Below are positions 1 through 64,000 of a DNA stretch of 64,000 bases, piece by piece (positions within the stretch are counted from its first letter, which is position 1; each line of letters begins with the position of its first letter). The stretch is from Bacteroidaceae bacterium (GTDB lineage Bacteria; Bacteroidota; Bacteroidia; Bacteroidales; Bacteroidaceae): NCBI GenBank assembly GCA_024401225.1, contig JAKSLM010000008.1, positions 24,623 to 88,622 on the forward strand, given 5' to 3'. The notes under the pieces are model-generated. The model was given only the letters and a program-made list of their open reading frames with translations. It ran no database searches and was not told the DNA's origin. The position numbers were made by a program, and so were the translations under genes.

Positions 1-1396
1 CTGCAGCACCAAAGGCGGTATTATCGGCAGACTTATACACATAGAAACCATTCTCCTTCAATGCAGCATCAATAGTCTTGTCGATCTCTGAACCGTCCTT
101 GATATCGTGCTCAAAGTATACCTCACTTAGGCCCTCAGCCTCAACCTCTGTCCAGTCGAGGATTGAAGCTGATACCGTTGCCGCAGTCTTGTTTACGGTA
201 ACCGTAAGCTTATAGTGTACACCTGATCTCATCTGGTGACCTTTACCATCTGGAACTTCAACATCACCATCAGCCCTTGTTCTTGGCTTAGCCTGTGCTA
301 CACCATTGTTGACATCCTCGGTTGCATTATCGAGCTCACCGCCCCATCCACCACTTACTTTGATGATATTCTCAGTGATAGGAATATTGTATGTATTGCC
401 ACCCATGTTTGTGATGGTAGCAAACGTATTGCCTACAGAGAGGACAGTAGGGACGATGATTGCCTGGAATTTACATGTATTAGCACTTGGCGAGAGTGAC
501 TGCATCTTGACGACATCCTTTACAGAACTTTCACAATCAAGTTTTGCAGTAGGAGCCTTTGCTGTACAAGTAGTACGAACCTGACTGAGCGTAACCTCAG
601 TACCACTGAAGTTGTAATCCGATGCAAAACCTTCGCCTGCCTTTACCTCAATTGTCACCTTACTCATAGCATGAGTGTAAGGGATGATGAGGCCATTACG
701 GAGAGTAGGTTCATGCTCATACTTAACTGGAATCTGCTCTGCAGACCACAGAAGGTCGCTCTTCGTGAATGCTTCCTCTGTAGATTGATCAAGTTGAACC
801 GACCAACCAAGTTTACCTGTAGACTCTTCAAGAACAGTAGATGGTGTTCCACCATTATAGCAATAACCATAGAAGCTCTGCAGATAATGATTATCAGTAC
901 GGAGATGAGTGGCATCACCCTCTTTACCTTGGCTGAAGTCATCCCAGTAGAGCGCATTAACAGTAGCATCACTTGTACTGGTATAACTTCCTGTCACGCC
1001 ATAAAGATTACTATCATCTGCAGTTAACGTAACATATTTATCCGCATCGAATGGGTATATGTCATCAATAACATTTTCCCAGGCCTGAAGACTTGGAGAT
1101 GAGAACGTAACCAAACGTGGAGCCTGGTCGGCAGTAACAGAAGTACGAACACCCGATGCAGTTCCATCCCATGTCACATGTCGCAGATAAACATGGAGTT
1201 TATCTCCGCTTGCAAACTCCTTATCTGCTGCACGCGTCTGAACCGCCTTGCTGTTTGCATCCAGCAGAGCAGTTACGGTGAGAGGCGACTTACCTTCTCC
1301 CGATAGCGTCTGTTTCGTATCAAGATCATTGTCCGAGCAAGCGGCTAAAGCAAGCACAGACAACAGAAGCAGTATCTTATTTATATTCATTCGCAT
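1..1396 (-). CDS. Fimbrillin-family lipoprotein (C-terminus outside window)
   Basis: This reading frame stays open from its start to the left edge, so the C-terminus is missing. The N-terminus MRMNINKILLLLSV leads to a lipobox LALAAC, predicting a lipoprotein exported to the outer membrane. About 465 codons are visible. A motif HAMSKVTIEVKAGEGF is followed by a strand-rich stretch containing QAIIVPTVLSVG and by SGVHYKLTVTVNKTAAT with SASILDW. This is the pattern that ends each Mfa-like fimbrillin domain in the genes upstream. The start codon overlaps the stop of the preceding beta-helix gene (TGATG), which implies translational coupling; an alternative ATG lies two codons downstream. By family it should be a fimbrial subunit or tip/adhesin component. 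Its exact role is not readable from sequence. Confidence 0.85.
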   Translation of the reverse strand, partial: MRMNINKILLLLSVLALAACSDNDLDTKQTLSGEGKSPLTVTALLDANSKAVQTRAADKEFASGDKLHVYLRHVTWDGTASGVRTSVTADQAPRLVTFSSPSLQAWENVIDDIYPFDADKYVTLTADDSNLYGVTGSYTSTSDATVNALYWDDFSQGKEGDATHLRTDNHYLQSFYGYCYNGGTPSTVLEESTGKLGWSVQLDQSTEEAFTKSDLLWSAEQIPVKYEHEPTLRNGLIIPYTHAMSKVTIEVKAGEGFASDYNFSGTEVTLSQVRTTCTAKAPTAKLDCESSVKDVVKMQSLSPSANTCKFQAIIVPTVLSVGNTFATITNMGGNTYNIPITENIIKVSGGWGGELDNATEDVNNGVAQAKPRTRADGDVEVPDGKGHQMRSGVHYKLTVTVNKTAATVSASILDWTEVEAEGLSEVYFEHDIKDGSEIDKTIDAALKENGFYVYKSADNTAFGAA

Positions 1397-4300
1397 CACT
1401 TGTTTACGTAAACCTTAATTGTTCTACCATCCTTTGTTCGCATTATATTCATGCCCTTCTGCAGGCCATCCTGCTTGCGTCCTTGCATGTCATATACTTC
1501 TTCGAATGTATCCAAGTCAATCATGTTATTATCAATGCCGGTAGCATCTTCACCTTCAATCCTTATCGCCAGTGTTCTACTCTTGGCTCCAGTTCCTGAT
1601 CCTGAATCAAGTTTGATATACGCACGGAACGCAGGAACTGTCAACTTTGCTGCAGCCTTATGGAAGGCATCGCCGTTGAGGTAATAAATTGATGTAAGCC
1701 CTTCTGTTATATCTGTGTTGGTGTAAGTACCAACCAAATTATTAGCAGGCTTTGGATAACCATTAGTTTCACCACCAGGGATAGTAGCGTTTGTACTTGC
1801 AATCTCAAAGCCCTGAGCTGCTTCAGTCAACTGGAATACGACAGGGGTACCTGCTTCAATGGTAGTTCCTGTTACTGGTGTAAGTATAAGCACTTCGGTT
1901 TGGATTTCACTAACCGCATAGAACGTCATATCAGTTTGTGTTGCCGAGAATGAGAATGGTAAGCAGAGCGTACCGAACTTTGTTCCGTTCACACCCATAC
2001 CGCTGCTACGTACATACTTGGCTGTTCCGATAGTATAGTCATCATCACGTACTATCCAATGGGTAGCATCGGTAATGACAATCTCGTTGATGAGGTAGAA
2101 CATACCATTGCTCTTTGGATTTGGTGCTACGGTATAACCTGAGGCACAAAGACTCTGCTCAATCGGCTTGCTGAAGTAGTCGCCCTGAACAAAATTCACC
2201 TTGTCAGTTGATACTATAGGATCCTCCTCAGTGCTGCTGAATGTACCATGAACCACACTTGGGGTGCAGTTCTCGCCATATATCTTCAGCGCATTAACCT
2301 TACCTGTGAATGTTCCACCATTGATAGTAACAGTACCACTATTTGCATATATAGCTATGGCTTTATCACTGATGATATTTCCACTTGTGATATTCAAAGT
2401 ACCAGCATTCTGCCAGTCGATTGCATTGCAATTAGCCGATGATACCACAGCCTTATCGTTAATGGTAAGTGCACCTGCAGTACCAGTAGCAGCAATTGCA
2501 GCAACAGCGGTCGATGCCGTATTGTACACCGCACCGGATATTGTAAGTGTTCCACCACTGAATGCAACGGTATTGCCTGTAGAAGAAGTGAAGCTTGATT
2601 TCTTGTCGGCAGTCACGGTTCCGCCGCTTACGTTAAGGCTCGAACCAGCAGCCTTCACTGTCATCTGATTCAAACTTACAGTTCCTCCTGATATGCTGAT
2701 ACCTTCACCTTGCTCGGCGATGATACCACCATCTTCGAGAGTCACACCACCACTTATTGCCAAGGTGCTTCCCGATGTCTGCTTACCGATGATAGAGTGG
2801 TCGTTCATTATCAGTTTCACAGCCTTATTGATGCCGACAGTTTCTGTCACGATGATATCATCAATAATCTTCACATCAGCACCAGCCAAAGCAGCAGTTA
2901 CCGCATCAGAGAGCTTCGCATATCTTTCTGCAAAATTGTTAGCGTTCTTGGTTTCTGCCACCATAACGATGTCGCCATTGAATACGGTCGCAGCAACCTG
3001 AGTATTCTCCGAATCCACAAGGTTGGCAATAACACCAGTAATCGTTGCAGCCGACTTGATATTAACCTTACCTACGCCTGGGAAATTTTCATTCTCAACG
3101 AGCGCAATAGCATAGCCATTGGTAGATGGGGCTGCGGCATTAGGAGTATGAGAAGTAGCACCTGCTGTAGCAGTAATTTTTGCACCAGCGTTAACAGTCA
3201 GATTACCACCCTTCATCTCAATACCACCAGTACCTTGGACGGTACCCTCGATAACGAGGTCACCACTCTGAGGATGATAGATGGCAATTGCACCGCTTGA
3301 AGAAACACTACCACCTGCAGCAACCTCAATCTTCTCACTCTGATCAGCACCCTTAATTGCATAGCCAGACGCAGCGATGCTTCCCTTCACGATGAGAGTC
3401 TCACGAGTCGTGGTACCTGACACTAAGATACCGTCTGATACCGTAGACTCAACCTTCACCTTATTATTAATAGTAAGCGAGACGTTTCTGTTGTCACCCG
3501 CGTCATCACCAAGCAGGATGACCGCAGGTGCAGCACTACTATTTACGCTTATAGTCTTTTCATCAGAACCAGAGTTATCAATAGTCACACTACCATCTGC
3601 CACTTGAATAGCAGCACAACCACTACCAGTAAGAGTATATCCAGCAAGGTCGAATGTGTAAGTCTTGTTCACATCCATCTTGAATGGCGAAGTCAATGTG
3701 AGGTCACCCAACAAGGCCACGGTACCATTCACAGGTACTATATCGATAGCCTCCTTCAATGTAAAGAACTTGACGCCATCGATTGCTGCAATGGTAGTCA
3801 AAGTTTGATCACCTTTTTTGACTGTTGGACTGAAACTTCCAATTGACGAATCCTGAAGCTGTGAAACAGCACCATTGATTATAGCACCATCAGCAATCGT
3901 CACAGCAGTAACGCCTGCCCCAGCACCATAACCAGCATTATTCTCCACGATAGCGATTGCATAACCACGTGTTGAGGTGCCGTCATTATTTTTAGTATGC
4001 GAAGGTGTGCCTGTAGCAGTAATCTCTGCACTGGATTTCACATCAAGTGTACCACCCTTCATCTCAATACCAGTAGAACCCGTAACCTTCGCACCACTTT
4101 CCACCGTAAGCGTACCAGCTTGTGGGTGATAGATGGCAGCATCGTCGGTAGTAGTGATTTCCGCAGTTGAACCTATGGTAATATTTGTTGAAGCAAGACC
4201 GTTTGTACCATTTCCTGAGATGGCAGAACGAATTTTCGTATCCACCTTACCATAAACGACAAGACTTTCAGTAGTGTTCTTACCGAAGATGGTAATACCA

Positions 4301-5646
4301 TAACATTCATCGGCAGAGATGGTAACACCATTTTTTACGGTCAGCGAAACTGCAGCATCACTCGCATCATCACTACCTACACGAATTACCGACTTATCGT
4401 TATTATCTATTGTAGGCACAGAGATAACACCACCAGCTTCCGTAGACTGAATGATTACGTCACCACTCTGGATGTGGAATGCACGCTTACCACTGCTGGT
4501 AATCCTATGGCCGTTAAGGGCCAACGTAAAGCCATTCGTGGTTGTTATGGTCGAAGTCAATGAACAATCTCCATAAAGGGTGATAGTGCTTCCTGCAGGT
4601 ATTCCCTCACGGAATGCCTCATTGAGCGACATGTACTGACCTATGATCTTATCGTCTTTAGTTACCTTTACAAGCATTTTAACATCACCTGTAAAATCTA
4701 TTGGAGAAGCACCTTCATGCTCAGAATCCTGCAATACGGCAATCTCACCATCGATCTTAGCATCCTTGCTGATATTTACAGTCGATACACCAGGATAACC
4801 TGCACCGCTCTCCACGATAGCGATAGCGTAACCTCGTGTAGATGGATCATCATTTTTTGCAGTATGAGTAGGAGCATCAGTAGCTTTAATCTCAGCGTCT
4901 GCCTCAACAACGAGTTTACCACCCTTCATCTCAATACCGCCAGCACCTGTTACCTTCGCACCACCTTTCACCGTAAGCGTACCTGCCTGTGGGTGATAGA
5001 TGGCAACCTCGTTGGTTGTAGTGATTTCTGCTTTCTCGCCTATGGTAATAGTTGTTGGAGCAAGACCAGCAGAACCATTACCTGAGACAGCAGAACGAAC
5101 CTTGGTTGCTATCTTACCATTAACGGTAAGCGTTGAAGCATTCGTGCCAAATACTGTCACACCGTAGCATAGGTCGGTCTTTATCGTTACATTCTCATCT
5201 ATCTCGAGTGAAGCCCCGTTTGCATTCTCATCTTTATCTCCCACACGGATTACGGAACTGTCGATATTATCGATAGAGTTTACAACCGAAATCGTGCCTC
5301 CCGCTACTGTAGACGTGATTGTCACACTACCGCTCTTTATCCAAAGTGCACGGCGACCAGTGGCAACGATGCTGTGTCCTGCCAAATCGAGAGTGATGGT
5401 TTTATTCGCATTAAGTTCGATGGTCTCGCCAAGATTAACGTCTTCGGTCAAAGCATAGTAAACCGTTGCATCAGCACCCTCAGTCAAAGCATTTATAAGC
5501 TTTTGTGCTGGAGTAAGAACTGGTTCAGGATCAGGTTCCCCTCCATCCTGAGCCCATGCCACAGTACTACATAGCATCATGCACAGCAGGAAGAATGCAC
5601 CCCTTATCATACCTATTTTATATATATACTTCTTCATTGTCATCAT
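1396..5646 (-). CDS. Large secreted repeat protein, likely parallel beta-helix adhesin
   Basis: The product has 1416 residues. A signal peptide ends near residue 32 (CSTVAWAQDGG) and there is no lipobox. Residues about 60-890 are three long imperfect repeats of roughly 270 residues. Each has a nucleating strand (TITLDLAGHSI / FTLALNGHRI / YTFDLAGYTL), a VIRVGD-like segment, AIYHPQAGTLTV, GIEMKGGKL, and TRGYAIAIVE. Residues about 890-1180 are a shorter glycine/serine/threonine-rich ladder (SGGTVTADKKSS, INGGTFTGKV) typical of right-handed beta-helices. The last 45 residues carry VYDMQGRKQDGLQKG and end TIKVYVNK, resembling short C-terminal sorting tails on Prevotella secreted proteins. That tail, and therefore type IX secretion, is inference. 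Its place between fimbrillin genes suggests a fimbria-associated adhesin. No catalytic residues were recognised. The first ATG was taken; MKKYIYK three codons later is also possible. Confidence 0.8.
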   Translation of the reverse strand: MMTMKKYIYKIGMIRGAFFLLCMMLCSTVAWAQDGGEPDPEPVLTPAQKLINALTEGADATVYYALTEDVNLGETIELNANKTITLDLAGHSIVATGRRALWIKSGSVTITSTVAGGTISVVNSIDNIDSSVIRVGDKDENANGASLEIDENVTIKTDLCYGVTVFGTNASTLTVNGKIATKVRSAVSGNGSAGLAPTTITIGEKAEITTTNEVAIYHPQAGTLTVKGGAKVTGAGGIEMKGGKLVVEADAEIKATDAPTHTAKNDDPSTRGYAIAIVESGAGYPGVSTVNISKDAKIDGEIAVLQDSEHEGASPIDFTGDVKMLVKVTKDDKIIGQYMSLNEAFREGIPAGSTITLYGDCSLTSTITTTNGFTLALNGHRITSSGKRAFHIQSGDVIIQSTEAGGVISVPTIDNNDKSVIRVGSDDASDAAVSLTVKNGVTISADECYGITIFGKNTTESLVVYGKVDTKIRSAISGNGTNGLASTNITIGSTAEITTTDDAAIYHPQAGTLTVESGAKVTGSTGIEMKGGTLDVKSSAEITATGTPSHTKNNDGTSTRGYAIAIVENNAGYGAGAGVTAVTIADGAIINGAVSQLQDSSIGSFSPTVKKGDQTLTTIAAIDGVKFFTLKEAIDIVPVNGTVALLGDLTLTSPFKMDVNKTYTFDLAGYTLTGSGCAAIQVADGSVTIDNSGSDEKTISVNSSAAPAVILLGDDAGDNRNVSLTINNKVKVESTVSDGILVSGTTTRETLIVKGSIAASGYAIKGADQSEKIEVAAGGSVSSSGAIAIYHPQSGDLVIEGTVQGTGGIEMKGGNLTVNAGAKITATAGATSHTPNAAAPSTNGYAIALVENENFPGVGKVNIKSAATITGVIANLVDSENTQVAATVFNGDIVMVAETKNANNFAERYAKLSDAVTAALAGADVKIIDDIIVTETVGINKAVKLIMNDHSIIGKQTSGSTLAISGGVTLEDGGIIAEQGEGISISGGTVSLNQMTVKAAGSSLNVSGGTVTADKKSSFTSSTGNTVAFSGGTLTISGAVYNTASTAVAAIAATGTAGALTINDKAVVSSANCNAIDWQNAGTLNITSGNIISDKAIAIYANSGTVTINGGTFTGKVNALKIYGENCTPSVVHGTFSSTEEDPIVSTDKVNFVQGDYFSKPIEQSLCASGYTVAPNPKSNGMFYLINEIVITDATHWIVRDDDYTIGTAKYVRSSGMGVNGTKFGTLCLPFSFSATQTDMTFYAVSEIQTEVLILTPVTGTTIEAGTPVVFQLTEAAQGFEIASTNATIPGGETNGYPKPANNLVGTYTNTDITEGLTSIYYLNGDAFHKAAAKLTVPAFRAYIKLDSGSGTGAKSRTLAIRIEGEDATGIDNNMIDLDTFEEVYDMQGRKQDGLQKGMNIMRTKDGRTIKVYVNK

Positions 5647-5681
5647 TGTGATGTTTGTTTTAACAACTCTTTCTTGAGGCT

Positions 5682-7793
5682 TTAGAACCAGATATTATCG
5701 CTCGCAGTAACTGGAATCCAATCCTTGATCGTTGCGGTGACTTGAATATCGGTCTTGTTAAGAGTTAAGGTGTAGATATAGACTTTACCTGGTTTCCATT
5801 CATCTATAAGACCTGCAGGATTTGATCCTTCTACTACACTTATATTCTTAATGCCAAGTTTCGTTTCATACACATCCTCTGAGGAACCACTACCCAGAGT
5901 GATTCTAAATTTCAGGTCATCTGTTGTATTTGACAAACTCTGAGGAATAATAGCACTTCTATAATTTGCATAGCTGTTCGTCTCTGGATTTGTAATTGAA
6001 TTATCATTTGCCATCGGGTGAATACCAGGAGTCTTTCCAGCAAAATCGGATGAACCGTCCGAAAGCTTTATCTCACCATCATTATATATGTTGAGAATCT
6101 CAACCTTGGTATTAGCATCGAATGTTACCGCAGCATCACCAGTTGAAGTTTCAAGCTTTACAATCACCTGCGACATTGCATACTGGAAATTCATTCGAAT
6201 TAGACCTTTGTTTTCAACATTTCCACCATCAGTTGCGCAAATACCATCTACATCGTGAGAGCCCTTACAATGTTCGTCAGGCGAACCATCATCTTTACGA
6301 GGCATACCTATCATAAGTTCTGATGGATATTTACCTGTTGCATAAGCACTATTCGAAACTACGATTGAGTTTTCTTTTACTTGGCCAGATGTTGGACCAA
6401 CAGGGTTAGAACTAGCATCTACACTTCCCACTATTGGCCATATTCCACGGAAGAAATAGTGTGTATTGTGATTTGGCCAATAGAGTTGAGGATCTTGAGT
6501 GTATTTACTATCAGTATATGAAACCACAGAATGATCACCGGTTCCAAGATAAGAACCAGTTTTTGAGGTGCTTCTATAAAGGTCAAAACCTTTCGCAAAG
6601 TTTGTTCCTTCATGTCCATAGCACTGACTGAAGTCAATGATAGGCAACTCATTTGCTTCCGCGGCATCATACCAGTCCACTACAGTTGCAGTAACTTCGA
6701 TCTTTGTTTTGTTGACTGTCACGTTGAGAATATAATTCATACCCGACTTCATCACAGTCTCACTTCCCATAGCAGTAAGAAGGTTGTCCTTAGTCACGTA
6801 GTATATATTACCATCTGCAGTTATCTTTGCAATATAGTCATCTGCACCAGTACCAATGGATGAAATATCTCTTGTTGGGAATACTATAGCGGTACGTTTC
6901 ACACTTCCTGTTGACGTCCAGCTTTTAGGAGTATCACGATAGGTTGTGACATCCGTAACAGTACCAGCATCCGAAACGGCACCTGTTGTAACAATTACAT
7001 TTCCAGATGTTGGGAAACCATGCAATATTACGGTAGGTTCATTAACAAACTTACCACCATCAAAACCATCTCCAGCCGTAAGATTAACTGTCACCTGACT
7101 CATAACATGACGGAATTCAAGAAGTTTTCCTGATGCACGTTCATCAAACTTATATGTACCATCAGCACCGGTCTCACACACATTGTTCGAGATGATAAAG
7201 TCCTTTTTTGTCCATCCACCTGTTTGGTCAGCATCTACAGAAACAGACTGCTCTCCATTCCATGTTGTAATTGTAGGAGCTTCTGTAGTTGGATCATTGA
7301 AAGCCGCACCGTAGATGGTAAGACCCTTACTACGACCATCAGTACCATCGCTTACATTGCCGCCTTTGCTTGTATGCATGTTATTAGGATCTGCAGTGCC
7401 GTAGTCGTCCCAATACAGCTGTTCAGATGGTGTAAAGGTCACATTTTTGTGTGTATTTACCGACACATCCGCTCCAATTGAAGCAGTTGTCACCTTTTGA
7501 ATGTCCGAAGGAGAATGACCTTTCCAAGTTCCACTTACTTGCAATCTAAGTTTAATACCGGTATCAAGTAGTTTATGACCACCACCGTTAGTGGCGGTAC
7601 CATGATTGTCCTCAGAACCTGCTCTTGTTTGTGCACTACGACCAGGACCCACTCCCGCCTGCAATACGATAGGATTGTCCTCCTCACCTACTGTGTAGGT
7701 AGGTAGGGCGACATCTTCCTTGCATGAGGTGGCGAGGAGAGCGATAGCTGCTATATAATATATATAATGTGTAAGCTTCATTTGTTTTTGCAA
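5682..7793 (-). CDS. Two-domain fimbrillin-family lipoprotein
   Basis: The 703-residue lipoprotein has lipobox LLATSC near residue 24; the true start may be the Met at residue 5 (MKLTHYIYYIAAIALL). It contains two tandem Mfa-like fimbrillin domains. The first covers about residues 40-375, with HVMSQVTVNLTAGDGF and ending NKTKIEVTATVVDWYDA. The second covers about 380-700, with YAMSQVIVKLET and ending NKTDIQVTATIKDWIPV. A TRAGSEDN stretch after the lipobox resembles the arginine-containing propeptide region of P. gingivalis-type fimbrillins, which Arg-gingipain cleaves there; whether a comparable protease acts here is unknown. Neighbours on both sides are related fimbrial genes, with a 35-bp gap to the beta-helix gene. 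Most fimbrillins have one such unit, so this is an internal duplication. Confidence 0.85.
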   Translation of the reverse strand: MQKQMKLTHYIYYIAAIALLATSCKEDVALPTYTVGEEDNPIVLQAGVGPGRSAQTRAGSEDNHGTATNGGGHKLLDTGIKLRLQVSGTWKGHSPSDIQKVTTASIGADVSVNTHKNVTFTPSEQLYWDDYGTADPNNMHTSKGGNVSDGTDGRSKGLTIYGAAFNDPTTEAPTITTWNGEQSVSVDADQTGGWTKKDFIISNNVCETGADGTYKFDERASGKLLEFRHVMSQVTVNLTAGDGFDGGKFVNEPTVILHGFPTSGNVIVTTGAVSDAGTVTDVTTYRDTPKSWTSTGSVKRTAIVFPTRDISSIGTGADDYIAKITADGNIYYVTKDNLLTAMGSETVMKSGMNYILNVTVNKTKIEVTATVVDWYDAAEANELPIIDFSQCYGHEGTNFAKGFDLYRSTSKTGSYLGTGDHSVVSYTDSKYTQDPQLYWPNHNTHYFFRGIWPIVGSVDASSNPVGPTSGQVKENSIVVSNSAYATGKYPSELMIGMPRKDDGSPDEHCKGSHDVDGICATDGGNVENKGLIRMNFQYAMSQVIVKLETSTGDAAVTFDANTKVEILNIYNDGEIKLSDGSSDFAGKTPGIHPMANDNSITNPETNSYANYRSAIIPQSLSNTTDDLKFRITLGSGSSEDVYETKLGIKNISVVEGSNPAGLIDEWKPGKVYIYTLTLNKTDIQVTATIKDWIPVTASDNIWF

Positions 7794-7832
7794 ATACCTG
7801 TTGTGTTAAACTTCTTCTTTGCGTAGCTACAT

Positions 7833-10211
7833 TTATTGGATTACTACTGGTTGACTGGTTGTAGTGGTAACTGTCTTCCAATCAACAACGGTAGCTGTGA
7901 TACTTTCAATCTTAGACTTGCTAAGCACAAGGTTGTAAACATACTTTGTGCCAGGCTCCCATCTTCCTATAGTTGTATCACTACTTCCTGTTATTGTTAC
8001 TGGCAGAATACTTAAATCCTTAATCTCGTAAACATTACCATCGGAAAGGACTATCTTAATACCAACTTTGTCATTAGCATTGTCACCTCGACTCAAAGAT
8101 TGAGGAACAGTACGCCATGTAAATTTGGTATCAGACCTTGTGATTTCTTGACTTGACGTTATATCATCCCAGCCATTTACGAGACCTATACCAATCATAA
8201 GGTTTGCCTTATTAGCATAGTTGAGTAAGGATACGGTCGCATTTGTCAAATCCACATTATCGGCATCATTCCCATCATCCGTAGTTGTTGAGAGGTTAAT
8301 CTCAAGGTCGGTCATCATATGGAACTGGGTGATGTGGATGGTAGACTTAGTTGGACCTATAGCAGGATAGAGGTAATCGTCGTGGTTATAACCATTAGTT
8401 GCATTATACGTAATCTCATGAGTACTTTCGGAATGTTTTTCCTTAAAAGGAGCACCCCAGATGTAGTCATTATTACCAGTATCTGTATTATTAATTGCAC
8501 CACCAATCATAGTGAGGTAATTACTCTCACTATCGCCATCTTTGGTCAACTCCTGTATTGGCGAAACTGTTCGGAAATGATAGTAAGTGCTATTACTTGG
8601 CCAGTACCAACCCGTATTCTGAACTCCATTTCCCTTAGCAAGGTCAAAGTACTGTCCTGAGGTATTACTATAACCCTTCTCTACTCCACTAAGGCCAGCT
8701 GTCGTAGTCGAAGACTTAAACAAACGGGATGCCGCTGGTGACTCTACACTACTAGTACCAGCAGACGTTTCCATAGTAATTGTTAATGGGAGGGCATTGT
8801 CTGGATTAGCAGACGCTGTCACAGTCTTCCAATCTACAATCGAAGCAGTAATCTTATCTATAGCAGTCTTACCTACAGTAAGAGTAAATTCATAGTTGAT
8901 GCCAGCCTTGAGCTTTGTACCATCTGTTAGGTATTCTTCCTTAACATTACCAGTTGGATTATTATAACTATCCACACTCTGATTGTCAGTATTAGCCTTT
9001 ATAGCAGCTAACAAATCCTGCTTTGAAAGTTTGTACTCATTGCCATCAATAGTGAATACCATTGCTGTCTTGCTGGCAGCATCACTATCTCCGTTGAGGT
9101 CATTACCAGGGATGACAAATGCCATGAGTGTATAGTATGCATCACCTGTTGCAGTTGCATTGCAGATGGTTGTCCATTCGCCTGACTCTGGGGCATCTGA
9201 CCATGTACCTTTTTCCAGATCAAGGTATCCTTTCTTATTGAAACCTTGCATCTTGATGTTTGTATCAGTAGCGAATTTAAAGCTAGATACCAGAGGACTC
9301 ACAAAACCATTTCCCGGCTTGATAAGAACAGTAATCAGCGACATAGCACGATGAAATTCAATAACGCCGCTATCGAATTTGCCAGTTTCCTTATTGCTGA
9401 ACTTTAAGACATTGCCGCCTGTGATATTATTGCTATAGCATACATCATCCTTGTAGAGGACAGAAAGGAAGGTCTGCGTGCCATAACTTGCGCTGTGATC
9501 ACCAATAGTCCACTTTATCTTGTTACCGCTACCATCTTCAGCACCGATAGTATAACTTGAAGGGACACCAGACTTCCAAGTCTTAGGATCCGTAGTATCG
9601 ATCTCCTTCGTATTGCTTGCAATACCATCAATCTTCTGATTCCAAGGAGCTCCAAAAGGCAACACAGTTCCATTGATACAGAAACCGTATATACTCAACT
9701 TAGACTTGCGAGCATGAGCATCATCCCAATAGCGGGTAATACCATCCTTTGAATTTGATTCTATAGGATTTTTATTAACGGTTTCATTTGCAGGATTTAG
9801 ATAACCTTCTCCAGTGGTACCATCTTCCTTCTTGAATGTCTGCTTGACTACTTTTGTATCTTCATTGAAGCTGATTGTCGAATATGTAGGAGGAGTTGTT
9901 ACATTTTTTGGAGGAGTTCCACTACCATTTGCTAATCCATAGGTAACCGTATATTTCTTATCACTTGAATTATCCGCATTTTCACTCACCATCAACAGAT
10001 GCAGACGAGTGTCGTTTTCGAATGCAGTTACCTTTCCCTTACCATCTATGACAACAGCACGGGTGGAAGGTGCATTATCTCCAACCTTCAACTCAATTGG
10101 AGTCTTGTCAGCATCTGGTACGATAGGATTCAACACATCCTGATCGCTACATGCTGCTAATGCAGCACATAGCGAGAGGAAGAGCGTTGTATATTTCAAT
10201 TTATAAGTCAT
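7833..10211 (-). CDS. Two-domain fimbrillin-family lipoprotein
   Basis: The 792-residue product begins MTYKLKYTTLFLSLC with lipobox CAALAAC at about residue 21, then a TRAVV segment at about residue 51. Two fimbrillin domains follow. The first contains FHRAMSLITVLIKPGNGF and closes with GKTAIDKITASIVDWKTV near residue 450. The second contains HMMTDLEINLSTTTDD and closes with SKSKIESITATVVDWKTV near 775. Both domains have the segment RYWDDAHARKSKLSIYGF or its counterpart around WYWPSNSTYYHFR, which is also found in the next gene upstream. It is separated by 39 bp from the downstream two-domain fimbrillin and lies in the same operon. The second domain resembles that of the 857-residue paralogue more than that of the 703-residue one (read by eye). 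Confidence 0.85.
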   Translation of the reverse strand: MTYKLKYTTLFLSLCAALAACSDQDVLNPIVPDADKTPIELKVGDNAPSTRAVVIDGKGKVTAFENDTRLHLLMVSENADNSSDKKYTVTYGLANGSGTPPKNVTTPPTYSTISFNEDTKVVKQTFKKEDGTTGEGYLNPANETVNKNPIESNSKDGITRYWDDAHARKSKLSIYGFCINGTVLPFGAPWNQKIDGIASNTKEIDTTDPKTWKSGVPSSYTIGAEDGSGNKIKWTIGDHSASYGTQTFLSVLYKDDVCYSNNITGGNVLKFSNKETGKFDSGVIEFHRAMSLITVLIKPGNGFVSPLVSSFKFATDTNIKMQGFNKKGYLDLEKGTWSDAPESGEWTTICNATATGDAYYTLMAFVIPGNDLNGDSDAASKTAMVFTIDGNEYKLSKQDLLAAIKANTDNQSVDSYNNPTGNVKEEYLTDGTKLKAGINYEFTLTVGKTAIDKITASIVDWKTVTASANPDNALPLTITMETSAGTSSVESPAASRLFKSSTTTAGLSGVEKGYSNTSGQYFDLAKGNGVQNTGWYWPSNSTYYHFRTVSPIQELTKDGDSESNYLTMIGGAINNTDTGNNDYIWGAPFKEKHSESTHEITYNATNGYNHDDYLYPAIGPTKSTIHITQFHMMTDLEINLSTTTDDGNDADNVDLTNATVSLLNYANKANLMIGIGLVNGWDDITSSQEITRSDTKFTWRTVPQSLSRGDNANDKVGIKIVLSDGNVYEIKDLSILPVTITGSSDTTIGRWEPGTKYVYNLVLSKSKIESITATVVDWKTVTTTTSQPVVIQ

Positions 10212-10268
10212 TATTCAATTATTAGTTTCTTGAATACTGCAATGATACCTTAGATATCGAGATGAGGA

Positions 10269-12842
10269 TTAGTCCTCAAGACCGATATTGATATTGTCAG
10301 CTGTTACCTTAACCCAATCAACAATAGTACAAGTGATTGACTCAATGCCCGTCTTGCTAATTGTAATGGTGTAGGTATAGTCATAACCAGGGAACCAACG
10401 TAAAATCTTGCCACCTGTTGTCAGTTCTGTTTTTGATCCTTGATTTGTGATTCCCGAAGCTGTTATCTCACTGAGGTTCTTGATGACATAATACTGATTG
10501 TTGTCAGCAGTCTTAATAGTAAGACCTATAAACTTAGTCAAGTCTGCCTCAGTTGAAGGAGTTGTTGTGCGATAGAGTGCCTGAGGAACCACGCGATAAG
10601 TGTATGCGTTTGTTTCTGTGTTATCACCTATAGCTTTGAAGAATGTCGTAGGAACAGTCATTGATTGAGTTGCAACCATTGTAGTACTTGGAGTAACCAA
10701 TCCTCTACCCATTTCAACAGTACCTTCATTAGCAAAGTTGGTAAGTATGACATCTGCAGTCTGAAGATTAACAGCACCTGCACCTAACTTATTACCAGTG
10801 GTATTGCTCTCATCTTTCTTTGTTTTCAAGATAATGCGAATGTTGCTCATCATGTGATGCTCAATCATGTTGATAGTACCTGAAGTAGCACCTATAGCAG
10901 GATAGATTTGTCCATTTGCATCACTTGCTGCTGACCAACCGTAATCAGGGCTATATGTCAAAGTACTTCCTGGCTTGAATGGAGCGCCCCAATGATAGTC
11001 GTTTACCTTACCGGAAGCATTCTGCGCTGTACTTATCTCAGTATGAGTTTCATCGTAATCCTGAATAGGGCCACCATAGATATTGAAGTAATCCTTTGCA
11101 TTGGTAGTATTCGCCTGAATAGTCATACCAGTATTAACTGTACGGAAATGATAGAAGCTTTTATTGCTCTCCCAGAACCAGTTGGTTTTCCACACGTTGG
11201 CAGTACTTGAAGCTGTCAGTGTAGCCTTGTCTTTGTAGTTCTGAGATTCTGCAGTACCAGCTGTACCATACCAATTGTAATTCTTCGTCCAGTCTTCACC
11301 TGTGCCAGGACCTGTGGTTGGAGCATAGACGTCTGTCTGGTCATCGTTCATGCGATAAAGGTCGAAGTGCTCGCACGCTGTACTAGTTTTATCAAGCAGA
11401 CTAATCTTTACGTAATCATTCTTGACATCAGTTTCACCCTTAACTTCTACCCAAGGAACAAGCGAGGCAGTGATAGACTGAATGCCTGACTTCTTGACCG
11501 TGATAGTGAAGATATAGTTCTTACCCTGCTCAAGAGTAATCTTGTTATCCTTAACCGTTACTAATTTGTTGCCATTTGCATCAGTTCCATCGGTATTAGC
11601 AGTAGTATTGAGGGCTGCGAACAACTGCTTCTGAGTGATGTAATAGGTGTTGTCACTAACCGTAAACTTCATAACATTCACATCAGAAGTCTCTCCAAGT
11701 GTATAACCAGGAATAACCTGAGCGAAGTTGGTATAATCCATGCCTGTATTGGCAGTCTTGGATGCCATCTTTATATTCGCATTGTTACCGTTAGTACCCT
11801 CAGTGTAATCACTCCACTTTCCTTCCTTAATGTTGAGTGTGCCTTTGTAGTGCATATTCAAGAGAGTAATGAGGTCATCAGTAAGAACAAATGAACCTGC
11901 AGCATCAAAACCATCATCGGTACTCTTTTTCAAGTTTACTGTGATACGAGTCAAAGCATGACGGAATATCATGTGACCCTTATCAAAATGACCTGGCCCA
12001 TCAGCAGGGGCATCAGATGCGGTGTTAGTAAGGCGAAACATCATCTGACCATTGTCGAGAGTTGGATAATGGTCTGTAGCAGAACCATCCCACTTATATT
12101 TTGGATAACCTTTATCATCTCTATCAGCAGCATCATATTTTCCCCAAACGCGCACACCATCCTTACCTTTGCCATACTGTAAAGCATCGGTGTTGTCTGT
12201 TGCAGACTGAATATTGTGACTATAGCAAAGATCCTCTGTGGCGATTGTACCAGTGTACGTATCGGTCTGAGTGGTTGCAACCTGCCATGCTATGCTATTG
12301 AGTGCATCGGTCTCTGCATCTTTCTGCCAATTAGCATTTGCAGCACTTACATTTGTGTTACCTTTCTGTACAAGATTGAAAAGAGTTGTACTATTATTTG
12401 TCACACCTGATTTATTAGGTACAGCAACTGCATAAATAGACAACTTCGCATTGCGTCCGAAGGCATCGTCCCAGAAACGTTCATTACCACTCGTATACTC
12501 AACACCTGAACAAGTTGCCATATTGGCACCTTGTTCTGCCTGAGAATCGTAAGATGCCGTCAAACTTGTCTTAGTATGACGAGTTGAAGTACCATCAGTA
12601 CTACTGAAACGAGCTACAATCTCTGTAGAATATGCAAATGTCGAGGCAAACTCTGCACCACCAGTAAAACCTGCACGAGTCATTGCTGATGAAGATGCTG
12701 AACCCGTCTCTGCAGTAGCAGAGAATTCAATAAGTCCTTTTTGGTCGTCAGGAATGATATTCTCAGGAACGTCTTTATCGCTACATGAAGTGATAGTAAA
12801 CGCTGTGGCGATAGTAGCCAGCAATAATGTTGTCTTCTTCAT
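10269..12842 (-). CDS. Two-domain fimbrillin-family lipoprotein
   Basis: At 857 residues this is the largest fimbrillin in the operon. MKKTTLLLATIATAF leads to lipobox TITSC at about residue 20, and MTRAGF follows at about 54. Domain 1 contains FRHALTRITVNLKKS and ends with KKSGIQSITASLVPWVEV near residue 460. Domain 2 contains EHHMMSNIRIILKTKKD and ends SKTGIESITCTIVDWVKV near 843. The stretch RFWDDAFGRNAKLSIY parallels RYWDDAHARKSKLSIY of the following gene, so the two are paralogues that probably arose by gene duplication. Family knowledge places such proteins at the cell surface as stalk or accessory fimbrial subunits assembled by strand exchange after proteolytic processing. Which role this one has cannot be told here. 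Confidence 0.85.
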   Translation of the reverse strand: MKKTTLLLATIATAFTITSCSDKDVPENIIPDDQKGLIEFSATAETGSASSSAMTRAGFTGGAEFASTFAYSTEIVARFSSTDGTSTRHTKTSLTASYDSQAEQGANMATCSGVEYTSGNERFWDDAFGRNAKLSIYAVAVPNKSGVTNNSTTLFNLVQKGNTNVSAANANWQKDAETDALNSIAWQVATTQTDTYTGTIATEDLCYSHNIQSATDNTDALQYGKGKDGVRVWGKYDAADRDDKGYPKYKWDGSATDHYPTLDNGQMMFRLTNTASDAPADGPGHFDKGHMIFRHALTRITVNLKKSTDDGFDAAGSFVLTDDLITLLNMHYKGTLNIKEGKWSDYTEGTNGNNANIKMASKTANTGMDYTNFAQVIPGYTLGETSDVNVMKFTVSDNTYYITQKQLFAALNTTANTDGTDANGNKLVTVKDNKITLEQGKNYIFTITVKKSGIQSITASLVPWVEVKGETDVKNDYVKISLLDKTSTACEHFDLYRMNDDQTDVYAPTTGPGTGEDWTKNYNWYGTAGTAESQNYKDKATLTASSTANVWKTNWFWESNKSFYHFRTVNTGMTIQANTTNAKDYFNIYGGPIQDYDETHTEISTAQNASGKVNDYHWGAPFKPGSTLTYSPDYGWSAASDANGQIYPAIGATSGTINMIEHHMMSNIRIILKTKKDESNTTGNKLGAGAVNLQTADVILTNFANEGTVEMGRGLVTPSTTMVATQSMTVPTTFFKAIGDNTETNAYTYRVVPQALYRTTTPSTEADLTKFIGLTIKTADNNQYYVIKNLSEITASGITNQGSKTELTTGGKILRWFPGYDYTYTITISKTGIESITCTIVDWVKVTADNINIGLED

Positions 12843-12881
12843 ATCGTTAATTTATTATTTTTCGATTGTTATGTTACTTTA

Positions 12882-14132
12882 TTATTGTTCCAAATCGGTG
12901 TTTAAGCTTCCGCTGATGTCCTCCCAAGGTGTGAGGGTTGCGGTGAACTGTATTTCGAGTTTGTTGTCGAAGTCGAGTATGAGGTAGTATGTGTAGATAT
13001 TGCCTGATACCCAGTTGTAAGTGTCTTGCGTGGTGCTGTTCTCAAGCTTAAGGACTACAGGGACATTTGTGTAGGTCTTGAAGGGATCGTCTGTTCCTTC
13101 CTGCATCAGCTTCAGACTTACAGTCATCTTCACTCCTTCCTGCGGGATCTGCATGATACCGTCAGGGCATTGGAGGAAGTATGCGGTCGACTGTCCTTGG
13201 TGCTTGCGAAGGTCGTTGTCTTCAAGTGGCGAGCCGCTTGAAACACCTGAGTAGGAAAGGAGCGTCGTACCGGTTGCTGTGGTCAATCCTGTGAATCCCG
13301 AATTGCCTGTAGATAGTTTCCATGTACCAGCTCCTGATGCTTCGTATTTGTCTGCTTTCGTAACAAAATCGGTTGATGCAACCTTTACCACAAGATCCTG
13401 GATGTAGAGCTTATGCTCTGTAGCCCAAGGATTGAGTGAATAGACGCCGAAACGAATCTTGGAATTGAGATGGTGGAAAGGAAGGGCAACGTAGCGGTTG
13501 AGCGATGCAGCATTGCTTGAGATTTCGCCACCTGCATAGATATCCTTGTCTGTTCCGTTACCGTCTCGCTGCACTTGTGCCAACATATATGGTTCGGCTA
13601 CCGTGTTCTCAGGAGTGACCGTTCCGTTTGTACACGACTGATAGGAATAGCTTTTCGTGATGGAGAGATTCTCGTCTGCAAGCACCACATCGGTTTCGGT
13701 TGGATAAGGTGCAAGGGCGTTGAAGCGATATGGGAAGTTGGAATAGTCCCAATATTTCTCGCTCTGTCCGTTTACGTTAATGTATTCCCAGTTATCGTTG
13801 GTGTTACCATCCCAATCCGTACCAGTAGTTGTATAGTTGACCTGGTACTTGTTCATCACCGTCTGCTGAGCAGTAGTGCTGCCAAATGCCTTGTAGGTTG
13901 ACACCATGAATCCTGTCTTCAGGTAGTTGGCTGCACGAGTGGCTCTTGTTGCCGGTACCTCTGTTGCTCGTGTGAAGCGCATGAGGTCGGTGCCCGTTGT
14001 GTCTATCTCCTTTATCTCCTCAATAACATCGTTGCTCGAACATGCTCCACAAACCAACACACCAAGGGCTGCAAAAGCTGTAAGTGCCTTTGCAACCATA
14101 GCGGTGTATATGTTACGAGAGTTAAGAGTCAT
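12882..14132 (-). CDS. Single-domain fimbrillin-family lipoprotein
   Basis: The 416-residue product has an N-terminal hydrophobic stretch and a Cys at VLVCGACSS (about residue 31). This lipobox is weak because Cys occupies the -3 position. An alternative start at Met12 (14099) would give a more usual signal peptide length. The mature part has TRATEVPATRATRAANYL, YWDYSNFPYRFNALAPYP, FHHLNSKIRFGVYSL and a C-terminal YTYYLILDFDNKLEI plus TLTPWEDI, the usual closing strand pattern of an Mfa-like domain. It belongs to the class with the WDYS...FNALAPYP motif, shared with the two genes upstream (YWDLSSAST and YWDKNAATT). The gap to the upstream gene is only 5 bp. Confidence 0.85.
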   Translation of the reverse strand: MTLNSRNIYTAMVAKALTAFAALGVLVCGACSSNDVIEEIKEIDTTGTDLMRFTRATEVPATRATRAANYLKTGFMVSTYKAFGSTTAQQTVMNKYQVNYTTTGTDWDGNTNDNWEYINVNGQSEKYWDYSNFPYRFNALAPYPTETDVVLADENLSITKSYSYQSCTNGTVTPENTVAEPYMLAQVQRDGNGTDKDIYAGGEISSNAASLNRYVALPFHHLNSKIRFGVYSLNPWATEHKLYIQDLVVKVASTDFVTKADKYEASGAGTWKLSTGNSGFTGLTTATGTTLLSYSGVSSGSPLEDNDLRKHQGQSTAYFLQCPDGIMQIPQEGVKMTVSLKLMQEGTDDPFKTYTNVPVVLKLENSTTQDTYNWVSGNIYTYYLILDFDNKLEIQFTATLTPWEDISGSLNTDLEQ

Positions 14133-14137
14133 TTTGA

Positions 14138-15517
14138 TTAGTTTATAGTATGATCAGTAGGATCTTTCTCAATCCAATCCTCAACAGTACAGTTGTCGAA
14201 TACTATAGGATAGAGAGATGGAGTTGGATCTGGTGCAGGATTTACATAATTAGGAGTATCGCCCTTATCTGTAGTACCAGAAGAGTTCTTTGTGATCTTG
14301 AAAATATAGGTGTAATGAGTGTTTGGTGCCCACTGTACATTTGCAGCTGGAACATAAACTGTTGCATTGTTTACGTAGATAGTCTCACCTGTATCTTCCG
14401 AAATGAGCTTGTACGATACGTGGAAGTTGAAGCCAGTAGCGTTCTCTGTGCCAAGAGGCAGACCATAATATGTAGAAGGGGATGGAGTAGCAGCATCCCT
14501 TGTAGTTCCTATGCTATTGTCTGTTGCACTTGAGGCGAATTCAGGAATGCGGAACACAAGATTCTTGCCGTCTTGATACGTTCCTGTGATGGCACAAGTT
14601 GTTTCGGTCACTGTACCATTAGGGAACTGTACATCAGCCTTACCCTTAGTCCAGAAAGTTGAAGAAAGAGCATAAGTAAATGGGCTTGTTGTAGTTCCTT
14701 CGCCCGAACGAACTGAAGGTGTAGCCTGAACACCATCCACAGTTGCGTCTGTTGTGTTACCCTTAAGATCTACAATCTCAACTTTGTAACCATCAATATC
14801 CTCCCAGAACTTAATATTAATCTTTGAGTTCATACGCTTGAAGGCAAGAGGCACATCCTTCTTGTAATCTGCCTTAGCTATTTTTGTATAAGCGTACATG
14901 TACTCAAAGAGGGAAAGGTCATCGAAGCCAGCCTCGATAGCATTATTTGAGAAGGTCATCTTCTTAGTTGCATTGTCAAATTCTGGCTTTAACGAACCAT
15001 AGATGTAAGGTGCGTAAGCAAAGAACTCTGTGCTGGCAGAAGAAAGATCCCAATACTTGAGCCATTGTTCAGCGTTGTTTGACTTGTATTTGTCATTGGT
15101 GCTGAGATAGTAGTTCTCTCCAGTGCCATTAGCTGTCCATGAATACTGACCCTGGCCACTACCCATCTTCTCGTATGCCCACATTGATGTGCCATTAGTT
15201 TCAGATGTTGCATCACCAAGAGTTGTCTGGTTGGCAGCGGTCATATAGTAACCCTTCTTGCCAGTAGCATCCATGTAGCCTACAAGGTAGTTATTCATTA
15301 CGGCATTGGCTGGGTCAGTATCCTTGTACGACCACACACCGAAGTTGTAATGACCTGTTGACTGAAGAGTCTTATCGGCACGTGTCATGTTCTTCTGACT
15401 TATCTGAAAGGAGATTGGAGCGTTCTTTTCAGTCTTGCCGCCGTTATCGATTATTGTGTCGTTTGCGCAGCTTGCCAAGAGGGCTACGGATGCTGCGAAG
15501 AGAATAAGTTTTTTCAT
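14138..15517 (-). CDS. Fimbrillin-family lipoprotein, possible major subunit (copy 2)
   Basis: The 459-residue product has signal MKKLILFAASVALLASC and lipobox LLASC. NMTRADKTLQSTGHYNFGVW follows, then a region rich in Tyr, Asn and Gly, FKRMNSKINIKFWEDI, YYGLPLGTEN, and a C-terminal HYTYIFKITKNSSGT plus DNCTVEDW. It is clearly paralogous to the adjacent upstream gene: both have HYNFGV, MNNYLVGY or MDNYLVGY, TTLGD, WAYEK and YTYIFKITK. The early operon position and size near 450 residues fit a structural (major) fimbrillin. A NPAPDPTPS linker precedes the last strand, where the upstream copy has a DPDDDPTID linker. Confidence 0.85.
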   Translation of the reverse strand: MKKLILFAASVALLASCANDTIIDNGGKTEKNAPISFQISQKNMTRADKTLQSTGHYNFGVWSYKDTDPANAVMNNYLVGYMDATGKKGYYMTAANQTTLGDATSETNGTSMWAYEKMGSGQGQYSWTANGTGENYYLSTNDKYKSNNAEQWLKYWDLSSASTEFFAYAPYIYGSLKPEFDNATKKMTFSNNAIEAGFDDLSLFEYMYAYTKIAKADYKKDVPLAFKRMNSKINIKFWEDIDGYKVEIVDLKGNTTDATVDGVQATPSVRSGEGTTTSPFTYALSSTFWTKGKADVQFPNGTVTETTCAITGTYQDGKNLVFRIPEFASSATDNSIGTTRDAATPSPSTYYGLPLGTENATGFNFHVSYKLISEDTGETIYVNNATVYVPAANVQWAPNTHYTYIFKITKNSSGTTDKGDTPNYVNPAPDPTPSLYPIVFDNCTVEDWIEKDPTDHTIN

Positions 15518-15543
15518 TCTTTAAATATAATAAGGTGTAATTA

Positions 15544-16875
15544 TCAATAGTTGTACTGAGTGTTGTCCGAAATGTTGTACTCTGACTCGTCTGTCTTCCA
15601 TTCCTCAACCTTCACGCCATCGAAGACGATTGGGTAGAGTGCCTTCTCTGGATCGACCTTAGGATCGGTTGGGTCGATGGTTGGGTCATCATCAGGATCG
15701 GTAGAACCGTTTGAGTCCTTTGTGATCTTGAAGATGTAGGTGTAGGCTGTGTTAGAAGTCCAATTGCACTTGTTGGCAGGAACAAATACTGTGGCGTTGC
15801 GAACTGTAATCTTCTCGCCTGTAGTGGATGTGAGTTCGTACGACACATGGAATGTGAAACCAGTTGTGTTGTTCTTAGGAATAGCGTAGTAAGTGGTAGG
15901 CGATGGCGATGCAGTCTCCTTTGTTGTACCAATCGCGGTTGCTGTTGGTTCAGCAAAGATGAGAGGACGGGTGTTGGTAGCTGTAGTGCCAGATGCCTGA
16001 GTGATGGATGGAGCAGTAACGCTCGACGAGAAGTCGATGCTGAAGCCAGACTTCTGATAGTACTGACCAGGGGTGTTTGGAGTGCCTGCTATTGCAGCTG
16101 CTGCCTGCACGTCGTTCTTACCATTGCCGAGGTCGATGATTCTGACAGAGTAGCCATCAATCTGCTCATAGAACTTGATGTTGACCTTAGCATTGAGACG
16201 CTTGAATGTGAGAACCACATCCTCGCCGTAGGCTGCCTTGCTGACTGTTGTTGCTGCATACATGTACTCGCACTTTGAAGCATCGTCGTAACCATCGGTA
16301 AGTGAACCGTCAGGGATGTTGAGTACCTTGGTTGAGTTGTTGTAGGTTGCTGTACCTGCACCATTGATGTACGGAGCATAGGCATAGAACGATGTTGTTG
16401 CAGCGTTCTTGTCCCAGTAGCGGAGGTACTGGTTGGCTACATTTGACATGTAGGCTGTCTGACTCTTAGTGTAGAAGCCATCTGCACCTTCGTAAGTGTA
16501 GTCGGCAGAACCGAGCTTCTCGTATGCCCAGTATGACTGGCCATTGACGGTTTCAGCTTTGTCACCCAGTGTTGTCTGGTTGTCGAGAGTCATGTAGTAG
16601 CCCAGATTTCCTTCATCATCATTGTAGCCAACAAGGTAGTTGTCCATGATGTTGTTGGTTGGGTCGGTGCTCTTGTAACCGAACACACCGAAGTTGTAGT
16701 GGTTTGTCTCCTGAAGCTTAACATCAGCACGAGTGATGTTCTGCTTGTTCATACGGAAACTGATAGGCGCACTTGCCAGAATCTCTTTCTGAGATTCATT
16801 GACGACAACGTCGTTTGAACAGCTTGCCAATACCAAGCCAGCTGCAATAGTTAGGAATTTCACTTTATTCTTCAT
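15544..16875 (-). CDS. Fimbrillin-family lipoprotein, possible major subunit (copy 1)
   Basis: The 443-residue product is counted from the ATG at 16875, chosen because AGGTGA sits just upstream and because the signal peptide MKNKVKFLTIAAGLVLASC starts there; the longer frame begins 54 bp earlier without such support. Lipobox LVLASC is followed by NITRADVKLQETNHYNFGVF. The domain has FKRLNAKVNIKFYEQI and YYAIPKNNTTGFTFHV, and ends with YTYIFKITKDSNGST, an Asp/Pro-rich linker and VKVEEWK. It is a tandem paralogue of the next gene. As the first fimbrillin after the two accessory genes at the operon head, it is the best candidate for the main fimbrial subunit (inference). Confidence 0.87.
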   Translation of the reverse strand: MKNKVKFLTIAAGLVLASCSNDVVVNESQKEILASAPISFRMNKQNITRADVKLQETNHYNFGVFGYKSTDPTNNIMDNYLVGYNDDEGNLGYYMTLDNQTTLGDKAETVNGQSYWAYEKLGSADYTYEGADGFYTKSQTAYMSNVANQYLRYWDKNAATTSFYAYAPYINGAGTATYNNSTKVLNIPDGSLTDGYDDASKCEYMYAATTVSKAAYGEDVVLTFKRLNAKVNIKFYEQIDGYSVRIIDLGNGKNDVQAAAAIAGTPNTPGQYYQKSGFSIDFSSSVTAPSITQASGTTATNTRPLIFAEPTATAIGTTKETASPSPTTYYAIPKNNTTGFTFHVSYELTSTTGEKITVRNATVFVPANKCNWTSNTAYTYIFKITKDSNGSTDPDDDPTIDPTDPKVDPEKALYPIVFDGVKVEEWKTDESEYNISDNTQYNY

Positions 16876-16912
16876 ATATTCACCTGTTATTATTGTCATA
16901 TTATTGATTGAT

Positions 16913-18166
16913 TTACATTTGAATTTCATACACTATCTCGTCATAGTCCTCGACCGTTGGAACGAAGAGTGATCCGGAGCCACCTTGGTCGGGAGCTGGA
17001 GGCATTTCGATGTCGTTGGCATCGAGGATTACGGTGATCAGTCCGCCGTGTGCCTGCTTCTGGCACTGTTCGGTCACATCGACTTGCAGGGTGGCCTGAG
17101 CGTTGTTGGAGAACTTGAGGTCGACATACAGGTAGTTCTTCAGGTCGGTGCGGGTTCCGGTATAGGCTGTGGTAGCCTTTGTCTGGAGGTAGGAATCCAT
17201 ATCGCAGAGGCCGTAGGTGGTGAACTTGCCTCCGATGATGTCGACCTTGCTGCCCTCGAAGTCCTTGTCCTTCTTGAATCGAGTGCCGAAGTATACGAGC
17301 ACAGGCTTGTTGCTCGTATGGCCTGTGTTGACCGATGTGCTATTGGCGAAGGCGGAGATGGCATTATCGCCTGTACATCCCACAATCTTGCCATTATTGT
17401 TCTTTATAATCACCTGCACTAAATATATGTACACGCGCGGGTCGAGCTCGCAATTGATGTGCTTCACCCAGCATTGCTCGTTCTCATCGAAATAGTCGTA
17501 GTCCTTCTGTTCGCGAGAGATGTAGATGTCGCGAGGATAGGATGCGTAGAATATCTCTGGCTGGTTGTAAAGTCCGGTTACCACGTCCGACTCGGCGTGT
17601 CCCGCACTTGACAACATGGATGCCTTGGTAGTGACGACGGTGCTTCGCATCACTCGGCTCATGCCTCGTGTTACGGTTGTAGATGCTGTAACCTCATCGA
17701 GATCAGTCTCATCGACTGTCACCACCTGTGTTCCATCCTTACTATCGATGTTGCTCCAGAGCAGCATGTCGTAATATCCAAACTCGTACGTACGGCGGAA
17801 GTGAGTGCCGTAGATGGTAAATCCATCCACGCTCGTATGCGGTACTCTTGGTTGGCTGCCAAGGAAGTAGCGGCGCACCTCGTAGTTGGTTGGAGTAGGG
17901 TAAGCGATGTCGCCCCACAATTCCTGATCCTTCTCGTCCCAGTCGTAGTACCACTGTGTCTTCCAATCGATGTCGAGGTTCCACACCACATCCAGATCGA
18001 CAAGCACGATAGGCATGTCCACCAGCACTTCCTGTGCAGGGAGCTTGAGTGGAGGCTCGATGCAACTCTGGAGAGTGAAGAGTGAGCAGAGGAGAGCGAA
18101 GAGTGAAGAGTGGAGAGTGATGAGTGCCTGCTGGTAGTGCTTTAGGCTTCGAAGTATCTTATTCAT
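16913..18166 (-). CDS. DUF5119-like lipoprotein of the fimbrial operon
   Basis: The 417-residue product starts at the ATG at 18166, which follows a strong AAAGGAGG ribosome site and overlaps the stop of the upstream gene as ATGA. The signal region has a positive start MNKILRSLKHYQQ, then hydrophobic SLFALLCSLF and lipobox TLQSC near residue 35. The mature part contains LPAQEVLVDMPIVLVD, a strand-rich central region and YVDLKFSNNAQATL near the end, matching what I remember of DUF5119 family proteins next to Bacteroidales fimbriae. Anchoring or accessory function is likely but not shown. The hydrophobic core of the signal peptide is encoded by 7-bp tandem repeats (18070-18125), which is unusual. 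Confidence 0.75.
   Translation of the reverse strand: MNKILRSLKHYQQALITLHSSLFALLCSLFTLQSCIEPPLKLPAQEVLVDMPIVLVDLDVVWNLDIDWKTQWYYDWDEKDQELWGDIAYPTPTNYEVRRYFLGSQPRVPHTSVDGFTIYGTHFRRTYEFGYYDMLLWSNIDSKDGTQVVTVDETDLDEVTASTTVTRGMSRVMRSTVVTTKASMLSSAGHAESDVVTGLYNQPEIFYASYPRDIYISREQKDYDYFDENEQCWVKHINCELDPRVYIYLVQVIIKNNNGKIVGCTGDNAISAFANSTSVNTGHTSNKPVLVYFGTRFKKDKDFEGSKVDIIGGKFTTYGLCDMDSYLQTKATTAYTGTRTDLKNYLYVDLKFSNNAQATLQVDVTEQCQKQAHGGLITVILDANDIEMPPAPDQGGSGSLFVPTVEDYDEIVYEIQM
18070..18125. repeat. Heptanucleotide tandem repeat encoding a signal peptide core
   Basis: Eight consecutive 7-bp units run without interruption: GGAGAGT, GAAGAGT, GAGCAGA, GGAGAGC, GAAGAGT, GAAGAGT, GGAGAGT, GATGAGT (plus strand). 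They lie inside the DUF5119-like gene and encode the hydrophobic stretch just before its lipobox, seen in protein as SLFALL/CSLFTL with a seven-residue period. Fifty-six bases is not a multiple of three, so gain or loss of a single unit would shift the frame. The same unit occurs in intergenic sites elsewhere in the window. Confidence 0.85.
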
Positions 18167-19569
18167 CGTGTACCTCCTTTCTGCACTGGTTGCTTCTTTC
18201 TGTATATGATGTCGTAAGTGAGCTGGATGCCGAGGTTGGTTGGTCCGAGCCATGTGAATCGGTGGTTGCGCCTCTTGAAGTCGGAGGCTGAGCCAAGATA
18301 GTTGTAGTAGTAGTCGCCATCGATGGTGCCTGTGATAGGGTTGCCATAGACGTATGGGTCGTGGTAAGTCATGTAGAATCCGAGGGCTGCCATGAATTCG
18401 AGTCGAAGGTTGCCCTTCTTGGTGAGTTTCATGACGTAGCCACCTGCCAAGCCAAGTCCACCACCTTCACCTTCCCAGCCTCTCTTTGCATCGAGGCCGA
18501 TGCCGTACTTGTCGCCATGAATGTAGGCGCCGAGGTATGCTCCGGTAAACTGGCCTCCACCCTTGAAGTAGCGGCGAAGCTCAAGCTGGAAGTCGCGCAC
18601 CTGGAAGAATTCCTGTGTAGACCAGTGGCGATGAGTGCCCCATGTCATTGCGACATTGTAGGTGAGATGGCCTGAGCGTGGATAGTATTCGAACTGGATG
18701 TTTGGCGAGAATGCCCATCCGAAACTTGGCAAGTAGAAGAAGTCGTGAACGAGGTTGGTACGTACGGCTATGAGATGGCGGCGCACATACTCTACGGGCT
18801 GTTCGGTAATGACTGGCTGGATATCGACCACTACAGGTGGAATGACGGTGTCAATCTTTGGTTCCTCGACTGGAGCAACGACCTGTACTGGCTCCATAGG
18901 AATAGGAGCATGGGCAGAATCTGGTTCGCTGAACCAAAGGACGAGTCGTGCCGAGCGCAACTGTGGGAAGTATTCCTTTGCAAGTCGAGGCCACAGGCGA
19001 CCGCCCTTTGCCTTCTGGAGCTGCTGCTTGCACTTGAGTTCATCGCCCTGGCAGTCGGTATAGATCTTGTTTACCAGCTGATAGTCGGCATCGCCTGCCT
19101 TCTCCATCAGGATGCAGAGGTAGCCGTAGTCCTCGGTCACGCTGCTCATCTCCAGTTCTGCCTCGAGATACTGGTGCTTGAGGTTGCGCTGAAGTTCACG
19201 CAGCAGGGCTTCGGTACGTTCACGTCCCAGTCGCTTGTTGTTGGCATAAGGACCATCAGGCGATGCTGCTCCGCGGATGAATACTTTGCGAAGCTGGAGG
19301 TGCTCGCCGTTGATGAGCGGAAGGATCTCGTTCTCATAGAGTGAGAGGAACGGATCGTCCCTACGGATGTCGGATTTGTTCACCTGGAACACGACACCTG
19401 TAGACTTCTCATAGAATTCCTTATCCGTAAATTGTGGGAGACTGGTGACGGTATCTTTTGTTACGACAATAAAGGAGAATTTACCCTCATCATCATGGAT
19501 TTTGCTTCGCGCACTTACGAAAAGTGCACAAAGTAAAGTCAATAACAGTGTAATCCTCAATCGTAACAT
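18163..19569 (-). CDS. OmpA-like/DUF3575 outer-membrane protein of the fimbrial operon
   Basis: The 468-residue product starts at the ATG at 19569, giving signal peptide MLRLRITLLLTLLCALFVSA; a longer frame starts 48 bp upstream. Residues about 60-215 contain FIRGAASPDGPYANNKRLG and RTEALL, the pattern of OmpA-like peptidoglycan-associated domains that precede DUF3575. A Pro/Val-rich linker (residues about 225-275) leads to a C-terminal beta-barrel-like region with RTNLVHDFFYLPSFG, LELRRYFKGGGQFTGAYLG, GYVMKLTKKG and a final alternating strand, typical of DUF3575. Such proteins commonly head Bacteroidales fimbrial operons. It may anchor the fimbria to outer membrane and cell wall (inference). 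Its stop overlaps the next start (ATGA). Confidence 0.8.
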   Translation of the reverse strand: MLRLRITLLLTLLCALFVSARSKIHDDEGKFSFIVVTKDTVTSLPQFTDKEFYEKSTGVVFQVNKSDIRRDDPFLSLYENEILPLINGEHLQLRKVFIRGAASPDGPYANNKRLGRERTEALLRELQRNLKHQYLEAELEMSSVTEDYGYLCILMEKAGDADYQLVNKIYTDCQGDELKCKQQLQKAKGGRLWPRLAKEYFPQLRSARLVLWFSEPDSAHAPIPMEPVQVVAPVEEPKIDTVIPPVVVDIQPVITEQPVEYVRRHLIAVRTNLVHDFFYLPSFGWAFSPNIQFEYYPRSGHLTYNVAMTWGTHRHWSTQEFFQVRDFQLELRRYFKGGGQFTGAYLGAYIHGDKYGIGLDAKRGWEGEGGGLGLAGGYVMKLTKKGNLRLEFMAALGFYMTYHDPYVYGNPITGTIDGDYYYNYLGSASDFKRRNHRFTWLGPTNLGIQLTYDIIYRKKQPVQKGGTR

Positions 19570-19606
19570 TAGATAAGTCAATAATATAATACTAATAATT
19601 AATGGG

Positions 19607-19637
19607 CAAAAATACAATTTTTCCCTGAAATCGGCAA
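19607..19637 (-). promoter_or_regulatory. Bacteroidetes-type promoter of the fimbrial operon
   Basis: On the minus strand a -7 box TATTTTTG (19614-19607) fits TAnnTTTG. TTG at 19637-19635 lies 20 bp upstream of it, matching the usual -33 spacing. Transcription would start near 19600, about 30 bases before the ATG at 19569. No other good -7 match was seen before the first gene. Confidence 0.55.
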
Positions 19638-19837
19638 GAAAAATTTTGAGAAAAAAGATTTTATTCTACAAAATAGTACGATTTCGCTTATTTAAACCGC
19701 CTTTTTACCAAGTAACATGCGTTATATGCATATGTTATGTCACTTTCTTACCAATGCAGCATTCTAGAATTATTTGTATTTCGAATCACCCATAACAGTC
19801 CAATCAGTCCACTTTCATCTTCCAAGGATATCAAAAT

Positions 19838-19896
19838 AAGATAGTATATCTTATCGAATATGATAGTATATCTTCTGCAACAAGATAGTATATCTT
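19838..19896. promoter_or_regulatory. Three phased copies of a 15-bp dyad, candidate operator array
   Basis: Three copies of AAGATAGTATATCTT begin at 19838, 19860 and 19882, exactly 22 bp apart; the middle copy begins AT instead of AA. Each is an inverted repeat AAGATA-GTA-TATCTT, and the copies are separated by unrelated 7-bp spacers. A 22-bp period puts them on the same face of the helix, as for cooperative binding of a dimeric regulator. The array sits midway between the two divergent promoters. Confidence 0.6.
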
Positions 19897-20145
19897 ATTG
19901 CGAGGCTTTAATAAGGGATGGGCACATTTGGTGCAGTCGATCTGCATGAGGCAAAGAACAGAAATCACATACAAGAGTACGCGAAGAGATAGAGAAAGAT
20001 ACTTTACCCCTTTGAGCATTGGGAGCGAGTGTGCTTTGTCACGCAACACACGCCTTTTGGACCGAAAACGACGGATATGGAAGAAAAAAGAGGGATTGGT
20101 GCAGATTTTTGTGGGTGAGATACATTATTATTAAATATAAATAGT

Positions 20146-20153
20146 TATCTTTG
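20146..20153 (+). promoter_or_regulatory. -7 promoter box of the GH127 gene
   Basis: TATCTTTG matches the TAnnTTTG consensus and lies 61 bp upstream of the ATG at 20215, leaving a 5' leader of about 55 bases. No clear -33 element was recognised. Confidence 0.6.
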
Positions 20154-20214
20154 TGCGAATTTACCTAACACTTTCTTGTCACGGCAAGAAAACAACCTAT
20201 ATCTATTTAATTAT

Positions 20215-22644
20215 ATGAAGAAAATATTAGCATTGACAATGGCTGCAGCACTCTCGCTCGGTGCATCGGCTCAAGACAAGTCTGGCTACCCTATCAGCCA
20301 GGTGCCATTCACAAGCGTAAAGGTGACTCAAGGCACATTCTGGGGACAGCGCCTCGAAGCCAGCCGCAACGTAACAATCCCTTTGGCATTTAGCAAGTGT
20401 GAGGAGACTCATCGCTACGAGAACTTCACTAAGGCTCATGCTCACATCGTAGATCCATCGAAGGTTTTTGAGGTGGACCAGAACGCATATTCGTTCGACG
20501 ATACAGATCCATATAAGACACTCGAAGGTGCTGCCTATCTGATGCAGACCTACCCAAAGGCTACATTCAAGGGCAAGAGCCTCGATAAGTATTGCGACAG
20601 CGTGATAGCCGTAATAGCAAGCGGACAGGAACCTGACGGATACCTCAACACATTCCGCACCATGAACCCAGAGCACCCACACAAGTGGGAAGGCCCTACC
20701 CGCTGGAGCAAGGTTGAGGACCTCAGCCATGAGTTCTACAACCTCGGCCACATGTGTGAGGCTGCCGTGGCTCACTACATTGCTACAGGCAAGAAGAACT
20801 TCCTCAACATCGCCATCAAGTATGCAGACTGCGTATGCCGCGAGATCGGTCGCAACCCAGGTCAGACACGCGTGGTGCCAGGCCATCAGATTGCCGAGAT
20901 GGGATTGGCAAAGCTCTATCTCGCAACAGGCGACAAGAAGTATCTCGAGCAGGCAAAGTTCTTCCTCGATGAGCGCGGAAAGACTACCATCAAGAATGAC
21001 TATTCGCAGAGCCACATGCCTGTAGTAGACCAGAAGGAAGCTGTGGGACACGCTGTTCGTGCAGGCTACATGTATGCCGGAATGGCTGACATCGCTGCCC
21101 TCACAGGCGACGAGTCGTATGTCAAGGCTATCGACAACATCTGGGACAACATCATATCAAAGAAGTACTACATCACAGGTGGTGTAGGTGCAACAGCAAG
21201 CGGTGAGGCGTTCGGAAAGAACTACGAGCTCCCTAACATGTCGGCTTACTGCGAGACATGTGCTGCCATCGCACAGGTATACCTCAACTACCGCCTCTTC
21301 CTTCTCCATGGAGAGTCGAAGTACTACGATGCCCTCGAGCGCTCACTCTACAATGGTGTGATATCAGGTATCTCAATCGATGGTGGTAAGTTCTTCTACC
21401 CTAACCCACTCCAGTCTATGGGCCAGCACCAGCGCCAGGCATGGTTCGGTTGTGCTTGCTGTCCATCGAACGCAGCTCGCTTCATCCCATCACTTCCTCA
21501 GTATATGTATGCAGTGAAGGACAACAGCCTCTACATCAACCTCTTCAACGGCAACACCATGACTACAAAGGTAGGCGGCAAGTCGGTTACTATCGAACAG
21601 GTGACTGACTATCCATGGAACGGCGACGTAGCCATCAGCGTGAAGAAGGGCAGCGGCAAGTTTGCTATCAACGTTCGCATCCCAGGATGGGTGAAGGGCG
21701 AGGTAGTACCTTCCAACCTCTATACTTATTCAGACGGCAAGCGCCTCGGCTACACAGTGATGGTGAACGGCAAGAGCGTGGAGAGCGAGCTCATCGACGG
21801 CTACTTCGTGATAGACCGCAAGTGGAAGGCTGGCGATAAGATCAGCGTACACTTCGACATGGAGCCACGCATCGTTCGTGCCAACGGCAAGGTTGCAGCC
21901 GACAAGGGTTGCGTATCAATCGAGCGCGGACCTATCGTATACTGTGCAGAATGGCCAGACAACAAGGCTGACGTGCTCTCAGTACTCATCAACCAGGAGC
22001 CACAGTTCACAGGTGGCAACGTGGAGATTGCTGGTACAACAATCCCAACACTCGCTACCGATGCACAGACCCTCACATTCGACAAGGCAGGCAAGCTTCA
22101 GACAAACGACGAGAAGCTCGTCCTCATCCCTTACTACGCATGGGCTCACCGCGGACCTGGTAAGATGACAGTATGGATCCCACAGGATTTGAATGCTACA
22201 TCGCCAGCACAGCCAGCATCGATAGCATCAGAGAGTAAGGTGACTGCATCAAAGCGCATCTCTGCCCTCTCATCAGTCAACGACCGCCTCGTACCAAAGG
22301 ATGGCGAAGACCGTTCAATCCCTTACACTCACTGGTGGCCAACAAAGGGCACAACCGAGTGGCTTCAGTACGACTTCAAGCAGGCTGAGACAGTAAGCAC
22401 ATCGACTGTGTACTGGTACGACGACCAGCCATGGCAGGAGTGCAAGGTACCAGAGTCATGGAAGCTCTACTACAAGGATGCTGCAGGTCAGTGGGTTGAG
22501 GTCAAGAACCCTTCAGGCTATTCAACCGACAAGGGTGCACCAAACATCGTAAACTTCGAGCCAGTCAAGACTACAGCCATGAAGCTTGAGATCGTTCAGC
22601 CAAAGAAGTTCTCATGCGGCGTGTTTGAATGGAGCGTCAAGTAA
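20215..22644 (+). CDS. Glycoside hydrolase family 127 (beta-L-arabinofuranosidase-like)
   Basis: The 809-residue enzyme has signal peptide MKKILALTMAAALSLGASAQ; an upstream in-frame Met at 20176 lacks a signal-like start. The family (DUF1680) releases beta-L-arabinofuranose from plant glycans through a zinc-bound cysteine nucleophile. Here YCETC gives Glu347 and Cys349, and FGCACCPSN gives Cys413, Cys415 and Cys416, consistent with the Glu/Cys/Cys/Cys zinc site of characterised members. The central part is an (alpha/alpha)-barrel region, followed by beta domains. Residues about 670-805 (ASIASESKVTASKRIS, WLQYDFKQAETVSTSTVYW) look like an added discoidin-type domain. Likely periplasmic. It stands alone rather than in a SusCD locus and is divergent from the fimbrial operon. 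Substrate specificity is not proven. Confidence 0.9.
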   Translation: MKKILALTMAAALSLGASAQDKSGYPISQVPFTSVKVTQGTFWGQRLEASRNVTIPLAFSKCEETHRYENFTKAHAHIVDPSKVFEVDQNAYSFDDTDPYKTLEGAAYLMQTYPKATFKGKSLDKYCDSVIAVIASGQEPDGYLNTFRTMNPEHPHKWEGPTRWSKVEDLSHEFYNLGHMCEAAVAHYIATGKKNFLNIAIKYADCVCREIGRNPGQTRVVPGHQIAEMGLAKLYLATGDKKYLEQAKFFLDERGKTTIKNDYSQSHMPVVDQKEAVGHAVRAGYMYAGMADIAALTGDESYVKAIDNIWDNIISKKYYITGGVGATASGEAFGKNYELPNMSAYCETCAAIAQVYLNYRLFLLHGESKYYDALERSLYNGVISGISIDGGKFFYPNPLQSMGQHQRQAWFGCACCPSNAARFIPSLPQYMYAVKDNSLYINLFNGNTMTTKVGGKSVTIEQVTDYPWNGDVAISVKKGSGKFAINVRIPGWVKGEVVPSNLYTYSDGKRLGYTVMVNGKSVESELIDGYFVIDRKWKAGDKISVHFDMEPRIVRANGKVAADKGCVSIERGPIVYCAEWPDNKADVLSVLINQEPQFTGGNVEIAGTTIPTLATDAQTLTFDKAGKLQTNDEKLVLIPYYAWAHRGPGKMTVWIPQDLNATSPAQPASIASESKVTASKRISALSSVNDRLVPKDGEDRSIPYTHWWPTKGTTEWLQYDFKQAETVSTSTVYWYDDQPWQECKVPESWKLYYKDAAGQWVEVKNPSGYSTDKGAPNIVNFEPVKTTAMKLEIVQPKKFSCGVFEWSVK

Positions 22645-22667
22645 TGGCATATCTCCAACTATATAGC

Positions 22668-22701
22668 AGCAGCCCCAACTCATGCAAGAGTTGGGGCTGC
22701 T
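22668..22701. terminator. Bidirectional hairpin between convergent genes
   Basis: A perfect 14-bp stem (AGCAGCCCCAACTC with its complement) encloses a 6-base loop. It lies 23 bp after the GH127 stop and 53 bp before the end of the convergent DUF4254 gene. A U-tract is weak, so termination strength is uncertain. Confidence 0.7.
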
Positions 22702-22754
22702 AGCTTATGGGGGCTTATAAGGCTAATCGGATTTATAGGCCTAATAGGTAGTCC

Positions 22755-23360
22755 TTACTTTTTTCCGTAGAGGATAGGGTTTGTGCTTGGATCGTTGTAC
22801 ATCTTCATCTGCTTGTAGACCTTCATGTACTTGCGTCCAGCCTCAATGTCAGCAATAAGCTGATCGATAGCCGATGAGAGATCCTTCTGCTGCTCAAGAA
22901 GTACGCTAAGCTTCTTCTGGCAAGTGGCAATGTGCTCTGCGCTTGCATCCTTACGGTCCACCTGCTCCTGCATGTGGAAGATCTTAAGGGCAAGAATGCT
23001 GAGGCGGTCTACTGCCCATGCAGGGCTCTCAGTATTGATGGTAGCAATAGGAAGAGGTTCCACATCCTTATACTTATCAAGAAAGTAAGAGTCGATCATC
23101 TCAACAAGATCGGTTCGGTCCTGATTGCTCTTGTCGATGCGACGTTTAAGGGCAAGAGCCTCAACAGGATTGATCTGCGGATCGCGAATGATGTCCTCAA
23201 GATGCCACTGAACGGTATCGATCCAGTTTTTGATATAAAGATAGAACTCTATCGACCCCTGCTCGTATGGGTTATTGATAGGCTGGTCGACATCGTCTGC
23301 AATATGATAATCCTTTATTACCTGCTCAAATATCGGGTTTGAAAGTTGTGTAAATGTCAT
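22755..23360 (-). CDS. DUF4254 domain protein
   Basis: The 201-residue soluble, mostly helical protein has no signal peptide. The start at 23360 gives MTFTQLSNPIFEQVIKDYH; a longer frame begins 33 bp earlier but overlaps the promoter box at 23391-23398. Features such as NPYEQGSIEFYLYIKNWIDT, WHLEDIIRDPQI, RRIDKSNQDRTDLVE and INTESPAWAVDRLSIL match the DUF4254 family as I know it. That family is often found near LPS glycosyltransferase genes, but its biochemical role is unknown. Here it is monocistronic, facing the GH127 gene and divergent from a candidate small RNA. Confidence 0.8.
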   Translation of the reverse strand: MTFTQLSNPIFEQVIKDYHIADDVDQPINNPYEQGSIEFYLYIKNWIDTVQWHLEDIIRDPQINPVEALALKRRIDKSNQDRTDLVEMIDSYFLDKYKDVEPLPIATINTESPAWAVDRLSILALKIFHMQEQVDRKDASAEHIATCQKKLSVLLEQQKDLSSAIDQLIADIEAGRKYMKVYKQMKMYNDPSTNPILYGKK

Positions 23361-23390
23361 AATTCTATTATTTCTTTTCATTTCTTCGTG

Positions 23391-23398
23391 CAAAAGTA
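23391..23398 (-). promoter_or_regulatory. -7 promoter box of the DUF4254 gene
   Basis: On the minus strand TACTTTTG matches TAnnTTTG and lies about 30 bases before the ATG at 23360, which supports the shorter start for that gene. Confidence 0.55.
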
Positions 23399-23440
23399 AG
23401 GTTTTTTTATTGATTATACAATCATTTAGAAGAAAATCGG

Positions 23441-23589
23441 TATCTTTGCGCTGTATTTACATAAATACTGAAACTTATTGAGCATAATTTATTACTGATA
23501 TAACTCATAGATCCTCCACCTTCCCCAAGCGCACTGCTGATTGAATTCCATGCGGTGCCCAAGTTGGAAGTGTGGGGGATTCTTTTTTT
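23441..23589 (+). ncRNA. Candidate structured small RNA with own promoter and terminator
   Basis: A -7 box TATCTTTG (23441-23448) is followed by about 135 bases with no coding frame. The 5' end can form a hairpin GTATTT-ACAT-AAATAC (23453-23468). Near the 3' end, 23511-23524 (ATCCTCCACCTTCC) pairs with 23566-23580, with one bulge, around an inner helix GCACTGC/GCGGTGC (23531-23537 with 23552-23558). Seven T residues follow at 23583-23589, as in an intrinsic terminator. The layout suggests an independent sRNA, possibly 6S-like; a terminated leader of the dipeptidase gene starting at 23643 is the alternative. I cannot assign a family. Confidence 0.5.
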
Positions 23590-23642
23590 AAGTAAAGAGT
23601 AAAAAGTAAGAAGTAAGAAAAACATTATAAAGAGTTAAGGAT

Positions 23643-24350
23643 ATGAAGCACATTCGACTGGCGATGATAATGATTGGTGTGTGCCTGACGCTGAACGGAG
23701 CATACGCCCAAGACAAGGGAAAGGGTGAGGCGACCAGCCTCTCGAAGACTGCACAAGCAATGGCAGCACAGGGATATGTGAACATTGTCGATGTAGACCC
23801 ATCGATACGGGTGTCGCTGATGTACACACGTGCCGACAACTTCACGGGGAAGGTGCTCTACACCGACCTCCGCGAGGCCTTCCTGCACCCCGATGCCGCA
23901 GCAGCCCTGCATAAGGCACAGGTGGAACTGCAACATCTGCACCCAGGCTACAGCCTTAAGGTGTACGATGCCGCACGCCCTATGTCTATCCAGCAGAAAA
24001 TGTGGGACGTAGTGAAAGCCACAAGCAAGCGCATCTACGTTTCCAACCCAGCCAACGGAGGCGGACTGCACAACTACGGGTTTGCAGTCGACATCACCAT
24101 CTGCGATGAGCATGGCGACTCCATACCGATGGGTACCAAGATCGACTACATGGGCAAGCTTGCCCACCCAGAGCATGAAGCAACATTCCTGAGCCAGGGA
24201 AAGATATCGAAGGAGGCTGTCCAGAACCGCGAACTGCTTCGCAAGGCCATGGCTGCAGGAGGATTCAAGGTGCTCAAGACCGAGTGGTGGCACTTCAACC
24301 TCAAGACAAGGGCACAAGTGAAAAACGAAGGCAGAAAACCTATACGATAA
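23643..24350 (+). CDS. VanX-like D-alanyl-D-alanine dipeptidase (M15D)
   Basis: The 235-residue product has signal peptide MKHIRLAMIMIGVCLTLNGAYAQ, so it acts in the periplasm or as an exported enzyme. The zinc-peptidase signature is complete: GLHNYGFAVD (His143, Asp150), TEWWHF (Glu214, His217) and DAARP with Arg112, which matches the catalytic arginine of VanX. The family cleaves D-Ala-D-Ala to free D-alanine. In Bacteroidales such chromosomal enzymes are taken to recycle cell-wall peptides; there is no vanH/vanA-type ligase nearby, so vancomycin resistance is not indicated. The stop overlaps the next start (TAATG). Confidence 0.9.
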   Translation: MKHIRLAMIMIGVCLTLNGAYAQDKGKGEATSLSKTAQAMAAQGYVNIVDVDPSIRVSLMYTRADNFTGKVLYTDLREAFLHPDAAAALHKAQVELQHLHPGYSLKVYDAARPMSIQQKMWDVVKATSKRIYVSNPANGGGLHNYGFAVDITICDEHGDSIPMGTKIDYMGKLAHPEHEATFLSQGKISKEAVQNRELLRKAMAAGGFKVLKTEWWHFNLKTRAQVKNEGRKPIR

Positions 24351-25540
24351 TGCACGACTTCATACTCCAGCATCGCAACGACGACCCTCGCGACCTTGCA
24401 CTCCATGCCAGCCGATACAAAGATATCGACATCCCTTATGCTGTGCAACAGATTGCTGCCTGGCAGACCGCCAAGCGCAAGCTGCCGCTATGGGCAGAAA
24501 CGGATGGCATAGAGTATCCCGTGCATCTGAGCATGGAGCAATGCTCAAGCCAGATAACAGCCGAATACAAAGCGCAAGTAGCAGCCGCCCTGCCTATCGA
24601 TCACACATCAATGACCGACCTTACATCGGGATTCGGAGTTGATGCAACGATGATCGGACGGCAGTTCAAGCACCTTAACTATGTGGAACGCAACGAAGAA
24701 CTGTGCCGCATAGCCTCCCACAACCTCCCCTTGCTTGGCATCAGCAGTCTGCAGGTACACAATGCCGATGCGGCAAACATCCTGCCATCGCTCCCACACC
24801 AGTCGCTCATATTCCTCGATCCTGCACGCCGCGACGAGAATGGAGGCAAGACGGTACAGATATCGGACTGCACCCCTAATGTCACACTAATGCAGGACGA
24901 GCTGCTCAGCCATGCCGACCGCGTGATGATAAAGCTCTCGCCTATGCTTGACATAGCCAACATACTCAAGGACTTGCACAACGTGCAGGAGATACACATA
25001 GTAAGCGTAGCGGGCGAATGCAAGGAGATGCTTGTCGTACTCGGGCAAGATGCCACACCACAGCATCTGCCAATATATTGCGTCAACCTTAAGTCTCAAG
25101 ACAAAACGGAGTCGTTTGCCTTCTTCAGCGATGAAGAACGCACGGCAGAATGCCACTATGCCGATGCTGAACAACTGCGACAAGCACAAGGCTACTACCT
25201 ATACGAACCAAATGCCAGCATCATGAAGGCAGGATGCTTCAAGTCGATAGCCATGAGATATGGAATATGCAAACTGCATCCTTCATCACATCTTTATGTA
25301 TCGGCAGAACGTATCGATGACTTCCCTGGAAGAACTTTCTGCATAGAAGCCATTCACGGCATAAAGGACAAGGCTTTGAAATCAATCAAGAAAGCCAATC
25401 TCACCGTTCGTAACTTCCCAGCAACGGTAGCAGAGCTAAGAAAGCGAATGAAGCTTAGCGAAGGGGGCAACGACTATCTCTTTGCCACCACCCTAGCCGA
25501 CGATAGCAAAACAATCATAAAGTGTAAAAAAAAGTATTAG
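24350..25540 (+). CDS. THUMP-like class I SAM-dependent methyltransferase
   Basis: The 396-residue cytosolic protein starts at the ATG at 24350, overlapping the preceding stop by one base; an earlier in-frame start would overlap the dipeptidase by 67 bp. DLTSGFGVDATMIGRQF is the SAM-binding motif I, YVERNEELC supplies the acidic residue, and LDPARRD with MIKLSPMLDI forms the catalytic region. The C-terminal third (YGICKLHPSSHLYVSAE, FPGRTFCIE) is the THUMP-like domain that suggests RNA binding. The family is widespread in Bacteroidetes; its target RNA is unknown to me. Its stop codon overlaps the stop of convergent trkH. Confidence 0.85.
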   Translation: MHDFILQHRNDDPRDLALHASRYKDIDIPYAVQQIAAWQTAKRKLPLWAETDGIEYPVHLSMEQCSSQITAEYKAQVAAALPIDHTSMTDLTSGFGVDATMIGRQFKHLNYVERNEELCRIASHNLPLLGISSLQVHNADAANILPSLPHQSLIFLDPARRDENGGKTVQISDCTPNVTLMQDELLSHADRVMIKLSPMLDIANILKDLHNVQEIHIVSVAGECKEMLVVLGQDATPQHLPIYCVNLKSQDKTESFAFFSDEERTAECHYADAEQLRQAQGYYLYEPNASIMKAGCFKSIAMRYGICKLHPSSHLYVSAERIDDFPGRTFCIEAIHGIKDKALKSIKKANLTVRNFPATVAELRKRMKLSEGGNDYLFATTLADDSKTIIKCKKKY

Positions 25541-27021
25541 TTCTTCTTCCAGAACGTGCGAGTGAAGATCAGAATGATAGGGAAGATCTCCAGACGACCG
25601 ATAAGCATGAGGATGGAGCACACCATCTTTGCATGAGGATTGAGGATCATCCACGAGTGTGCAGGACCATAGTACTCCATACCTGGGCCGACATTACTTA
25701 ACGACGACATAGCTATACCAAAGGCTTCATAATAGTTGAAGTTAGGATGCACATCGTTAGGATCGACACCGAAGAGTGCAAGCACAAACGCTCCGAAGAA
25801 GAGCGAGACGACAAAAAGAGTGATGAAGCCAATGAGAGTTTGCACCACGGAAGGCGATACTACGCTGCCATTGAGTCGTACAGGAAGCACGGCACGAGGA
25901 TGCAGGATGCGTGTGAACTCATTGCGAAGCACACGATAGATGATGCTAAGACGCACACACTTGAAACCGCCCGTAGTACTGCCCGAACAAGCACCGGCAA
26001 ACATGACAAACAGCAAGATAGGCATGAGCTGCACAGGCCAAAGAGTATAGTCGACCGAAGCAAATCCTGTGGTAGTCTGCAGCGAGATGACAGTAAAGAG
26101 CGACTCGCGAATGGCAAGTTCGAGGTTTGAAGTGGTATTGGTCAGCACAAGAGTCACCACACACACCGCCGATGCTATAAGCACGATGATGAGATAGGCC
26201 CTTGCCTCGGCATCATGGAAGAACTGGTGAATCTTGCCCTTAAGTATAGTATAATATATTAAGGTGTAGTTTATGCCCGACACAAACATGAAGAAGATGA
26301 GAGTGTACTCGATAGAAGCAGAGTTATAATAGTCGCGCAGGAGGTCGGAATGAGTGCCGTAACCACCTGTGGCGGTAGTACACATGGCATAGTTGACAGC
26401 ATCGAAAGTCGTCATGCCACACAGGATAAGCGCAAGCGTGCAGAGCACGGTGAGAACCACATAGACCGAACCGATCCACTTGGCTGCCACGCTGATGCGA
26501 GGATGCACCTTATCGTGAAGAGGGCCTGTGCTCTCGGCAGCAAATAGCTTGACCTCACCCACACCGAAGGCAGGAAGAATGGCGATGGTAAAGAACACAA
26601 TACCAATACCGCCAATCCATTGCGTCAGGCTTCGCCAGAAGAGCAGGCTCTTCGGCATAGCATCAAGGTCGTCAATAATCGTGGCTCCGGTGGAAGTGAA
26701 ACCCGACATGGTCTCGAAGAATGCACTCGCAGGGTCAGACACATGCCCATCCAGCAAGAACGGTATCATGCCGATAAGGGTGAACAGCACCCACACCACC
26801 GATACGATGACATAGCCATCCTTACGCCCCATGTTCGTTCCAGCCTTGTGTCCTATCAACCGTCCTATCACACCCAGGACAATAGCCAGACCGACAGGAG
26901 GAAGGAAGGACGAATAGCCTTCATCGTATATTAATGCAACAATCTGGCACAAAAGCATTAGCCCTGCCTCGATGAAGAGCAGGATACCCATGATTTTGCA
27001 TATGATACGCCAATTGATCAT
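25537..27021 (-). CDS. trkH: Trk potassium uptake membrane subunit TrkH
   Basis: The 494-residue inner-membrane protein has many hydrophobic segments and the repeated K+-filter loops of the Trk/Ktr family. These include SGFTSTGATIIDDLD with WRSLTQWIGGIGI, TTATGGYGTH, TTTGFASVDY and SSLSNVGPGMEYYG. It imports K+ together with the regulatory TrkA subunit encoded just upstream. The start ATG overlaps the trkA stop (ATGA, 27018-27021). The stop overlaps that of the convergent methyltransferase gene by 4 bp, leaving no room for a separate terminator. Confidence 0.95.
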   Translation of the reverse strand: MINWRIICKIMGILLFIEAGLMLLCQIVALIYDEGYSSFLPPVGLAIVLGVIGRLIGHKAGTNMGRKDGYVIVSVVWVLFTLIGMIPFLLDGHVSDPASAFFETMSGFTSTGATIIDDLDAMPKSLLFWRSLTQWIGGIGIVFFTIAILPAFGVGEVKLFAAESTGPLHDKVHPRISVAAKWIGSVYVVLTVLCTLALILCGMTTFDAVNYAMCTTATGGYGTHSDLLRDYYNSASIEYTLIFFMFVSGINYTLIYYTILKGKIHQFFHDAEARAYLIIVLIASAVCVVTLVLTNTTSNLELAIRESLFTVISLQTTTGFASVDYTLWPVQLMPILLFVMFAGACSGSTTGGFKCVRLSIIYRVLRNEFTRILHPRAVLPVRLNGSVVSPSVVQTLIGFITLFVVSLFFGAFVLALFGVDPNDVHPNFNYYEAFGIAMSSLSNVGPGMEYYGPAHSWMILNPHAKMVCSILMLIGRLEIFPIILIFTRTFWKKN

Positions 27022-28397
27022 TTGAATAGCTTATCAAGTTTCTTAAGCGAAGAACCAATACAGAACACTACCACCTTGTCGCCCGCCTGCAACTGAGTCA
27101 TACCACCTACGAGCATCGCTTTGCCATCGCGAACCATACCTCCGATGTTGACTCCGTAAGGCAAACCAAGCTGCATGATAGGCTTCTTTGTAACCTTTGT
27201 GCCCGGCTTAACCACAAACTCTGCCACATCGGCGTTAGCTACGGACAGCATCTTCATGTTGTCCACATCGCTCTTGAGCAACATGCGGTATATGTGGCTG
27301 GCAGCAATCATCTTCTTGTTGATGATAGTTCCCACATCAAGATCCTCGGCCATATCGAAGTAGTCAAGGTTCTCGACCTGAGCTATGGTTTTGCGAATGC
27401 CCTTTCGGCGTGCAGCCACACAGGCAAGGATATTCTCTTCATCATTGTCCGTAAGGGAGAGGAAGGCCTCGTGATGATCGAACCCTTCATCATTGAGGAG
27501 ATCCATATCGTAGCCCTCACCATGGATGACCATAGTGTTAGGCTTGACCACGCCTCCGAGATAAGTGCATCGGTCGAAGTTCGACTCAATGATCTTGACA
27601 TTATAGTTCGAGTCGAGCGCCCAGTCGGTACGCACCGAAAGCTTGCCTCCACCGATGACTACCACATTCCTGACAGGCGGATAGCCATCCTTACCAGAAA
27701 GGCTGCGAATGGTGCTGATGCCCTCACGGGTAGTCATGAAGAACACGAGGTCGCGAGGCAGGATGCGCTCATCACCATAAGGAACTACTGTCTCGTTGCC
27801 ACGCTTGATGGCTACCACATGGAAGTCGTGTCCGTAATTGATACCTATCTGCTTGAGAGTGTTACCAACGAGGCGATTGTCCTCATTGCTTATCTCCTTC
27901 TCATATATCGGATGACTGTCGTGCATCATGACACTCAGAAGTACCAGGTCGCCTCCGTTGAACTCCCACACCTGTCGTGCCCAACTGTACTTTGACGAAC
28001 TGGCAATATCCTGCGCAGCGAGCAACTCTGGGTAGATGAGCGACTCGATACCCATGTCCTTGAAGAGCTTCTGGTTCTCAGGCCTCATGTACTCGTAATT
28101 GTCAACACGAGCCACGGTACGCTTTGCACCAAGCTGCTTGGCAAGCATGGCACATGCAAGGTTCTCGCTCTCCTGAGGAGTGACAGCAATAAACAAGTCT
28201 GCACCCGACACACCAGCGTCCTTCAGCCCCTCAATCGAAGTGGCAGGCTTGGGAAGCGTCATGATGTCGAGGTCGGAATTGACCTTGTGCAATTTGTCCA
28301 CATCACCATCCATAAGCACGACATTCATATTGTCCTTCGACAGGAGTCGTGCAAGATGAGTACCTACGGCACCAGCACCAGCAATGATTATCTTCAT
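27018..28397 (-). CDS. trkA: Trk potassium uptake regulatory subunit TrkA
   Basis: The 459-residue soluble protein has two RCK units. The first Rossmann fold starts [17 protein letters not shown], and a second nucleotide-binding fold starts [18 protein letters not shown] near residue 245. TrkA_C-like regions follow each unit ([37 protein letters not shown]). The protein binds NAD(H) or other nucleotides and gates TrkH. It is translationally coupled on both sides: dxs ends and trkA starts in the 4-bp overlap 28394-28397. Confidence 0.95.
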
Positions 28398-30307
28398 CTC
28401 AATATATGTTTTACGATGCTTTCCGCATCGAGTCCAATGATCTTATACAATTCTGAAGGCTTGCCATGCTCAACAAACTTATCAGGAATGCCAAGACGGA
28501 CAACCTCAGGCTGGTAATGATTGTCAGCAAAGAACTCCAGCACGGCCGAACCGAGTCCGCCGCTTATCACACCATCTTCAACCGTGATGACGCGTCGGAA
28601 CTTTCGTCCCACCTCATGCAGGATGGCAGTATCTATAGGCTTGAGGAAGCGCATATCGTAGTGAGCCACCGAAGGCATGGCAAGATGCTCGTTGGAAGCC
28701 GTCATCTGAGCCATCATCATCGCCTTCTGAACCTCCATGCCGATAGGGCCGAGGCTGAGAATGGCAATATCGTCTCCATCAGTAAGTTTCACACCCTTTC
28801 CTACTGGAATCTCCTCAAAGTCGCATCGCCAATCGACTACGCTGCCGCATCCACGAGGATAGCGAATGACAAACGGTCCGTGGCCCGGCAACTGTGCCGT
28901 ATACATGAGGCGGCGAAGCTCGGGCTCGTTGAGAGGTGAGGCTATGGTGAGGTTAGGTATAGGACGAAGGAATGCAAGGTCGAAGGCACCATGATGAGTT
29001 GGTCCATCCTCGCCTACGATACCAGCACGATCGAGGCACAGCACCATGTCAAGCTTCATCGTTGCCACATCGTGAATGATATTGTCGTAAGCACGCTGCA
29101 TGAACGATGAATAGATGTTGCAGAATGGCATCAAGCCATCCTTTGCCATTCCTCCTGAGAAGGTGACAGCATGTCCCTCAGCTATGCCGACATCAAACAC
29201 GCGGTCGGGCATAGCCTTCATCATGATATTCATCGAGCAACCGGTAGGCATGGCAGGAGTGACACCCACTATCTTCTCATTCTTCTGAGCCAACTCAAGC
29301 AAGGTCATGCCAAACACATCCTGGAACTTAGGAGGCTGAGGTGCATCGGCTACCGACTTGATGCGTTCGCCCGTCTCGTAGTCGAACTTGCCCGGAGCAT
29401 GCCATATCGTAGCATTCTCCTCGGCAGGTGCATAGCCCTTACCCTTCTTCGTGTGCAGATGGAGCAACTTCGGTCCCTTCATGTCCTTGATGATTCTCAG
29501 TATGCGCACCAATTCGATGACATCATTGCCATCAGTAGGACCGAAATAGCGTATATCCATACCCTCGAAAATGTTCTGCTGACGGGTAAGGACCGACTTC
29601 ACACTATTGTTGAAACGTATGATGCCCTTTCGGCGCTTCTCGGTAAGGAAGCCCCAGTTGCGCAGCTTCTGAGATATGGAGTAGCGAATGCTGTTGTAGG
29701 TGCTGTTGGTGGTAAGCTGAAGCAGATACTTGCGCATGCCGCCCACACTATGATCGATGGACATATTGTTATCATTAAGGATGATAAGCATGTCGTTGTC
29801 CGTACCTGCGGTGTTATTGATGCCTTCAAAAGCCAATCCGCCGCTCATGCTTCCGTCGCCTATCACAGCCACCACCTTGCGGTCCTCTCCGTGCAAACGT
29901 GCAGCAACAGCCATGCCCAAGGCGGCACTTATGGAATTGCTGGCATGTCCGCAGCAGAAGGTGTCGTATTCGCTCTCGAAAGGATGAGGGAATGGTTTTA
30001 TTCCATTCAGACACCTGTTGGTGCAGAAGCGGTCGCGGCGACCAGTAAGAATCTTGTGACCATAAGCCTGATGGCCTACATCCCATACAATACGGTCGTA
30101 TGGTGTGTCAAACACATAATGGAGAGCAACTGTCAATTCCACCACACCAAGGCTTGAAGCCAGATGGCCTGGATTGATCGACAATTCTTCGATAATATCA
30201 TTGCGCAATTCCTCACATACCTGTGGCAACTGATCGACGTCCAACTGGCGCAGATCAGCAGGATAATCTATCCTTGGCAATAATTTATATTCGTTCTTAT
30301 CTCCCAT
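28394..30307 (-). CDS. dxs: 1-deoxy-D-xylulose-5-phosphate synthase
   Basis: The 637-residue cytosolic enzyme catalyses the first step of the non-mevalonate isoprenoid pathway (pyruvate + glyceraldehyde 3-phosphate to DXP). Visible signatures are the substrate-side histidine region [32 protein letters not shown], the thiamine diphosphate motif [16 protein letters not shown], and the transketolase pyrimidine-binding domain with [17 protein letters not shown] and [18 protein letters not shown]. Length is normal. It is the first gene of dxs-trkA-trkH, an arrangement I recall in Bacteroidales. The start at 30307 lies 21 bp after the -7 box. Confidence 0.97.
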
Positions 30308-30327
30308 TCTTTACTTAAAATAGCGAG

Positions 30328-30335
30328 CAAAGTTA
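30328..30335 (-). promoter_or_regulatory. -7 promoter box of dxs-trkA-trkH
   Basis: TAACTTTG on the minus strand matches TAnnTTTG and lies 20 bp before the dxs ATG, giving a leader of only about 15 bases. Confidence 0.6.
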
Positions 30336-30432
30336 ATAAAAAGTGCTTAATAGTGAAAAGGAAAAATGGAAAAACTGTATCAGATGCAACGTTTTTATGG
30401 TTAAAGACTCTACATATCACAAATTTTTTAAC

Positions 30433-30440
30433 TAATTTTG
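30433..30440 (+). promoter_or_regulatory. -7 promoter box of the glycan operon, near-leaderless
   Basis: TAATTTTG matches TAnnTTTG and ends only 4 bases before the ATG at 30445. With a start site 5-7 bases after the box, the mRNA would begin at or next to the start codon. Confidence 0.5.
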
Positions 30441-30444
30441 CACC

Positions 30445-31521
30445 ATGAAAGAAAGAAATCATGCCTTCGACCTCCTGTGCGGACTATGCATCTTACGCAT
30501 GTTGATGCTCCACAGCATTAGCCTGTGCGGCTTCAGGGGAGAGTTCTGGTTCGGGAAGATCATGGCGTGGACATTCTTCTTCATGTCGTTCTTTTTTTTC
30601 AAGGCGGGCTACTTCAACAAGACCGTAGCAGGCAACTCATGGACATATCTAAAAGACAAGTCGAAACGACTGCTCGTACCATACCTTGCTTGGGGACTGA
30701 TAGGCAGCATCATCTACTTCGGGTTCGTGTGGGGAGTGGGCGAGCACTTCGAAAAGACCGCCAGCCGACTGACCTGGGCACACGTGTATCGCCAGAGCCA
30801 CTTCTACGGCGATCCTCCATGCTGGTTTCTGGTATCATTCTTCATGACGTATGTCGTGGTCCACTTTGTGGAGAAAGGCCTTAACAAGCTAAGGACAATG
30901 CTCGAAGGGGCAGGATGGCAACAGTCGGCACGCACCATTCAGACGATGCGTATCGTGAGCATTGCCGCATGCCCGTTTGTCAGTTTTCTGCTTTGGAAAA
31001 ACAAGAATCCGATGTGGCTAAGCCTCAACAACGTCTTCATGGGAATATACTTTTTCTACCTGGGACGTTTGTGGCGATGGTTGCAAACCCGAGTTAGCAA
31101 ACAGGTCATTATTACACTTTCCGTGGCTCTGATTCTCTGCTTTATCACAGGAAACAAGCTGTGGCATGGTGAGTACGACATGAGTTTGAATAAATTTGTA
31201 CAAAATCCGTGGGGAGCAGGCATCAACACTACCTTTGCCCTGTGCGGCATATCCGGACTGCTGCTCTCGCTTCCTATAGGGCGAATACCCGTAGTGAACT
31301 ACATAGGACAACATTCGATGGTGTACTTCGTAGCCCACTATCCGCTCATCTATTTCTACAAGTTCACCCACCAAGCGTTCGGCCGGGCAATATGGGGACA
31401 TTGGGATGAATGGATCACGCTGGCAGTATTTATCATGGCAATATGCACATGGCTCGTGCCGCATGTGGAGAGTGTGCCTTGGCTGTCGGGCAGGTATAAA
31501 AAAGTCATAAATCAGTTATAA
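30445..31521 (+). CDS. Acyltransferase family 3 membrane protein
   Basis: The 358-residue integral membrane protein has about ten hydrophobic segments. N-terminal FDLLCGLCILRMLMLH contains the conserved Arg and His of acyltransferase-3 (fucose 4-O-acetylase-like) enzymes, which move acetyl or succinyl groups onto sugars. FFKAGYFNKTVAGNSW and KRLLVPYLAWGLIG also fit the family. It is the first gene of the glycan operon, with its start codon immediately after the promoter box. It is a close paralogue of the next gene. The acceptor sugar is unknown. Confidence 0.85.
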   Translation: MKERNHAFDLLCGLCILRMLMLHSISLCGFRGEFWFGKIMAWTFFFMSFFFFKAGYFNKTVAGNSWTYLKDKSKRLLVPYLAWGLIGSIIYFGFVWGVGEHFEKTASRLTWAHVYRQSHFYGDPPCWFLVSFFMTYVVVHFVEKGLNKLRTMLEGAGWQQSARTIQTMRIVSIAACPFVSFLLWKNKNPMWLSLNNVFMGIYFFYLGRLWRWLQTRVSKQVIITLSVALILCFITGNKLWHGEYDMSLNKFVQNPWGAGINTTFALCGISGLLLSLPIGRIPVVNYIGQHSMVYFVAHYPLIYFYKFTHQAFGRAIWGHWDEWITLAVFIMAICTWLVPHVESVPWLSGRYKKVINQL

Positions 31522-31594
31522 GTTGAAAAGGGGGAAATAAAAACTTTTCTTCATAATCAACAACTGAAACAACCAATAAAGAAAGGGTTACACA

Positions 31595-32623
31595 TTGAAA
31601 GAGAGAAACCATACATTCGACTTCCTCTGTGGAATATGCATCATACGAATGATCACGCTCCACACCATCACCTTCTGCGGCCACAAGCAGGATGAGGGAT
31701 GGGGTGTGGTAATGGCATGGTCGTTCTTCTTCATGTGTTTCTTCTTCTTCAAGGCAGGATATTTCAACAAGACCGTGAGCGGCAACTCACGCGAATACAT
31801 CAAGGACAAGGCAAAGCGACTGCTCATCCCGTACGTGGCATGGGGAACGATAGGATTCCTCATCTACGCATTCTACCTGCCATTTGAGATCGACCGCTAC
31901 CACCATCCTATAGAACCAATGGAGTGGAGCCACCTGTGGAGCACATCCTCGTTCTGGGGCAACGAACCGGTGTGGTTCCTGTTCACATTCTTCTCGGCAT
32001 ATGTACTTGTCCACTTCATGAAGAAGATACACATTGTCAAACCGATAAGCGTGTTCCAAACGGTATTGCTGCTCACCTTCCCATTCATCAGCTACTGGCT
32101 GTACACGAAGGGCAATCCATTGCCATTGAGCCTGAGCAACGTGTTCATGGGAGCATTCTTCTTCTACATGGGCCGAGGATGGCGTTGGTGTCTGGACCGC
32201 TTGTCACGCACCCAGGCGATGTACATCTGCTCGGCATTCATCATAGCCTTTATAGTCAGCAACATAGTGTGGCATGGAGAGTACGCAATGGCGACAAACC
32301 GATTTGATGGAAACGCGCTTGCAGCATTCTTCAACACCCTGATCATCCTGCTCGGACTGTCAGGACTGCTCATCAAGCTCCCTCTGCCACGCGTGCCGGT
32401 GATCAACTACATCGGCCAGCACTCGATGGTGTACTTCGTGGCCCACTATCCTATACTTCAGTTCTACCGATTCACCCACATCGTCTATGGCCGCAGTATC
32501 TACGGTCGCTGGGACGATTTCATCATACTCATGGTCTTTGTGTTCTGCCTCTGCACGTGGCTCGTGCCTTATGTGGAGAGCGTACCATGGCTGTCAGGAC
32601 GATTTAAAACCAAGCAACAATGA
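31595..32623 (+). CDS. Acyltransferase family 3 membrane protein (paralogue)
   Basis: The 342-residue membrane protein is paralogous to the preceding gene along most of its length (FDFLCGICIIRMITLH, FFKAGYFNKTVSGNS, KRLLIPYVAWGTIG, NYIGQHSMVYFVAHYP). The start is a TTG at 31595; it aligns with the ATG of the paralogue (both begin MKERNH), so TTG is the probable initiator. Tandem duplication followed by divergence would allow two different acylation positions on one glycan (inference). The stop overlaps the GT14 start by 4 bp. Confidence 0.83.
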   Translation: MKERNHTFDFLCGICIIRMITLHTITFCGHKQDEGWGVVMAWSFFFMCFFFFKAGYFNKTVSGNSREYIKDKAKRLLIPYVAWGTIGFLIYAFYLPFEIDRYHHPIEPMEWSHLWSTSSFWGNEPVWFLFTFFSAYVLVHFMKKIHIVKPISVFQTVLLLTFPFISYWLYTKGNPLPLSLSNVFMGAFFFYMGRGWRWCLDRLSRTQAMYICSAFIIAFIVSNIVWHGEYAMATNRFDGNALAAFFNTLIILLGLSGLLIKLPLPRVPVINYIGQHSMVYFVAHYPILQFYRFTHIVYGRSIYGRWDDFIILMVFVFCLCTWLVPYVESVPWLSGRFKTKQQ

Positions 32624-33522
32624 ACATAGCATATCTGATATCAGCACATACCGACGCTCCGCAACTGAAACGACTTGTTGAAGCATTGCACATGGATGCC
32701 CACTTCTTCATTCATATTGATGCCAAGTCGGACATCACTCCCTTCACATCAATCATCAAGGGCGACAACATCCATTTCATCAGCAAGCGATACGATGTGC
32801 GCTGGGGAACGATCATCGAGGTGTGGTATCAGATGCAGCTCATCAAGGCAGCAATCGACTATCCCCTGAGCTTCGACCGCATCTTCTTCCTGAGTGGAAT
32901 GGACTATCCGCTGTGGTCGAACGAACGAATCACGCAGTATCTGGAAGGCATAGGCGACAAGGAGATACTGATGGGAGTAGACATGACTCACCCTCAGACC
33001 TCAGGGCAGCAGCACGACCTCTACACCACCGCACGTCCATTCTTCAACATCTCCTTCCTTAGCAACAAGGCCAACGAGCGCCTGGGCATCCTCTCGCGCA
33101 GGATTCTGCGAGCTGTAGGCTACAGGAAGAGCCTTACGCTGCCCAACGGATGGACGCTCTACAAGGGATCGGCATGGTGGTGCATCAGCGAACCACTGGC
33201 ACAGCACATTCTGAGCGTGTTCCAGGACAACAAGCAAGTCACCCAATACTTCCGTAGCTCATTCGGATCGGCCGAGACCTTCATCCAGACCGCAGCGATG
33301 AACGATCCTGCATGGGCCGAGAGATGCATCATCGCAGAAGGACCATACACCACATTGGCCGACCTCACCCCACTCCACTTCATCGACTACGTGCCTGTGA
33401 TCAAGGTGATGGACGAGAGCGATTATAGCCGCCTGATGGAAAGCGGACGTATGTTTACCCGTAAACTCCTGAGCGGAAAGAGTGACAAACTCGTAGAAAT
33501 GATAGAGAATGGCAGACATTGA
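32620..33522 (+). CDS. GT14-type (core-2/I-branching) glycosyltransferase
   Basis: The 300-residue cytosolic enzyme begins MNIAYLISAHTDAPQLKRL, with FFIHIDAKSDITPF, FFLSGMDYPLWSNE, GWTLYKGSAWWCISE and FGSAETFIQTA. These are the landmarks of the Branch (PF02485) family, inverting GlcNAc or xylosyltransferases in eukaryotes; bacterial members add sugars to exported polysaccharides. It overlaps the neighbouring genes on both sides, 4 bp upstream and up to 14 bp downstream. Donor and acceptor are not known. Confidence 0.87.
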   Translation: MNIAYLISAHTDAPQLKRLVEALHMDAHFFIHIDAKSDITPFTSIIKGDNIHFISKRYDVRWGTIIEVWYQMQLIKAAIDYPLSFDRIFFLSGMDYPLWSNERITQYLEGIGDKEILMGVDMTHPQTSGQQHDLYTTARPFFNISFLSNKANERLGILSRRILRAVGYRKSLTLPNGWTLYKGSAWWCISEPLAQHILSVFQDNKQVTQYFRSSFGSAETFIQTAAMNDPAWAERCIIAEGPYTTLADLTPLHFIDYVPVIKVMDESDYSRLMESGRMFTRKLLSGKSDKLVEMIENGRH

Positions 33523-34612
33523 TAGCATATACAAGCCCTCCCCTCATGGAGGAGATGGAGGTGGTCATTCCCGTATGGAGTGGCTTGATGCCATGCGAGG
33601 ATTTACAATGATCCTTGTCGTTGCATACCATGTGGCTCAGATGGCTTTCGAACAGAATGAGAAGACATCCTGTTCGCTGCCTTTCCTTGTGCTGTTTCGT
33701 ATGCCGCTGTTCTTCTTCGTGTCCGGATTCCTCGCCTACAAGAGCAAATGGATATGGACTGCCGAATCGTTTATCCGTCTGACTTGGAAGAAGATCAAGG
33801 TGCAGGTGCTGCCTGCGTTCGTGTTCCTGTGCATACTGCTTGTGCTGAGGAGCAAACAGCCATTCGGCGATGCGCTGTTGAAGAACCTCCAACTGCCTAC
33901 AAAGGGCGGATACTGGTTTACCTGGGTACTCCTGCAGATGTTTATCATCTACTACATAGTGGCAGCATTGGCACAACGGCTGCGGAACTCCCACATCCCG
34001 ATATGGATACTGTGGGTGGTGTGCCTGGCAGCCTATCAGAGCCTGTACATGCCGAGTGCGCTGGGCAAATGGTACAAGAACGACTTCATGATGTATTCCA
34101 GCATGTACGAGACATTCAAGTTCATGCATTTCTTCGTGCTTGGCAACCTCGTGCATCGCTATTGGCATCAGGTACAGAGATTGTTCGACACGCGCTGGTT
34201 CTTCCCTATCGTGACCATCCTGGCATTCCTGTGCTGTGCCGACATATTCCGCTTGCATACGTTCAAGATGGAATGGGTGAACCTGCCTAAGACCCTGGCC
34301 ATGTACACCCTGATGCTGATAGTCATAATGGTGTTCCGCCACTATGCTGAGCATTTCACCTCACAGACTCGCACGGGCCGTTGCCTTCAGTACATCGGAG
34401 TGCGCACTCTCGACATCTACCTGCTGCACTTCCTCTTCCTGCCTAAGCTGCCGATGGTGGGCAAGTGGCTCAACGAGTACCATCCAAACTTCTGCATTGA
34501 TATCGTCTGCGCATTCAGCGTAGCAGCCGTGGTTATCGCATTCTGTCTGCTGACAAGCAACATACTAAGGACCAGTCCACTATTCAAGGAATACCTGTTT
34601 GGCAGAAAATAA
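33509..34612 (+). CDS. Acyltransferase family 3 membrane protein with repeat-encoded N-terminus
   Basis: The reading frame from 33509 encodes 367 residues. Residues 1-22 (with YKPSPHGGDGGG) come from a GC-rich palindromic repeat. The domain itself starts at Met23 (33575) with MEWLDAMRGFTMILVVAYHV, the typical acyltransferase-3 beginning. Either start is possible. The one at 33575 gives a normal N-terminus; the repeat upstream then offers purine-rich GGAGG that could act as a ribosome site. About ten membrane segments follow (FRMPLFFFVSGFLAYKS, IGVRTLDIYLLHFLF). It differs clearly from the first two acyltransferases of the operon. Confidence 0.83.
   Translation: MADIDSIYKPSPHGGDGGGHSRMEWLDAMRGFTMILVVAYHVAQMAFEQNEKTSCSLPFLVLFRMPLFFFVSGFLAYKSKWIWTAESFIRLTWKKIKVQVLPAFVFLCILLVLRSKQPFGDALLKNLQLPTKGGYWFTWVLLQMFIIYYIVAALAQRLRNSHIPIWILWVVCLAAYQSLYMPSALGKWYKNDFMMYSSMYETFKFMHFFVLGNLVHRYWHQVQRLFDTRWFFPIVTILAFLCCADIFRLHTFKMEWVNLPKTLAMYTLMLIVIMVFRHYAEHFTSQTRTGRCLQYIGVRTLDIYLLHFLFLPKLPMVGKWLNEYHPNFCIDIVCAFSVAAVVIAFCLLTSNILRTSPLFKEYLFGRK
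33534..33564. repeat. GC-rich palindromic repeat at the N-terminus of an acyltransferase frame
   Basis: CCCTCCCCTCATGGAGGAGATGG belongs to the same family as the repeats at 39763-39800, 39870-39905, 43904-44054 and 62592-62650. In this frame it reads KPSPHGGDGGG, nearly identical to KPSPHGGAGGG at the start of the IspD-like protein. Confidence 0.75.
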
Positions 34613-34616
34613 GCTT

Positions 34617-35453
34617 ATGAACAACGAACTGATAAAGACCATACAATCGAAAGTAGACCAGCAACGGCTGAAGGACACCTTCTGCCCCGAGGGTTCGCTC
34701 CTGCGCCGCCAGCAAGAGCGCATGCTTGAGATGCTGCTCAGCTTTGATGCCATCTGCAAGAAGCACAACATACCCTACTGGCTGAGTTCAGGCACCATGC
34801 TGGGCTGCATACGTCATGGAGGATTCATACCGTGGGACGATGATCTCGATGTGGAGATGATGCGCGACGACTACCTGCGCTTCGAGCAGGTCATCATGGA
34901 CGAACTGCCTGACAGTATGGCTCTTCAGACCCACGATACCGACCCGAACTATTTCTTCTTCTACCCAAAACTGCGCGACAAGCGCAGCCTGCTGGAAGAG
35001 ACCAACAACTACGACAAGGTATTCAAGTACCGCGGCATCTACATCGACATCTTCCTGTTGGAGAAGAACCCATTGTGGACCCACAAGCTGTCGTGCAATA
35101 CGATAGGTCATGTGTACAAGATCATGAAGGATCCGCACCTAAATGTTGAGGCCAAGAACAATAAAGTGGCACGTTGGTACGATACTAATAATAAGGTAGT
35201 GTATCCTGTGCTGCGATTCATATCGCGCTTCTCATCAGGCCGACTGGTTCGGCACACGTTCGGCGTGCCTTACCCAAAGCCACGACATGTAACCGACCTG
35301 TTTCCGCTGGATAAGGCCCTGTTTGAGGGACATGAATTCCCCGTACCGCACGACTGGCACAACTACCTTCACCGCATGTTTGGCAACTATGAAGCGCTGC
35401 CGAACCTTGAAGAGCTTCATCCCCATGTAGGGAAGATAGAGTTTTATGATTAA
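34617..35453 (+). CDS. LicD-family phosphotransferase
   Basis: The 278-residue protein starts at the ATG at 34617; a TTG 18 bp upstream would overlap the previous gene. It carries the LicD signature YWLSSGTMLGCIRHGGFIPWDDDLDVEM, with the Asp cluster at about residues 77-81. LicD proteins transfer phosphocholine or a related alcohol phosphate from a CDP donor onto cell-surface glycans. The C-terminal portion (PKPRHVTDLFPL, HDWHNYLHRMFGNY) is also typical. The CDP donor would be supplied by the cytidylyltransferase domain encoded next, only 28 bp downstream. Confidence 0.9.
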   Translation: MNNELIKTIQSKVDQQRLKDTFCPEGSLLRRQQERMLEMLLSFDAICKKHNIPYWLSSGTMLGCIRHGGFIPWDDDLDVEMMRDDYLRFEQVIMDELPDSMALQTHDTDPNYFFFYPKLRDKRSLLEETNNYDKVFKYRGIYIDIFLLEKNPLWTHKLSCNTIGHVYKIMKDPHLNVEAKNNKVARWYDTNNKVVYPVLRFISRFSSGRLVRHTFGVPYPKPRHVTDLFPLDKALFEGHEFPVPHDWHNYLHRMFGNYEALPNLEELHPHVGKIEFYD

Positions 35454-35481
35454 CGAAAAAAGAAAGGAAACTGATTAAGAT

Positions 35482-37293
35482 ATGCAAGCCATAATACTTG
35501 CTGCCGGAATGGGCAGACGACTTGGAGAGTACACGAAGGACAATACGAAATGTATGGTGCCTGTCAATGGTGTGCGACTCATAGACAGAGTGATCGGTCA
35601 ATTGTCAAAGCTCCACCTCACCCGACTCGTACTCGTAGTCGGATACGAGGGCCAGAAGCTCATCGACTACATTGGCCATCGCTACGATGATGTGCTGAAG
35701 ATTGAGTTCATCAACAATCCTATATACGACAAGACCAACAACATCTACTCGTTGGCACTTGCCAAGAAGGAACTGTGCGAGGACGACACCATCCTCCTCG
35801 AGAGCGATCTCATCTTCGAGGACAGGATGCTGGAACTCCTTGTCAACCATCCGGATCGCGACCTTGCCCTCGTAGCCAAATACGAGACCTGGATGGACGG
35901 CACCATGGTAAGCATCGATGCCAACCGCAACATCGTCAACTTCATACCGAAGGAGGCGTTCCGCTACGAGGATGTCGACCTGTACTACAAGACGGTCAAT
36001 ATATACAAGTTCTCGAAGGAGTTCTCCACCGACTTCTATGTGCCGTTCCTCGATGCCTACAGCAAGGTGATGGGCAACAACGAGTACTACGAGCAGGTGC
36101 TTCGAGTACTCCTGCACCTTCACAAGTCCACCCTCAAGGCACTTCCTATCACCGACGAGAAGTGGTATGAGATCGATGATGTGCAGGACCTCGACATTGC
36201 ATCCGCAATCTTCAGCGACGGCACAGTCAAGTACCACGAGTACCACAAGCGCTATGGCGGCTACTGGCGATTCCCTCAGATGCTCGACTACTGCTATCTG
36301 GTCAATCCGTTCTTCCCAAGCAAGAGGATGAAGGACGAGCTGAGGGCAAACTTCGATGTGCTGCTCGAGAACTACCCTTCAGGCATGCTGGTCAACTCAT
36401 TGCTTGCCGGCAAGTACTTCGGCATCAAGCAGGACTACGTAGTGGTAGGCAACGGAGCTGCCGAGCTGATCAAGATCGTGATGGAGGAGCACACAGGCGA
36501 CAAGGTAGGTATCATATACCCAACATTCGACGAATATCCTAACCGCCTCCGCAAGGAGCAGATCGTCCCATTCATCTCGCAGAAGGAGAACTTCGACTAC
36601 ACAGCCGACGACCTCATGGAGCACTACAAGGACACAGGCATCTCACTCATGCTCCTCATCAATCCCGACAACCCTTCGGGCCACTTCATGCCTAAGGCCG
36701 ATGTGCTGCGCCTGGCTGCATGGTGTGAGGACAATGGCATAAAGCTTGTGGTCGATGAGAGCTTCGTTGACTTCACCGACGACTTTGAGCACAACAGCCT
36801 GCTCCACAACGACCTGCTTGAGCAGCACCCTACCATGATGGTGATGAAGAGCATATCCAAGTCGTACGGCGTCCCAGGACTTCGCCTTGGCGTGTTTGTC
36901 ACAGCCAACACCGACCTCATTGCACGCATGAAGAAGGAGGTCAGCATCTGGAACATCAATTCGTTTGCAGAGTTCTACCTCCAGATCTATGGCAAATACG
37001 AGAACGAGTACAAGAAGGCATGCTGCCAGTTCATCGAGGAGCGCAACACGTTCTATGCCGAACTGCAGACCATACCTTTCCTCCGTGTCATCCCTTCCCA
37101 GGCCAACTACTTCCTGTGCGAAGTGATCGACAAGTACACATCGACCGAACTTACTCAGCGACTCATTGAGAACAATGTGCTGATCAGCAACTGCGGACTG
37201 AAGAACAATATGGCTGGCAAACAGCTCATTCGCCTTGCCGTACGCAGTCGCCAGGACAACGCACGACTCATATCCATACTACGTACATTATAA
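35482..37293 (+). CDS. Fusion: cytidylyltransferase + PLP aminotransferase/decarboxylase
   Basis: The 603-residue fusion has two enzymatic halves. Residues about 1-235 are a sugar/alcohol-phosphate nucleotidyltransferase: AIILAAGMGRRLGEYT with TKCMVPVNG, LLESDLIFED and a DEKWYEIDDVQDL segment, as in LicC-type CTP:phosphocholine enzymes. Residues about 265-603 are a class I/II PLP enzyme of the HisC/CobD type: NPDNPSG near 394, VVDESFVDF near 423 and the PLP lysine in SISKSYG at about 460. Known relatives include fusions that activate 2-aminoethylphosphonate, and CobD-like serine-phosphate decarboxylases that make phosphoethanolamine. The fusion may therefore make an amino-alcohol phosphate and turn it into its CDP derivative for LicD. 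No PEP mutase gene is in the window. The exact substrate is inference. Confidence 0.88.
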   Translation: MQAIILAAGMGRRLGEYTKDNTKCMVPVNGVRLIDRVIGQLSKLHLTRLVLVVGYEGQKLIDYIGHRYDDVLKIEFINNPIYDKTNNIYSLALAKKELCEDDTILLESDLIFEDRMLELLVNHPDRDLALVAKYETWMDGTMVSIDANRNIVNFIPKEAFRYEDVDLYYKTVNIYKFSKEFSTDFYVPFLDAYSKVMGNNEYYEQVLRVLLHLHKSTLKALPITDEKWYEIDDVQDLDIASAIFSDGTVKYHEYHKRYGGYWRFPQMLDYCYLVNPFFPSKRMKDELRANFDVLLENYPSGMLVNSLLAGKYFGIKQDYVVVGNGAAELIKIVMEEHTGDKVGIIYPTFDEYPNRLRKEQIVPFISQKENFDYTADDLMEHYKDTGISLMLLINPDNPSGHFMPKADVLRLAAWCEDNGIKLVVDESFVDFTDDFEHNSLLHNDLLEQHPTMMVMKSISKSYGVPGLRLGVFVTANTDLIARMKKEVSIWNINSFAEFYLQIYGKYENEYKKACCQFIEERNTFYAELQTIPFLRVIPSQANYFLCEVIDKYTSTELTQRLIENNVLISNCGLKNNMAGKQLIRLAVRSRQDNARLISILRTL

Positions 37294-37306
37294 GACTTAG
37301 CAGACG

Positions 37307-38332
37307 ATGAAGACAATTTGTATATGTGGAGGTGGTTCGTTAGGGCACGTCATAGCAGGATGGCTTGCTGCCAAGGGAAAGGCCCGTGTCAACATACTGA
37401 CCGGTCGTCCCAAGTTGTGGCAGCCATGCATCGACATCCATACCCCCGACGGCAACACGCTTCACGGCAAATTGGGCAAGGTGAGCAGCCATGCCGCAGA
37501 GGTGATACCCGATAGCGACATCGTACTCCTATGCCTTCCTGGCTATCTCATCGCCAGCGAGTTGGAAGCCATCAGACCTCACTTGGCAGCCGACACTCTC
37601 GTGGGTGGTGTATTCTCTTCCACGGGCTTCTTCTTCGAGGCACACAGGATCCTTCCATCGTCCCAGCCTCTGTGGGGCTTTCAGCGAGTGCCGTTCATAG
37701 CACGCGTTGCCGAATACGGTTCGTCAGCCAATCTGCTTGGCTTCAAGGACAGCCTTAGTGTTGCCATCGAGAACGTGTCCGACACGGTGCAATCATCCAT
37801 GGTGTCATGGCTGAACGATGCGTTCGAGTGCCCGATCCACCTATTGGGCCATTACCTTGAGGCAAGTCTCACCAACAGCAACCCCCTGCTTCACACATCC
37901 CGTCTCTACACCCTGTTTGGCGGCGACAACGAAGGCAAGGCATACGACAGGATGATATACTTCTACGAGGAGTGGACCGATGAGGCAGCCGACATGCTGA
38001 TCAGGATGGACGAGGAATTCTTCCGCCTGCTTGGCGCATTGCCCGCATCAGAAGGCTTCCTGCCCACCATCCTGGACTACTACGAGAGCCACGATGCCCA
38101 GTCGCTTGCAGCCAAGTTGCGCTCCATCAAGGGCTTCAAGGGCATCGCCTCGCCTATGGTTTCCACATCCGAGGGATGGATGCCGGACTTCGGCAGCCGC
38201 TACTTCACCGAGGACTTCCCACATGGCCTGAAGTACATCTGGCTATTGGCTCACGAACATGGCATCGATGTCCCTAACATCGACAAGGTATATGCATGGG
38301 GCATGGACAAGTTGAACAAAGGAGGACGATAG
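37307..38332 (+). CDS. Octopine/nopaline dehydrogenase-family protein
   Basis: The 341-residue cytosolic protein has an N-terminal NAD(P) Rossmann motif CICGGGSLGHVIAGWLAAKG. The C-terminal Octopine_DH-type domain contains LGHYLEASLTNSNPLLHTSRLY, with the His of the catalytic region. Opine dehydrogenases reductively join the amine of an amino compound to a 2-oxo acid. It lies 13 bp after the cytidylyltransferase-aminotransferase fusion and 2 bp before the flippase, so it is almost certainly co-expressed with them. An opine-type modification of an amino-alcohol substituent on the glycan is a reasonable guess, not shown. Confidence 0.87.
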   Translation: MKTICICGGGSLGHVIAGWLAAKGKARVNILTGRPKLWQPCIDIHTPDGNTLHGKLGKVSSHAAEVIPDSDIVLLCLPGYLIASELEAIRPHLAADTLVGGVFSSTGFFFEAHRILPSSQPLWGFQRVPFIARVAEYGSSANLLGFKDSLSVAIENVSDTVQSSMVSWLNDAFECPIHLLGHYLEASLTNSNPLLHTSRLYTLFGGDNEGKAYDRMIYFYEEWTDEAADMLIRMDEEFFRLLGALPASEGFLPTILDYYESHDAQSLAAKLRSIKGFKGIASPMVSTSEGWMPDFGSRYFTEDFPHGLKYIWLLAHEHGIDVPNIDKVYAWGMDKLNKGGR

Positions 38333-38334
38333 AT

Positions 38335-39786
38335 ATGGCAGCAACACTAAAGGAAAAGGCAGCCAAGGGCTTTCTCTGGGCAGCTATCAACAATGGCGCC
38401 ACCCAACTCATGGGAGCCATATTCGGGGTGGTTCTGAGCCGCATCCTCGACAAGGGCGACTACGGACTCATCAACATGCTGCTTGTATTCTCAGCTGTGG
38501 CAACAGCGCTGCAGGATAGCGGATTTGTCATAGCGCTTATCAACAAGAAGGATGCCACCCACAGGGACTACAACTCCGTGTTCTGGTTCAACATACTCGT
38601 CAGCGCATCCATCTATGCCATCCTCTTCGCCTGTGCTCCGCTCATAGCATCCTACTATGACGAACCTATACTGGAAAACCTGTCGCGATATTTCTTCCTC
38701 TGCTTCTTCATCGCATCGTTCTCCATCGTACCGAGATCATTGCTGCTCAAGCAGTTGAAGCAGAAGCAACTGGCAGTCATAGGACTGGCAGCATTGGTCA
38801 TCTCCAACACCATCGGACTGCTCATGGCATTCAACGACATGGCATATTGGAGCCTTGCCACGCAGACCATCACCTTCAATCTCACCATCAGCATCCTGAG
38901 CTGGTACTACTCCGGGTGGAGACCAAGCCTGCGCATCTCGTTCCAACCCGTCAGGGAGATGTTCGGATTCTCAGCCAAGATGCTCATCACGTACATCTTC
39001 AACAGCATCAACAACAACATCTTCTCGCTGGTACTTGGCAAACTCTACACCAAGAATGAGGTGGGCGAATACAGTCAGGCAAACAAGTGGAACCTGATGG
39101 GGGCAAACACCATCTCCGGCATGGTGAACGGTGTGGCACAACCTACATTCGTACAGGTAGGCGACGACAGGGAAAGGCTGTGCCGCGCACTCTCCAAGAT
39201 GCTCCGTCTCACGTGCTTCATCACCTTCCCAGCCATGTTCGGAATGTCGCTCATTGCGAAGGAATTTATCGTCATCACCGTGACCGACAAGTGGTTGGCA
39301 AGCGCCCATCTCATGCAGATACTTTGCATCGAGGGCGCCTTCATCCCCATCGCCACCCTCTATTACAACATGATCATCTCACGGGGTAAGTCCAACATCT
39401 ACATGTGGAATGTCATCCTGCAGGGATGCACCATCCTTGCCGCCATCACAGGCGTACACTACCTCGGAGGCGGTATCAACGAGATGATCTGGGCACACGT
39501 CGCCATCATCATAGCATGGGTAGGCATCTGGCACATCTTCGTGTGGAGGGAGATCAGGTTCAGCTTCATGCAGGGCCTGAAGGACATCATCCCATTCATG
39601 GCAATAGCGGGCCTTACCATGATAGCCACCCACTTCCTTACGCTCACGATTGACAACCTGTATCTGCTGCTTGCATCACGCATCCTCATTGCAGCCACAT
39701 TGTACCTCTCCATCCTCTGGGTGCTTGGTGCCAACATCCTGAAGGAATGTCTGAGTTATCTAAGGCCCCACCCAACCTCCCCATAA
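38335..39786 (+). CDS. Wzx-like oligosaccharide flippase
   Basis: The 483-residue inner-membrane protein starts at the ATG at 38335 behind AGGAGG; the longer frame overlaps the preceding gene. KAAKGFLWAAINNGATQLMG, LSRILDKGDYGLINMLL and roughly twelve to fourteen hydrophobic segments are typical of the polysaccharide-synthase/MVF superfamily that moves lipid-linked oligosaccharides across the membrane. It implies that the glycan made by this operon is exported. The final residues RPHPTSP and the stop codon are provided by a GC-rich palindromic repeat (39763-39800). The normal end is probably close to LSYL. Confidence 0.9.
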   Translation: MAATLKEKAAKGFLWAAINNGATQLMGAIFGVVLSRILDKGDYGLINMLLVFSAVATALQDSGFVIALINKKDATHRDYNSVFWFNILVSASIYAILFACAPLIASYYDEPILENLSRYFFLCFFIASFSIVPRSLLLKQLKQKQLAVIGLAALVISNTIGLLMAFNDMAYWSLATQTITFNLTISILSWYYSGWRPSLRISFQPVREMFGFSAKMLITYIFNSINNNIFSLVLGKLYTKNEVGEYSQANKWNLMGANTISGMVNGVAQPTFVQVGDDRERLCRALSKMLRLTCFITFPAMFGMSLIAKEFIVITVTDKWLASAHLMQILCIEGAFIPIATLYYNMIISRGKSNIYMWNVILQGCTILAAITGVHYLGGGINEMIWAHVAIIIAWVGIWHIFVWREIRFSFMQGLKDIIPFMAIAGLTMIATHFLTLTIDNLYLLLASRILIAATLYLSILWVLGANILKECLSYLRPHPTSP

Positions 39787-39905
39787 GGGAGGGGCTTGGA
39801 TATACAGAAGGTAAACGAATCCTTATACCTTAACATAAAACGAAAACCTGCATGTCAAATAGTAACCACAAACCCTCCCCTCATGGGGGAGCTGGAGGGG
39901 GCCCT
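39763..39905. repeat. Palindromic repeat pair spanning the flippase 3' end and IspD-like 5' end
   Basis: The left arm (39763-39800, GGCCCCACCCAACCTCCCC...) and right arm (39870-39905, CCCTCCCC...GGAGGGGGCCC) are inverted relatives separated by about 70 bp of AT-rich DNA. The left arm encodes the last residues of the flippase. The right arm encodes residues 7-17 of the next protein (KPSPHGGAGGG). The same arm-spacer-arm plan occurs at 43904-44054. Confidence 0.75.
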
Positions 39906-40592
39906 AAATGCTCCCGCAACATAGCCATAGTATTAGCAGGAGGTTCCGGCCGCCGTATGGGTACAGACGTGCCCAAGCAATACCTCGAGATCCGAGGACG
40001 AATGGTCATCGAATACGCCATCGATGCCTTCGATCGCAATGCCAATATCGATGAAGTGGCAGTAGTGGTAAGTGCCGACAATGTTGACACCATGAGGGAC
40101 ATCGCTGCGCACAACAACTGGAAGAAACTGAGGCACATACTCGTAGGTGGCAAGGAGCGCTACGACTCCAGCCTCTCTGCCATCAACGCCTACCGGGACG
40201 AAGACTGCAACATCATCTTCCACGATGCAGCACGCCCACTTGTCACCCAGCGCATCATAGACGATGTGGTGGAGAAGCTCCGCACCTGCCAGGCCGTGGG
40301 AGTAGCACAACCATCGGTCGATACCATACTCGTCATCGAGGATGGATGCATCAAGAGCGTACCCGACCGCTCCACCCTCCGTCGTGCCCAGACCCCTCAA
40401 GGATTCGACATCTCCATCATCAGGAATGCATACGAGATAGGACTCCAGGACCCCGACTTCAAGGCTACCGACGACTGCGGCATCGTGCTCCGCTACCGTC
40501 CCGACATCCCCATCCACATCGTCGATGGCGACGAGGCATGCATGAAGATCACCTACAAGTCCGACTGCCAAATCCTCGAAACCTTCCTCTGA
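39852..40592 (+). CDS. IspD/TarI-family cytidylyltransferase
   Basis: The 246-residue protein has the CTP-binding motif IAIVLAGGSGRRMGTDVPKQ from about residue 24, FHDAARPLV, RAQTPQGFD and a C-terminal TDDCGIVLRYRP with EACMKITYKSD. These are shared by IspD (methylerythritol-P) and TarI/Bcs1-type ribitol-5-phosphate cytidylyltransferases. In a LicD-containing polysaccharide operon a polyol-phosphate substrate is as likely as the isoprenoid one. No ATG, GTG or TTG lies between the repeat and the CTP motif, so translation must start at 39852 and read through the palindromic repeat. Confidence 0.85.
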   Translation: MSNSNHKPSPHGGAGGGPKCSRNIAIVLAGGSGRRMGTDVPKQYLEIRGRMVIEYAIDAFDRNANIDEVAVVVSADNVDTMRDIAAHNNWKKLRHILVGGKERYDSSLSAINAYRDEDCNIIFHDAARPLVTQRIIDDVVEKLRTCQAVGVAQPSVDTILVIEDGCIKSVPDRSTLRRAQTPQGFDISIIRNAYEIGLQDPDFKATDDCGIVLRYRPDIPIHIVDGDEACMKITYKSDCQILETFL

Positions 40593-40593
40593 C

Positions 40594-40634
40594 ATCTCCA
40601 CTCTAACCTCTAACCTCTCAACTCTTCACTTTCT
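40594..40634. repeat. Heptanucleotide repeat filling the gap before the GT2 gene
   Basis: The 42-bp gap between the IspD-like stop and the GT2 ATG consists of 7-bp units: ATCTCCA, CTCTAAC, CTCTAAC, CTCTCAA, CTCTTCA, CTTTCTA. Units run directly into the ATG, so the number of copies sets the intergenic spacing. No ribosome site is visible. Confidence 0.8.
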
Positions 40635-41630
40635 ATGATCTCCCCCGTTGCAATGTTTGTCTACAACCGCGTGGACAACACCCAAAAGACCATTGAGCAC
40701 CTACTTCGCAACACACTTGCTGCGGAAACCGACCTATTTGTCTTCAGCGATGGAGGCAAGGATGAGAAATCGTGGAAGGCTGTAAACGAAGTGCGTGCCC
40801 ATCTTCATAAGGTACAGAAGGATATAGAGGCCAATGGCGCCCTGAAGAGCATGACCATCATCGAGCGCCCGGAGAACATCTACCTCGAGCGCAACATCAC
40901 CGAAGGCATAGCCCAAATATTTGAGAATCACGACCGCATCATAGTCCTTGAGGACGACATCTGCACATCGCCCTACTACCTCCAGTACATGAACGATGCC
41001 TTCGACCTGTACAAGGACGAGCCACGCGTCATGCACGTAGCAGGATTCACCAATCTCGACCTCTCCACTCTCACCTCTAACCTCTCACCTCTAACCTTTA
41101 ACCTCTCACCTCTCAACTCTAACCTCTCCACTCTCCCCTTCTACTTCACCCCTCACATGTCGGGTTGGGGATGGGGTACGTGGCGCGACCGCTGGCAGAA
41201 GCATTTCGTCCATTATCAAACCCGCGAAGCAGCCCTTGAAGGCATGACAGCTGCCGATCAGGACGCCATCCAGTATGGAGGTGTATTCCCATGTCTGAAG
41301 AGCCTTGACAAGCGCCCTATCCCATGGGACATCTGTTGGGAGCTCGCCATCTACAAGGCAGGAGGACTATGTCTCACACCAGGCAGGACAATGGTGCGCA
41401 ACATAGGCCTCAAGAACGGCACCCACTTCAAGTCGTTCGACATCCTGCAGCGCTACGAGTTTGACCGTGAACCATCGCAAGAGCCACTTGCGCTGACCAA
41501 AATCCCTAATCCCCAGAAGGACGAAGCCATCGAACGCCTCTTCGCCGAAGCCATCACCGACTGGGGCATCCGCTACACCCCACTTGGCAAATTCATACGC
41601 TTCTTCTACAAGTTATTTACCGGAAAATAA
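40635..41630 (+). CDS. GT2-like glycosyltransferase interrupted by 7-bp repeats
   Basis: The 331-residue protein resembles GT2/GNT-I-type sugar transferases: PVAMFVYNRVDNTQKTIEHL, LFVFSDGGKD, IIVLEDDICTSPYYLQYMN (DxD-like EDD), MSGWGWGTWRDRWQ and WDICWELAIYKAGG. It is the last gene of the operon. Residues about 143-168 (LSTLTSNLSPLTFNLSPL and on) are encoded by eleven heptanucleotide units at 41061-41137 and replace what should be a short loop before GWGWGTW. Copy-number change could switch the gene off. Donor sugar is unknown. Confidence 0.85.
   Translation: MISPVAMFVYNRVDNTQKTIEHLLRNTLAAETDLFVFSDGGKDEKSWKAVNEVRAHLHKVQKDIEANGALKSMTIIERPENIYLERNITEGIAQIFENHDRIIVLEDDICTSPYYLQYMNDAFDLYKDEPRVMHVAGFTNLDLSTLTSNLSPLTFNLSPLNSNLSTLPFYFTPHMSGWGWGTWRDRWQKHFVHYQTREAALEGMTAADQDAIQYGGVFPCLKSLDKRPIPWDICWELAIYKAGGLCLTPGRTMVRNIGLKNGTHFKSFDILQRYEFDREPSQEPLALTKIPNPQKDEAIERLFAEAITDWGIRYTPLGKFIRFFYKLFTGK
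41061..41137. repeat. Eleven-unit heptanucleotide repeat within a glycosyltransferase gene
   Basis: Units CTCTCCA, CTCTCAC, CTCTAAC, CTCTCAC, CTCTAAC, CTTTAAC, CTCTCAC, CTCTCAA, CTCTAAC, CTCTCCA and CTCTCCC are contiguous, 77 bp in all. The length is not a multiple of three, and adding or losing one unit would shift the reading frame downstream. Units are degenerate, which would lower the slippage rate. Confidence 0.9.
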
Positions 41631-41702
41631 AGGGGACACGCCGAAGTCCCTCATCAAGACCTCAAGCCCCCTCCGACTCCCCCTCTAAAGCTTTTCGTCC
41701 CA

Positions 41703-42242
41703 ATGGCGGTTTATGTGGAAAATCAAAAAATAGGGAAAGTGTTTGGTGGTATGGTGAGAATGTGCGGTTCCCAACAGTTCCCGTTAGTTCCCGGCATGGC
41801 CGAACACCCTGAAAAAGAAGATGTTATAACCATCCATCACGACAATTGTGGCTTGACACAGCATTTGACACAGTGTTCGACACTGACAATCAACGCCTTA
41901 CATGATGGTTTGACACAGTAATTGACACAAGAAATAGAAGGAATAAAAAAGAAGGATAATTTAAAAGAAAAAATATAATAAAAAAGAAAGTTCTGAAAAT
42001 ATTCTCTCTACCCCTTCCTCTTGCAGACAAACTACAGCACCCACGAAGCGCTTCACGCCGCCCACAGCCGAGAAGGTGCAGCAGTATCTCGACAGCAATG
42101 GCATTGTGGCGCAATGCTGGGCATTGATTATTGTCCATGCTATAAAAAAGCAAACTCCTTGCAAGGAATCGATGAAGTCCTTGCAAGGAGTTGATCATTT
42201 CCTTGCAAGGAGTTGCCCGAGTCCGTGCAAGGAGTCAGCCCA
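41703..42242 (+). pseudogene. Degraded remnant of an accessory protein, maybe DUF4373-like
   Basis: Between the glycan operon and aroQ there is no intact gene. A frame at 41703-41921 encodes a repetitive LTQHLTQC segment and ends at a stop. The same frame continues after that stop as LTQEIEGIKKKDNLKEK. Around 42027-42090 another frame reads KRFTPPTAEKVQQYLDSNG, which recalls the C-terminal FVPPT.EEV..Y motif of phage/plasmid replication-type proteins in Bacteroidales. In-frame stops and frame changes suggest decay of one ancestral gene. The remainder of 41631-41702 contains only a fragment of the GC-rich repeat family. Confidence 0.35.
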
Positions 42243-42255
42243 CTCCGTACTATGA
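42156..42255. repeat. Array of 12-bp palindromes with a 22-bp period
   Basis: The perfect palindrome TCCTTGCAAGGA starts at 42156, 42178 and 42200. A variant TCCGTGCAAGGA starts at 42222, and a decayed copy TCCGTACTATGA at 42244. Every start is exactly 22 bp from the last. The 10-bp spacers differ but often contain GTTG or ATCG. Confidence 0.8.
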
Positions 42256-42283
42256 AGTAAAAAAGTATGAGCATACAGAAAAT

Positions 42284-42335
42284 GGATAATCAAGGGGTCT
42301 GACCCTTTGATTATCCTAAAAATCTTTAGATTTTT
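42284..42335. terminator. Long hairpin followed by a second small hairpin
   Basis: GGATAATCAAGGGGTC (42284-42299) pairs with 42301-42316 along 16 bp, with one G-T wobble. Just after it AAAATCT-TT-AGATTTT makes a small stem (about 42319-42334). Together they could terminate transcription entering from either side ahead of the aroQ promoter. A proper U-tract is lacking. Confidence 0.5.
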
Positions 42336-42378
42336 GATAAATCTGTATTGAAATGCATCAAATGTCAAAAAAAATCGC

Positions 42379-42386
42379 TACCTTTG
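42379..42386 (+). promoter_or_regulatory. -7 promoter box of the aroQ operon
   Basis: TACCTTTG matches TAnnTTTG and lies 29 bp upstream of the aroQ ATG at 42416. It excludes the longer upstream starts of that frame. Confidence 0.6.
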
Positions 42387-42415
42387 CAGAAGTAAATCGA
42401 TTTATTGTACACATG

Positions 42416-42844
42416 ATGAAGATTCTTATTCTCAATGGTCCGAACCTCAATCTGCTCGGAAAGCGTGAACCTGGCATATACGGTTCCCGTGGCTTCGTCG
42501 ACTACTACGAGGAGTTGAAATCACGCTATCCTGAGGTGGAGTTTGACTACTACCAGTCAAATGTTGAAGGCGAACTGATAAACAAAATTCATGAGGTTGG
42601 TTTCTCGTGGGACGGCATAGTGTTCAATGCCGGTGCCTATACCCATACCAGCGTGGCGCTGCAGGATGCCATACGAGGTGTCAACACTCCTGTCATCGAG
42701 GTACACATCTCCAATGTCCACAAGCGTGAGGAGTTTCGCCATAAGTCCATGATATCGTGCGCTTGCCTCGGTGTAATATGTGGATTCGGGCTTGACAGCT
42801 ACCGTCTGGGCGTGGAGGCGTTGATAAATAGGAGCCCCCTCTAA
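42416..42844 (+). CDS. aroQ: 3-dehydroquinate dehydratase, type II
   Basis: The 142-residue cytosolic enzyme catalyses the third step of the shikimate pathway. MKILILNGPNLNLLGKREPGIYG carries the N-terminal signature with the catalytic Tyr. YYQSNVEGELINKIHE, FNAGAYTHTSVALQDA and VIEVHISNVHKREEFRHKS contain the remaining active-site Asn, Glu, His and Arg residues. The start was chosen after the promoter box; an ATG one codon earlier is equally possible. The C-terminus LINRSPL is followed 12 bp later by the methyltransferase gene. Confidence 0.95.
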   Translation: MKILILNGPNLNLLGKREPGIYGSRGFVDYYEELKSRYPEVEFDYYQSNVEGELINKIHEVGFSWDGIVFNAGAYTHTSVALQDAIRGVNTPVIEVHISNVHKREEFRHKSMISCACLGVICGFGLDSYRLGVEALINRSPL

Positions 42845-42856
42845 CTGCCCCCCACT

Positions 42857-43561
42857 ATGCGAGAAGACATACTCATATCCGACGTACAGAAGTTTCAGGA
42901 CGATATCGACGACTATATCCGCGACCATATCGACCCTGAAGGCGAGTACCTGCACAAGCTGTATCGTGCCACCAACCTTCACCTGCTCTATTCCCGGATG
43001 GCAAGCGGACACCTGCAGGGACGCATCCTGAAGATGCTAGTGGAGATGATACGCCCGAAGCAGATTCTCGAACTCGGCACCTACAGCGGCTATTCCGGCC
43101 TATGCCTCGCAGAGGGACAGGCTTCAGCTGCAAAGTCGGAAGGATGGGCAACCAACGATTATCACCTTCATACGGTGGAGATCAACGACGAACAAGAGGA
43201 TTTCACTCTTCCATGGTTCAAGAATTCACCATTTGCGGACAACATAACGATGCACATTGGCGATGCGCTTCAGATCGTACCTCAACTGAACACTATGTTC
43301 GACCTGGCATTTATCGATGCTGACAAGCGCATTTACCTCGAGTACTACGAACTGGTACTGAAGCACCTCAATCCCGGAGGCTACATCCTGGCAGACAATA
43401 CACTCTGGGACGGCCACGTACTCGACAAGCACCCTAAGGAATGCGATATGCAGACCAGAGGCATCCAGGCTTTCAATGACTTCGTAGCCAAAGATACCCG
43501 TGTGGAGAAGGTCATTCTGCCACTCCGCGATGGATTAACCCTTATTAAAAAACTCAATTGA
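42857..43561 (+). CDS. Class I O-methyltransferase (methyltransferase 3 family)
   Basis: The 234-residue soluble protein has the SAM-binding motif ILELGTYSGYSGLCLAEG, HTVEINDEQED, the metal-binding DLAFIDADKRIYLEYYE and ILADNTLWDGHV, as in the catechol/caffeoyl-CoA O-methyltransferase family. Bacterial members may also act on tRNA wobble uridine (TrmR-like), so the substrate is open. The position between aroQ and rbfA, which it overlaps by one base (TGATG), suggests a housekeeping role. Confidence 0.88.
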   Translation: MREDILISDVQKFQDDIDDYIRDHIDPEGEYLHKLYRATNLHLLYSRMASGHLQGRILKMLVEMIRPKQILELGTYSGYSGLCLAEGQASAAKSEGWATNDYHLHTVEINDEQEDFTLPWFKNSPFADNITMHIGDALQIVPQLNTMFDLAFIDADKRIYLEYYELVLKHLNPGGYILADNTLWDGHVLDKHPKECDMQTRGIQAFNDFVAKDTRVEKVILPLRDGLTLIKKLN

Positions 43562-43896
43562 TGGAAACAACAAGACAAAACAAGATAGCTCGTCTCATTC
43601 AGAAAGACCTCAGCACCATTTTCCAGCAGCAGACTCGCCAGACTCGTGGCATCCTCATCTCAGTGAGTGTGGTCCGCGTCAGTCCTGACCTCTCTGTGGC
43701 AAAGGCGTACCTCAGCATCTTCCCTTCGGAGAAGGCGCAGGAGCTCCTTGAGAACATCAACGCACAGGCAAGTCAGATACGCTATGCTCTCGGCAACCTG
43801 GAACGCCACCAGCTGCGCATCATTCCTGAGCTCAAGTTCTTCATCGACGATTCGCTCGACTATGTGGAGAATATTGATAAACTTTTGAATAAGTAA
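43561..43896 (+). CDS. rbfA: Ribosome-binding factor A
   Basis: The 111-residue protein contains RQNKIARLIQKDLSTIFQQQ, SVVRVSPDLSVAKAYLSIF and LERHQLRIIPELKFFIDDS, the KH-like fold signature of RbfA, which matures the 30S ribosomal subunit (16S rRNA 5' end). The ATG at 43561 overlaps the previous stop. The C-terminus VENIDKLLNK is normal. It is followed by a repeat element before the next gene. Confidence 0.93.
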   Translation: METTRQNKIARLIQKDLSTIFQQQTRQTRGILISVSVVRVSPDLSVAKAYLSIFPSEKAQELLENINAQASQIRYALGNLERHQLRIIPELKFFIDDSLDYVENIDKLLNK

Positions 43897-43903
43897 AAGG
43901 AAA

Positions 43904-44054
43904 GACCCTCTCTGCCCTTTGGGCATCTCCCCCATAAGGGGGAGAGGGTTGCACACAAGTTTTACAAACAGTACTAATAATTTAAAAAAACACCCTTGAC
44001 CCGCCGGATGGCTCTCCCCCTCACGGGGGAGATGGGCAAAGCCCAGAGAGGGTC
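43904..44054. repeat. Palindromic repeat pair between rbfA and the permease gene
   Basis: The left arm (43904-43950: GACCCTCTCTGCCC...) and right arm (44011-44054: GCTCTCCCCC...GAGAGGGTC) are inverted copies of one GC-rich unit of about 45 bp, flanking a 60-bp AT-rich spacer. They could form a long stem-loop in DNA or RNA. The right arm gives the in-frame extension MALPLTGEMGKAQRG before the permease, which is probably not translated. Confidence 0.85.
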
Positions 44055-44073
44055 TTCAAGAGGGTCTGAACAC

Positions 44074-45303
44074 ATGGCATTTCCATTCTACATAGCACGC
44101 CGATACCTCTTCTCAAAGAAGTCGCACCACGCCATCAACATCATCAGTGGCGTGTCGGTATGCGGTGTGGCCATCGCTACTGCAGCCCTGATATGCATCC
44201 TCTCCGTGTTCAACGGATTTGAGGACATGGTGTCAGGTCTCTTCACTTCGTTCGACCCGCAGCTCAAGGTGCTGCCTGCCGAGGGCAAGTTCATGGTAGC
44301 TGATGCCGACGAACTGGAGGCTCTGCGCAACGACAAGGATGTGGCCGTATACACGGAGACGCTGGAGGATGCTGCCCTGCTCATGATGAACAATCGCCAG
44401 GCCATGGCTACCGTGAAGGGTGTGGACGACAACTTCGAGGAGCTCACCAGCATCGACAACATACTCATCGGCGATGGGGTGTTCGACCTCGGCATCGATG
44501 TCATCGACTACGGCATACCCGGCACCGGCCTGCTCATGCAGCTCGGCGCTACCGAGGACTTCAAGACTCCGCTCCAGGTCTACGCTCCACGTGAGGGTGA
44601 GAAGATCGACCTGACCGACCCTACGGAGAGCTTCAACCAAGAGGAACTGTTCTCGCCGGGCGTGGCCTTCCAGGTGAAGCAGAACAAGTACGACAACAAC
44701 TACATCATCACCTCCATCGGCTTTGCACGCCGCCTGTTCGAGCGCCAGGGCTATGTGAGCTCCATCGAGCTTCGACTGGTGGATGGCGCAAACATCGGCA
44801 CGGTGAAGGAGAGGATAAGGGCGATGATGGGACCTGAATACAAGGTGCTCGACCAGTACGAGCAGCAGGAGGATACGTTCAAGATCATGAAGATTGAGAA
44901 GCTGATATCCTACATCTTCCTCACGTTCATCCTCATGGTGGCATGCTTCAACATCATAGGTTCGCTCTCCATGCTCATCATCGAGAAGAAGGACGATGCC
45001 AGCACGCTTCGCAACCTGGGTGCCAACGATAAGCAGATATCCAGCATCTTCATGCTCGAGGGACGCATGATATCGGCCTTCGGTGCCGTGGTGGGCCTCG
45101 GTCTCGGCTTGCTGCTGTGCTACCTGCAGCAGACGTACGGACTCGTGAAGTTCGGCAACAGCACCGGCTCGTACATCATCCACTCCTACCCCTGCAGCGT
45201 GCATGCCATCGACATACTGGTGGTGTTCGCCACCGTCATCATCGTAGGCTTTGCCTCGGTGTGGTATCCGGTCAAGTCGCTCACAAAGAAGTTTGCAAAA
45301 TAA
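44074..45303 (+). CDS. LolC/E-type FtsX-family ABC permease
   Basis: The 409-residue inner-membrane protein starts at MAFPFYIARRYLFSKKSHHAIN; the longer frame is repeat DNA. One membrane segment near residue 25-50 (INIISGVSVCGVAIATAALI), a large periplasmic region, and three segments from about residue 285 onward (FILMVACFNIIGSLSMLI; FGAVVGLGLGLLLC; VVFATVIIVGFASVWYPV) match the FtsX/LolCE topology. The family exports lipoproteins from the inner membrane. The ATPase partner is not adjacent. Function as lipoprotein release machinery is family inference. Confidence 0.88.
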   Translation: MAFPFYIARRYLFSKKSHHAINIISGVSVCGVAIATAALICILSVFNGFEDMVSGLFTSFDPQLKVLPAEGKFMVADADELEALRNDKDVAVYTETLEDAALLMMNNRQAMATVKGVDDNFEELTSIDNILIGDGVFDLGIDVIDYGIPGTGLLMQLGATEDFKTPLQVYAPREGEKIDLTDPTESFNQEELFSPGVAFQVKQNKYDNNYIITSIGFARRLFERQGYVSSIELRLVDGANIGTVKERIRAMMGPEYKVLDQYEQQEDTFKIMKIEKLISYIFLTFILMVACFNIIGSLSMLIIEKKDDASTLRNLGANDKQISSIFMLEGRMISAFGAVVGLGLGLLLCYLQQTYGLVKFGNSTGSYIIHSYPCSVHAIDILVVFATVIIVGFASVWYPVKSLTKKFAK

Positions 45304-45329
45304 AACATCCTAAAATATTATTTTCAATT

Positions 45330-47018
45330 ATGAACAAGAACATTATTTATCTTTTCTCAGCTGCTGCACTCCTTGCCAGCTGTAGTGGTAAGTTGAAGCT
45401 TACAGCTGACAACTTCTCAGTCACTCCTACTCCGCTCGAGTACGTTGCAGGCGAAGTACCTGCTACCATCAGTGCCAACATCCCTGCCAAGGCTATGCCT
45501 AAGAAGGCTATCGTGACTTGCACTCCATACCTCAAGTGGAACGGCGGACAGTCGGTAGGTTCGAGCGCTACATTCCAGGGCGAGAAGGTAGAGGCCAACA
45601 ATACCATCATCTCATACAAGAATGGCGGCAACGCTACAATGCGTTCATCATTCCCATTCCAGAACGGCATGCAGAACAGCGAGCTCTGGATGCAGTTCAC
45701 AGCCAAGAAGGGTAACAAGACCATCAGCGTGCCAGACGTCAAGATAGGCTACGGCGTGCAGTGTACTGCTGCCCTCGTGAGCGAGACATCGCGCGATGCC
45801 AACCACAGCGTGGCTCAGGACAACTTCCAGCGCATCATCAGCCAGAAGCAGGCTGCAAGCATCAAGTTCCTCATCGGTCAGGCTAACCTCCGCGGTTCGG
45901 AGCTCAACAGCAAGAACGTGCAGGAGTTCATCCAGACTCTCAAGAACATCAAGAGCGACGAGCAGAGCCTCGTGCTCCAGAACGTGGAGATCAGCGCATA
46001 CGCTTCGCCTGATGGCGCATACAGCATCAACGAGAAGCTGGCTGCAAAGCGTGGTGCAGTATCGGAGAACTATGTCAGCGGCCAGATGAAGAAGCAGAAG
46101 CTCAATGGCAACATCGACACTAAGTATACTGCTGAGGACTGGGACGGATTCCAGGAACTCGTAAAGCAGTCAAACCTCGAGGATAAGGACATCATACTCC
46201 GCGTCCTCTCTATGTATCAGGACCCAGAGCAGCGTGAGCGTGAGATCCGCAACATCGCTACCGTATACGGCGAACTTGCTACTGCCGTGCTTCCAGAACT
46301 CCGCCGTGCCCGCATGGTCATCAACTACGATGTAGTAGGCCGCAGCGACGAGGAGATTCTCAGCCAGTTCAATGCTGACGCTTCGAAGCTTTCGGTCGAG
46401 GAGATACTCTACGCAGCCAACTGCCTCTCTGACAACGAACGCCTCACAAGCAATATGTACGTACGTGCCACAGAGCTCTACCCTAACGACTACCGCGCTT
46501 ACAACAACCTCGGTGTGAAGGCTATGGAGCATGGCGACTACGACTCGGCTACAAGCTTCTTCAAGAAGGCTCTCAGCAAGAATACCAACGCTGGTGAGGC
46601 TAACGTGAACCTCGGCTACATGGAGCTCTTCAAGGGCAACATCGCTGACGCTGAGTACTACATCGCCAAGGCTGCTACTGCCGACAACCTCAAGGAGGCT
46701 CAGGGCAACCTCTACATCGCTCAGGGCAAGTATGGCCAGGCTGCTTCATACCTCTCGGAGGTAAGCAACAACAGCGGCGCCCTCGCTCAGATCATGAACA
46801 ATGACTACGCTACTGCAACCAAGCTCCTCAACGGCATCAAGAACGCCAACGCCATGACTTACTACCTCAAGGCTATCATCGGCGCACGCACCAACTCAGG
46901 CAGCGACGTATCGGAGAACCTCCAGAAGGCAGTATCAATGGATAGCACATTCGCTACACGCGCCCTCAACGATGTTGAGTTTGCAAAGTATGCATCGATC
47001 GTAAAGGCTCTCCGCTAA
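45330..47018 (+). CDS. TPR lipoprotein with OmpA-like region
   Basis: The 562-residue product starts at 45330: MNKNIIYLFSAAALLASC with lipobox LLASC; a longer frame runs back into the permease gene. Residues about 20-170 are a strand-rich region. About 180-300 contain FLIGQANLRGSELNS, VEISAYASPDGAYSINEKLAAKRG and other features like an OmpA C-terminal domain. From about 375 on, TPR motifs appear (NDYRAYNNLGVKAMEHGDY, AGEANVNLGYMELFKGN, AEYYIAKAATADNLKEA). Related proteins in Bacteroidetes are surface or periplasmic lipoproteins of unknown function. Confidence 0.83.
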   Translation: MNKNIIYLFSAAALLASCSGKLKLTADNFSVTPTPLEYVAGEVPATISANIPAKAMPKKAIVTCTPYLKWNGGQSVGSSATFQGEKVEANNTIISYKNGGNATMRSSFPFQNGMQNSELWMQFTAKKGNKTISVPDVKIGYGVQCTAALVSETSRDANHSVAQDNFQRIISQKQAASIKFLIGQANLRGSELNSKNVQEFIQTLKNIKSDEQSLVLQNVEISAYASPDGAYSINEKLAAKRGAVSENYVSGQMKKQKLNGNIDTKYTAEDWDGFQELVKQSNLEDKDIILRVLSMYQDPEQREREIRNIATVYGELATAVLPELRRARMVINYDVVGRSDEEILSQFNADASKLSVEEILYAANCLSDNERLTSNMYVRATELYPNDYRAYNNLGVKAMEHGDYDSATSFFKKALSKNTNAGEANVNLGYMELFKGNIADAEYYIAKAATADNLKEAQGNLYIAQGKYGQAASYLSEVSNNSGALAQIMNNDYATATKLLNGIKNANAMTYYLKAIIGARTNSGSDVSENLQKAVSMDSTFATRALNDVEFAKYASIVKALR

Positions 47019-47027
47019 TCCGTACAA

Positions 47028-47933
47028 ATGAAACTCTTGAAGACTATATTACCGCTGGTTTCACTCCTCATGCTCATGGGGTGTGGACCTGGCGGTTCTT
47101 CATTCAGGATAAAGGGTACGCTCATCGGACAGGAAGGTGGTGAGATATACGTCTACAACACCGAGTACGGCAGCGCACGCTTCGACACCATCCGTGTCGA
47201 TGAGGGGCATTTTGTCTACGGCGGTTCGATCAGCGAGGTTACACCTTATATATTATTATTCCCCAACGCCATGGAGCAGGTGGTCTTTGCTGGTCCGGGC
47301 GAGGTGGTGGAATACTCAGCCAATGTCACCAACCTCAGCAACTACACGGTGGATGGCAACAAGGAGAACGAACTCATGACTGAGTTCCGCAAGAAGACCG
47401 AAGGCCACAGCGAGGAGGAGATCGTCGCCGAGGCAAAGCAGTTTATCAAGTCATTTCCCGAATCGGCAGTATCGTACTATCTGGAGGATGTGTACATACG
47501 CAAGAACAAGAAGAAGCCGACCAACCTGCCTGACATGACGCTCAAGTCGCGCGACGACAAGAATGTGAAACTATGGTCGGGCAAGGAGTCGCAGTACACA
47601 CTCACGGTCTATTGGGCCACATGGATGCTGTCATCGTACGAGTTCATGAACCGCATACGCTCCATCCGTGCCCAGCACAGCGATAAGAATGATCTGCGCA
47701 TCGTGGTCATATCGCTCGATGTAGAACGCTACCGCTGGCAGGAAGAGACTCGCCGCGACAGTACAAACAACATTGAGCACTACTGCGATGGCAAGGCATG
47801 GGAATCGCCTTCCATCACCTCAGTAGGCATCAGCACCGTACCTTCCTATTTCATCACCAACGCAAAGCATAAGATCCTGCATCGAGGCACCGATGCTGAC
47901 CAGATGGGAAAGGATGTTGATGGATTGTTGTAA
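47028..47933 (+). CDS. Thioredoxin-fold lipoprotein lacking the CxxC motif
   Basis: The 301-residue lipoprotein has signal MKLLKTILPLVSLLMLMGC (lipobox LMGC). Residues about 25-120 are a DUF4369-like strand-rich domain (RIKGTLIGQEGGEIYVYN, DTIRVDEGHFVYGG). Residues about 165-300 form a thioredoxin-like domain with LTVYWATWMLSSYEFMN, RIVVISLDVERYRWQ and the cis-Pro segment ISTVPSYFI. At the place of the usual WCxxC, Met200 and Ser203 stand instead of cysteines, so thiol-disulfide exchange is not expected. It follows the TPR lipoprotein by 9 bp. Confidence 0.83.
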   Translation: MKLLKTILPLVSLLMLMGCGPGGSSFRIKGTLIGQEGGEIYVYNTEYGSARFDTIRVDEGHFVYGGSISEVTPYILLFPNAMEQVVFAGPGEVVEYSANVTNLSNYTVDGNKENELMTEFRKKTEGHSEEEIVAEAKQFIKSFPESAVSYYLEDVYIRKNKKKPTNLPDMTLKSRDDKNVKLWSGKESQYTLTVYWATWMLSSYEFMNRIRSIRAQHSDKNDLRIVVISLDVERYRWQEETRRDSTNNIEHYCDGKAWESPSITSVGISTVPSYFITNAKHKILHRGTDADQMGKDVDGLL

Positions 47934-47951
47934 GTGAAGAGTAAAGAGTAA

Positions 47952-47996
47952 AAAGTGAAGAGTGTTATCGACAGCATCGATAACACTCTTCACTTT
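47952..47996. terminator. Bidirectional terminator hairpin, 20-bp stem
   Basis: AAAGTGAAGAGTGTTATCGA (47952-47971) and its exact complement (47977-47996) enclose CAGCA. It separates the thioredoxin-like lipoprotein from convergent metG. The left part contains units of the 7-bp repeat family (GTGAAGA, GTAAAGA), suggesting the repeat contributed to forming the terminator. Confidence 0.85.
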
Positions 47997-48022
47997 ATTC
48001 GTTTTCCCAAAAAGAGATACGC

Positions 48023-50092
48023 TTAGCACACCTGTGATCCACCCTTTACAGGATGCTCGACAGTAGTGACGCTGATGCTGCCGTCGTAGTTCTCGGCAGA
48101 GAGGATCATACCCTCGCTCACCAGTCCGTTCTTGAACTCGCGTGGAGCAAGGTTGGCAATGAAGAGCACCTGCTTGCCTACGAGCTGCTCTGGCTCGTAC
48201 CACTGAGCTATGCCGCTCACGATGGTGCGTCCCTTAGGGGTGCCGTCATCGAGCTTGAACTTCAGGAGCTTCTTCATCTTAGGCACACGCTCGCACTCCA
48301 ATACTGTTGCTACACGAATGTCGAGCTTGCCGAAGTCGTCGTATGCTATAGTGTCCTTTACAGGGGCTGCAACTGCATTTGCTTCCTCGTTGGCCTTGAT
48401 GGTAGCCTCGAGCTTGTCCATCTGGAACTTGATGGCCTCGTCCTCAATCTTGGAGAAGAGGAGCGATGGCTTGTTGAGCTGCTTGCCTGCTGGCAGGATG
48501 TCTGTGCTGCCGAGCTCTTCCCAGTTGCACTCAGTCATGTTGATCATGTCGCGAAGCTTGGCTGATGAGAATGGGAGGAATGGTTCGAACGCAATGGCGA
48601 GGTTGGCTGTGAGCTGGAGCGACACGTAGATGATGGTCTTCACGCGCTCTGGGTCAGTCTTGATCACCTTCCATGGCTCCTCGTCGGCGATGTACTTGTT
48701 GCCGATACGTGCCAGGTTCATTGCCTCCTTCTGTGCCTCACGGAACTTGAATGCCTCAAGCAGATTCTCCACCTTTGCCTTCACCTCGACAAACTCAGCC
48801 AGCGTAGCCTTATCGACCTCAGTCAGTTCGCCACACTCAGGCACGATGCCGTCGTAGTACTTCTGTGTGAGCTGGAGGGCACGGTTGACGAAGTTGCCAT
48901 ACACAGCCACGAGCTCGTTGTTGCATCGAGCCTGGAAGTCAGCCCATGTGAAGTCGTTGTCCTTGGTCTCAGGAGCGTTGGCAGTCAGCACGTAGCGGAG
49001 CTCATCCTGGCGTCCTGGCATCTCCTCGAGATATTCATTGAGCCATACGGCATAGTTTTTCGATGTCGATATCTTGTTGCCTTCAAGGTTGAGGAACTCG
49101 TTCGATGGCACGTTGTCAGGCATGATGTAGCCGCCATGTGCCTTCATCATGGTAGGGAAGATGAGGCAGTGGAACACGATGTTGTCCTTACCGATGAAGT
49201 GTACGAGGCGTGTATCCTCATCCTGCCACCACTTCTGCCATGAGCCCCACTTCTCTGGATCCTTGTCGCAGAGCTCCTTGGTGTTGGAGATGTAGCCGAT
49301 AGGTGCGTCAAACCATACGTAGAGCACCTTGCCCTCAGCACCCTCCACAGGTACTGGGATACCCCAGTCGAGGTCGCGTGTCATGGCACGTGGCTGCAGA
49401 TCCATGTCGAGCCACGACTTGCACTGGCCGTACACGTTCGAGCGCCACTCCTTGTGTCCCTCCAGAATCCACTCCTTGAGCCACTCCTGATGGTCGCCGA
49501 GAGGCAGGTACCAGTTTTTGGTGGCACGCAGTTCGAGCGGATTGCCCGGATTGTTCTTGTTGGTAGGGTTGATGAGCTCTGATGGCGAGAGTGTAGCACC
49601 ACACTTCTCGCACTGGTCACCATAGGCACCCTCAGCGCCGCATCGTGGACAAGTACCCACAATGTTGCGGTCGGTAAGGAATTCGCCTGTCACGGCATCG
49701 CAGTACTGCTCCTCCACCTTCTCCACGAGCTTGCCATCATCGTAGAGCTTGCGGAAGAAGTCGGATGCAAACTTATGATGCACATCGCTGGTGGTGCGGC
49801 TGTAGATGTCGAACGAGATACCGAAGTCCTCGAACGACTTCTTGATGATGCCGTGGTAGCGGTCCACGACGTCCTGTACGGTGATGCCTTCCTTCTTGGC
49901 ACGTATGGTGACTGGTACACCATGCTCGTCCGAACCGCCGATGAACACCACCTCGCGGCCCTTGAGTCGGAGGTAACGTACGTATATGTCGGCTGGCACA
50001 TACACACCAGCAAGGTGGCCGATGTGCACCGGTCCGTTGGCGTATGGGAGAGCAGATGTTACTGTGGTTCTTTTGAAGTTTTTCTGTTCCAT
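48023..50092 (-). CDS. metG: Methionyl-tRNA synthetase
   Basis: The 689-residue cytosolic enzyme loads methionine onto tRNA. The start at 50092 gives [20 protein letters not shown]; the longer frame passes the promoter box. PVHIGHLAG is the HIGH motif. [18 protein letters not shown] is a zinc knuckle, KISTSK stands for KMSKS, and the C-terminal domain from about residue 585 ([21 protein letters not shown]) is the Arc1p-like tRNA-binding/dimerisation domain. Length is normal for the long MetG type. Monocistronic, with a terminator at 47952-47996. Confidence 0.97.
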
Positions 50093-50120
50093 TGGTGTTT
50101 CTTTATTATTATTTTGCGTG

Positions 50121-50128
50121 CAAAGGTA
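50121..50128 (-). promoter_or_regulatory. -7 promoter box of metG
   Basis: TACCTTTG on the minus strand matches TAnnTTTG, 28 bp before the metG ATG. Confidence 0.6.
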
Positions 50129-50202
50129 TAAAATAATTAGGAAATAGGTCATCGATTGGTCGCTTTTTTTTTGAAAAAGAATTAGGAATTGGGAATTATT
50201 CG

Positions 50203-50210
50203 TATCTTTG
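50203..50210 (+). promoter_or_regulatory. -7 promoter box of pyrE
   Basis: TATCTTTG matches TAnnTTTG, 42 bp before the pyrE ATG. Upstream lie three AT-rich 7-bp units (GAATTAG, GAATTGG, GAATTAT). Confidence 0.6.
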
Positions 50211-50252
50211 CATCGAATTATTCCGATAATTAAACAATTAAAACTTAATAAT

Positions 50253-50891
50253 ATGAAGACAATACAGTCAATCTTTGCAGAGAAGCTGCTCGGCATCAAG
50301 GCCATCAAGCTTCAGCCAAACGATCCATTCACATGGGCCAGCGGATGGCGTTCACCTATATACACCGACAATCGTAAGACACTCGCCTACCCTGAGATAC
50401 GCTCGCTCGTGAAGCGTGAGCTCGTGCGCCTCATCAACACCCACTTCCCTGAGGCTACAGCCGTGGCAGGTGTGGCTACAGGAGCCATCGCACAGGGTGC
50501 ACTCGTAGCCGAGGAGCTCTGCCTCCCATACTGCTACGTTCGTCCAAAGCCAAAGGATCACGGCATGGGCAACCAGATCGAGGGCACCATCCCTGAGGGT
50601 TCGAAGGTCATCGTGGTCGAGGACCTCATCTCTACAGGTGGTTCGTCGCTCAAGGCTGTTGATGCTCTCCGCAAGGCAGGATTTGAGGTGATCGGCATGG
50701 TAGCATCCTACACTTACGGATTCCCTGTTGCCGAGGAGGCATTCAAGGAGGCTGGCGTGAAGCTCGTCACCATCTGCAACTACGATGCAACAACTGAGAT
50801 CGCTGCCGAGATCGGCTACATCAGCAAGGACGATCTCGAGGTACTTAAGGAGTGGCGCCAGAGCCCATCAACTTGGAAGCAGGGCGAATAA
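50253..50891 (+). CDS. pyrE: Orotate phosphoribosyltransferase
   Basis: The 212-residue cytosolic enzyme converts orotate and PRPP to orotidine 5'-phosphate in pyrimidine synthesis. [17 protein letters not shown] and the PRPP-binding motif [19 protein letters not shown] are intact, with [13 protein letters not shown] as the flexible lysine loop. The start at 50253 follows the promoter box; the longer frame begins inside it. Its stop overlaps the next start (TAATG). Confidence 0.96.
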
Positions 50892-51367
50892 TGGCTAAGT
50901 ACGAAAGTTCCATCAAGCAGCTCAACTGCCCGGTTGAGAATGTCTATTCAAAGCTCTCCGACCTCAACAACCTTGCAGTTATCAAGGAGCGATTCGGCGA
51001 CCCAGCCGTGCAGCAGGCCATGATAGCCAGCGGACAGGTGCCTGAGGATAAGATAGAGCAGATAGCCAATGCCGTCGATAAGCTCCAGTTCACACAGGAC
51101 TCCGTATCGGGCGAGTTTGACATGATAGGCACCATCGGTCTGCAGATCATAGACCGCGAGGAGAACAAATGCATCAAGTTTGCCTCCACCAATTCACCCG
51201 TATCGTTCAACTTCTGGATTCAAGTACTCCCTACCACCAGCACCACCAGCAAGATGCGTCTCACCATCGATGCCGACATACCATTCTTCCTCAAGGCCAT
51301 GGTAGGCAATAAGCTCAAGGATGGCATCGAGAAGTTTGCCGATATGCTGGCAATGATTCCGTATTAA
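50891..51367 (+). CDS. SRPBCC-fold protein
   Basis: The 158-residue soluble protein begins [27 protein letters not shown], typical of START/polyketide-cyclase-like (SRPBCC) folds that bind hydrophobic ligands. IQVLPTTSTTSKMRLTID and MVGNKLKDGIEKFADML continue the pattern. It is translationally coupled to pyrE, an arrangement I believe is common in Bacteroidales. Ligand and function are unknown. Confidence 0.78.
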   Translation: MAKYESSIKQLNCPVENVYSKLSDLNNLAVIKERFGDPAVQQAMIASGQVPEDKIEQIANAVDKLQFTQDSVSGEFDMIGTIGLQIIDREENKCIKFASTNSPVSFNFWIQVLPTTSTTSKMRLTIDADIPFFLKAMVGNKLKDGIEKFADMLAMIPY

Positions 51368-51420
51368 CCTTGTTAATAAGTTGAAAGTTATAAGTTATAA
51401 GTACAAGTTTCTTTCTATGA

Positions 51421-51573
51421 AAGCGCTTCGCGATAACGCATGCTCAACTTGTAAGTGAAGAACGAAGAGTGAAGAGTGAAGAATGGGAATACGCACACTC
51501 ATTACTCTTCATTTAGAGGAGAATTATAAGCCGTGCAATTTGCATTCTTCACTCTTCGTTCTTCACTCTTCAC
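51421..51573. repeat. Inverted heptanucleotide repeat between two genes
   Basis: The 270-bp gap between the SRPBCC gene and argH holds GTGAAGA-type units at 51455-51484 and their reverse complement at 51544-51573. A perfect 21-bp complement exists between 51455-51475 and 51546-51566, so a long hairpin is possible; it may end the pyrE transcript. A 17-bp tag AAGCGCTTCGCGATAAC at 51421-51437 recurs at 62518-62534. No promoter consensus for argH was found here. Confidence 0.75.
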
Positions 51574-51637
51574 TTTCAACGAGAGCAAGTTGGAAACTTG
51601 CGAAAGTTGAATTATAAGTTAAAAAGGGAAAGATAAA

Positions 51638-52981
51638 GTGAATTCAAATAAACTATGGACTAAGAATGTCCAAATGACAGAAGAGATAGAAAAGTTCACC
51701 GTGGGACGCGACCGCGAGATGGACCTCTACCTTGCCAAGTACGATGTGCTCGGCAGCATGGCACACATCACCATGCTCGAGAGCATCAACCTCCTCACCT
51801 CCGACGAGCTGCAGGCGCTTCTCAAGGAGCTCAAGGACATATATGCCACAGCCGAGCGTGGCGAGTTCGTCATCGAAGAGGGCGTGGAGGATGTTCACTC
51901 GCAGGTGGAGCTTATGCTCACACGCCGCCTGGGCGACATAGGCAAGAAGATACACTCGGGCCGTTCACGCAACGACCAGGTGCTCGTGGACCTCAAGCTC
52001 TTCATCCGTCAGCAGATCAAGGATCTCGCTGTGCTCGTGCGCCAGCTCTTCGATGCCCTCATCAAGCAGAGCGAACGCTACAAGAACGTGCTCATGCCGG
52101 GCTACACCCATCTGCAGGTAGCCATGCCTTCCAGCTTCGGACTCTGGTTCGGCGCTTATGCTGAGAGTCTTGTGGACGACATGCAGTACCTCCTCGCAGC
52201 ATGGAAGATCACCAACCGCAATCCACTGGGATCGGCAGCAGGCTACGGCAGCAGCTTCCCTCTCAACCGCCAGATGACCACCGACCTCCTCGGATTCGAC
52301 TCCATGGACTACAACGTGGTCTACGCCCAGATGGGACGAGGCAAGACCGAGCGCAACGTGGCATTCTCGATGGCATCCATAGCCGGCACGCTGGCTAAGC
52401 TCGCCTTCGATGCCTGCATGTTCAACAGCCAGAACTTCTCGTTTGTCAAGCTCCCAGCCAACTGCACCACAGGATCGAGCATCATGCCTCACAAGAAGAA
52501 CCCTGACGTCTTCGAGCTCACACGCGCCAAGTGCAACAAGCTCCAGTCGCTCCCGGTTACCGTCACCATGATCATGAACAACCTGCCTGTAGGCTACTTC
52601 CGCGACCTTCAGATCATCAAGGAGGTGTTCCTCCCTGCCTTCGACGACCTCAAGGACTGCCTGCAGATGGCTACCTACATCATCAATAAGATGGAGGTGA
52701 AGGACAACATACTCGACAACCCAATCTACGATCCAATGTTCTCAGTTGAGGAGGTCAACCAGCTCGCAGCCAACGGCATGCCATTCCGCGATGCCTACAA
52801 GAAGGTGGGACTCGACATCGAAGCTGGCCTGTTCACTCCAAACAAGAACATACACCACACCCACGAAGGTTCCATCGGCAACCTCTGCAACGACCGCATC
52901 CAGGCCCTCATGGACGATGTGGAGTCGGGCTTCAACTTCAGCAGGATGGAGAATGCCGTGGCACAGCTGCTCAAACAGTAA
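51638..52981 (+). CDS. argH: Argininosuccinate lyase
   Basis: The 447-residue cytosolic enzyme cleaves argininosuccinate to arginine and fumarate. The superfamily signature GSSIMPHKKNPD is intact, with HSGRSRNDQVLVDLKLF, YTHLQVAMPSSFG and NPLGSAAGYGSSF also visible. The start is a GTG at 51638: translation from it gives NSNKLWTKNVQMTEEIEKFTVG, the N-terminus expected for Bacteroidales ArgH, and AAAGGG lies before it. Confidence 0.96.
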   Translation: MNSNKLWTKNVQMTEEIEKFTVGRDREMDLYLAKYDVLGSMAHITMLESINLLTSDELQALLKELKDIYATAERGEFVIEEGVEDVHSQVELMLTRRLGDIGKKIHSGRSRNDQVLVDLKLFIRQQIKDLAVLVRQLFDALIKQSERYKNVLMPGYTHLQVAMPSSFGLWFGAYAESLVDDMQYLLAAWKITNRNPLGSAAGYGSSFPLNRQMTTDLLGFDSMDYNVVYAQMGRGKTERNVAFSMASIAGTLAKLAFDACMFNSQNFSFVKLPANCTTGSSIMPHKKNPDVFELTRAKCNKLQSLPVTVTMIMNNLPVGYFRDLQIIKEVFLPAFDDLKDCLQMATYIINKMEVKDNILDNPIYDPMFSVEEVNQLAANGMPFRDAYKKVGLDIEAGLFTPNKNIHHTHEGSIGNLCNDRIQALMDDVESGFNFSRMENAVAQLLKQ

Positions 52982-52989
52982 CAACGCTG

Positions 52990-53541
52990 ATGCGACGACC
53001 TACCACCATAGTCCTCACCGTGCTTACCATCCTTCTCGCCACCTCGTGCCAGAAGGATGAGGCACAGAAGACCTACAGCACCAAGTATCCTGTGCGCTGC
53101 AACTTCTACGTGCCCACCTACACCCAGCTCTTCAACGCCATGGCAGGCTATGGGCAGTACGTCACCGTGAGGCAGACCACCGATCGCCAGTCGGGCACCT
53201 CGGTCATTCAGATGAGCGACATGCTCAGTACTGACAACTACGCCATCGATGCCACCATGCGCTACTTCAACTATGGCCTTGGCGGCCTCATCATAGGCAT
53301 GAGCACCTATACCGAACCGCTCGCCTTCGACCTCGCCTGTCCCAACTGCGACCGAGCCGAGCGCCGCCTCAGCCTCAAGGACGATGGCACAGCGGTATGC
53401 AGCAAGTGCGGCATCACGTACGACCTCAACAACTACGGTTTCATTCGTTCCGTACCCGACCAGTGCCAGCACCTCACACCTCGTGGTCTCTACCGCTACC
53501 GCATCACCTTCTATGGCGACAATGTGAGCGTGTATAATTGA
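52990..53541 (+). CDS. Lipoprotein with a zinc-ribbon-like four-Cys motif
   Basis: The 183-residue product has lipobox LLATSC near residue 20. The mature protein is rich in Tyr and Thr. It carries CPNC and CSKC pairs separated by about 19 residues, followed by GITYDLNNYGFI, which resembles a Rieske/zinc-ribbon-like metal knuckle made only of cysteines. A further Cys in DQCQHL follows. It sits 8 bp after argH and is probably cotranscribed. I recall similar lipoproteins next to argH in other Bacteroidales, but know no function. A structural zinc is more likely than an Fe-S cluster because the Rieske histidines are absent. Confidence 0.7.
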   Translation: MRRPTTIVLTVLTILLATSCQKDEAQKTYSTKYPVRCNFYVPTYTQLFNAMAGYGQYVTVRQTTDRQSGTSVIQMSDMLSTDNYAIDATMRYFNYGLGGLIIGMSTYTEPLAFDLACPNCDRAERRLSLKDDGTAVCSKCGITYDLNNYGFIRSVPDQCQHLTPRGLYRYRITFYGDNVSVYN

Positions 53542-53576
53542 AAAAGGAGTTAAAGAAGGCAACACATACTACGAAG

Positions 53577-53634
53577 AAAAGGATTCAAGAAAAGTGCAAC
53601 AGTTCCATTTGCTGTACTTTTCTTGAATCCTTTT
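53577..53634. terminator. Bidirectional terminator between convergent genes
   Basis: A 19-bp perfect stem (AAAAGGATTCAAGAAAAGT with its complement) with an inner ACAG/CTGT pairing, followed by T residues (53631-53636) on the plus strand and A residues that serve as a U-tract on the minus strand. It closes both the argH unit and the efflux operon. Confidence 0.88.
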
Positions 53635-53656
53635 TTATTGCCGCTTGCTACCTTTC

Positions 53657-54820
53657 CTACAAGGCAGAAAGGCGAAGGAGGGCGATGCGGTAGTCGCGCT
53701 CGGTAAGGAGAACCTGCTGGCGCAAGGAGTATAGATTCTGCATATTCCAGATGTAGTCGATGAGTGAAATCTCGCCTGCTGAGAGGGCAAGTGCCATCAT
53801 GGCTGTATCATCGACCTCTGCAAGGAGTCGGCGACTGGAAGTGAGCGACGACTGAAGGGCAGCAGCCTGGGCCTGCATCTGCTCACGCTGCGACTGAAGT
53901 TGAAGGCGAGCCTCATCGATGGCTGCAGCCTGTGCCTGCTGATGAGCCTTAGCGCGGCGCACATTGTTGTGGTTGGACCAGAGGGGTATGCTAAGGCCGA
54001 TGCCTACACCACGAAGTTTCTCCGCTTTGGTAAGTTCAGACACATAGCCTACGGAGAGCGATGGCAGGGAGGCAGCACGCGCCATGCGCACCTCCTGTGC
54101 CGAGAGATTCTGTTGTGCCTCACCACGCACCTGGAGCAGATGGCTGGCAGTTGGCTGGGCAGAATAAGCGGTATAGGACAGGGGCGCTGAAGGATAGACG
54201 GTGTCGCTGAAAGCAATATCGATGCCTCCATTGTAAGCACGAAGCTGGGAGAGAAGCGACTGATGCTGCACGCCGTGTGCATCGGCCTCAGCCTGCAATT
54301 CGGCAAGCGCAAGGCGCACCTTGCTGATGTCGAGTCGGCTCACCTCACCTGCCGAGAGTGCCTTCTGGTATTTATCTACCAGGGTACGCATCTGAGCGAG
54401 ACGTTCGGCATACTGCAGGCTAAGGCGGTTGGAATGCACAAGATTGATGAGCAGTTCGCTCGCCTCGAGCATGATGATCTGCTCCTGCTGTTGCTGTTCG
54501 ATATCGACTATAGTATTGCGCATACGAGCCTCCTGACGCTTGAGTCCGAATACTGTGGCGTAGTCGAACTCCTGAGTGACGCTGAGGTCTACCTTGTTGA
54601 GAGCATCGGATGGTGCTCCCCACTTGTAGGCGAAGTCTACCTGAGGATCGGATAGATTGAGGCCTGTGGCATTGTCGAGTCGACTGGCATCGGCCGTGGC
54701 ACGCAGGGTGCGCAAGGCAGGATTGTTGGCTGCGATGGACTGCAACACCTCGTCAGCACTCTGGGCATGGAGCGTGGCATAGGTGCAGACGGTGAGTATG
54801 AGGATAGCGATAAGTCTCAT
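53657..54820 (-). CDS. TolC/CusC-type outer-membrane efflux protein
   Basis: The 387-residue product has signal peptide MRLIAILILTVCTYATLHAQ and the two long coiled-coil halves of the OEP family (EVLQSIAANNPALRTLR, QEARMRNTIVDIEQQQQ, LSAGEVSRLDISKVRLAL; GIGLSIPLWSNHNN, LALSAGEISLIDYIWN). It would form the outer-membrane channel for the RND pump encoded upstream. There is no lipobox and the length is a little short for the family. The start overlaps the RND stop (ATGA). Confidence 0.92.
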   Translation of the reverse strand: MRLIAILILTVCTYATLHAQSADEVLQSIAANNPALRTLRATADASRLDNATGLNLSDPQVDFAYKWGAPSDALNKVDLSVTQEFDYATVFGLKRQEARMRNTIVDIEQQQQEQIIMLEASELLINLVHSNRLSLQYAERLAQMRTLVDKYQKALSAGEVSRLDISKVRLALAELQAEADAHGVQHQSLLSQLRAYNGGIDIAFSDTVYPSAPLSYTAYSAQPTASHLLQVRGEAQQNLSAQEVRMARAASLPSLSVGYVSELTKAEKLRGVGIGLSIPLWSNHNNVRRAKAHQQAQAAAIDEARLQLQSQREQMQAQAAALQSSLTSSRRLLAEVDDTAMMALALSAGEISLIDYIWNMQNLYSLRQQVLLTERDYRIALLRLSAL

Positions 54821-57800
54821 AGATTCTGTTTTCTTATTCTGTACATTAATGGTACGATAAACATGTTGAGCAATGTGGAACTGATGAGTCCGCCAAGCAT
54901 TACCTTTGCCATAGGGCTCTGAATCTCATTGCCTGGCAGATCGCCTCCAAGGGCAAGCGGCACGAGTGCAAGAGCCGAAGTGAGAGCGGTCATGAGGATT
55001 GGCGTGAGGCGGTCCTGCGATGCCGAGACGAGCAGAGGGGACGACTGGGCAAGAGAGGTGGAAGGTGCTGAGGCAAACACCTCATTGTACTTATCGATGA
55101 GCAGGATGCCATTGCGCGTAGCGATGCCGAAAAGGGAGATGAAACCTATGATGGCTGGTATGCTCACCACTCCTCCCGTAAGGGCGATGGCAAAGATGCC
55201 GCCTATGAGTGCAAGAGGAAGGTTGATCAATACTACTGCTGCCTGACGCATGCTCTTGAACTGATTGTAGAGAAGCAGGAAGATGAGGAGTATGCTGACA
55301 CACGACACCAGCATAAGGGTGCGTGAGGCAGAAGCCTCGCTCTCGAACTGGCCACCATAAGTGATGTGGTAGTCATCGGGCATGGCAACCTCCGATGCTA
55401 TGCGCTCCTGAATATCGTTGACCGTGCTGCGGATGTCGCGTCCAGCCACATTGGCAGAGACGACTATGCGTCGTTGCACGTTCTCGCGATTGATGGTGTT
55501 AGGACCTGAGGTCGATTCCACATCGGCTATGTATTCGAGCGGTATCTTCTTGCCATTAGCATCGATCATCATGCTGCGTATCATCTCTATGCAGTCGCGG
55601 TCCTCCGGGTCTACCCTTACCGTGAGGTCGAAGGCATTGTTGCCCTCATACACGGTGCTGACGCGCTGCCCTTTGAGCATCACTCGTACATAATCGGCAA
55701 ACTGGCTTGGAGTGACTCCATACTTTGCCATGATGCTGCGGCGAGGCACGATGCGAAGCTGCGGACGCTCCACCTGCTGTTCAACGTTGAGGTCGGTTAC
55801 ACCCTCTATGCCGCTTATCTCGCCTTTGATCTGATTGGCTATGCGATAGAGGCGGTTGAGGTCGTCACCAAACACCTTGATGGCGATGTTGGCCTGAGTA
55901 CCTGAAAGCATGGCATCAATGCGGTGTGAGATAGGCTGACCTATCTCTATGCTTACACCCGGAAGAACGCTGAGGCGCTGGCGTACATCGGCCATGAAGG
56001 CATCACGCGAGCGATCCTTGAGAGTGAATGGCGCTTCAATCTCGCTGGTATTGACTCCAAACGCATGCTCATCGAGTTCTGCACGTCCCGTCTTACGCGC
56101 CACGGTCTGGATCTCATCGATCTCCATCAGCAGATGCTCAGCCTGCAGGCCTATGCGGTCCGACTCCTCGAGCGAGATGCCCGGAAGCGTAGAGATGCTT
56201 ATGGTAAGCGAGCCCTCATTGAACGGAGGAAGGAAGGAACGGCCGAACGTTGCAAACACGCCAAGCGACAGGATGAAGACCACCGCTGCCACCCAAAGCA
56301 CAGGACGGCGATGGCCGAGCGTCCACTCCAAAGCCTTTGCATATTGCTGCTTCAGCCAGGCTACAAGTAGCGGATCCTTACGATCGGGAGTCTCGATGCC
56401 ACGATGCAGGAGGAAGCTGCACAGCACCGGCGTGAGAGTGAGAGCCACACATGTGGATGCAAACAGGCTGACGATGAAGGCTATGCCGAGTGGCACGAGC
56501 ATACGACCCTCCATGCCAGAGAGGAAGAATAGAGGCAGGAAGGAAACGACAATGATAAGGGTGGAATTGAGGATCGGCATACGAACCTCGCGAGAGGCGC
56601 TGAAGATGAGGTCTATCCACTCCCTATGATTGAGTCCATGTGCCCGGATGGCTTTCTTGTACACATTCTCCACATCCACTATGGCATCGTCCACAAGCGA
56701 TCCGATGGCAATAGCCATACCACCAATGGACATCGTGTTGATGGTGAGTCCAAGGCCATGGAGAGTGATGATGCTTACAAGGAGCGAGAGAGGTATGGTG
56801 ATGAGGGAGATGATGGTGGTGCGCCAGTTCATCAGGAAAATGAAAAGGACGATGACCACGAAGAATGCGCCCTCGAACAGGGCTTCCCTTATGTTATTGA
56901 TAGATGCATCGATGAAGCGGCTCTGGCGGAATATCTGACGATCCACATTGATGCCCTCTGGCATTCGGGCCTGCAATTCATCGAAAGCACGATCCAGCTG
57001 CGCAGTAAGTTCCTCGGTGCTCACATTCGACTGCTTGGTAACGGTAAGGAGTACGGCAGGACAGCCATTGTTGGATGCCACGCCAGTCTTGGGACTCTTG
57101 TTGCCCACCACCACATCTGCTACCTGCGAGAGAAGCACAGGCACACCATCGATATTCTTAATGACTGTCTGTCCCAGCACATCGACATCATTGGTGGCAA
57201 GCACGCCTCGTATCAGGTATTCATTGCCAAACTCATAGAGCGTACCTCCCGACACGTTCTGGTTCATATCGCCTACCACATCGAGTATGTCCTGAATACT
57301 GACATCGTGATGGCGCAGTTTTTCAGGATGGATAAGCACCTGATACTCGCGCTCCTCGCCACCCATCACAGACACCTGAGCCACGCCTCCGATGCTAAGC
57401 AAGCGCGGACGGATGGTCCAGTCGGAAATGGTGCGGAGCTGCTGAGGCGACACAGCTGCTACATGACTGGCAGAATCGATGCTGGATGTGAGTCCAACTA
57501 TCATCACCTCGCCCAGGATGGACGACTGCGGTCCGAGGGTTGGTGTGCCAACATTTGGAGGTAGCGATTCGGATACGCTGACCAGCTTCTCATTAACTAT
57601 CTGGCGGGCACGGTAGATGTCCGTACCCCAGTCGAACTCAATCTGCACGATGGAGAAGCCCGTGGTGGAAGTGCTGCGAACACGGCGCACATCGGTAGCC
57701 CCATTGACTGCTGTCTCAATAGGGAAAGTCACTATGCGTTCCACCTCCTCAGGTGCCATGCCATCGGCCTCAGTCATTACAACCACAGTAGGAGCGTTGA

Positions 57801-57924
57801 GGTCGGGAAACACATCAACCTCCATGTGCTGGGATATATAGATGCCCGTTATGGTGATGAGCACCGCTGCTATCAGTATCGCAAGCCGATTGTGGAGTGA
57901 GAATCGTATTATTCTATTAAGCAT
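54817..57924 (-). CDS. Heavy-metal RND efflux pump, CusA/CzcA family
   Basis: The 1035-residue inner-membrane protein has the RND architecture: an N-terminal membrane segment (NRLAILIAAVLITITGIYI), large periplasmic loops, and two six-helix blocks. PTVVVMTEADGMAPEEVE, the DVENVYKKAIRAHG segment and IGSLVDDAIVDVEN (conserved Asp residues of HME-type pumps) mark the heavy-metal subfamily. Export of Cu/Ag or Zn/Co/Cd into the periplasmic/outer-membrane path is family inference; the metal is not decided by sequence alone. A 25-bp tandem duplication overlaps its start codon. Confidence 0.95.
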   Translation of the reverse strand: MLNRIIRFSLHNRLAILIAAVLITITGIYISQHMEVDVFPDLNAPTVVVMTEADGMAPEEVERIVTFPIETAVNGATDVRRVRSTSTTGFSIVQIEFDWGTDIYRARQIVNEKLVSVSESLPPNVGTPTLGPQSSILGEVMIVGLTSSIDSASHVAAVSPQQLRTISDWTIRPRLLSIGGVAQVSVMGGEEREYQVLIHPEKLRHHDVSIQDILDVVGDMNQNVSGGTLYEFGNEYLIRGVLATNDVDVLGQTVIKNIDGVPVLLSQVADVVVGNKSPKTGVASNNGCPAVLLTVTKQSNVSTEELTAQLDRAFDELQARMPEGINVDRQIFRQSRFIDASINNIREALFEGAFFVVIVLFIFLMNWRTTIISLITIPLSLLVSIITLHGLGLTINTMSIGGMAIAIGSLVDDAIVDVENVYKKAIRAHGLNHREWIDLIFSASREVRMPILNSTLIIVVSFLPLFFLSGMEGRMLVPLGIAFIVSLFASTCVALTLTPVLCSFLLHRGIETPDRKDPLLVAWLKQQYAKALEWTLGHRRPVLWVAAVVFILSLGVFATFGRSFLPPFNEGSLTISISTLPGISLEESDRIGLQAEHLLMEIDEIQTVARKTGRAELDEHAFGVNTSEIEAPFTLKDRSRDAFMADVRQRLSVLPGVSIEIGQPISHRIDAMLSGTQANIAIKVFGDDLNRLYRIANQIKGEISGIEGVTDLNVEQQVERPQLRIVPRRSIMAKYGVTPSQFADYVRVMLKGQRVSTVYEGNNAFDLTVRVDPEDRDCIEMIRSMMIDANGKKIPLEYIADVESTSGPNTINRENVQRRIVVSANVAGRDIRSTVNDIQERIASEVAMPDDYHITYGGQFESEASASRTLMLVSCVSILLIFLLLYNQFKSMRQAAVVLINLPLALIGGIFAIALTGGVVSIPAIIGFISLFGIATRNGILLIDKYNEVFASAPSTSLAQSSPLLVSASQDRLTPILMTALTSALALVPLALGGDLPGNEIQSPMAKVMLGGLISSTLLNMFIVPLMYRIRKQNL

Positions 57925-57960
57925 GATGGAAAATACCTCTATTAAGCATGATGGAAAATA
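57914..57960. repeat. Tandem duplication of the RND gene start region, with a mini-ORF
   Basis: A 22-bp sequence CTATTAAGCATGATGGAAAA and two more bases occurs at 57914-57935 and again at 57939-57960, 25 bp apart. Each copy contains an ATG on the minus strand. The upstream ATG (57949) opens a 10-codon frame ending in TAA at 57919-57917, which overlaps the real start at 57924. This could couple or tune initiation. Confidence 0.7.
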
Positions 57961-57966
57961 TCGTTG

Positions 57967-59100
57967 TTAATGACTATGACTATGTGCCTCTGGGACGGCA
58001 TTATTGCCTGCCACCTTAACCTGGTACACTCCGTGGGTGACTACCTTATCGCCTGCCTTGAGACCAGAAAGTATCTCCACGTTTCGGCCATTATTGCCAC
58101 CAAGGCTTACCTCACGCTTCTCAAACTCATCGCCATCGTTGCCATGCATCACGTAGACATAGAATACGCCTTGCTCCTCGGTAAGAGCGCTGACTGGCAC
58201 GGAAAGCACATTATCCCTCTCGCCCGTGATGAGCCATATGTCGGCAAATGCACCAGGCACAATCTCTGCATCGTAAAGGAACTCGAACGTGACAGGAATA
58301 TAGGCTGAGCCATCCTCCGCAGTCTTGCCTATAGCTATGAGGTGCCCTCCCATGTCATCAAGACTGCGCGCCTTCTTGTCGTATCCCATCTGGAAATTGG
58401 CAGAGCGCACCTTGCTGAGCGAAGCGAAATACTTTTCCGGCACCTCTGCACGAAGCTGCAGGTTGCACACCTTTGTCACGGTTGCTATGACCTGCCCTAT
58501 CTCTACGTATTCGCCTGCACGCACCATGACATTCTTCACAAAGCCCGAGAGTGGAGAGACCACTGCCGATCCGCTACCCTTTCCACCTTCAGCAGCAAGG
58601 CGAGCCAACTCGTATTCGCTTCGGGCTTCCTCATACGCCTTCTGCGATATGATGGAATCCTTGATCAGCACGCTGGCACGATCGTAGGCAGCCTTAGCCT
58701 TTGCAAGAGCCACCTGGCTCTGAGCCACAGCATCGCCACCAGCAATGCCTCGTGCAGATATGCTGCCGATGGTTTCACCCGCCTTCACCTGCGATCCTTC
58801 GGTAAGATGGTCGCGAGTGAAGGTCACCACTCCGTTGCTCTTTGCCACCAGGGCCAGTTCATCACCCTGAGCAGCCATAACCTGACCGCTGACATGAATC
58901 ACCTCCTCAAATGGACCGGCAACGATGGTCTCAAGTGTCAGTCCTGCAGCTTCTGCCTGCTGATGGGAGAAGTGTATCACGCCATCCTCATGCTCATGAT
59001 CGTGACCCTCGTGTTCATCATGTCCCTCATGAACATGACCTCCACCACAGGAACTGATTAGCACGGATGCTATAATGGAAAGAATGGTCTTATGTCTCAT
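57967..59100 (-). CDS. RND periplasmic adaptor, His-rich CusB type
   Basis: The 377-residue lipoprotein has signal MRHKTILSIIASVLISSC and an N-terminal His-rich stretch GGGHVHEGHDEHEGHDHEHE, which likely binds metal. Next come the adaptor barrel/lipoyl regions with SGQVMAAQGDELALVAKSNG, the alpha hairpin KAAYDRASVLIKDS, SAVVSPLSGFVKNVMV and VEILSGLKAGDKVVTHG. A short His-rich tail EAHSHSH closes the protein. It joins the RND pump to the outer-membrane channel. It is first in the operon, 42 bp before the pump gene. Confidence 0.93.
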   Translation of the reverse strand: MRHKTILSIIASVLISSCGGGHVHEGHDEHEGHDHEHEDGVIHFSHQQAEAAGLTLETIVAGPFEEVIHVSGQVMAAQGDELALVAKSNGVVTFTRDHLTEGSQVKAGETIGSISARGIAGGDAVAQSQVALAKAKAAYDRASVLIKDSIISQKAYEEARSEYELARLAAEGGKGSGSAVVSPLSGFVKNVMVRAGEYVEIGQVIATVTKVCNLQLRAEVPEKYFASLSKVRSANFQMGYDKKARSLDDMGGHLIAIGKTAEDGSAYIPVTFEFLYDAEIVPGAFADIWLITGERDNVLSVPVSALTEEQGVFYVYVMHGNDGDEFEKREVSLGGNNGRNVEILSGLKAGDKVVTHGVYQVKVAGNNAVPEAHSHSH

Positions 59101-59128
59101 TTTTTACGATTATAAATGTTTTTACGGT

Positions 59129-59136
59129 GCAAAGAT
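59129..59136 (-). promoter_or_regulatory. -7 promoter box of the metal-efflux operon
   Basis: TATCTTTG on the minus strand matches TAnnTTTG and lies 28 bp before the adaptor ATG at 59100. Repeated AACTTAC sequences just upstream (59138-59186) might be regulator sites, but this is weak. Confidence 0.55.
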
Positions 59137-59261
59137 AGTAAGTTTTTATGTGCAAGTGGATTGCAAACTTACAAAAACTTACGCTTACGAAACAACTTTT
59201 CACTATGCCTTCATAAAAGGACAGAGGTAAGCCCATGTGAAACAGGCTTACCTCTATATAT

Positions 59262-59356
59262 TAAATCTCGATATTTCGATGATCTCGAAAATCAATAATT
59301 CGATAATCTCGATATTTCGATAATCCGATAATTCGGGACAAAAAAATCTTATCGAG
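59262..59356. repeat. AT-rich CGATA-type short repeats
   Basis: The gap between korB and the efflux promoter contains about seven loosely spaced units of TTCGATA/ATCTCGATA at 7-9-bp intervals, ending near the korB stop (59358). Many units are self-complementary (TATCGA-like), so hairpins can form. They may serve as the korB terminator. Confidence 0.55.
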
Positions 59357-59357
59357 A

Positions 59358-60362
59358 TTATTTTACTTCCCAGATGTCGTTAGTCTCAAGGAGCTCAGCG
59401 AAGTTGTGATACTTCTTTGCAGCCTTGACCTCCTCGATCTGTGCAGTAACACAGTCATCATAGGTAGGAGCATCAACATCGCGGATCACACCGAGCGCTA
59501 CTGGCCATTCCATCTCAGCAAGCTTGAGCTGGAGAGTGTTGTCCTCACACTTTGCATCGTGAACGAGTACGTCAGCCTCTGTGTAAGTCTTGCCATCGGT
59601 CTCCTCACCAAGCTTTACAGCCTTGACTCCGAAACCTTCCTGAACGATACCATATTCATTGTCCTTACCGAAGATCATCTTCTCGCCATGCTTGAGGTAG
59701 ATGGCATTCTCGGCACGACCTTCCTTCGAATAGACAGCATCGTGAGTACCATTGTTGAAGATGACGCAGTTCTGGAGAATCTCACATACTGCAGCACCCT
59801 TGTGGTTGTAGGCAGCCTTGAGGATGTCAACTGTACCAGGAGCATCGGTCGCAACGGCACGAGCGAAGAAGTGACCACGAGCACCGAAGCAGAGTTCTGC
59901 TGGGCGGAATGGGTCCTCTACTGTACCGTAAGGTGATGACTTGCTGACAAATCCACGAGGTGAGGTTGGTGAGTACTGACCCTTTGTAAGACCGTAGATG
60001 CGGTTGTTGAGAAGGATCATGTTGAGGTTGATGTTACGACGGTTGGCATGGATGAAGTGGTTACCACCGATAGCGAGTCCGTCACCATCACCGCTGACCT
60101 GCCATACTGTGAGGTCAGGGTTAGCAACCTTTGCACCAGTTGCGATAGCTGCTGCACGGCCATGAATGGTGTTCATGCCGTAGGTAGCCATATAGTGTGG
60201 GAGTCGGCTTGAACAACCGATACCTGAGATTACTGCTGTGTTCCAAGGATCAACGCCTATTTCTGCCATTGCCTTGTGCAAACTAGCCAAAAAGAAGTGG
60301 TCTCCACAACCAGGACACCATCTTGGCTGTCCTTTCTTAAAATCGTTAGCTGAATAGCTCAT
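59358..60362 (-). CDS. korB: 2-oxoacid:ferredoxin oxidoreductase, beta subunit
   Basis: The 334-residue cytosolic subunit has the thiamine diphosphate motif GDGDGLAIGGNHFIHANRRN and CPGCGDHFFLASLHKA with GIGCSSRLPHYM, whose cysteines can hold a 4Fe-4S cluster. With the alpha subunit encoded 18 bp upstream, it oxidises 2-oxoglutarate (or another 2-oxo acid) with ferredoxin as acceptor, a central step in the partial anaerobic TCA cycle of Bacteroidetes. The 2-oxoglutarate assignment is by family size and gene order. Confidence 0.93.
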   Translation of the reverse strand: MSYSANDFKKGQPRWCPGCGDHFFLASLHKAMAEIGVDPWNTAVISGIGCSSRLPHYMATYGMNTIHGRAAAIATGAKVANPDLTVWQVSGDGDGLAIGGNHFIHANRRNINLNMILLNNRIYGLTKGQYSPTSPRGFVSKSSPYGTVEDPFRPAELCFGARGHFFARAVATDAPGTVDILKAAYNHKGAAVCEILQNCVIFNNGTHDAVYSKEGRAENAIYLKHGEKMIFGKDNEYGIVQEGFGVKAVKLGEETDGKTYTEADVLVHDAKCEDNTLQLKLAEMEWPVALGVIRDVDAPTYDDCVTAQIEEVKAAKKYHNFAELLETNDIWEVK

Positions 60363-60380
60363 ATATAATGTCCTTTCTTT

Positions 60381-62228
60381 TTACTTGTTAATGAGTTCTG
60401 TGAAGTTAGCAACCAACTCTTCAACGATGAATGGCTGTCCCTTAACCTCGTTGTACTGAGCTGGAACGAAACCATCGACCTTCATGCGGAGGTAACCAGC
60501 GAGCTGACCCATGTTCTGCTCAGCAACGACAACCTTCTTGTACTTCTTGAGTACCTCAGCTGTGTTGGCTGGGAGAGGGTTGAGGTAGCGGAACTGTGCC
60601 ATGGCAACCTTCTTGCCAGCAGCACGCATCTCGTCCATTGCAGCGTGGAGATGTCCGTATGTAGAACCGAAACCTACGATGAGGAGGTCGGCATCGTCCT
60701 TGTCACCAATCACCTCAAGGTCTGGCACCTGGATGTTGTCGATCTTAGCCTGACGCTTGCGAGTCATGAGATCGTGGTTCTCAGGGTTGGTTGAGATGGC
60801 ACCAGTCTTGTCGTCCTTCTCAAGTCCACCGAGGATGTGCTCGAAGCCCTGACGACCAGGAACAGCCCAATAGCGAGTGCCGTTCTCAGCACGCATGTAA
60901 GGAGTCCATGTGCCCTTCAAGTCTTCTGGAACGTATGGAGGATTGATGCCGTCCATCTCTGCAAGGTTAGGAAGCTTGAATGCTGCCGAACCATTTGCAA
61001 TGTAAGCATCGGTGAGGAGAACCACTGGAGTCATGTGCTCAAGGGCAATCTTAGCTGCATCGTAGGCTGCGTAGAAGCAGTCGGTTGGTGATGTTGCAGC
61101 GATGACTGGCATTGGGCTTTCACCGTTACGGCCATAGAGAGCCTGGAGAAGGTCGGTCTGCTCCGACTTGGTTGGAAGACCTGTAGCAGGACCACCACGC
61201 TGCACATCGAGAACCACGAGTGGGAGCTCCATGATGACAGCAAGGTTCATTGCCTCCGACTTGAGGCAGATACCAGGACCTGAAGTTGAAGTTACAGCGA
61301 GAGCACCTGCGAATGCAGCACCTACCGACGATGCACATCCTGCAATCTCATCCTCACACTGAACGGTTGTCACACCAAGCGACTTGTGCTTAGAGAGCTC
61401 GTGAAGCACGTCAGTAGCAGGAGTGATAGGATAAGAACCGAGATAGAGCTTGAGGCCCGACTGCTCAGCAGCTGCGATAAATCCGTATGCTGTTGCCTTG
61501 TTACCTGTGATGTCCATGTAGCGTCCAGGCACCTTGTTCTTTGTCTCGATGCGATATACGTTTGCAACACTTGAGTGAGTGTTGTGACCATAGTCATAAC
61601 CTGCCTGGATAACCTTGATGTTAGCCTCAGCTACACCTGGCTTCTTGGCAAACTTCTCCTTGAGGAAGTTGAACGCGATGTCGAGGTCGCGGTCGAAGAG
61701 CCAGCACACGAGTCCGAGGGCAAACATGTTGCGGCACTTGAGCATGGCCTTCACATCCATACCTGAGTCGGCAAGGCAGTCCTTCACCATCTGTGTGATA
61801 GGACAAGCGATGACGCGATCTGGGTCGATACCCATCTCACCAAGGTAGTCCTCTGTCTGGAAGGCAGCCTTCTTGAGGTCGGCAGCGCCGAATGAGTCGG
61901 TATCGATGATGATGGCAGCACCTGGCTTGGCATACTTGTACTGAGTCTTGAGTGCTGCTGCATTCATAGCAACGAGCACGTCGCACTTGTCGCCAGGAGT
62001 GTAGACCATGTCAGCTCCAATATGAACCTGGAAACCTGACACACCAGTGAGCGAGCCCTGTGGGGCGCGGATATCTGCTGGATAGTCTGGGAAAGTACTG
62101 ATACTATTACCTACAGTTGCTGACACTGTAGAGAAGATGTTTCCGGCGAGCTGCATACCGTCGCCAGAGTCTCCTGAGAAACGAACCGCCACTTCGGCCA
62201 GTTCCTTCACTTCCAATGTTTCTGCCAT
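60381..62228 (-). CDS. korA: 2-oxoacid:ferredoxin oxidoreductase, alpha subunit (gamma-alpha fusion)
   Basis: The 615-residue cytosolic subunit has the gamma domain at residues about 1-190 (VRFSGDSGDGMQLAGNIFS, APQGSLTGVSGFQVHIG). It is fused to the alpha pyrimidine-binding domain from about 220 (GNKATAYGFIAAAEQSGLK, YPITPATDVLHELSKH, QCEDEIAGCASSVGAAFAG) and a C-terminal domain with VGFGSTYGHLHAAMDEM. This is the usual Bacteroidales KorA layout. It forms a heterodimer with KorB, expressed from the same transcript. Confidence 0.94.
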   Translation of the reverse strand: MAETLEVKELAEVAVRFSGDSGDGMQLAGNIFSTVSATVGNSISTFPDYPADIRAPQGSLTGVSGFQVHIGADMVYTPGDKCDVLVAMNAAALKTQYKYAKPGAAIIIDTDSFGAADLKKAAFQTEDYLGEMGIDPDRVIACPITQMVKDCLADSGMDVKAMLKCRNMFALGLVCWLFDRDLDIAFNFLKEKFAKKPGVAEANIKVIQAGYDYGHNTHSSVANVYRIETKNKVPGRYMDITGNKATAYGFIAAAEQSGLKLYLGSYPITPATDVLHELSKHKSLGVTTVQCEDEIAGCASSVGAAFAGALAVTSTSGPGICLKSEAMNLAVIMELPLVVLDVQRGGPATGLPTKSEQTDLLQALYGRNGESPMPVIAATSPTDCFYAAYDAAKIALEHMTPVVLLTDAYIANGSAAFKLPNLAEMDGINPPYVPEDLKGTWTPYMRAENGTRYWAVPGRQGFEHILGGLEKDDKTGAISTNPENHDLMTRKRQAKIDNIQVPDLEVIGDKDDADLLIVGFGSTYGHLHAAMDEMRAAGKKVAMAQFRYLNPLPANTAEVLKKYKKVVVAEQNMGQLAGYLRMKVDGFVPAQYNEVKGQPFIVEELVANFTELINK

Positions 62229-62648
62229 AAAATTTTTACTTTTGTTTATTATATCTTTTTACTCTTAAAGTTGCTATTGGAGTTGCAAAGTTCGTAAAAA
62301 CTTACAAAATGACAAAACAATATGCCGTTTTTTTGACATTTTGATTGAAAACTAACCGTTTTTCTAATCTTTTTCCTATATTTTGCGAACATTGGCAATA
62401 CAATTATCTCTTTTTTTGCGATAGAAGCCCCATCCCAGTTATCAGCAAAAAAAGGCAGGGCTCAACCATTGAGTCCTGCTTTTTAATTGCATTTCTAATT
62501 TCTTTCCGCTACGCTCCAAGCGCTTCGCGATAACTTAATTCCTAATTCTTAATTCTTAATTCTAAATTATTACTTCTTACTTAATTTATCTTCTCCCCGC
62601 ATGGCGCTCCCCATTACGGGGGAGCTGTCCAAAGGACTGAGGGGGTCT
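62229..62648. other. 420-bp intergenic region with terminator and repeats
   Basis: No gene was recognised. The stretch upstream of korA has no clear TAnnTTTG box; TACGAACTTTG on the minus strand at about 62296-62286 is a possible variant. The rest holds a terminator (62447-62484), the 17-bp tag AAGCGCTTCGCGATAAC (62518-62534), AT-rich 7-bp units TAATTCT (62536-62563) and a GC-rich palindromic repeat (62592-62650) that runs into the stop codon of the next gene. Confidence 0.6.
62447..62484 (-). terminator. Intrinsic terminator downstream of the MACPF gene
   Basis: GCAGGGCTCAA and TTGAGTCCTGC pair around CCA (one G-T wobble). On the minus strand the hairpin is followed by seven T residues (62453-62447), the correct side for the MACPF gene ending at 62649. 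T residues after the other arm may allow function on the plus strand too. Confidence 0.8.
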
Positions 62649-62650
62649 TT
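62592..62650. repeat. GC-rich palindromic repeat at the MACPF stop codon
   Basis: CTCCCCATTACGGGGGAGC with GTCCAAAGGACTGAGGGGGT belongs to the family also found at 33534, 39763, 39870 and 43904. It contains CTCCCC/GGGGAG and GTCC/GGAC complementary pairs, and ends exactly at the stop codon of the neighbouring gene. Confidence 0.75.
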
Positions 62651-64000
62651 ATTTTCTCTGCAAAGCATCCTGGATCAACATAGTGACGTTAGCAGTTACT
62701 TCCTTGACGCTTGCGCATGGGTAGACAGTCTTCTTTGTGCTGTAAGGTTCTGTTGGACCTGCATACACATCAGTAAATGGCATTCTAAATACGCGTTCGA
62801 GACCTTCGCATATGTTCTTGTCAGTATCCACGTTGTGGTTGATGAAGTCCTTATTGCCCCAGTGCTCGTTGTACGCAGCCTCAGTGTTGTAGTTGCCGCC
62901 CTTCTCGGTGCCTAAGCTGCTTGCGAACACTGTGTTCTTCTTTTTCTTGTCTGTGAACTGGAAGCCTACAGCCTTGATACGGTTCTCAATAGGTGTTGTG
63001 TTCTGTGCATAAGTAAGGAGGAGGAAGATGTCCTTGCGTGGGCAGTACGCAGCGCGTGGTTCCATCATATTGTATGTACGCTCGCTGCATCTTATTGCAT
63101 TCTTCTTGCTATTGTTGAAGTCGATAGAAGTGATACCTGTGTAGTCAAGTCCATTTTTCACATCCTCATCGTATACCCACTCGTATGCTACGAAAGGAAC
63201 CATTGTGTGTGTTATGTGATAGCCTTCATTTTCATTATCCTTAAGAAGCAGGTCGGCACGTCCGAATTTTACAGGTTCGTCGATTGCAGAGAATTCATCC
63301 ATGCGGTTGATAAGTGGGATGTAGAGGTGTGTCTTGCAGCCTGTTGGACGGTTGTCCTTTGCGTAGTAAGGGAGGATTTCTTCCTTTTTCACGTCACGCT
63401 TGTACACCTTGAGCTGAACGTCAGCAATCACGAGATGCTTTGCACCAGCCTTCTTGTACTCAAAGTAATTGATGCACTGGTTTTCATCTGGCTCGATGAG
63501 CTTGCGGAGAGCAGCACGGCGTGCAGGATCGATACAGAGCTTCCACAGAGGGATGAGGCTTGAATTGCCACGGAATCCCATACTTTCCTCGCAAGGAGAT
63601 GAGTAGCTGATGCATACCCACTGTGAAGGATCGTTGGCATTGAAGGTCCAGTCCTTTGTCTCCTTAGCACCACTGCCACCCCAGCACTTAGTCTCTGTCT
63701 GCTCATCCATTGTCTGCAGGATGTCCTGTACCTTTGAGCTCTTGTCGACATTGAGTGTGAACTTTGCAGCTGCTGGGGTCGACTGTACGATTTTGCTGAT
63801 TATCTTGGAATCAATCTTCTGCTCACTCTTCTCAGTTTCATTGACAGTCTTGTTCTGTGATCCCGAAGCCTTCATCTTGAGTGCCCACTCGATGCTTGTC
63901 TCCGATGAGTTTGCGTTTCTTGAGTATGTGGTCTGTGCTATACCTCCCATCTGGCAGCTTGTGCTCACGTACATACCGTACTTGGTGATCAGATCCCTGA
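62649..64000 (-). CDS. MACPF (perforin-like) protein, N-terminus outside window
   Basis: The frame is open to the right edge; about 450 residues are visible. LITKYGMYVSTSCQMGG is the conserved core of the MACPF membrane-attack domain (normally YGTH...GG). A Lys/Ser/Thr-rich helical stretch follows. Then SMGFRGNSSLIPLWKLCIDPARRAALRKL matches the end of the domain, where PIWELL-type residues are usual. The last 200 or so residues (HLVIADVQLKVYKRDVKKEE to the end) form a separate strand-rich domain unknown to me. In gut Bacteroidales, secreted MACPF proteins (BSAP type) kill related strains; whether this one does is inference. A start at the internal Met (63974) would cut the domain and is unlikely. 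Confidence 0.75.
   Translation of the reverse strand, partial: RDLITKYGMYVSTSCQMGGIAQTTYSRNANSSETSIEWALKMKASGSQNKTVNETEKSEQKIDSKIISKIVQSTPAAAKFTLNVDKSSKVQDILQTMDEQTETKCWGGSGAKETKDWTFNANDPSQWVCISYSSPCEESMGFRGNSSLIPLWKLCIDPARRAALRKLIEPDENQCINYFEYKKAGAKHLVIADVQLKVYKRDVKKEEILPYYAKDNRPTGCKTHLYIPLINRMDEFSAIDEPVKFGRADLLLKDNENEGYHITHTMVPFVAYEWVYDEDVKNGLDYTGITSIDFNNSKKNAIRCSERTYNMMEPRAAYCPRKDIFLLLTYAQNTTPIENRIKAVGFQFTDKKKKNTVFASSLGTEKGGNYNTEAAYNEHWGNKDFINHNVDTDKNICEGLERVFRMPFTDVYAGPTEPYSTKKTVYPCASVKEVTANVTMLIQDALQRK

Follow-up and report, generated by a model that had tools for sequence, protein, structure and literature searches.

A cluster at positions 34617-39786 of the window, the 64,000-nucleotide stretch analysed here from the genome of a gut-type Bacteroidales bacterium, probably makes an opine-type decoration and attaches it to a glycan through the steps proposed below. 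It comprises genes for a LicD-family phosphotransferase, a fusion of a LicC-like cytidylyltransferase with a CobD-like PLP enzyme (Fus), an octopine-dehydrogenase-family enzyme (OpDH) and a flippase, with an IspD-family gene standing next (Table 1). All five neighbouring genes named in the preliminary description were recovered by profile search, and the coordinates bear out that OpDH starts 13 bp after the Fus stop codon. Judging from family membership, the CobD-like half of Fus would decarboxylate O-phospho-L-serine to ethanolamine phosphate, which the LicC-like half would convert to CDP-ethanolamine; OpDH would join a 2-oxo acid, most likely pyruvate, to the primary amine, with NAD(P)H reducing the imine, so that an N-(1-carboxyalkyl)aminoethyl phosphate or the corresponding CDP derivative would result, and LicD would pass the modified group from CDP to a sugar of the glycan. 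This core chain, outlined in the preliminary description, has gained strong comparative support from gene linkage, from OpDH-LicD fusions, from repeated replacement between OpDH and unrelated OCD/mu-crystallin enzymes (OCD), and from OpDH or OCD genes beside 2-aminoethylphosphonate (AEP)-type genes, while its parts stay proposals.

In relatives, the N-alkylation slot would be filled by OpDH, by OCD or left empty, and the aminoethyl source would be Fus or, in a few, the AEP pathway. More tentatively, Bacteroidales may possess an interchangeable two-slot system, combining a CobD-like fusion or a phosphonate pathway with an opine dehydrogenase, an OCD enzyme or nothing, which equips surface glycans, the general protein O-glycan among them, with N-(carboxyalkyl)aminoethyl phosphates or phosphonates. 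Through such a system a zwitterionic group would become anionic and amino-acid-like, with surface charge differing between related strains.

Table 1. Features of the cluster and its surroundings (positions in the window)
Feature	Position	Strand	Evidence or remark
Upstream block, acyltransferase_3 and Core-2/I-Branching genes	30445..34612	+	
Acyltransferase_3	30445-31521	+	Pfam
Acyltransferase_3	31595-32623	+	51% identity to the 30445-31521 gene
Core-2/I-Branching enzyme	32620-33522	+	Pfam
Acyltransferase_3	33509-34612	+	Pfam
LicD-family phosphotransferase	34617..35453	+	PF04991 8.6e-41, 141 bits against cut-off 22.6
Fus, whole fusion	35482-37293	+	cytidylyltransferase N-terminal, PLP domain C-terminal
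Fus N-terminal LicC/PntC-like cytidylyltransferase, residues about 1-240	35482..36201	+	PF12804 1.2e-11
Fus C-terminal CobD-like PLP enzyme, residues about 265-603	36274..37293	+	TIGR01140 184 bits
OpDH, opine-dehydrogenase family	37307..38332	+	Octopine_DH PF02317 8.4e-31
Wzx (MOP) flippase, like the Bacteroidota O-glycosylation type	38329..39786	+	NF058658 661 bits
IspD-family cytidylyltransferase	39852..40592	+	PF01128, 2.4e-52
Candidate glycosyltransferase	40635..41630	+	weak GNT-I match, under Pfam cut-off

The surroundings recur in a cluster of another genome (G001, locus L116), where homologues of the last three genes of the upstream block, in the same order, precede Fus-OpDH-LicD, and where a homologue of the candidate glycosyltransferase (71%) is also found.

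Association of Fus with two reductase families

A sample of 301 genomes of the family was searched with E-value limits of 1e-80 for Fus and 1e-20 for OpDH and OCD. Fus was found in 72, and the search for its co-occurrence with the octopine-dehydrogenase gene, suggested in the preliminary description, returned OpDH in 47 of these, with OCD in 17, neither in 8 and both in none. One or other reductase is present in 64/72 Fus genomes and in 8/229 others (Fisher p = 4e-47 with genomes treated as independent, which phylogenetically they are not), and hence the association is not a matter of chance. The reductase gene lies downstream of Fus on the same strand and at most 1 kb away in 44 of 47 cases for OpDH and 12 of 17 for OCD, the OCD gene being on a contig other than that of Fus in 5/17.

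OpDH and OCD are mutually exclusive in this slot (p = 8e-11) and belong to different Pfam families, PF02317 and PF02423 (OCD/mu-crystallin), respectively. Both occur in 7 of the 14 genera with Fus, and on a quick tree of Fus the OCD label changes 12 times, at least 10 of these changes being forced by starred branches. A sponge tauropine dehydrogenase is assigned in two reports to the OCD family (PMC3840593, PMC4113996). That two imine-reductase families have repeatedly taken each other's place in the gene order is a strong natural argument for identity of the reaction.

The fusion protein and its likely product

The N-terminal half of Fus is of LicC/PntC type, having the nucleotidyltransferase motifs and being related to both LicC (PDB 1jyk, 9e-11) and PntC-AEPT (6pd1, 6e-9); L6-A7-A8-G9-M10-G11, K23 and E107-S108-D109 are invariant among 27 sequences. 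In the PLP half, K460 and W490-N491-x-N493 are likewise invariant (n=27), the Trp-Asn-x-Asn motif standing against Tyr-Asn-Val-Ser in HisC (8bj1). This half misses the curated equivalog cut-offs of both the CobD model (TIGR01140, cut-off 290.55) and the HisC model (TIGR01141, 146 bits, cut-off 276.55), for which reason a reading as plain CobD or HisC was rejected, and because it scores below the former we call it CobD-like. Its best PDB match is 6oux, followed by CobD 1lc5, and the molecule name of 6oux is identical to that of SMUL_1544, of norcobamide (ethanolamine-linker) synthesis. According to one report, Cj1436 decarboxylates serine phosphate in the course of capsule synthesis (PMC12409886). 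Serine-phosphate and threonine-phosphate decarboxylases are not told apart by sequence.

The PLP half might instead yield another amino alcohol phosphate, for instance 1-aminopropan-2-ol phosphate, with threonine phosphate as its source, or serinol phosphate, by way of transamination, leaving the remaining chain unchanged. Two points speak for such a product: the curated models closest to the PLP half are those of CobD and HisC, and according to the same report Cj1437, encoded in a capsule locus, produces serinol phosphate (PMC12409886). Nevertheless we regard it as unlikely: the best PDB match points to cobamides of the ethanolamine type, the same OpDH family is elsewhere paired with a pathway for the two-carbon AEP amine (L131, L132), and no threonine kinase was noticed by eye in the cluster.

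Distant full-length fusions resembling Fus are carried on plasmids of Fusobacterium, Erwinia, Gloeothece, Priestia and Pseudonocardia (best 10 of 571 records); the full-length matches listed are annotated as PLP-dependent aminotransferase-fold enzymes, one also as a sugar phosphate nucleotidyltransferase, and OpDH or OCD was neither annotated nor matched beside them in the five regions examined. An unfused trio of cytidylyltransferase, HisC-like enzyme and LicD occurs elsewhere in the genus, and was left out of the Fus counts because its PLP enzyme is nearer to HisC.

Phosphonate chemistry

AEP activation had been raised in the preliminary description only as an alternative, with the remark that PEP mutase is missing; a search of the source genome (84% complete) agrees, finding no PEP mutase (TIGR02320), and two near-complete genomes with Fus, G026 and G029, likewise lack PepM. 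A match to PF13714 under the cut-off fell on a 313-aa ORF, which by eye we take to be PanB. Across the sample PepM is no commoner with Fus than without it (12/72 against 37/229, p = 1), so phosphonate activation is disfavoured as a rule and was rejected as the general role of Fus.

For particular loci the matter is more nuanced. Of the 80 loci fetched, which are the best 80 of 331, three have PepM alongside Fus within the stretch (L060, L067 and L082); all three have Ppd and lack any AEPT match, with an iron alcohol dehydrogenase in its place in L060 and L067 and a DegT-type aminotransferase in L082, and for this reason Fus may handle phosphonates there. Fus would then make AEP or phosphonoalanine with its PLP half and a CMP-phosphonate with its LicC half, for OpDH to modify. 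Precedents include the known PntC-AEPT fusions (6pd1) and a set of PepM, PntC and a HisC-like enzyme in Bradyrhizobium, and in both L131 and L132 OpDH stands after a complete AEP operon. Even so, that Fus works on phosphonates is quite improbable, and the reading is retained as a rival for a few loci: in addition to the distribution of PepM, the PLP half matches PF00155 (class I/II, CobD-like) and not the class V AEPT type, and the phosphonate genes of L060 and L067 include a cytidylyltransferase-PepM fusion of their own.

OpDH or OCD occurs without Fus in 8 genomes, with PepM in 5 and not in 3, and in three of the 8 its gene adjoins AEP-type genes: in L132 the OpDH gene comes immediately after PntC-PepM-Ppd-AEPT, as it does in L131, where the AEPT frame is in two ORFs, and OCD adjoins PepM in L135.

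Proposed reductive coupling and transfer by LicD

OpDH belongs to the opine (octopine/nopaline) dehydrogenase family (PF02317, 107 bits against a cut-off of 30), matching octopine dehydrogenase structures 3iqd/3c7a at 1e-30. Its H196, R298 and D303, invariant among 27 sequences, align with H212, R324 and D329 of octopine dehydrogenase. Glu142 of the latter, given in one report as a guanidinium contact (PMC2924402), aligns with invariant Gln126, and Thr143 with invariant Arg127; R199 is also invariant in the set, yet common to other opine dehydrogenases. Its family, its catalytic residues and the way in which OCD enzymes take its place lead us to propose that OpDH joins the aminoethyl amine to a 2-oxo acid in a reductive step. 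When plasmids were searched with OpDH, 46 records were returned, with a top identity of 31.9% among the matches listed; two Proteus records are among the matches, and the neighbourhood of a Burkholderia plasmid match (L152) has no Fus or LicD annotation.

LicD is proposed to move the modified aminoethyl phosphate from the CDP donor onto a sugar. Among ten genus loci fetched, seven encode OpDH and LicD as one protein of ~600 aa, which Pfam confirmed in L113, L119 and L112, and the LicD part is homologous to the LicD of the window. Some loci have Fus followed directly by LicD without a reductase (L127, L058), and no LicD match lies beside Fus in several of the 8 Fus genomes with neither reductase (L123, L124, L126, L128), so LicD is not the sole possible transferase. 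That OpDH makes a free opine or other metabolite and merely shares the operon, with LicD transferring plain phosphoethanolamine, accords with Fus-LicD pairs such as that of L127 and with the 8/72 Fus genomes having neither reductase, but is very unlikely in view of the single OpDH-LicD proteins, the mutual exclusion of OpDH and OCD and the linkage of OpDH to AEP operons.

The possible acceptor glycan

The flippase scores just under the NF058658 cut-off of 720, its genus relative in L088 reaching 643 and the Wzx of a capsule-type locus of B. cellulosilyticus 275. In relatives, metG lies within 600 bp of Fus in 15/79 loci; in the window it is 8.2 kb from wzx, the pattern of the Bacteroidota O-glycosylation locus (LFG) being metG then wzx, with two conserved glycosyltransferases at the end. 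The flippase type and the metG neighbourhood in relatives make the outer portion of the Bacteroidota protein O-glycan a plausible acceptor here; the glycan may be this one here and a capsule elsewhere. Phosphorylated O-glycans have been described with phosphoglycerol in P. gingivalis (PMC8729774) and with a phospho-hexitol in P. intermedia (PMC10897501), whereas a phospho-amino-alcohol opine is proposed here.

Relation to known systems

The cluster shares with LicC/LicD phosphocholine decoration the CTP-dependent activation of a phospho-amine and its LicD-type transfer to a glycan, and with PntC-AEPT the joining of a cytidylyltransferase to a PLP enzyme, although the PLP half of Fus is of a different class; to both it adds an imine reductase, fused to LicD in some relatives. 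Model scores and PDB matches place the PLP half closest to O-phospho-amino-acid decarboxylases of the CobD and SMUL_1544 type, and the Campylobacter jejuni capsule enzyme Cj1436, likened here without sequence comparison, resembles Fus in the proposed product, ethanolamine phosphate. Unlike these decarboxylases, the PLP half of Fus is joined to a cytidylyltransferase, and its product would go to CDP activation and not into an amide or the linker of a cobamide. The chemistry proposed for OpDH, in which an amine and a 2-oxo acid are coupled reductively, is that of octopine and tauropine dehydrogenases and of OCD/mu-crystallin imine reductases (SbnB, sponge tauropine dehydrogenase). The catalytic His-Asp pair of octopine dehydrogenases and their Arg that senses NADH are retained in OpDH, but the guanidinium-binding Glu is replaced, with an invariant Arg adjacent, and the genomic context points to surface glycan decoration. 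The cluster resembles the LFG in its O-glycosylation-type Wzx, albeit under the model cut-off, and metG lies near Fus in some relatives.

Most of what is known of opine chemistry concerns invertebrate muscle, crown galls and metal-binding opines. If the proposed pathway is correct, gut and rumen bacteria would use this chemistry to decorate their cell surface, and surface groups of the phosphoethanolamine type would be predicted to undergo a charge switch; the proposal also gives a directly testable function to a fusion protein present in 72/301 sampled genomes of the family. Among the titles listed by the literature searches none describes a Fus-OpDH-LicD pathway, and N-(1-carboxyethyl)phosphoethanolamine in Proteus O-antigens, named as precedent in the preliminary description, was not confirmed in the literature searched. 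Related groups are reported, namely N-acetyl-phosphoethanolamine in O38 (PMC9912281), phosphoethanolamine in O27 (from the title of a work cited in PMC10609480) and, in that last source, O-antigens bearing N-(1-carboxyethyl) amino acids.

The adjoining IspD-family gene

The preliminary description counted a second cytidylyltransferase, of IspD/TarI type, in the chain. An IspD-family gene is indeed present, but since it is the only one found in the source genome (84% complete), its membership of the pathway is not established; it may be a housekeeping gene of the MEP pathway or serve a polyol-phosphate (TarI-like) role. In the same-genus siblings G026, G029 and G030, IspD is present and is not reached by the window protein at 1e-20. 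Relatives near 50% identity are unfused, fused to LicD or fused to an SDR: that of G122, unfused and one gene beyond Fus-OCD, and that of G058, fused to LicD, are each the only IspD over the cut-off in their genomes, and that of L131 is fused to an SDR.

The gene block and its setting

The window lies on contig 84 of a Bacteroidales genome (G000, assembly 84% complete), and ORF calls and family matches agree with the five-gene content laid out in the preliminary description, including a LicC-like cytidylyltransferase fused to a CobD-like PLP domain (Fus) and an octopine-dehydrogenase-family enzyme (OpDH). A glycosyltransferase-like gene lies 3′ of the block, with acyltransferase and branching-enzyme genes 5′ of it, and a similar block in genome G001 (L116) reads acyltransferase, branching enzyme, acyltransferase, Fus, OpDH, LicD, glycosyltransferase. 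Elsewhere the IspD domain is fused to LicD (L103, 8412-9941; L144, 3598-5133) or to a short-chain dehydrogenase (L131, 13326-14696), and the LicD fusion of G058 is that genome's sole IspD over the cut-off; both kinds of fusion are suggestive of CDP-polyol routes.

Genes of the block in the window
Gene	Position	Basis
LicD	34617-35453	family match
Fus	35482-37293	cytidylyltransferase is the N-terminal half
OpDH, octopine-dehydrogenase family	37307-38332	family match
Flippase	38329-39786	family match
IspD-family gene	39852-40592	family match

Two reductase families beside the fusion

Scanning genome contigs yielded 331 Fus relatives; the best 80 of the 331 were fetched with their loci (L033-L112), and among the matches listed from these 80 every one is from Bacteroidota. 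In these 80, OpDH lies at most 152 bp downstream of Fus in 53, and a member of the unrelated OCD/mu-crystallin imine-reductase family (OCD, verified with Pfam in seven loci) within 95 bp in 15; one locus has both (L035), nine have neither, and in two the contig ends too early. Four of the 16 OCD genes of this set are on the opposite strand. Some locus comparisons extend over 90 loci, namely these 80, the window's own and nine from its genus, some of them on identical contigs.

In a less biased set of 301 genomes, drawn from 30 of the family's genera, Fus is present in 72 (split or partial matches in four: G199, G274, G284 and G244), OpDH in 51 and OCD in 21. Conserved co-occurrence of Fus with the octopine-dehydrogenase gene in other genomes, which the preliminary description had put forward as a check, is borne out: 47 of the 72 Fus genomes carry OpDH, and in 44 of the 47 it lies at most 1 kb downstream on the same strand, with a small ORF between in one (G036), the remaining three being 1.4 and 2.3 kb away (G265, G102) or on a separate contig. 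Another 17 Fus genomes carry OCD, adjacent to Fus in 12 and on a separate contig in five, eight carry neither, and no genome has OpDH and OCD together. Taking genomes as independent, the association of either reductase with Fus has a Fisher p of 4e-47, and the mutual exclusion of the two within Fus genomes a p of 8e-11. In L141 (8355-9827), an amino-acid permease gene, which might import the amine or an amino acid, stands between Fus and a PntC-like (phosphonate cytidylyltransferase) gene, followed by OpDH.

The exchange of partners has been repeated. A tree of 81 Fus proteins, built by a quick method with SH-aLRT support alone and with the both-reductase locus given its own label, requires 12 changes of the OCD label, of which at least 10 are forced by starred branches, and 16 of the OpDH label, at least 11 of them so forced. 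Closely related Fus proteins can have different partners (OCD in L043, OpDH in L045), and both alternatives are present in seven of the 14 Fus-bearing genera. That one slot is repeatedly filled by two families, each reducing an imine beside a carboxylate, argues that they perform the same reaction. The tauropine dehydrogenases of molluscs are members of the octopine dehydrogenase family. A sponge tauropine dehydrogenase is assigned to the OCD family in two papers (PMC3840593, PMC4113996). A plasmid of Gloeothece verrucosa (L149, 6977-10439) has a SAM-dependent methyltransferase gene between a Fus homologue (33%) and LicD; the methyltransferase occupies the reductase slot, which suggests an N-methylated, phosphocholine-type decoration.

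Family placement of the two halves of the fusion

The PLP half of Fus is matched best by the CobD model (184 bits) and next by HisC (146 bits), both under the equivalog cut-offs, and its nearest solved structures, far above the next HisC entries, are 6oux, 1lc5 (CobD) and 3ftb, the last filed as a histidinol-phosphate aminotransferase. We take 6oux to be SMUL_1544, presumably an L-serine-O-phosphate decarboxylase. The molecule name of 6oux, "Threonine phosphate decarboxylase-like enzyme", is identical to the SMUL_1544 product name in PMC7755780; titles of cited references connect SMUL_1544 with norcobamides, in which ethanolamine is the linker (PMC6759758). K460 and W490-N491-x-N493 are kept in all 27 aligned Fus proteins (the window's and 26 from the 80 loci, hand-picked for diversity), and the latter position reads Trp-Asn/Ser-x-Asn in 6oux, 1lc5 and 3ftb and Tyr-Asn-Val-Ser in HisC 8bj1. 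The N-terminal half resembles LicC (1jyk) and PntC (6pd1). From the families of its two halves, Fus is predicted to make CDP-ethanolamine from phosphoserine. Three genomes of the genus (L013, L016, L023) have, at another locus, an unfused cytidylyltransferase with a HisC-like PLP enzyme and LicD, and no opine enzyme in these short loci.

Active-site residues of OpDH

His212, Arg324 and Asp329 of octopine dehydrogenase align pairwise with OpDH H196, R298 and D303, which are invariant in 27 of 27 aligned sequences, two of them from phosphonate clusters. In octopine dehydrogenase we take the Asp of the dyad to be number 329 and Thr143 to be an active-site residue. By the same pairwise mapping (OpDH numbering), Thr143 becomes an invariant Arg127, Glu142 an invariant Gln126 and Trp278 Thr254. 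According to PMC2924402, the enzyme has a His-Asp dyad; Arg324 senses NADH, His212 sits at the carboxylate of arginine, and the guanidinium group is contacted by Glu142 and Trp278. At positions 126-127 two distant opine dehydrogenases (L090, L138) carry Gly-Leu, and R199 is common to them and OpDH; K270, like the Gln-Arg pair, is peculiar to the OpDH group. An active-site Arg is also described for metagenomic opine dehydrogenases preferring negatively charged amino acids (PMC10787698). The predicted acceptor of the 2-oxo acid would be ethanolamine phosphate or CDP-ethanolamine.

The phosphonate connection

The alternative is that the fusion serves 2-aminoethylphosphonate (AEP), the product of a pathway through PEP mutase (PepM). 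The preliminary description had seen no PEP mutase in the window, and none was found in the organism's own assembly (84% complete) either. PepM (TIGR02320) occurs in 49 of the 301 genomes, 12 of 72 with Fus and 37 of 229 without (p = 1), and within the genus in 6 of 10 and 11 of 35, respectively (p = 0.14); Fus therefore does not depend on PepM.

The reductases do meet the AEP pathway in some genomes where Fus is missing. OpDH or OCD is present in eight genomes that lack Fus; five of these also have PepM, against 32 of the remaining 221 without Fus (p = 0.003). L132 carries a PntC-PepM-Ppd-AEPT run whose AEP transaminase (AEPT) gene overlaps at its end with OpDH, and in this run PepM, Ppd and AEPT score above curated cut-offs and the PntC-like protein above no model's; L131 has the same arrangement with AEPT split over two ORFs, and in L135 OCD adjoins PepM close to a contig end, with little more of the pathway visible. 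PepM lies elsewhere in the genome in G032 and G120. The three of the eight that lack PepM are an OpDH fragment at a contig end (G069), an OCD at a contig start (G314) and G116, whose OpDH is 26% identical and in a different context. In our reading, one set of N-alkylating enzymes would serve a 2-aminoethyl amine supplied by either Fus or the AEP pathway, and such sharing would indicate ethanolamine phosphate as the Fus product.

The division is not a sharp one, however: PepM and Ppd accompany Fus in three of the 80 loci (L060, L067, L082), with no AEPT match. Beside Fus-OpDH, L060 and L067 (5692-12897) carry phosphonate genes in which PepM is fused to a cytidylyltransferase. These genes include an iron alcohol dehydrogenase, for which the phosphonate-linked PsrA is the best or second-best model, far under cut-off; such a set would fit a hydroxyethylphosphonate rather than an amine. 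L082 (9914-18005; apparently one contig with L139) has, likewise beside Fus-OpDH, a radical-SAM/cytidylyltransferase-like protein and a DegT-type aminotransferase. All three possibly add unusual phosphonates to the same glycan. A row of genes on a Bradyrhizobium plasmid (L151, 4753-8737) may constitute a phosphonolipid route: PepM, a phosphocholine-cytidylyltransferase-family gene, a CDP-alcohol phosphatidyltransferase and a HisC-like transaminase.

LicD and the proposed transfer step

OpDH and LicD form a single protein of about 600 residues in seven of the ten genus loci fetched (L113, L114, L118-L122) and in five of 79 contig loci (the 80 minus L049): L071, L077, L088, L094 and L112, of which L071, L094 and L112 apparently share their contigs with L119, L121 and L118, respectively. 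A Pfam search recovers both domains in L113, L119 and L112, and the L114 locus has no Fus within the 18 kb fetched. A LicD homologue resembling that of the window (E ≤ 1e-8) is present somewhere in 54 of the 79 loci, a count that misses more distant LicD such as that of L058. Fus is followed by LicD with no reductase in L058 and L127, the latter from a genome (G103) with PepM on another contig. In L123, L124, L126 and L128, which come from Fus genomes that lack both reductases, Fus has no LicD match beside it, and L128 has a CDP-alcohol phosphatidyltransferase gene near its split Fus (5669-7848). On the Priestia plasmid pBM700 (L148, 8838-9446), such a gene stands directly 3′ of Fus, LicD's place in other loci.

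LicD would then transfer the product to a glycan. The sequences themselves show which genes are present, how they are linked and fused, the exchange of reductases, the catalytic residues and the lack of PepM in this assembly; the substrate of the PLP half, CDP-ethanolamine, the choice of 2-oxo acid, the stage at which OpDH acts, the LicD transfer and the acceptor are predictions. Every enzyme family here is already known, and the LicC/LicD and PntC systems supply the template; what is added is an opine step, by OpDH or OCD, predicted from the genes. Within the limited set of papers searched, we found no description of such a step between activation and transfer, by either family.

Which glycan would be decorated

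Phosphodiester precedents exist in the O-glycans of P. gingivalis, with phosphoglycerol (PMC8729774), and P. intermedia, with a phospho-hexitol (PMC10897501). Against the model for O-glycosylation flippases (cut-off 720), the window's flippase reaches 661 and a genus relative 643. O-glycan loci begin with metG, then wzx, according to PMC12871550; metG lies at most 600 bp from Fus in 15 of 79 loci, and the window's metG is 8.2 kb from wzx. A Bacteroidota O-glycan is a plausible acceptor in the organism itself, with chances we put at about even. In 29 of 79 loci there is a flippase with 38% or more identity to that of the window. The flippase of the B. cellulosilyticus locus (L036) scores 275 with the O-glycosylation model, and its upstream genes, named by eye, are taken for UpxY and UpxZ, which probably places that module in a capsule locus.
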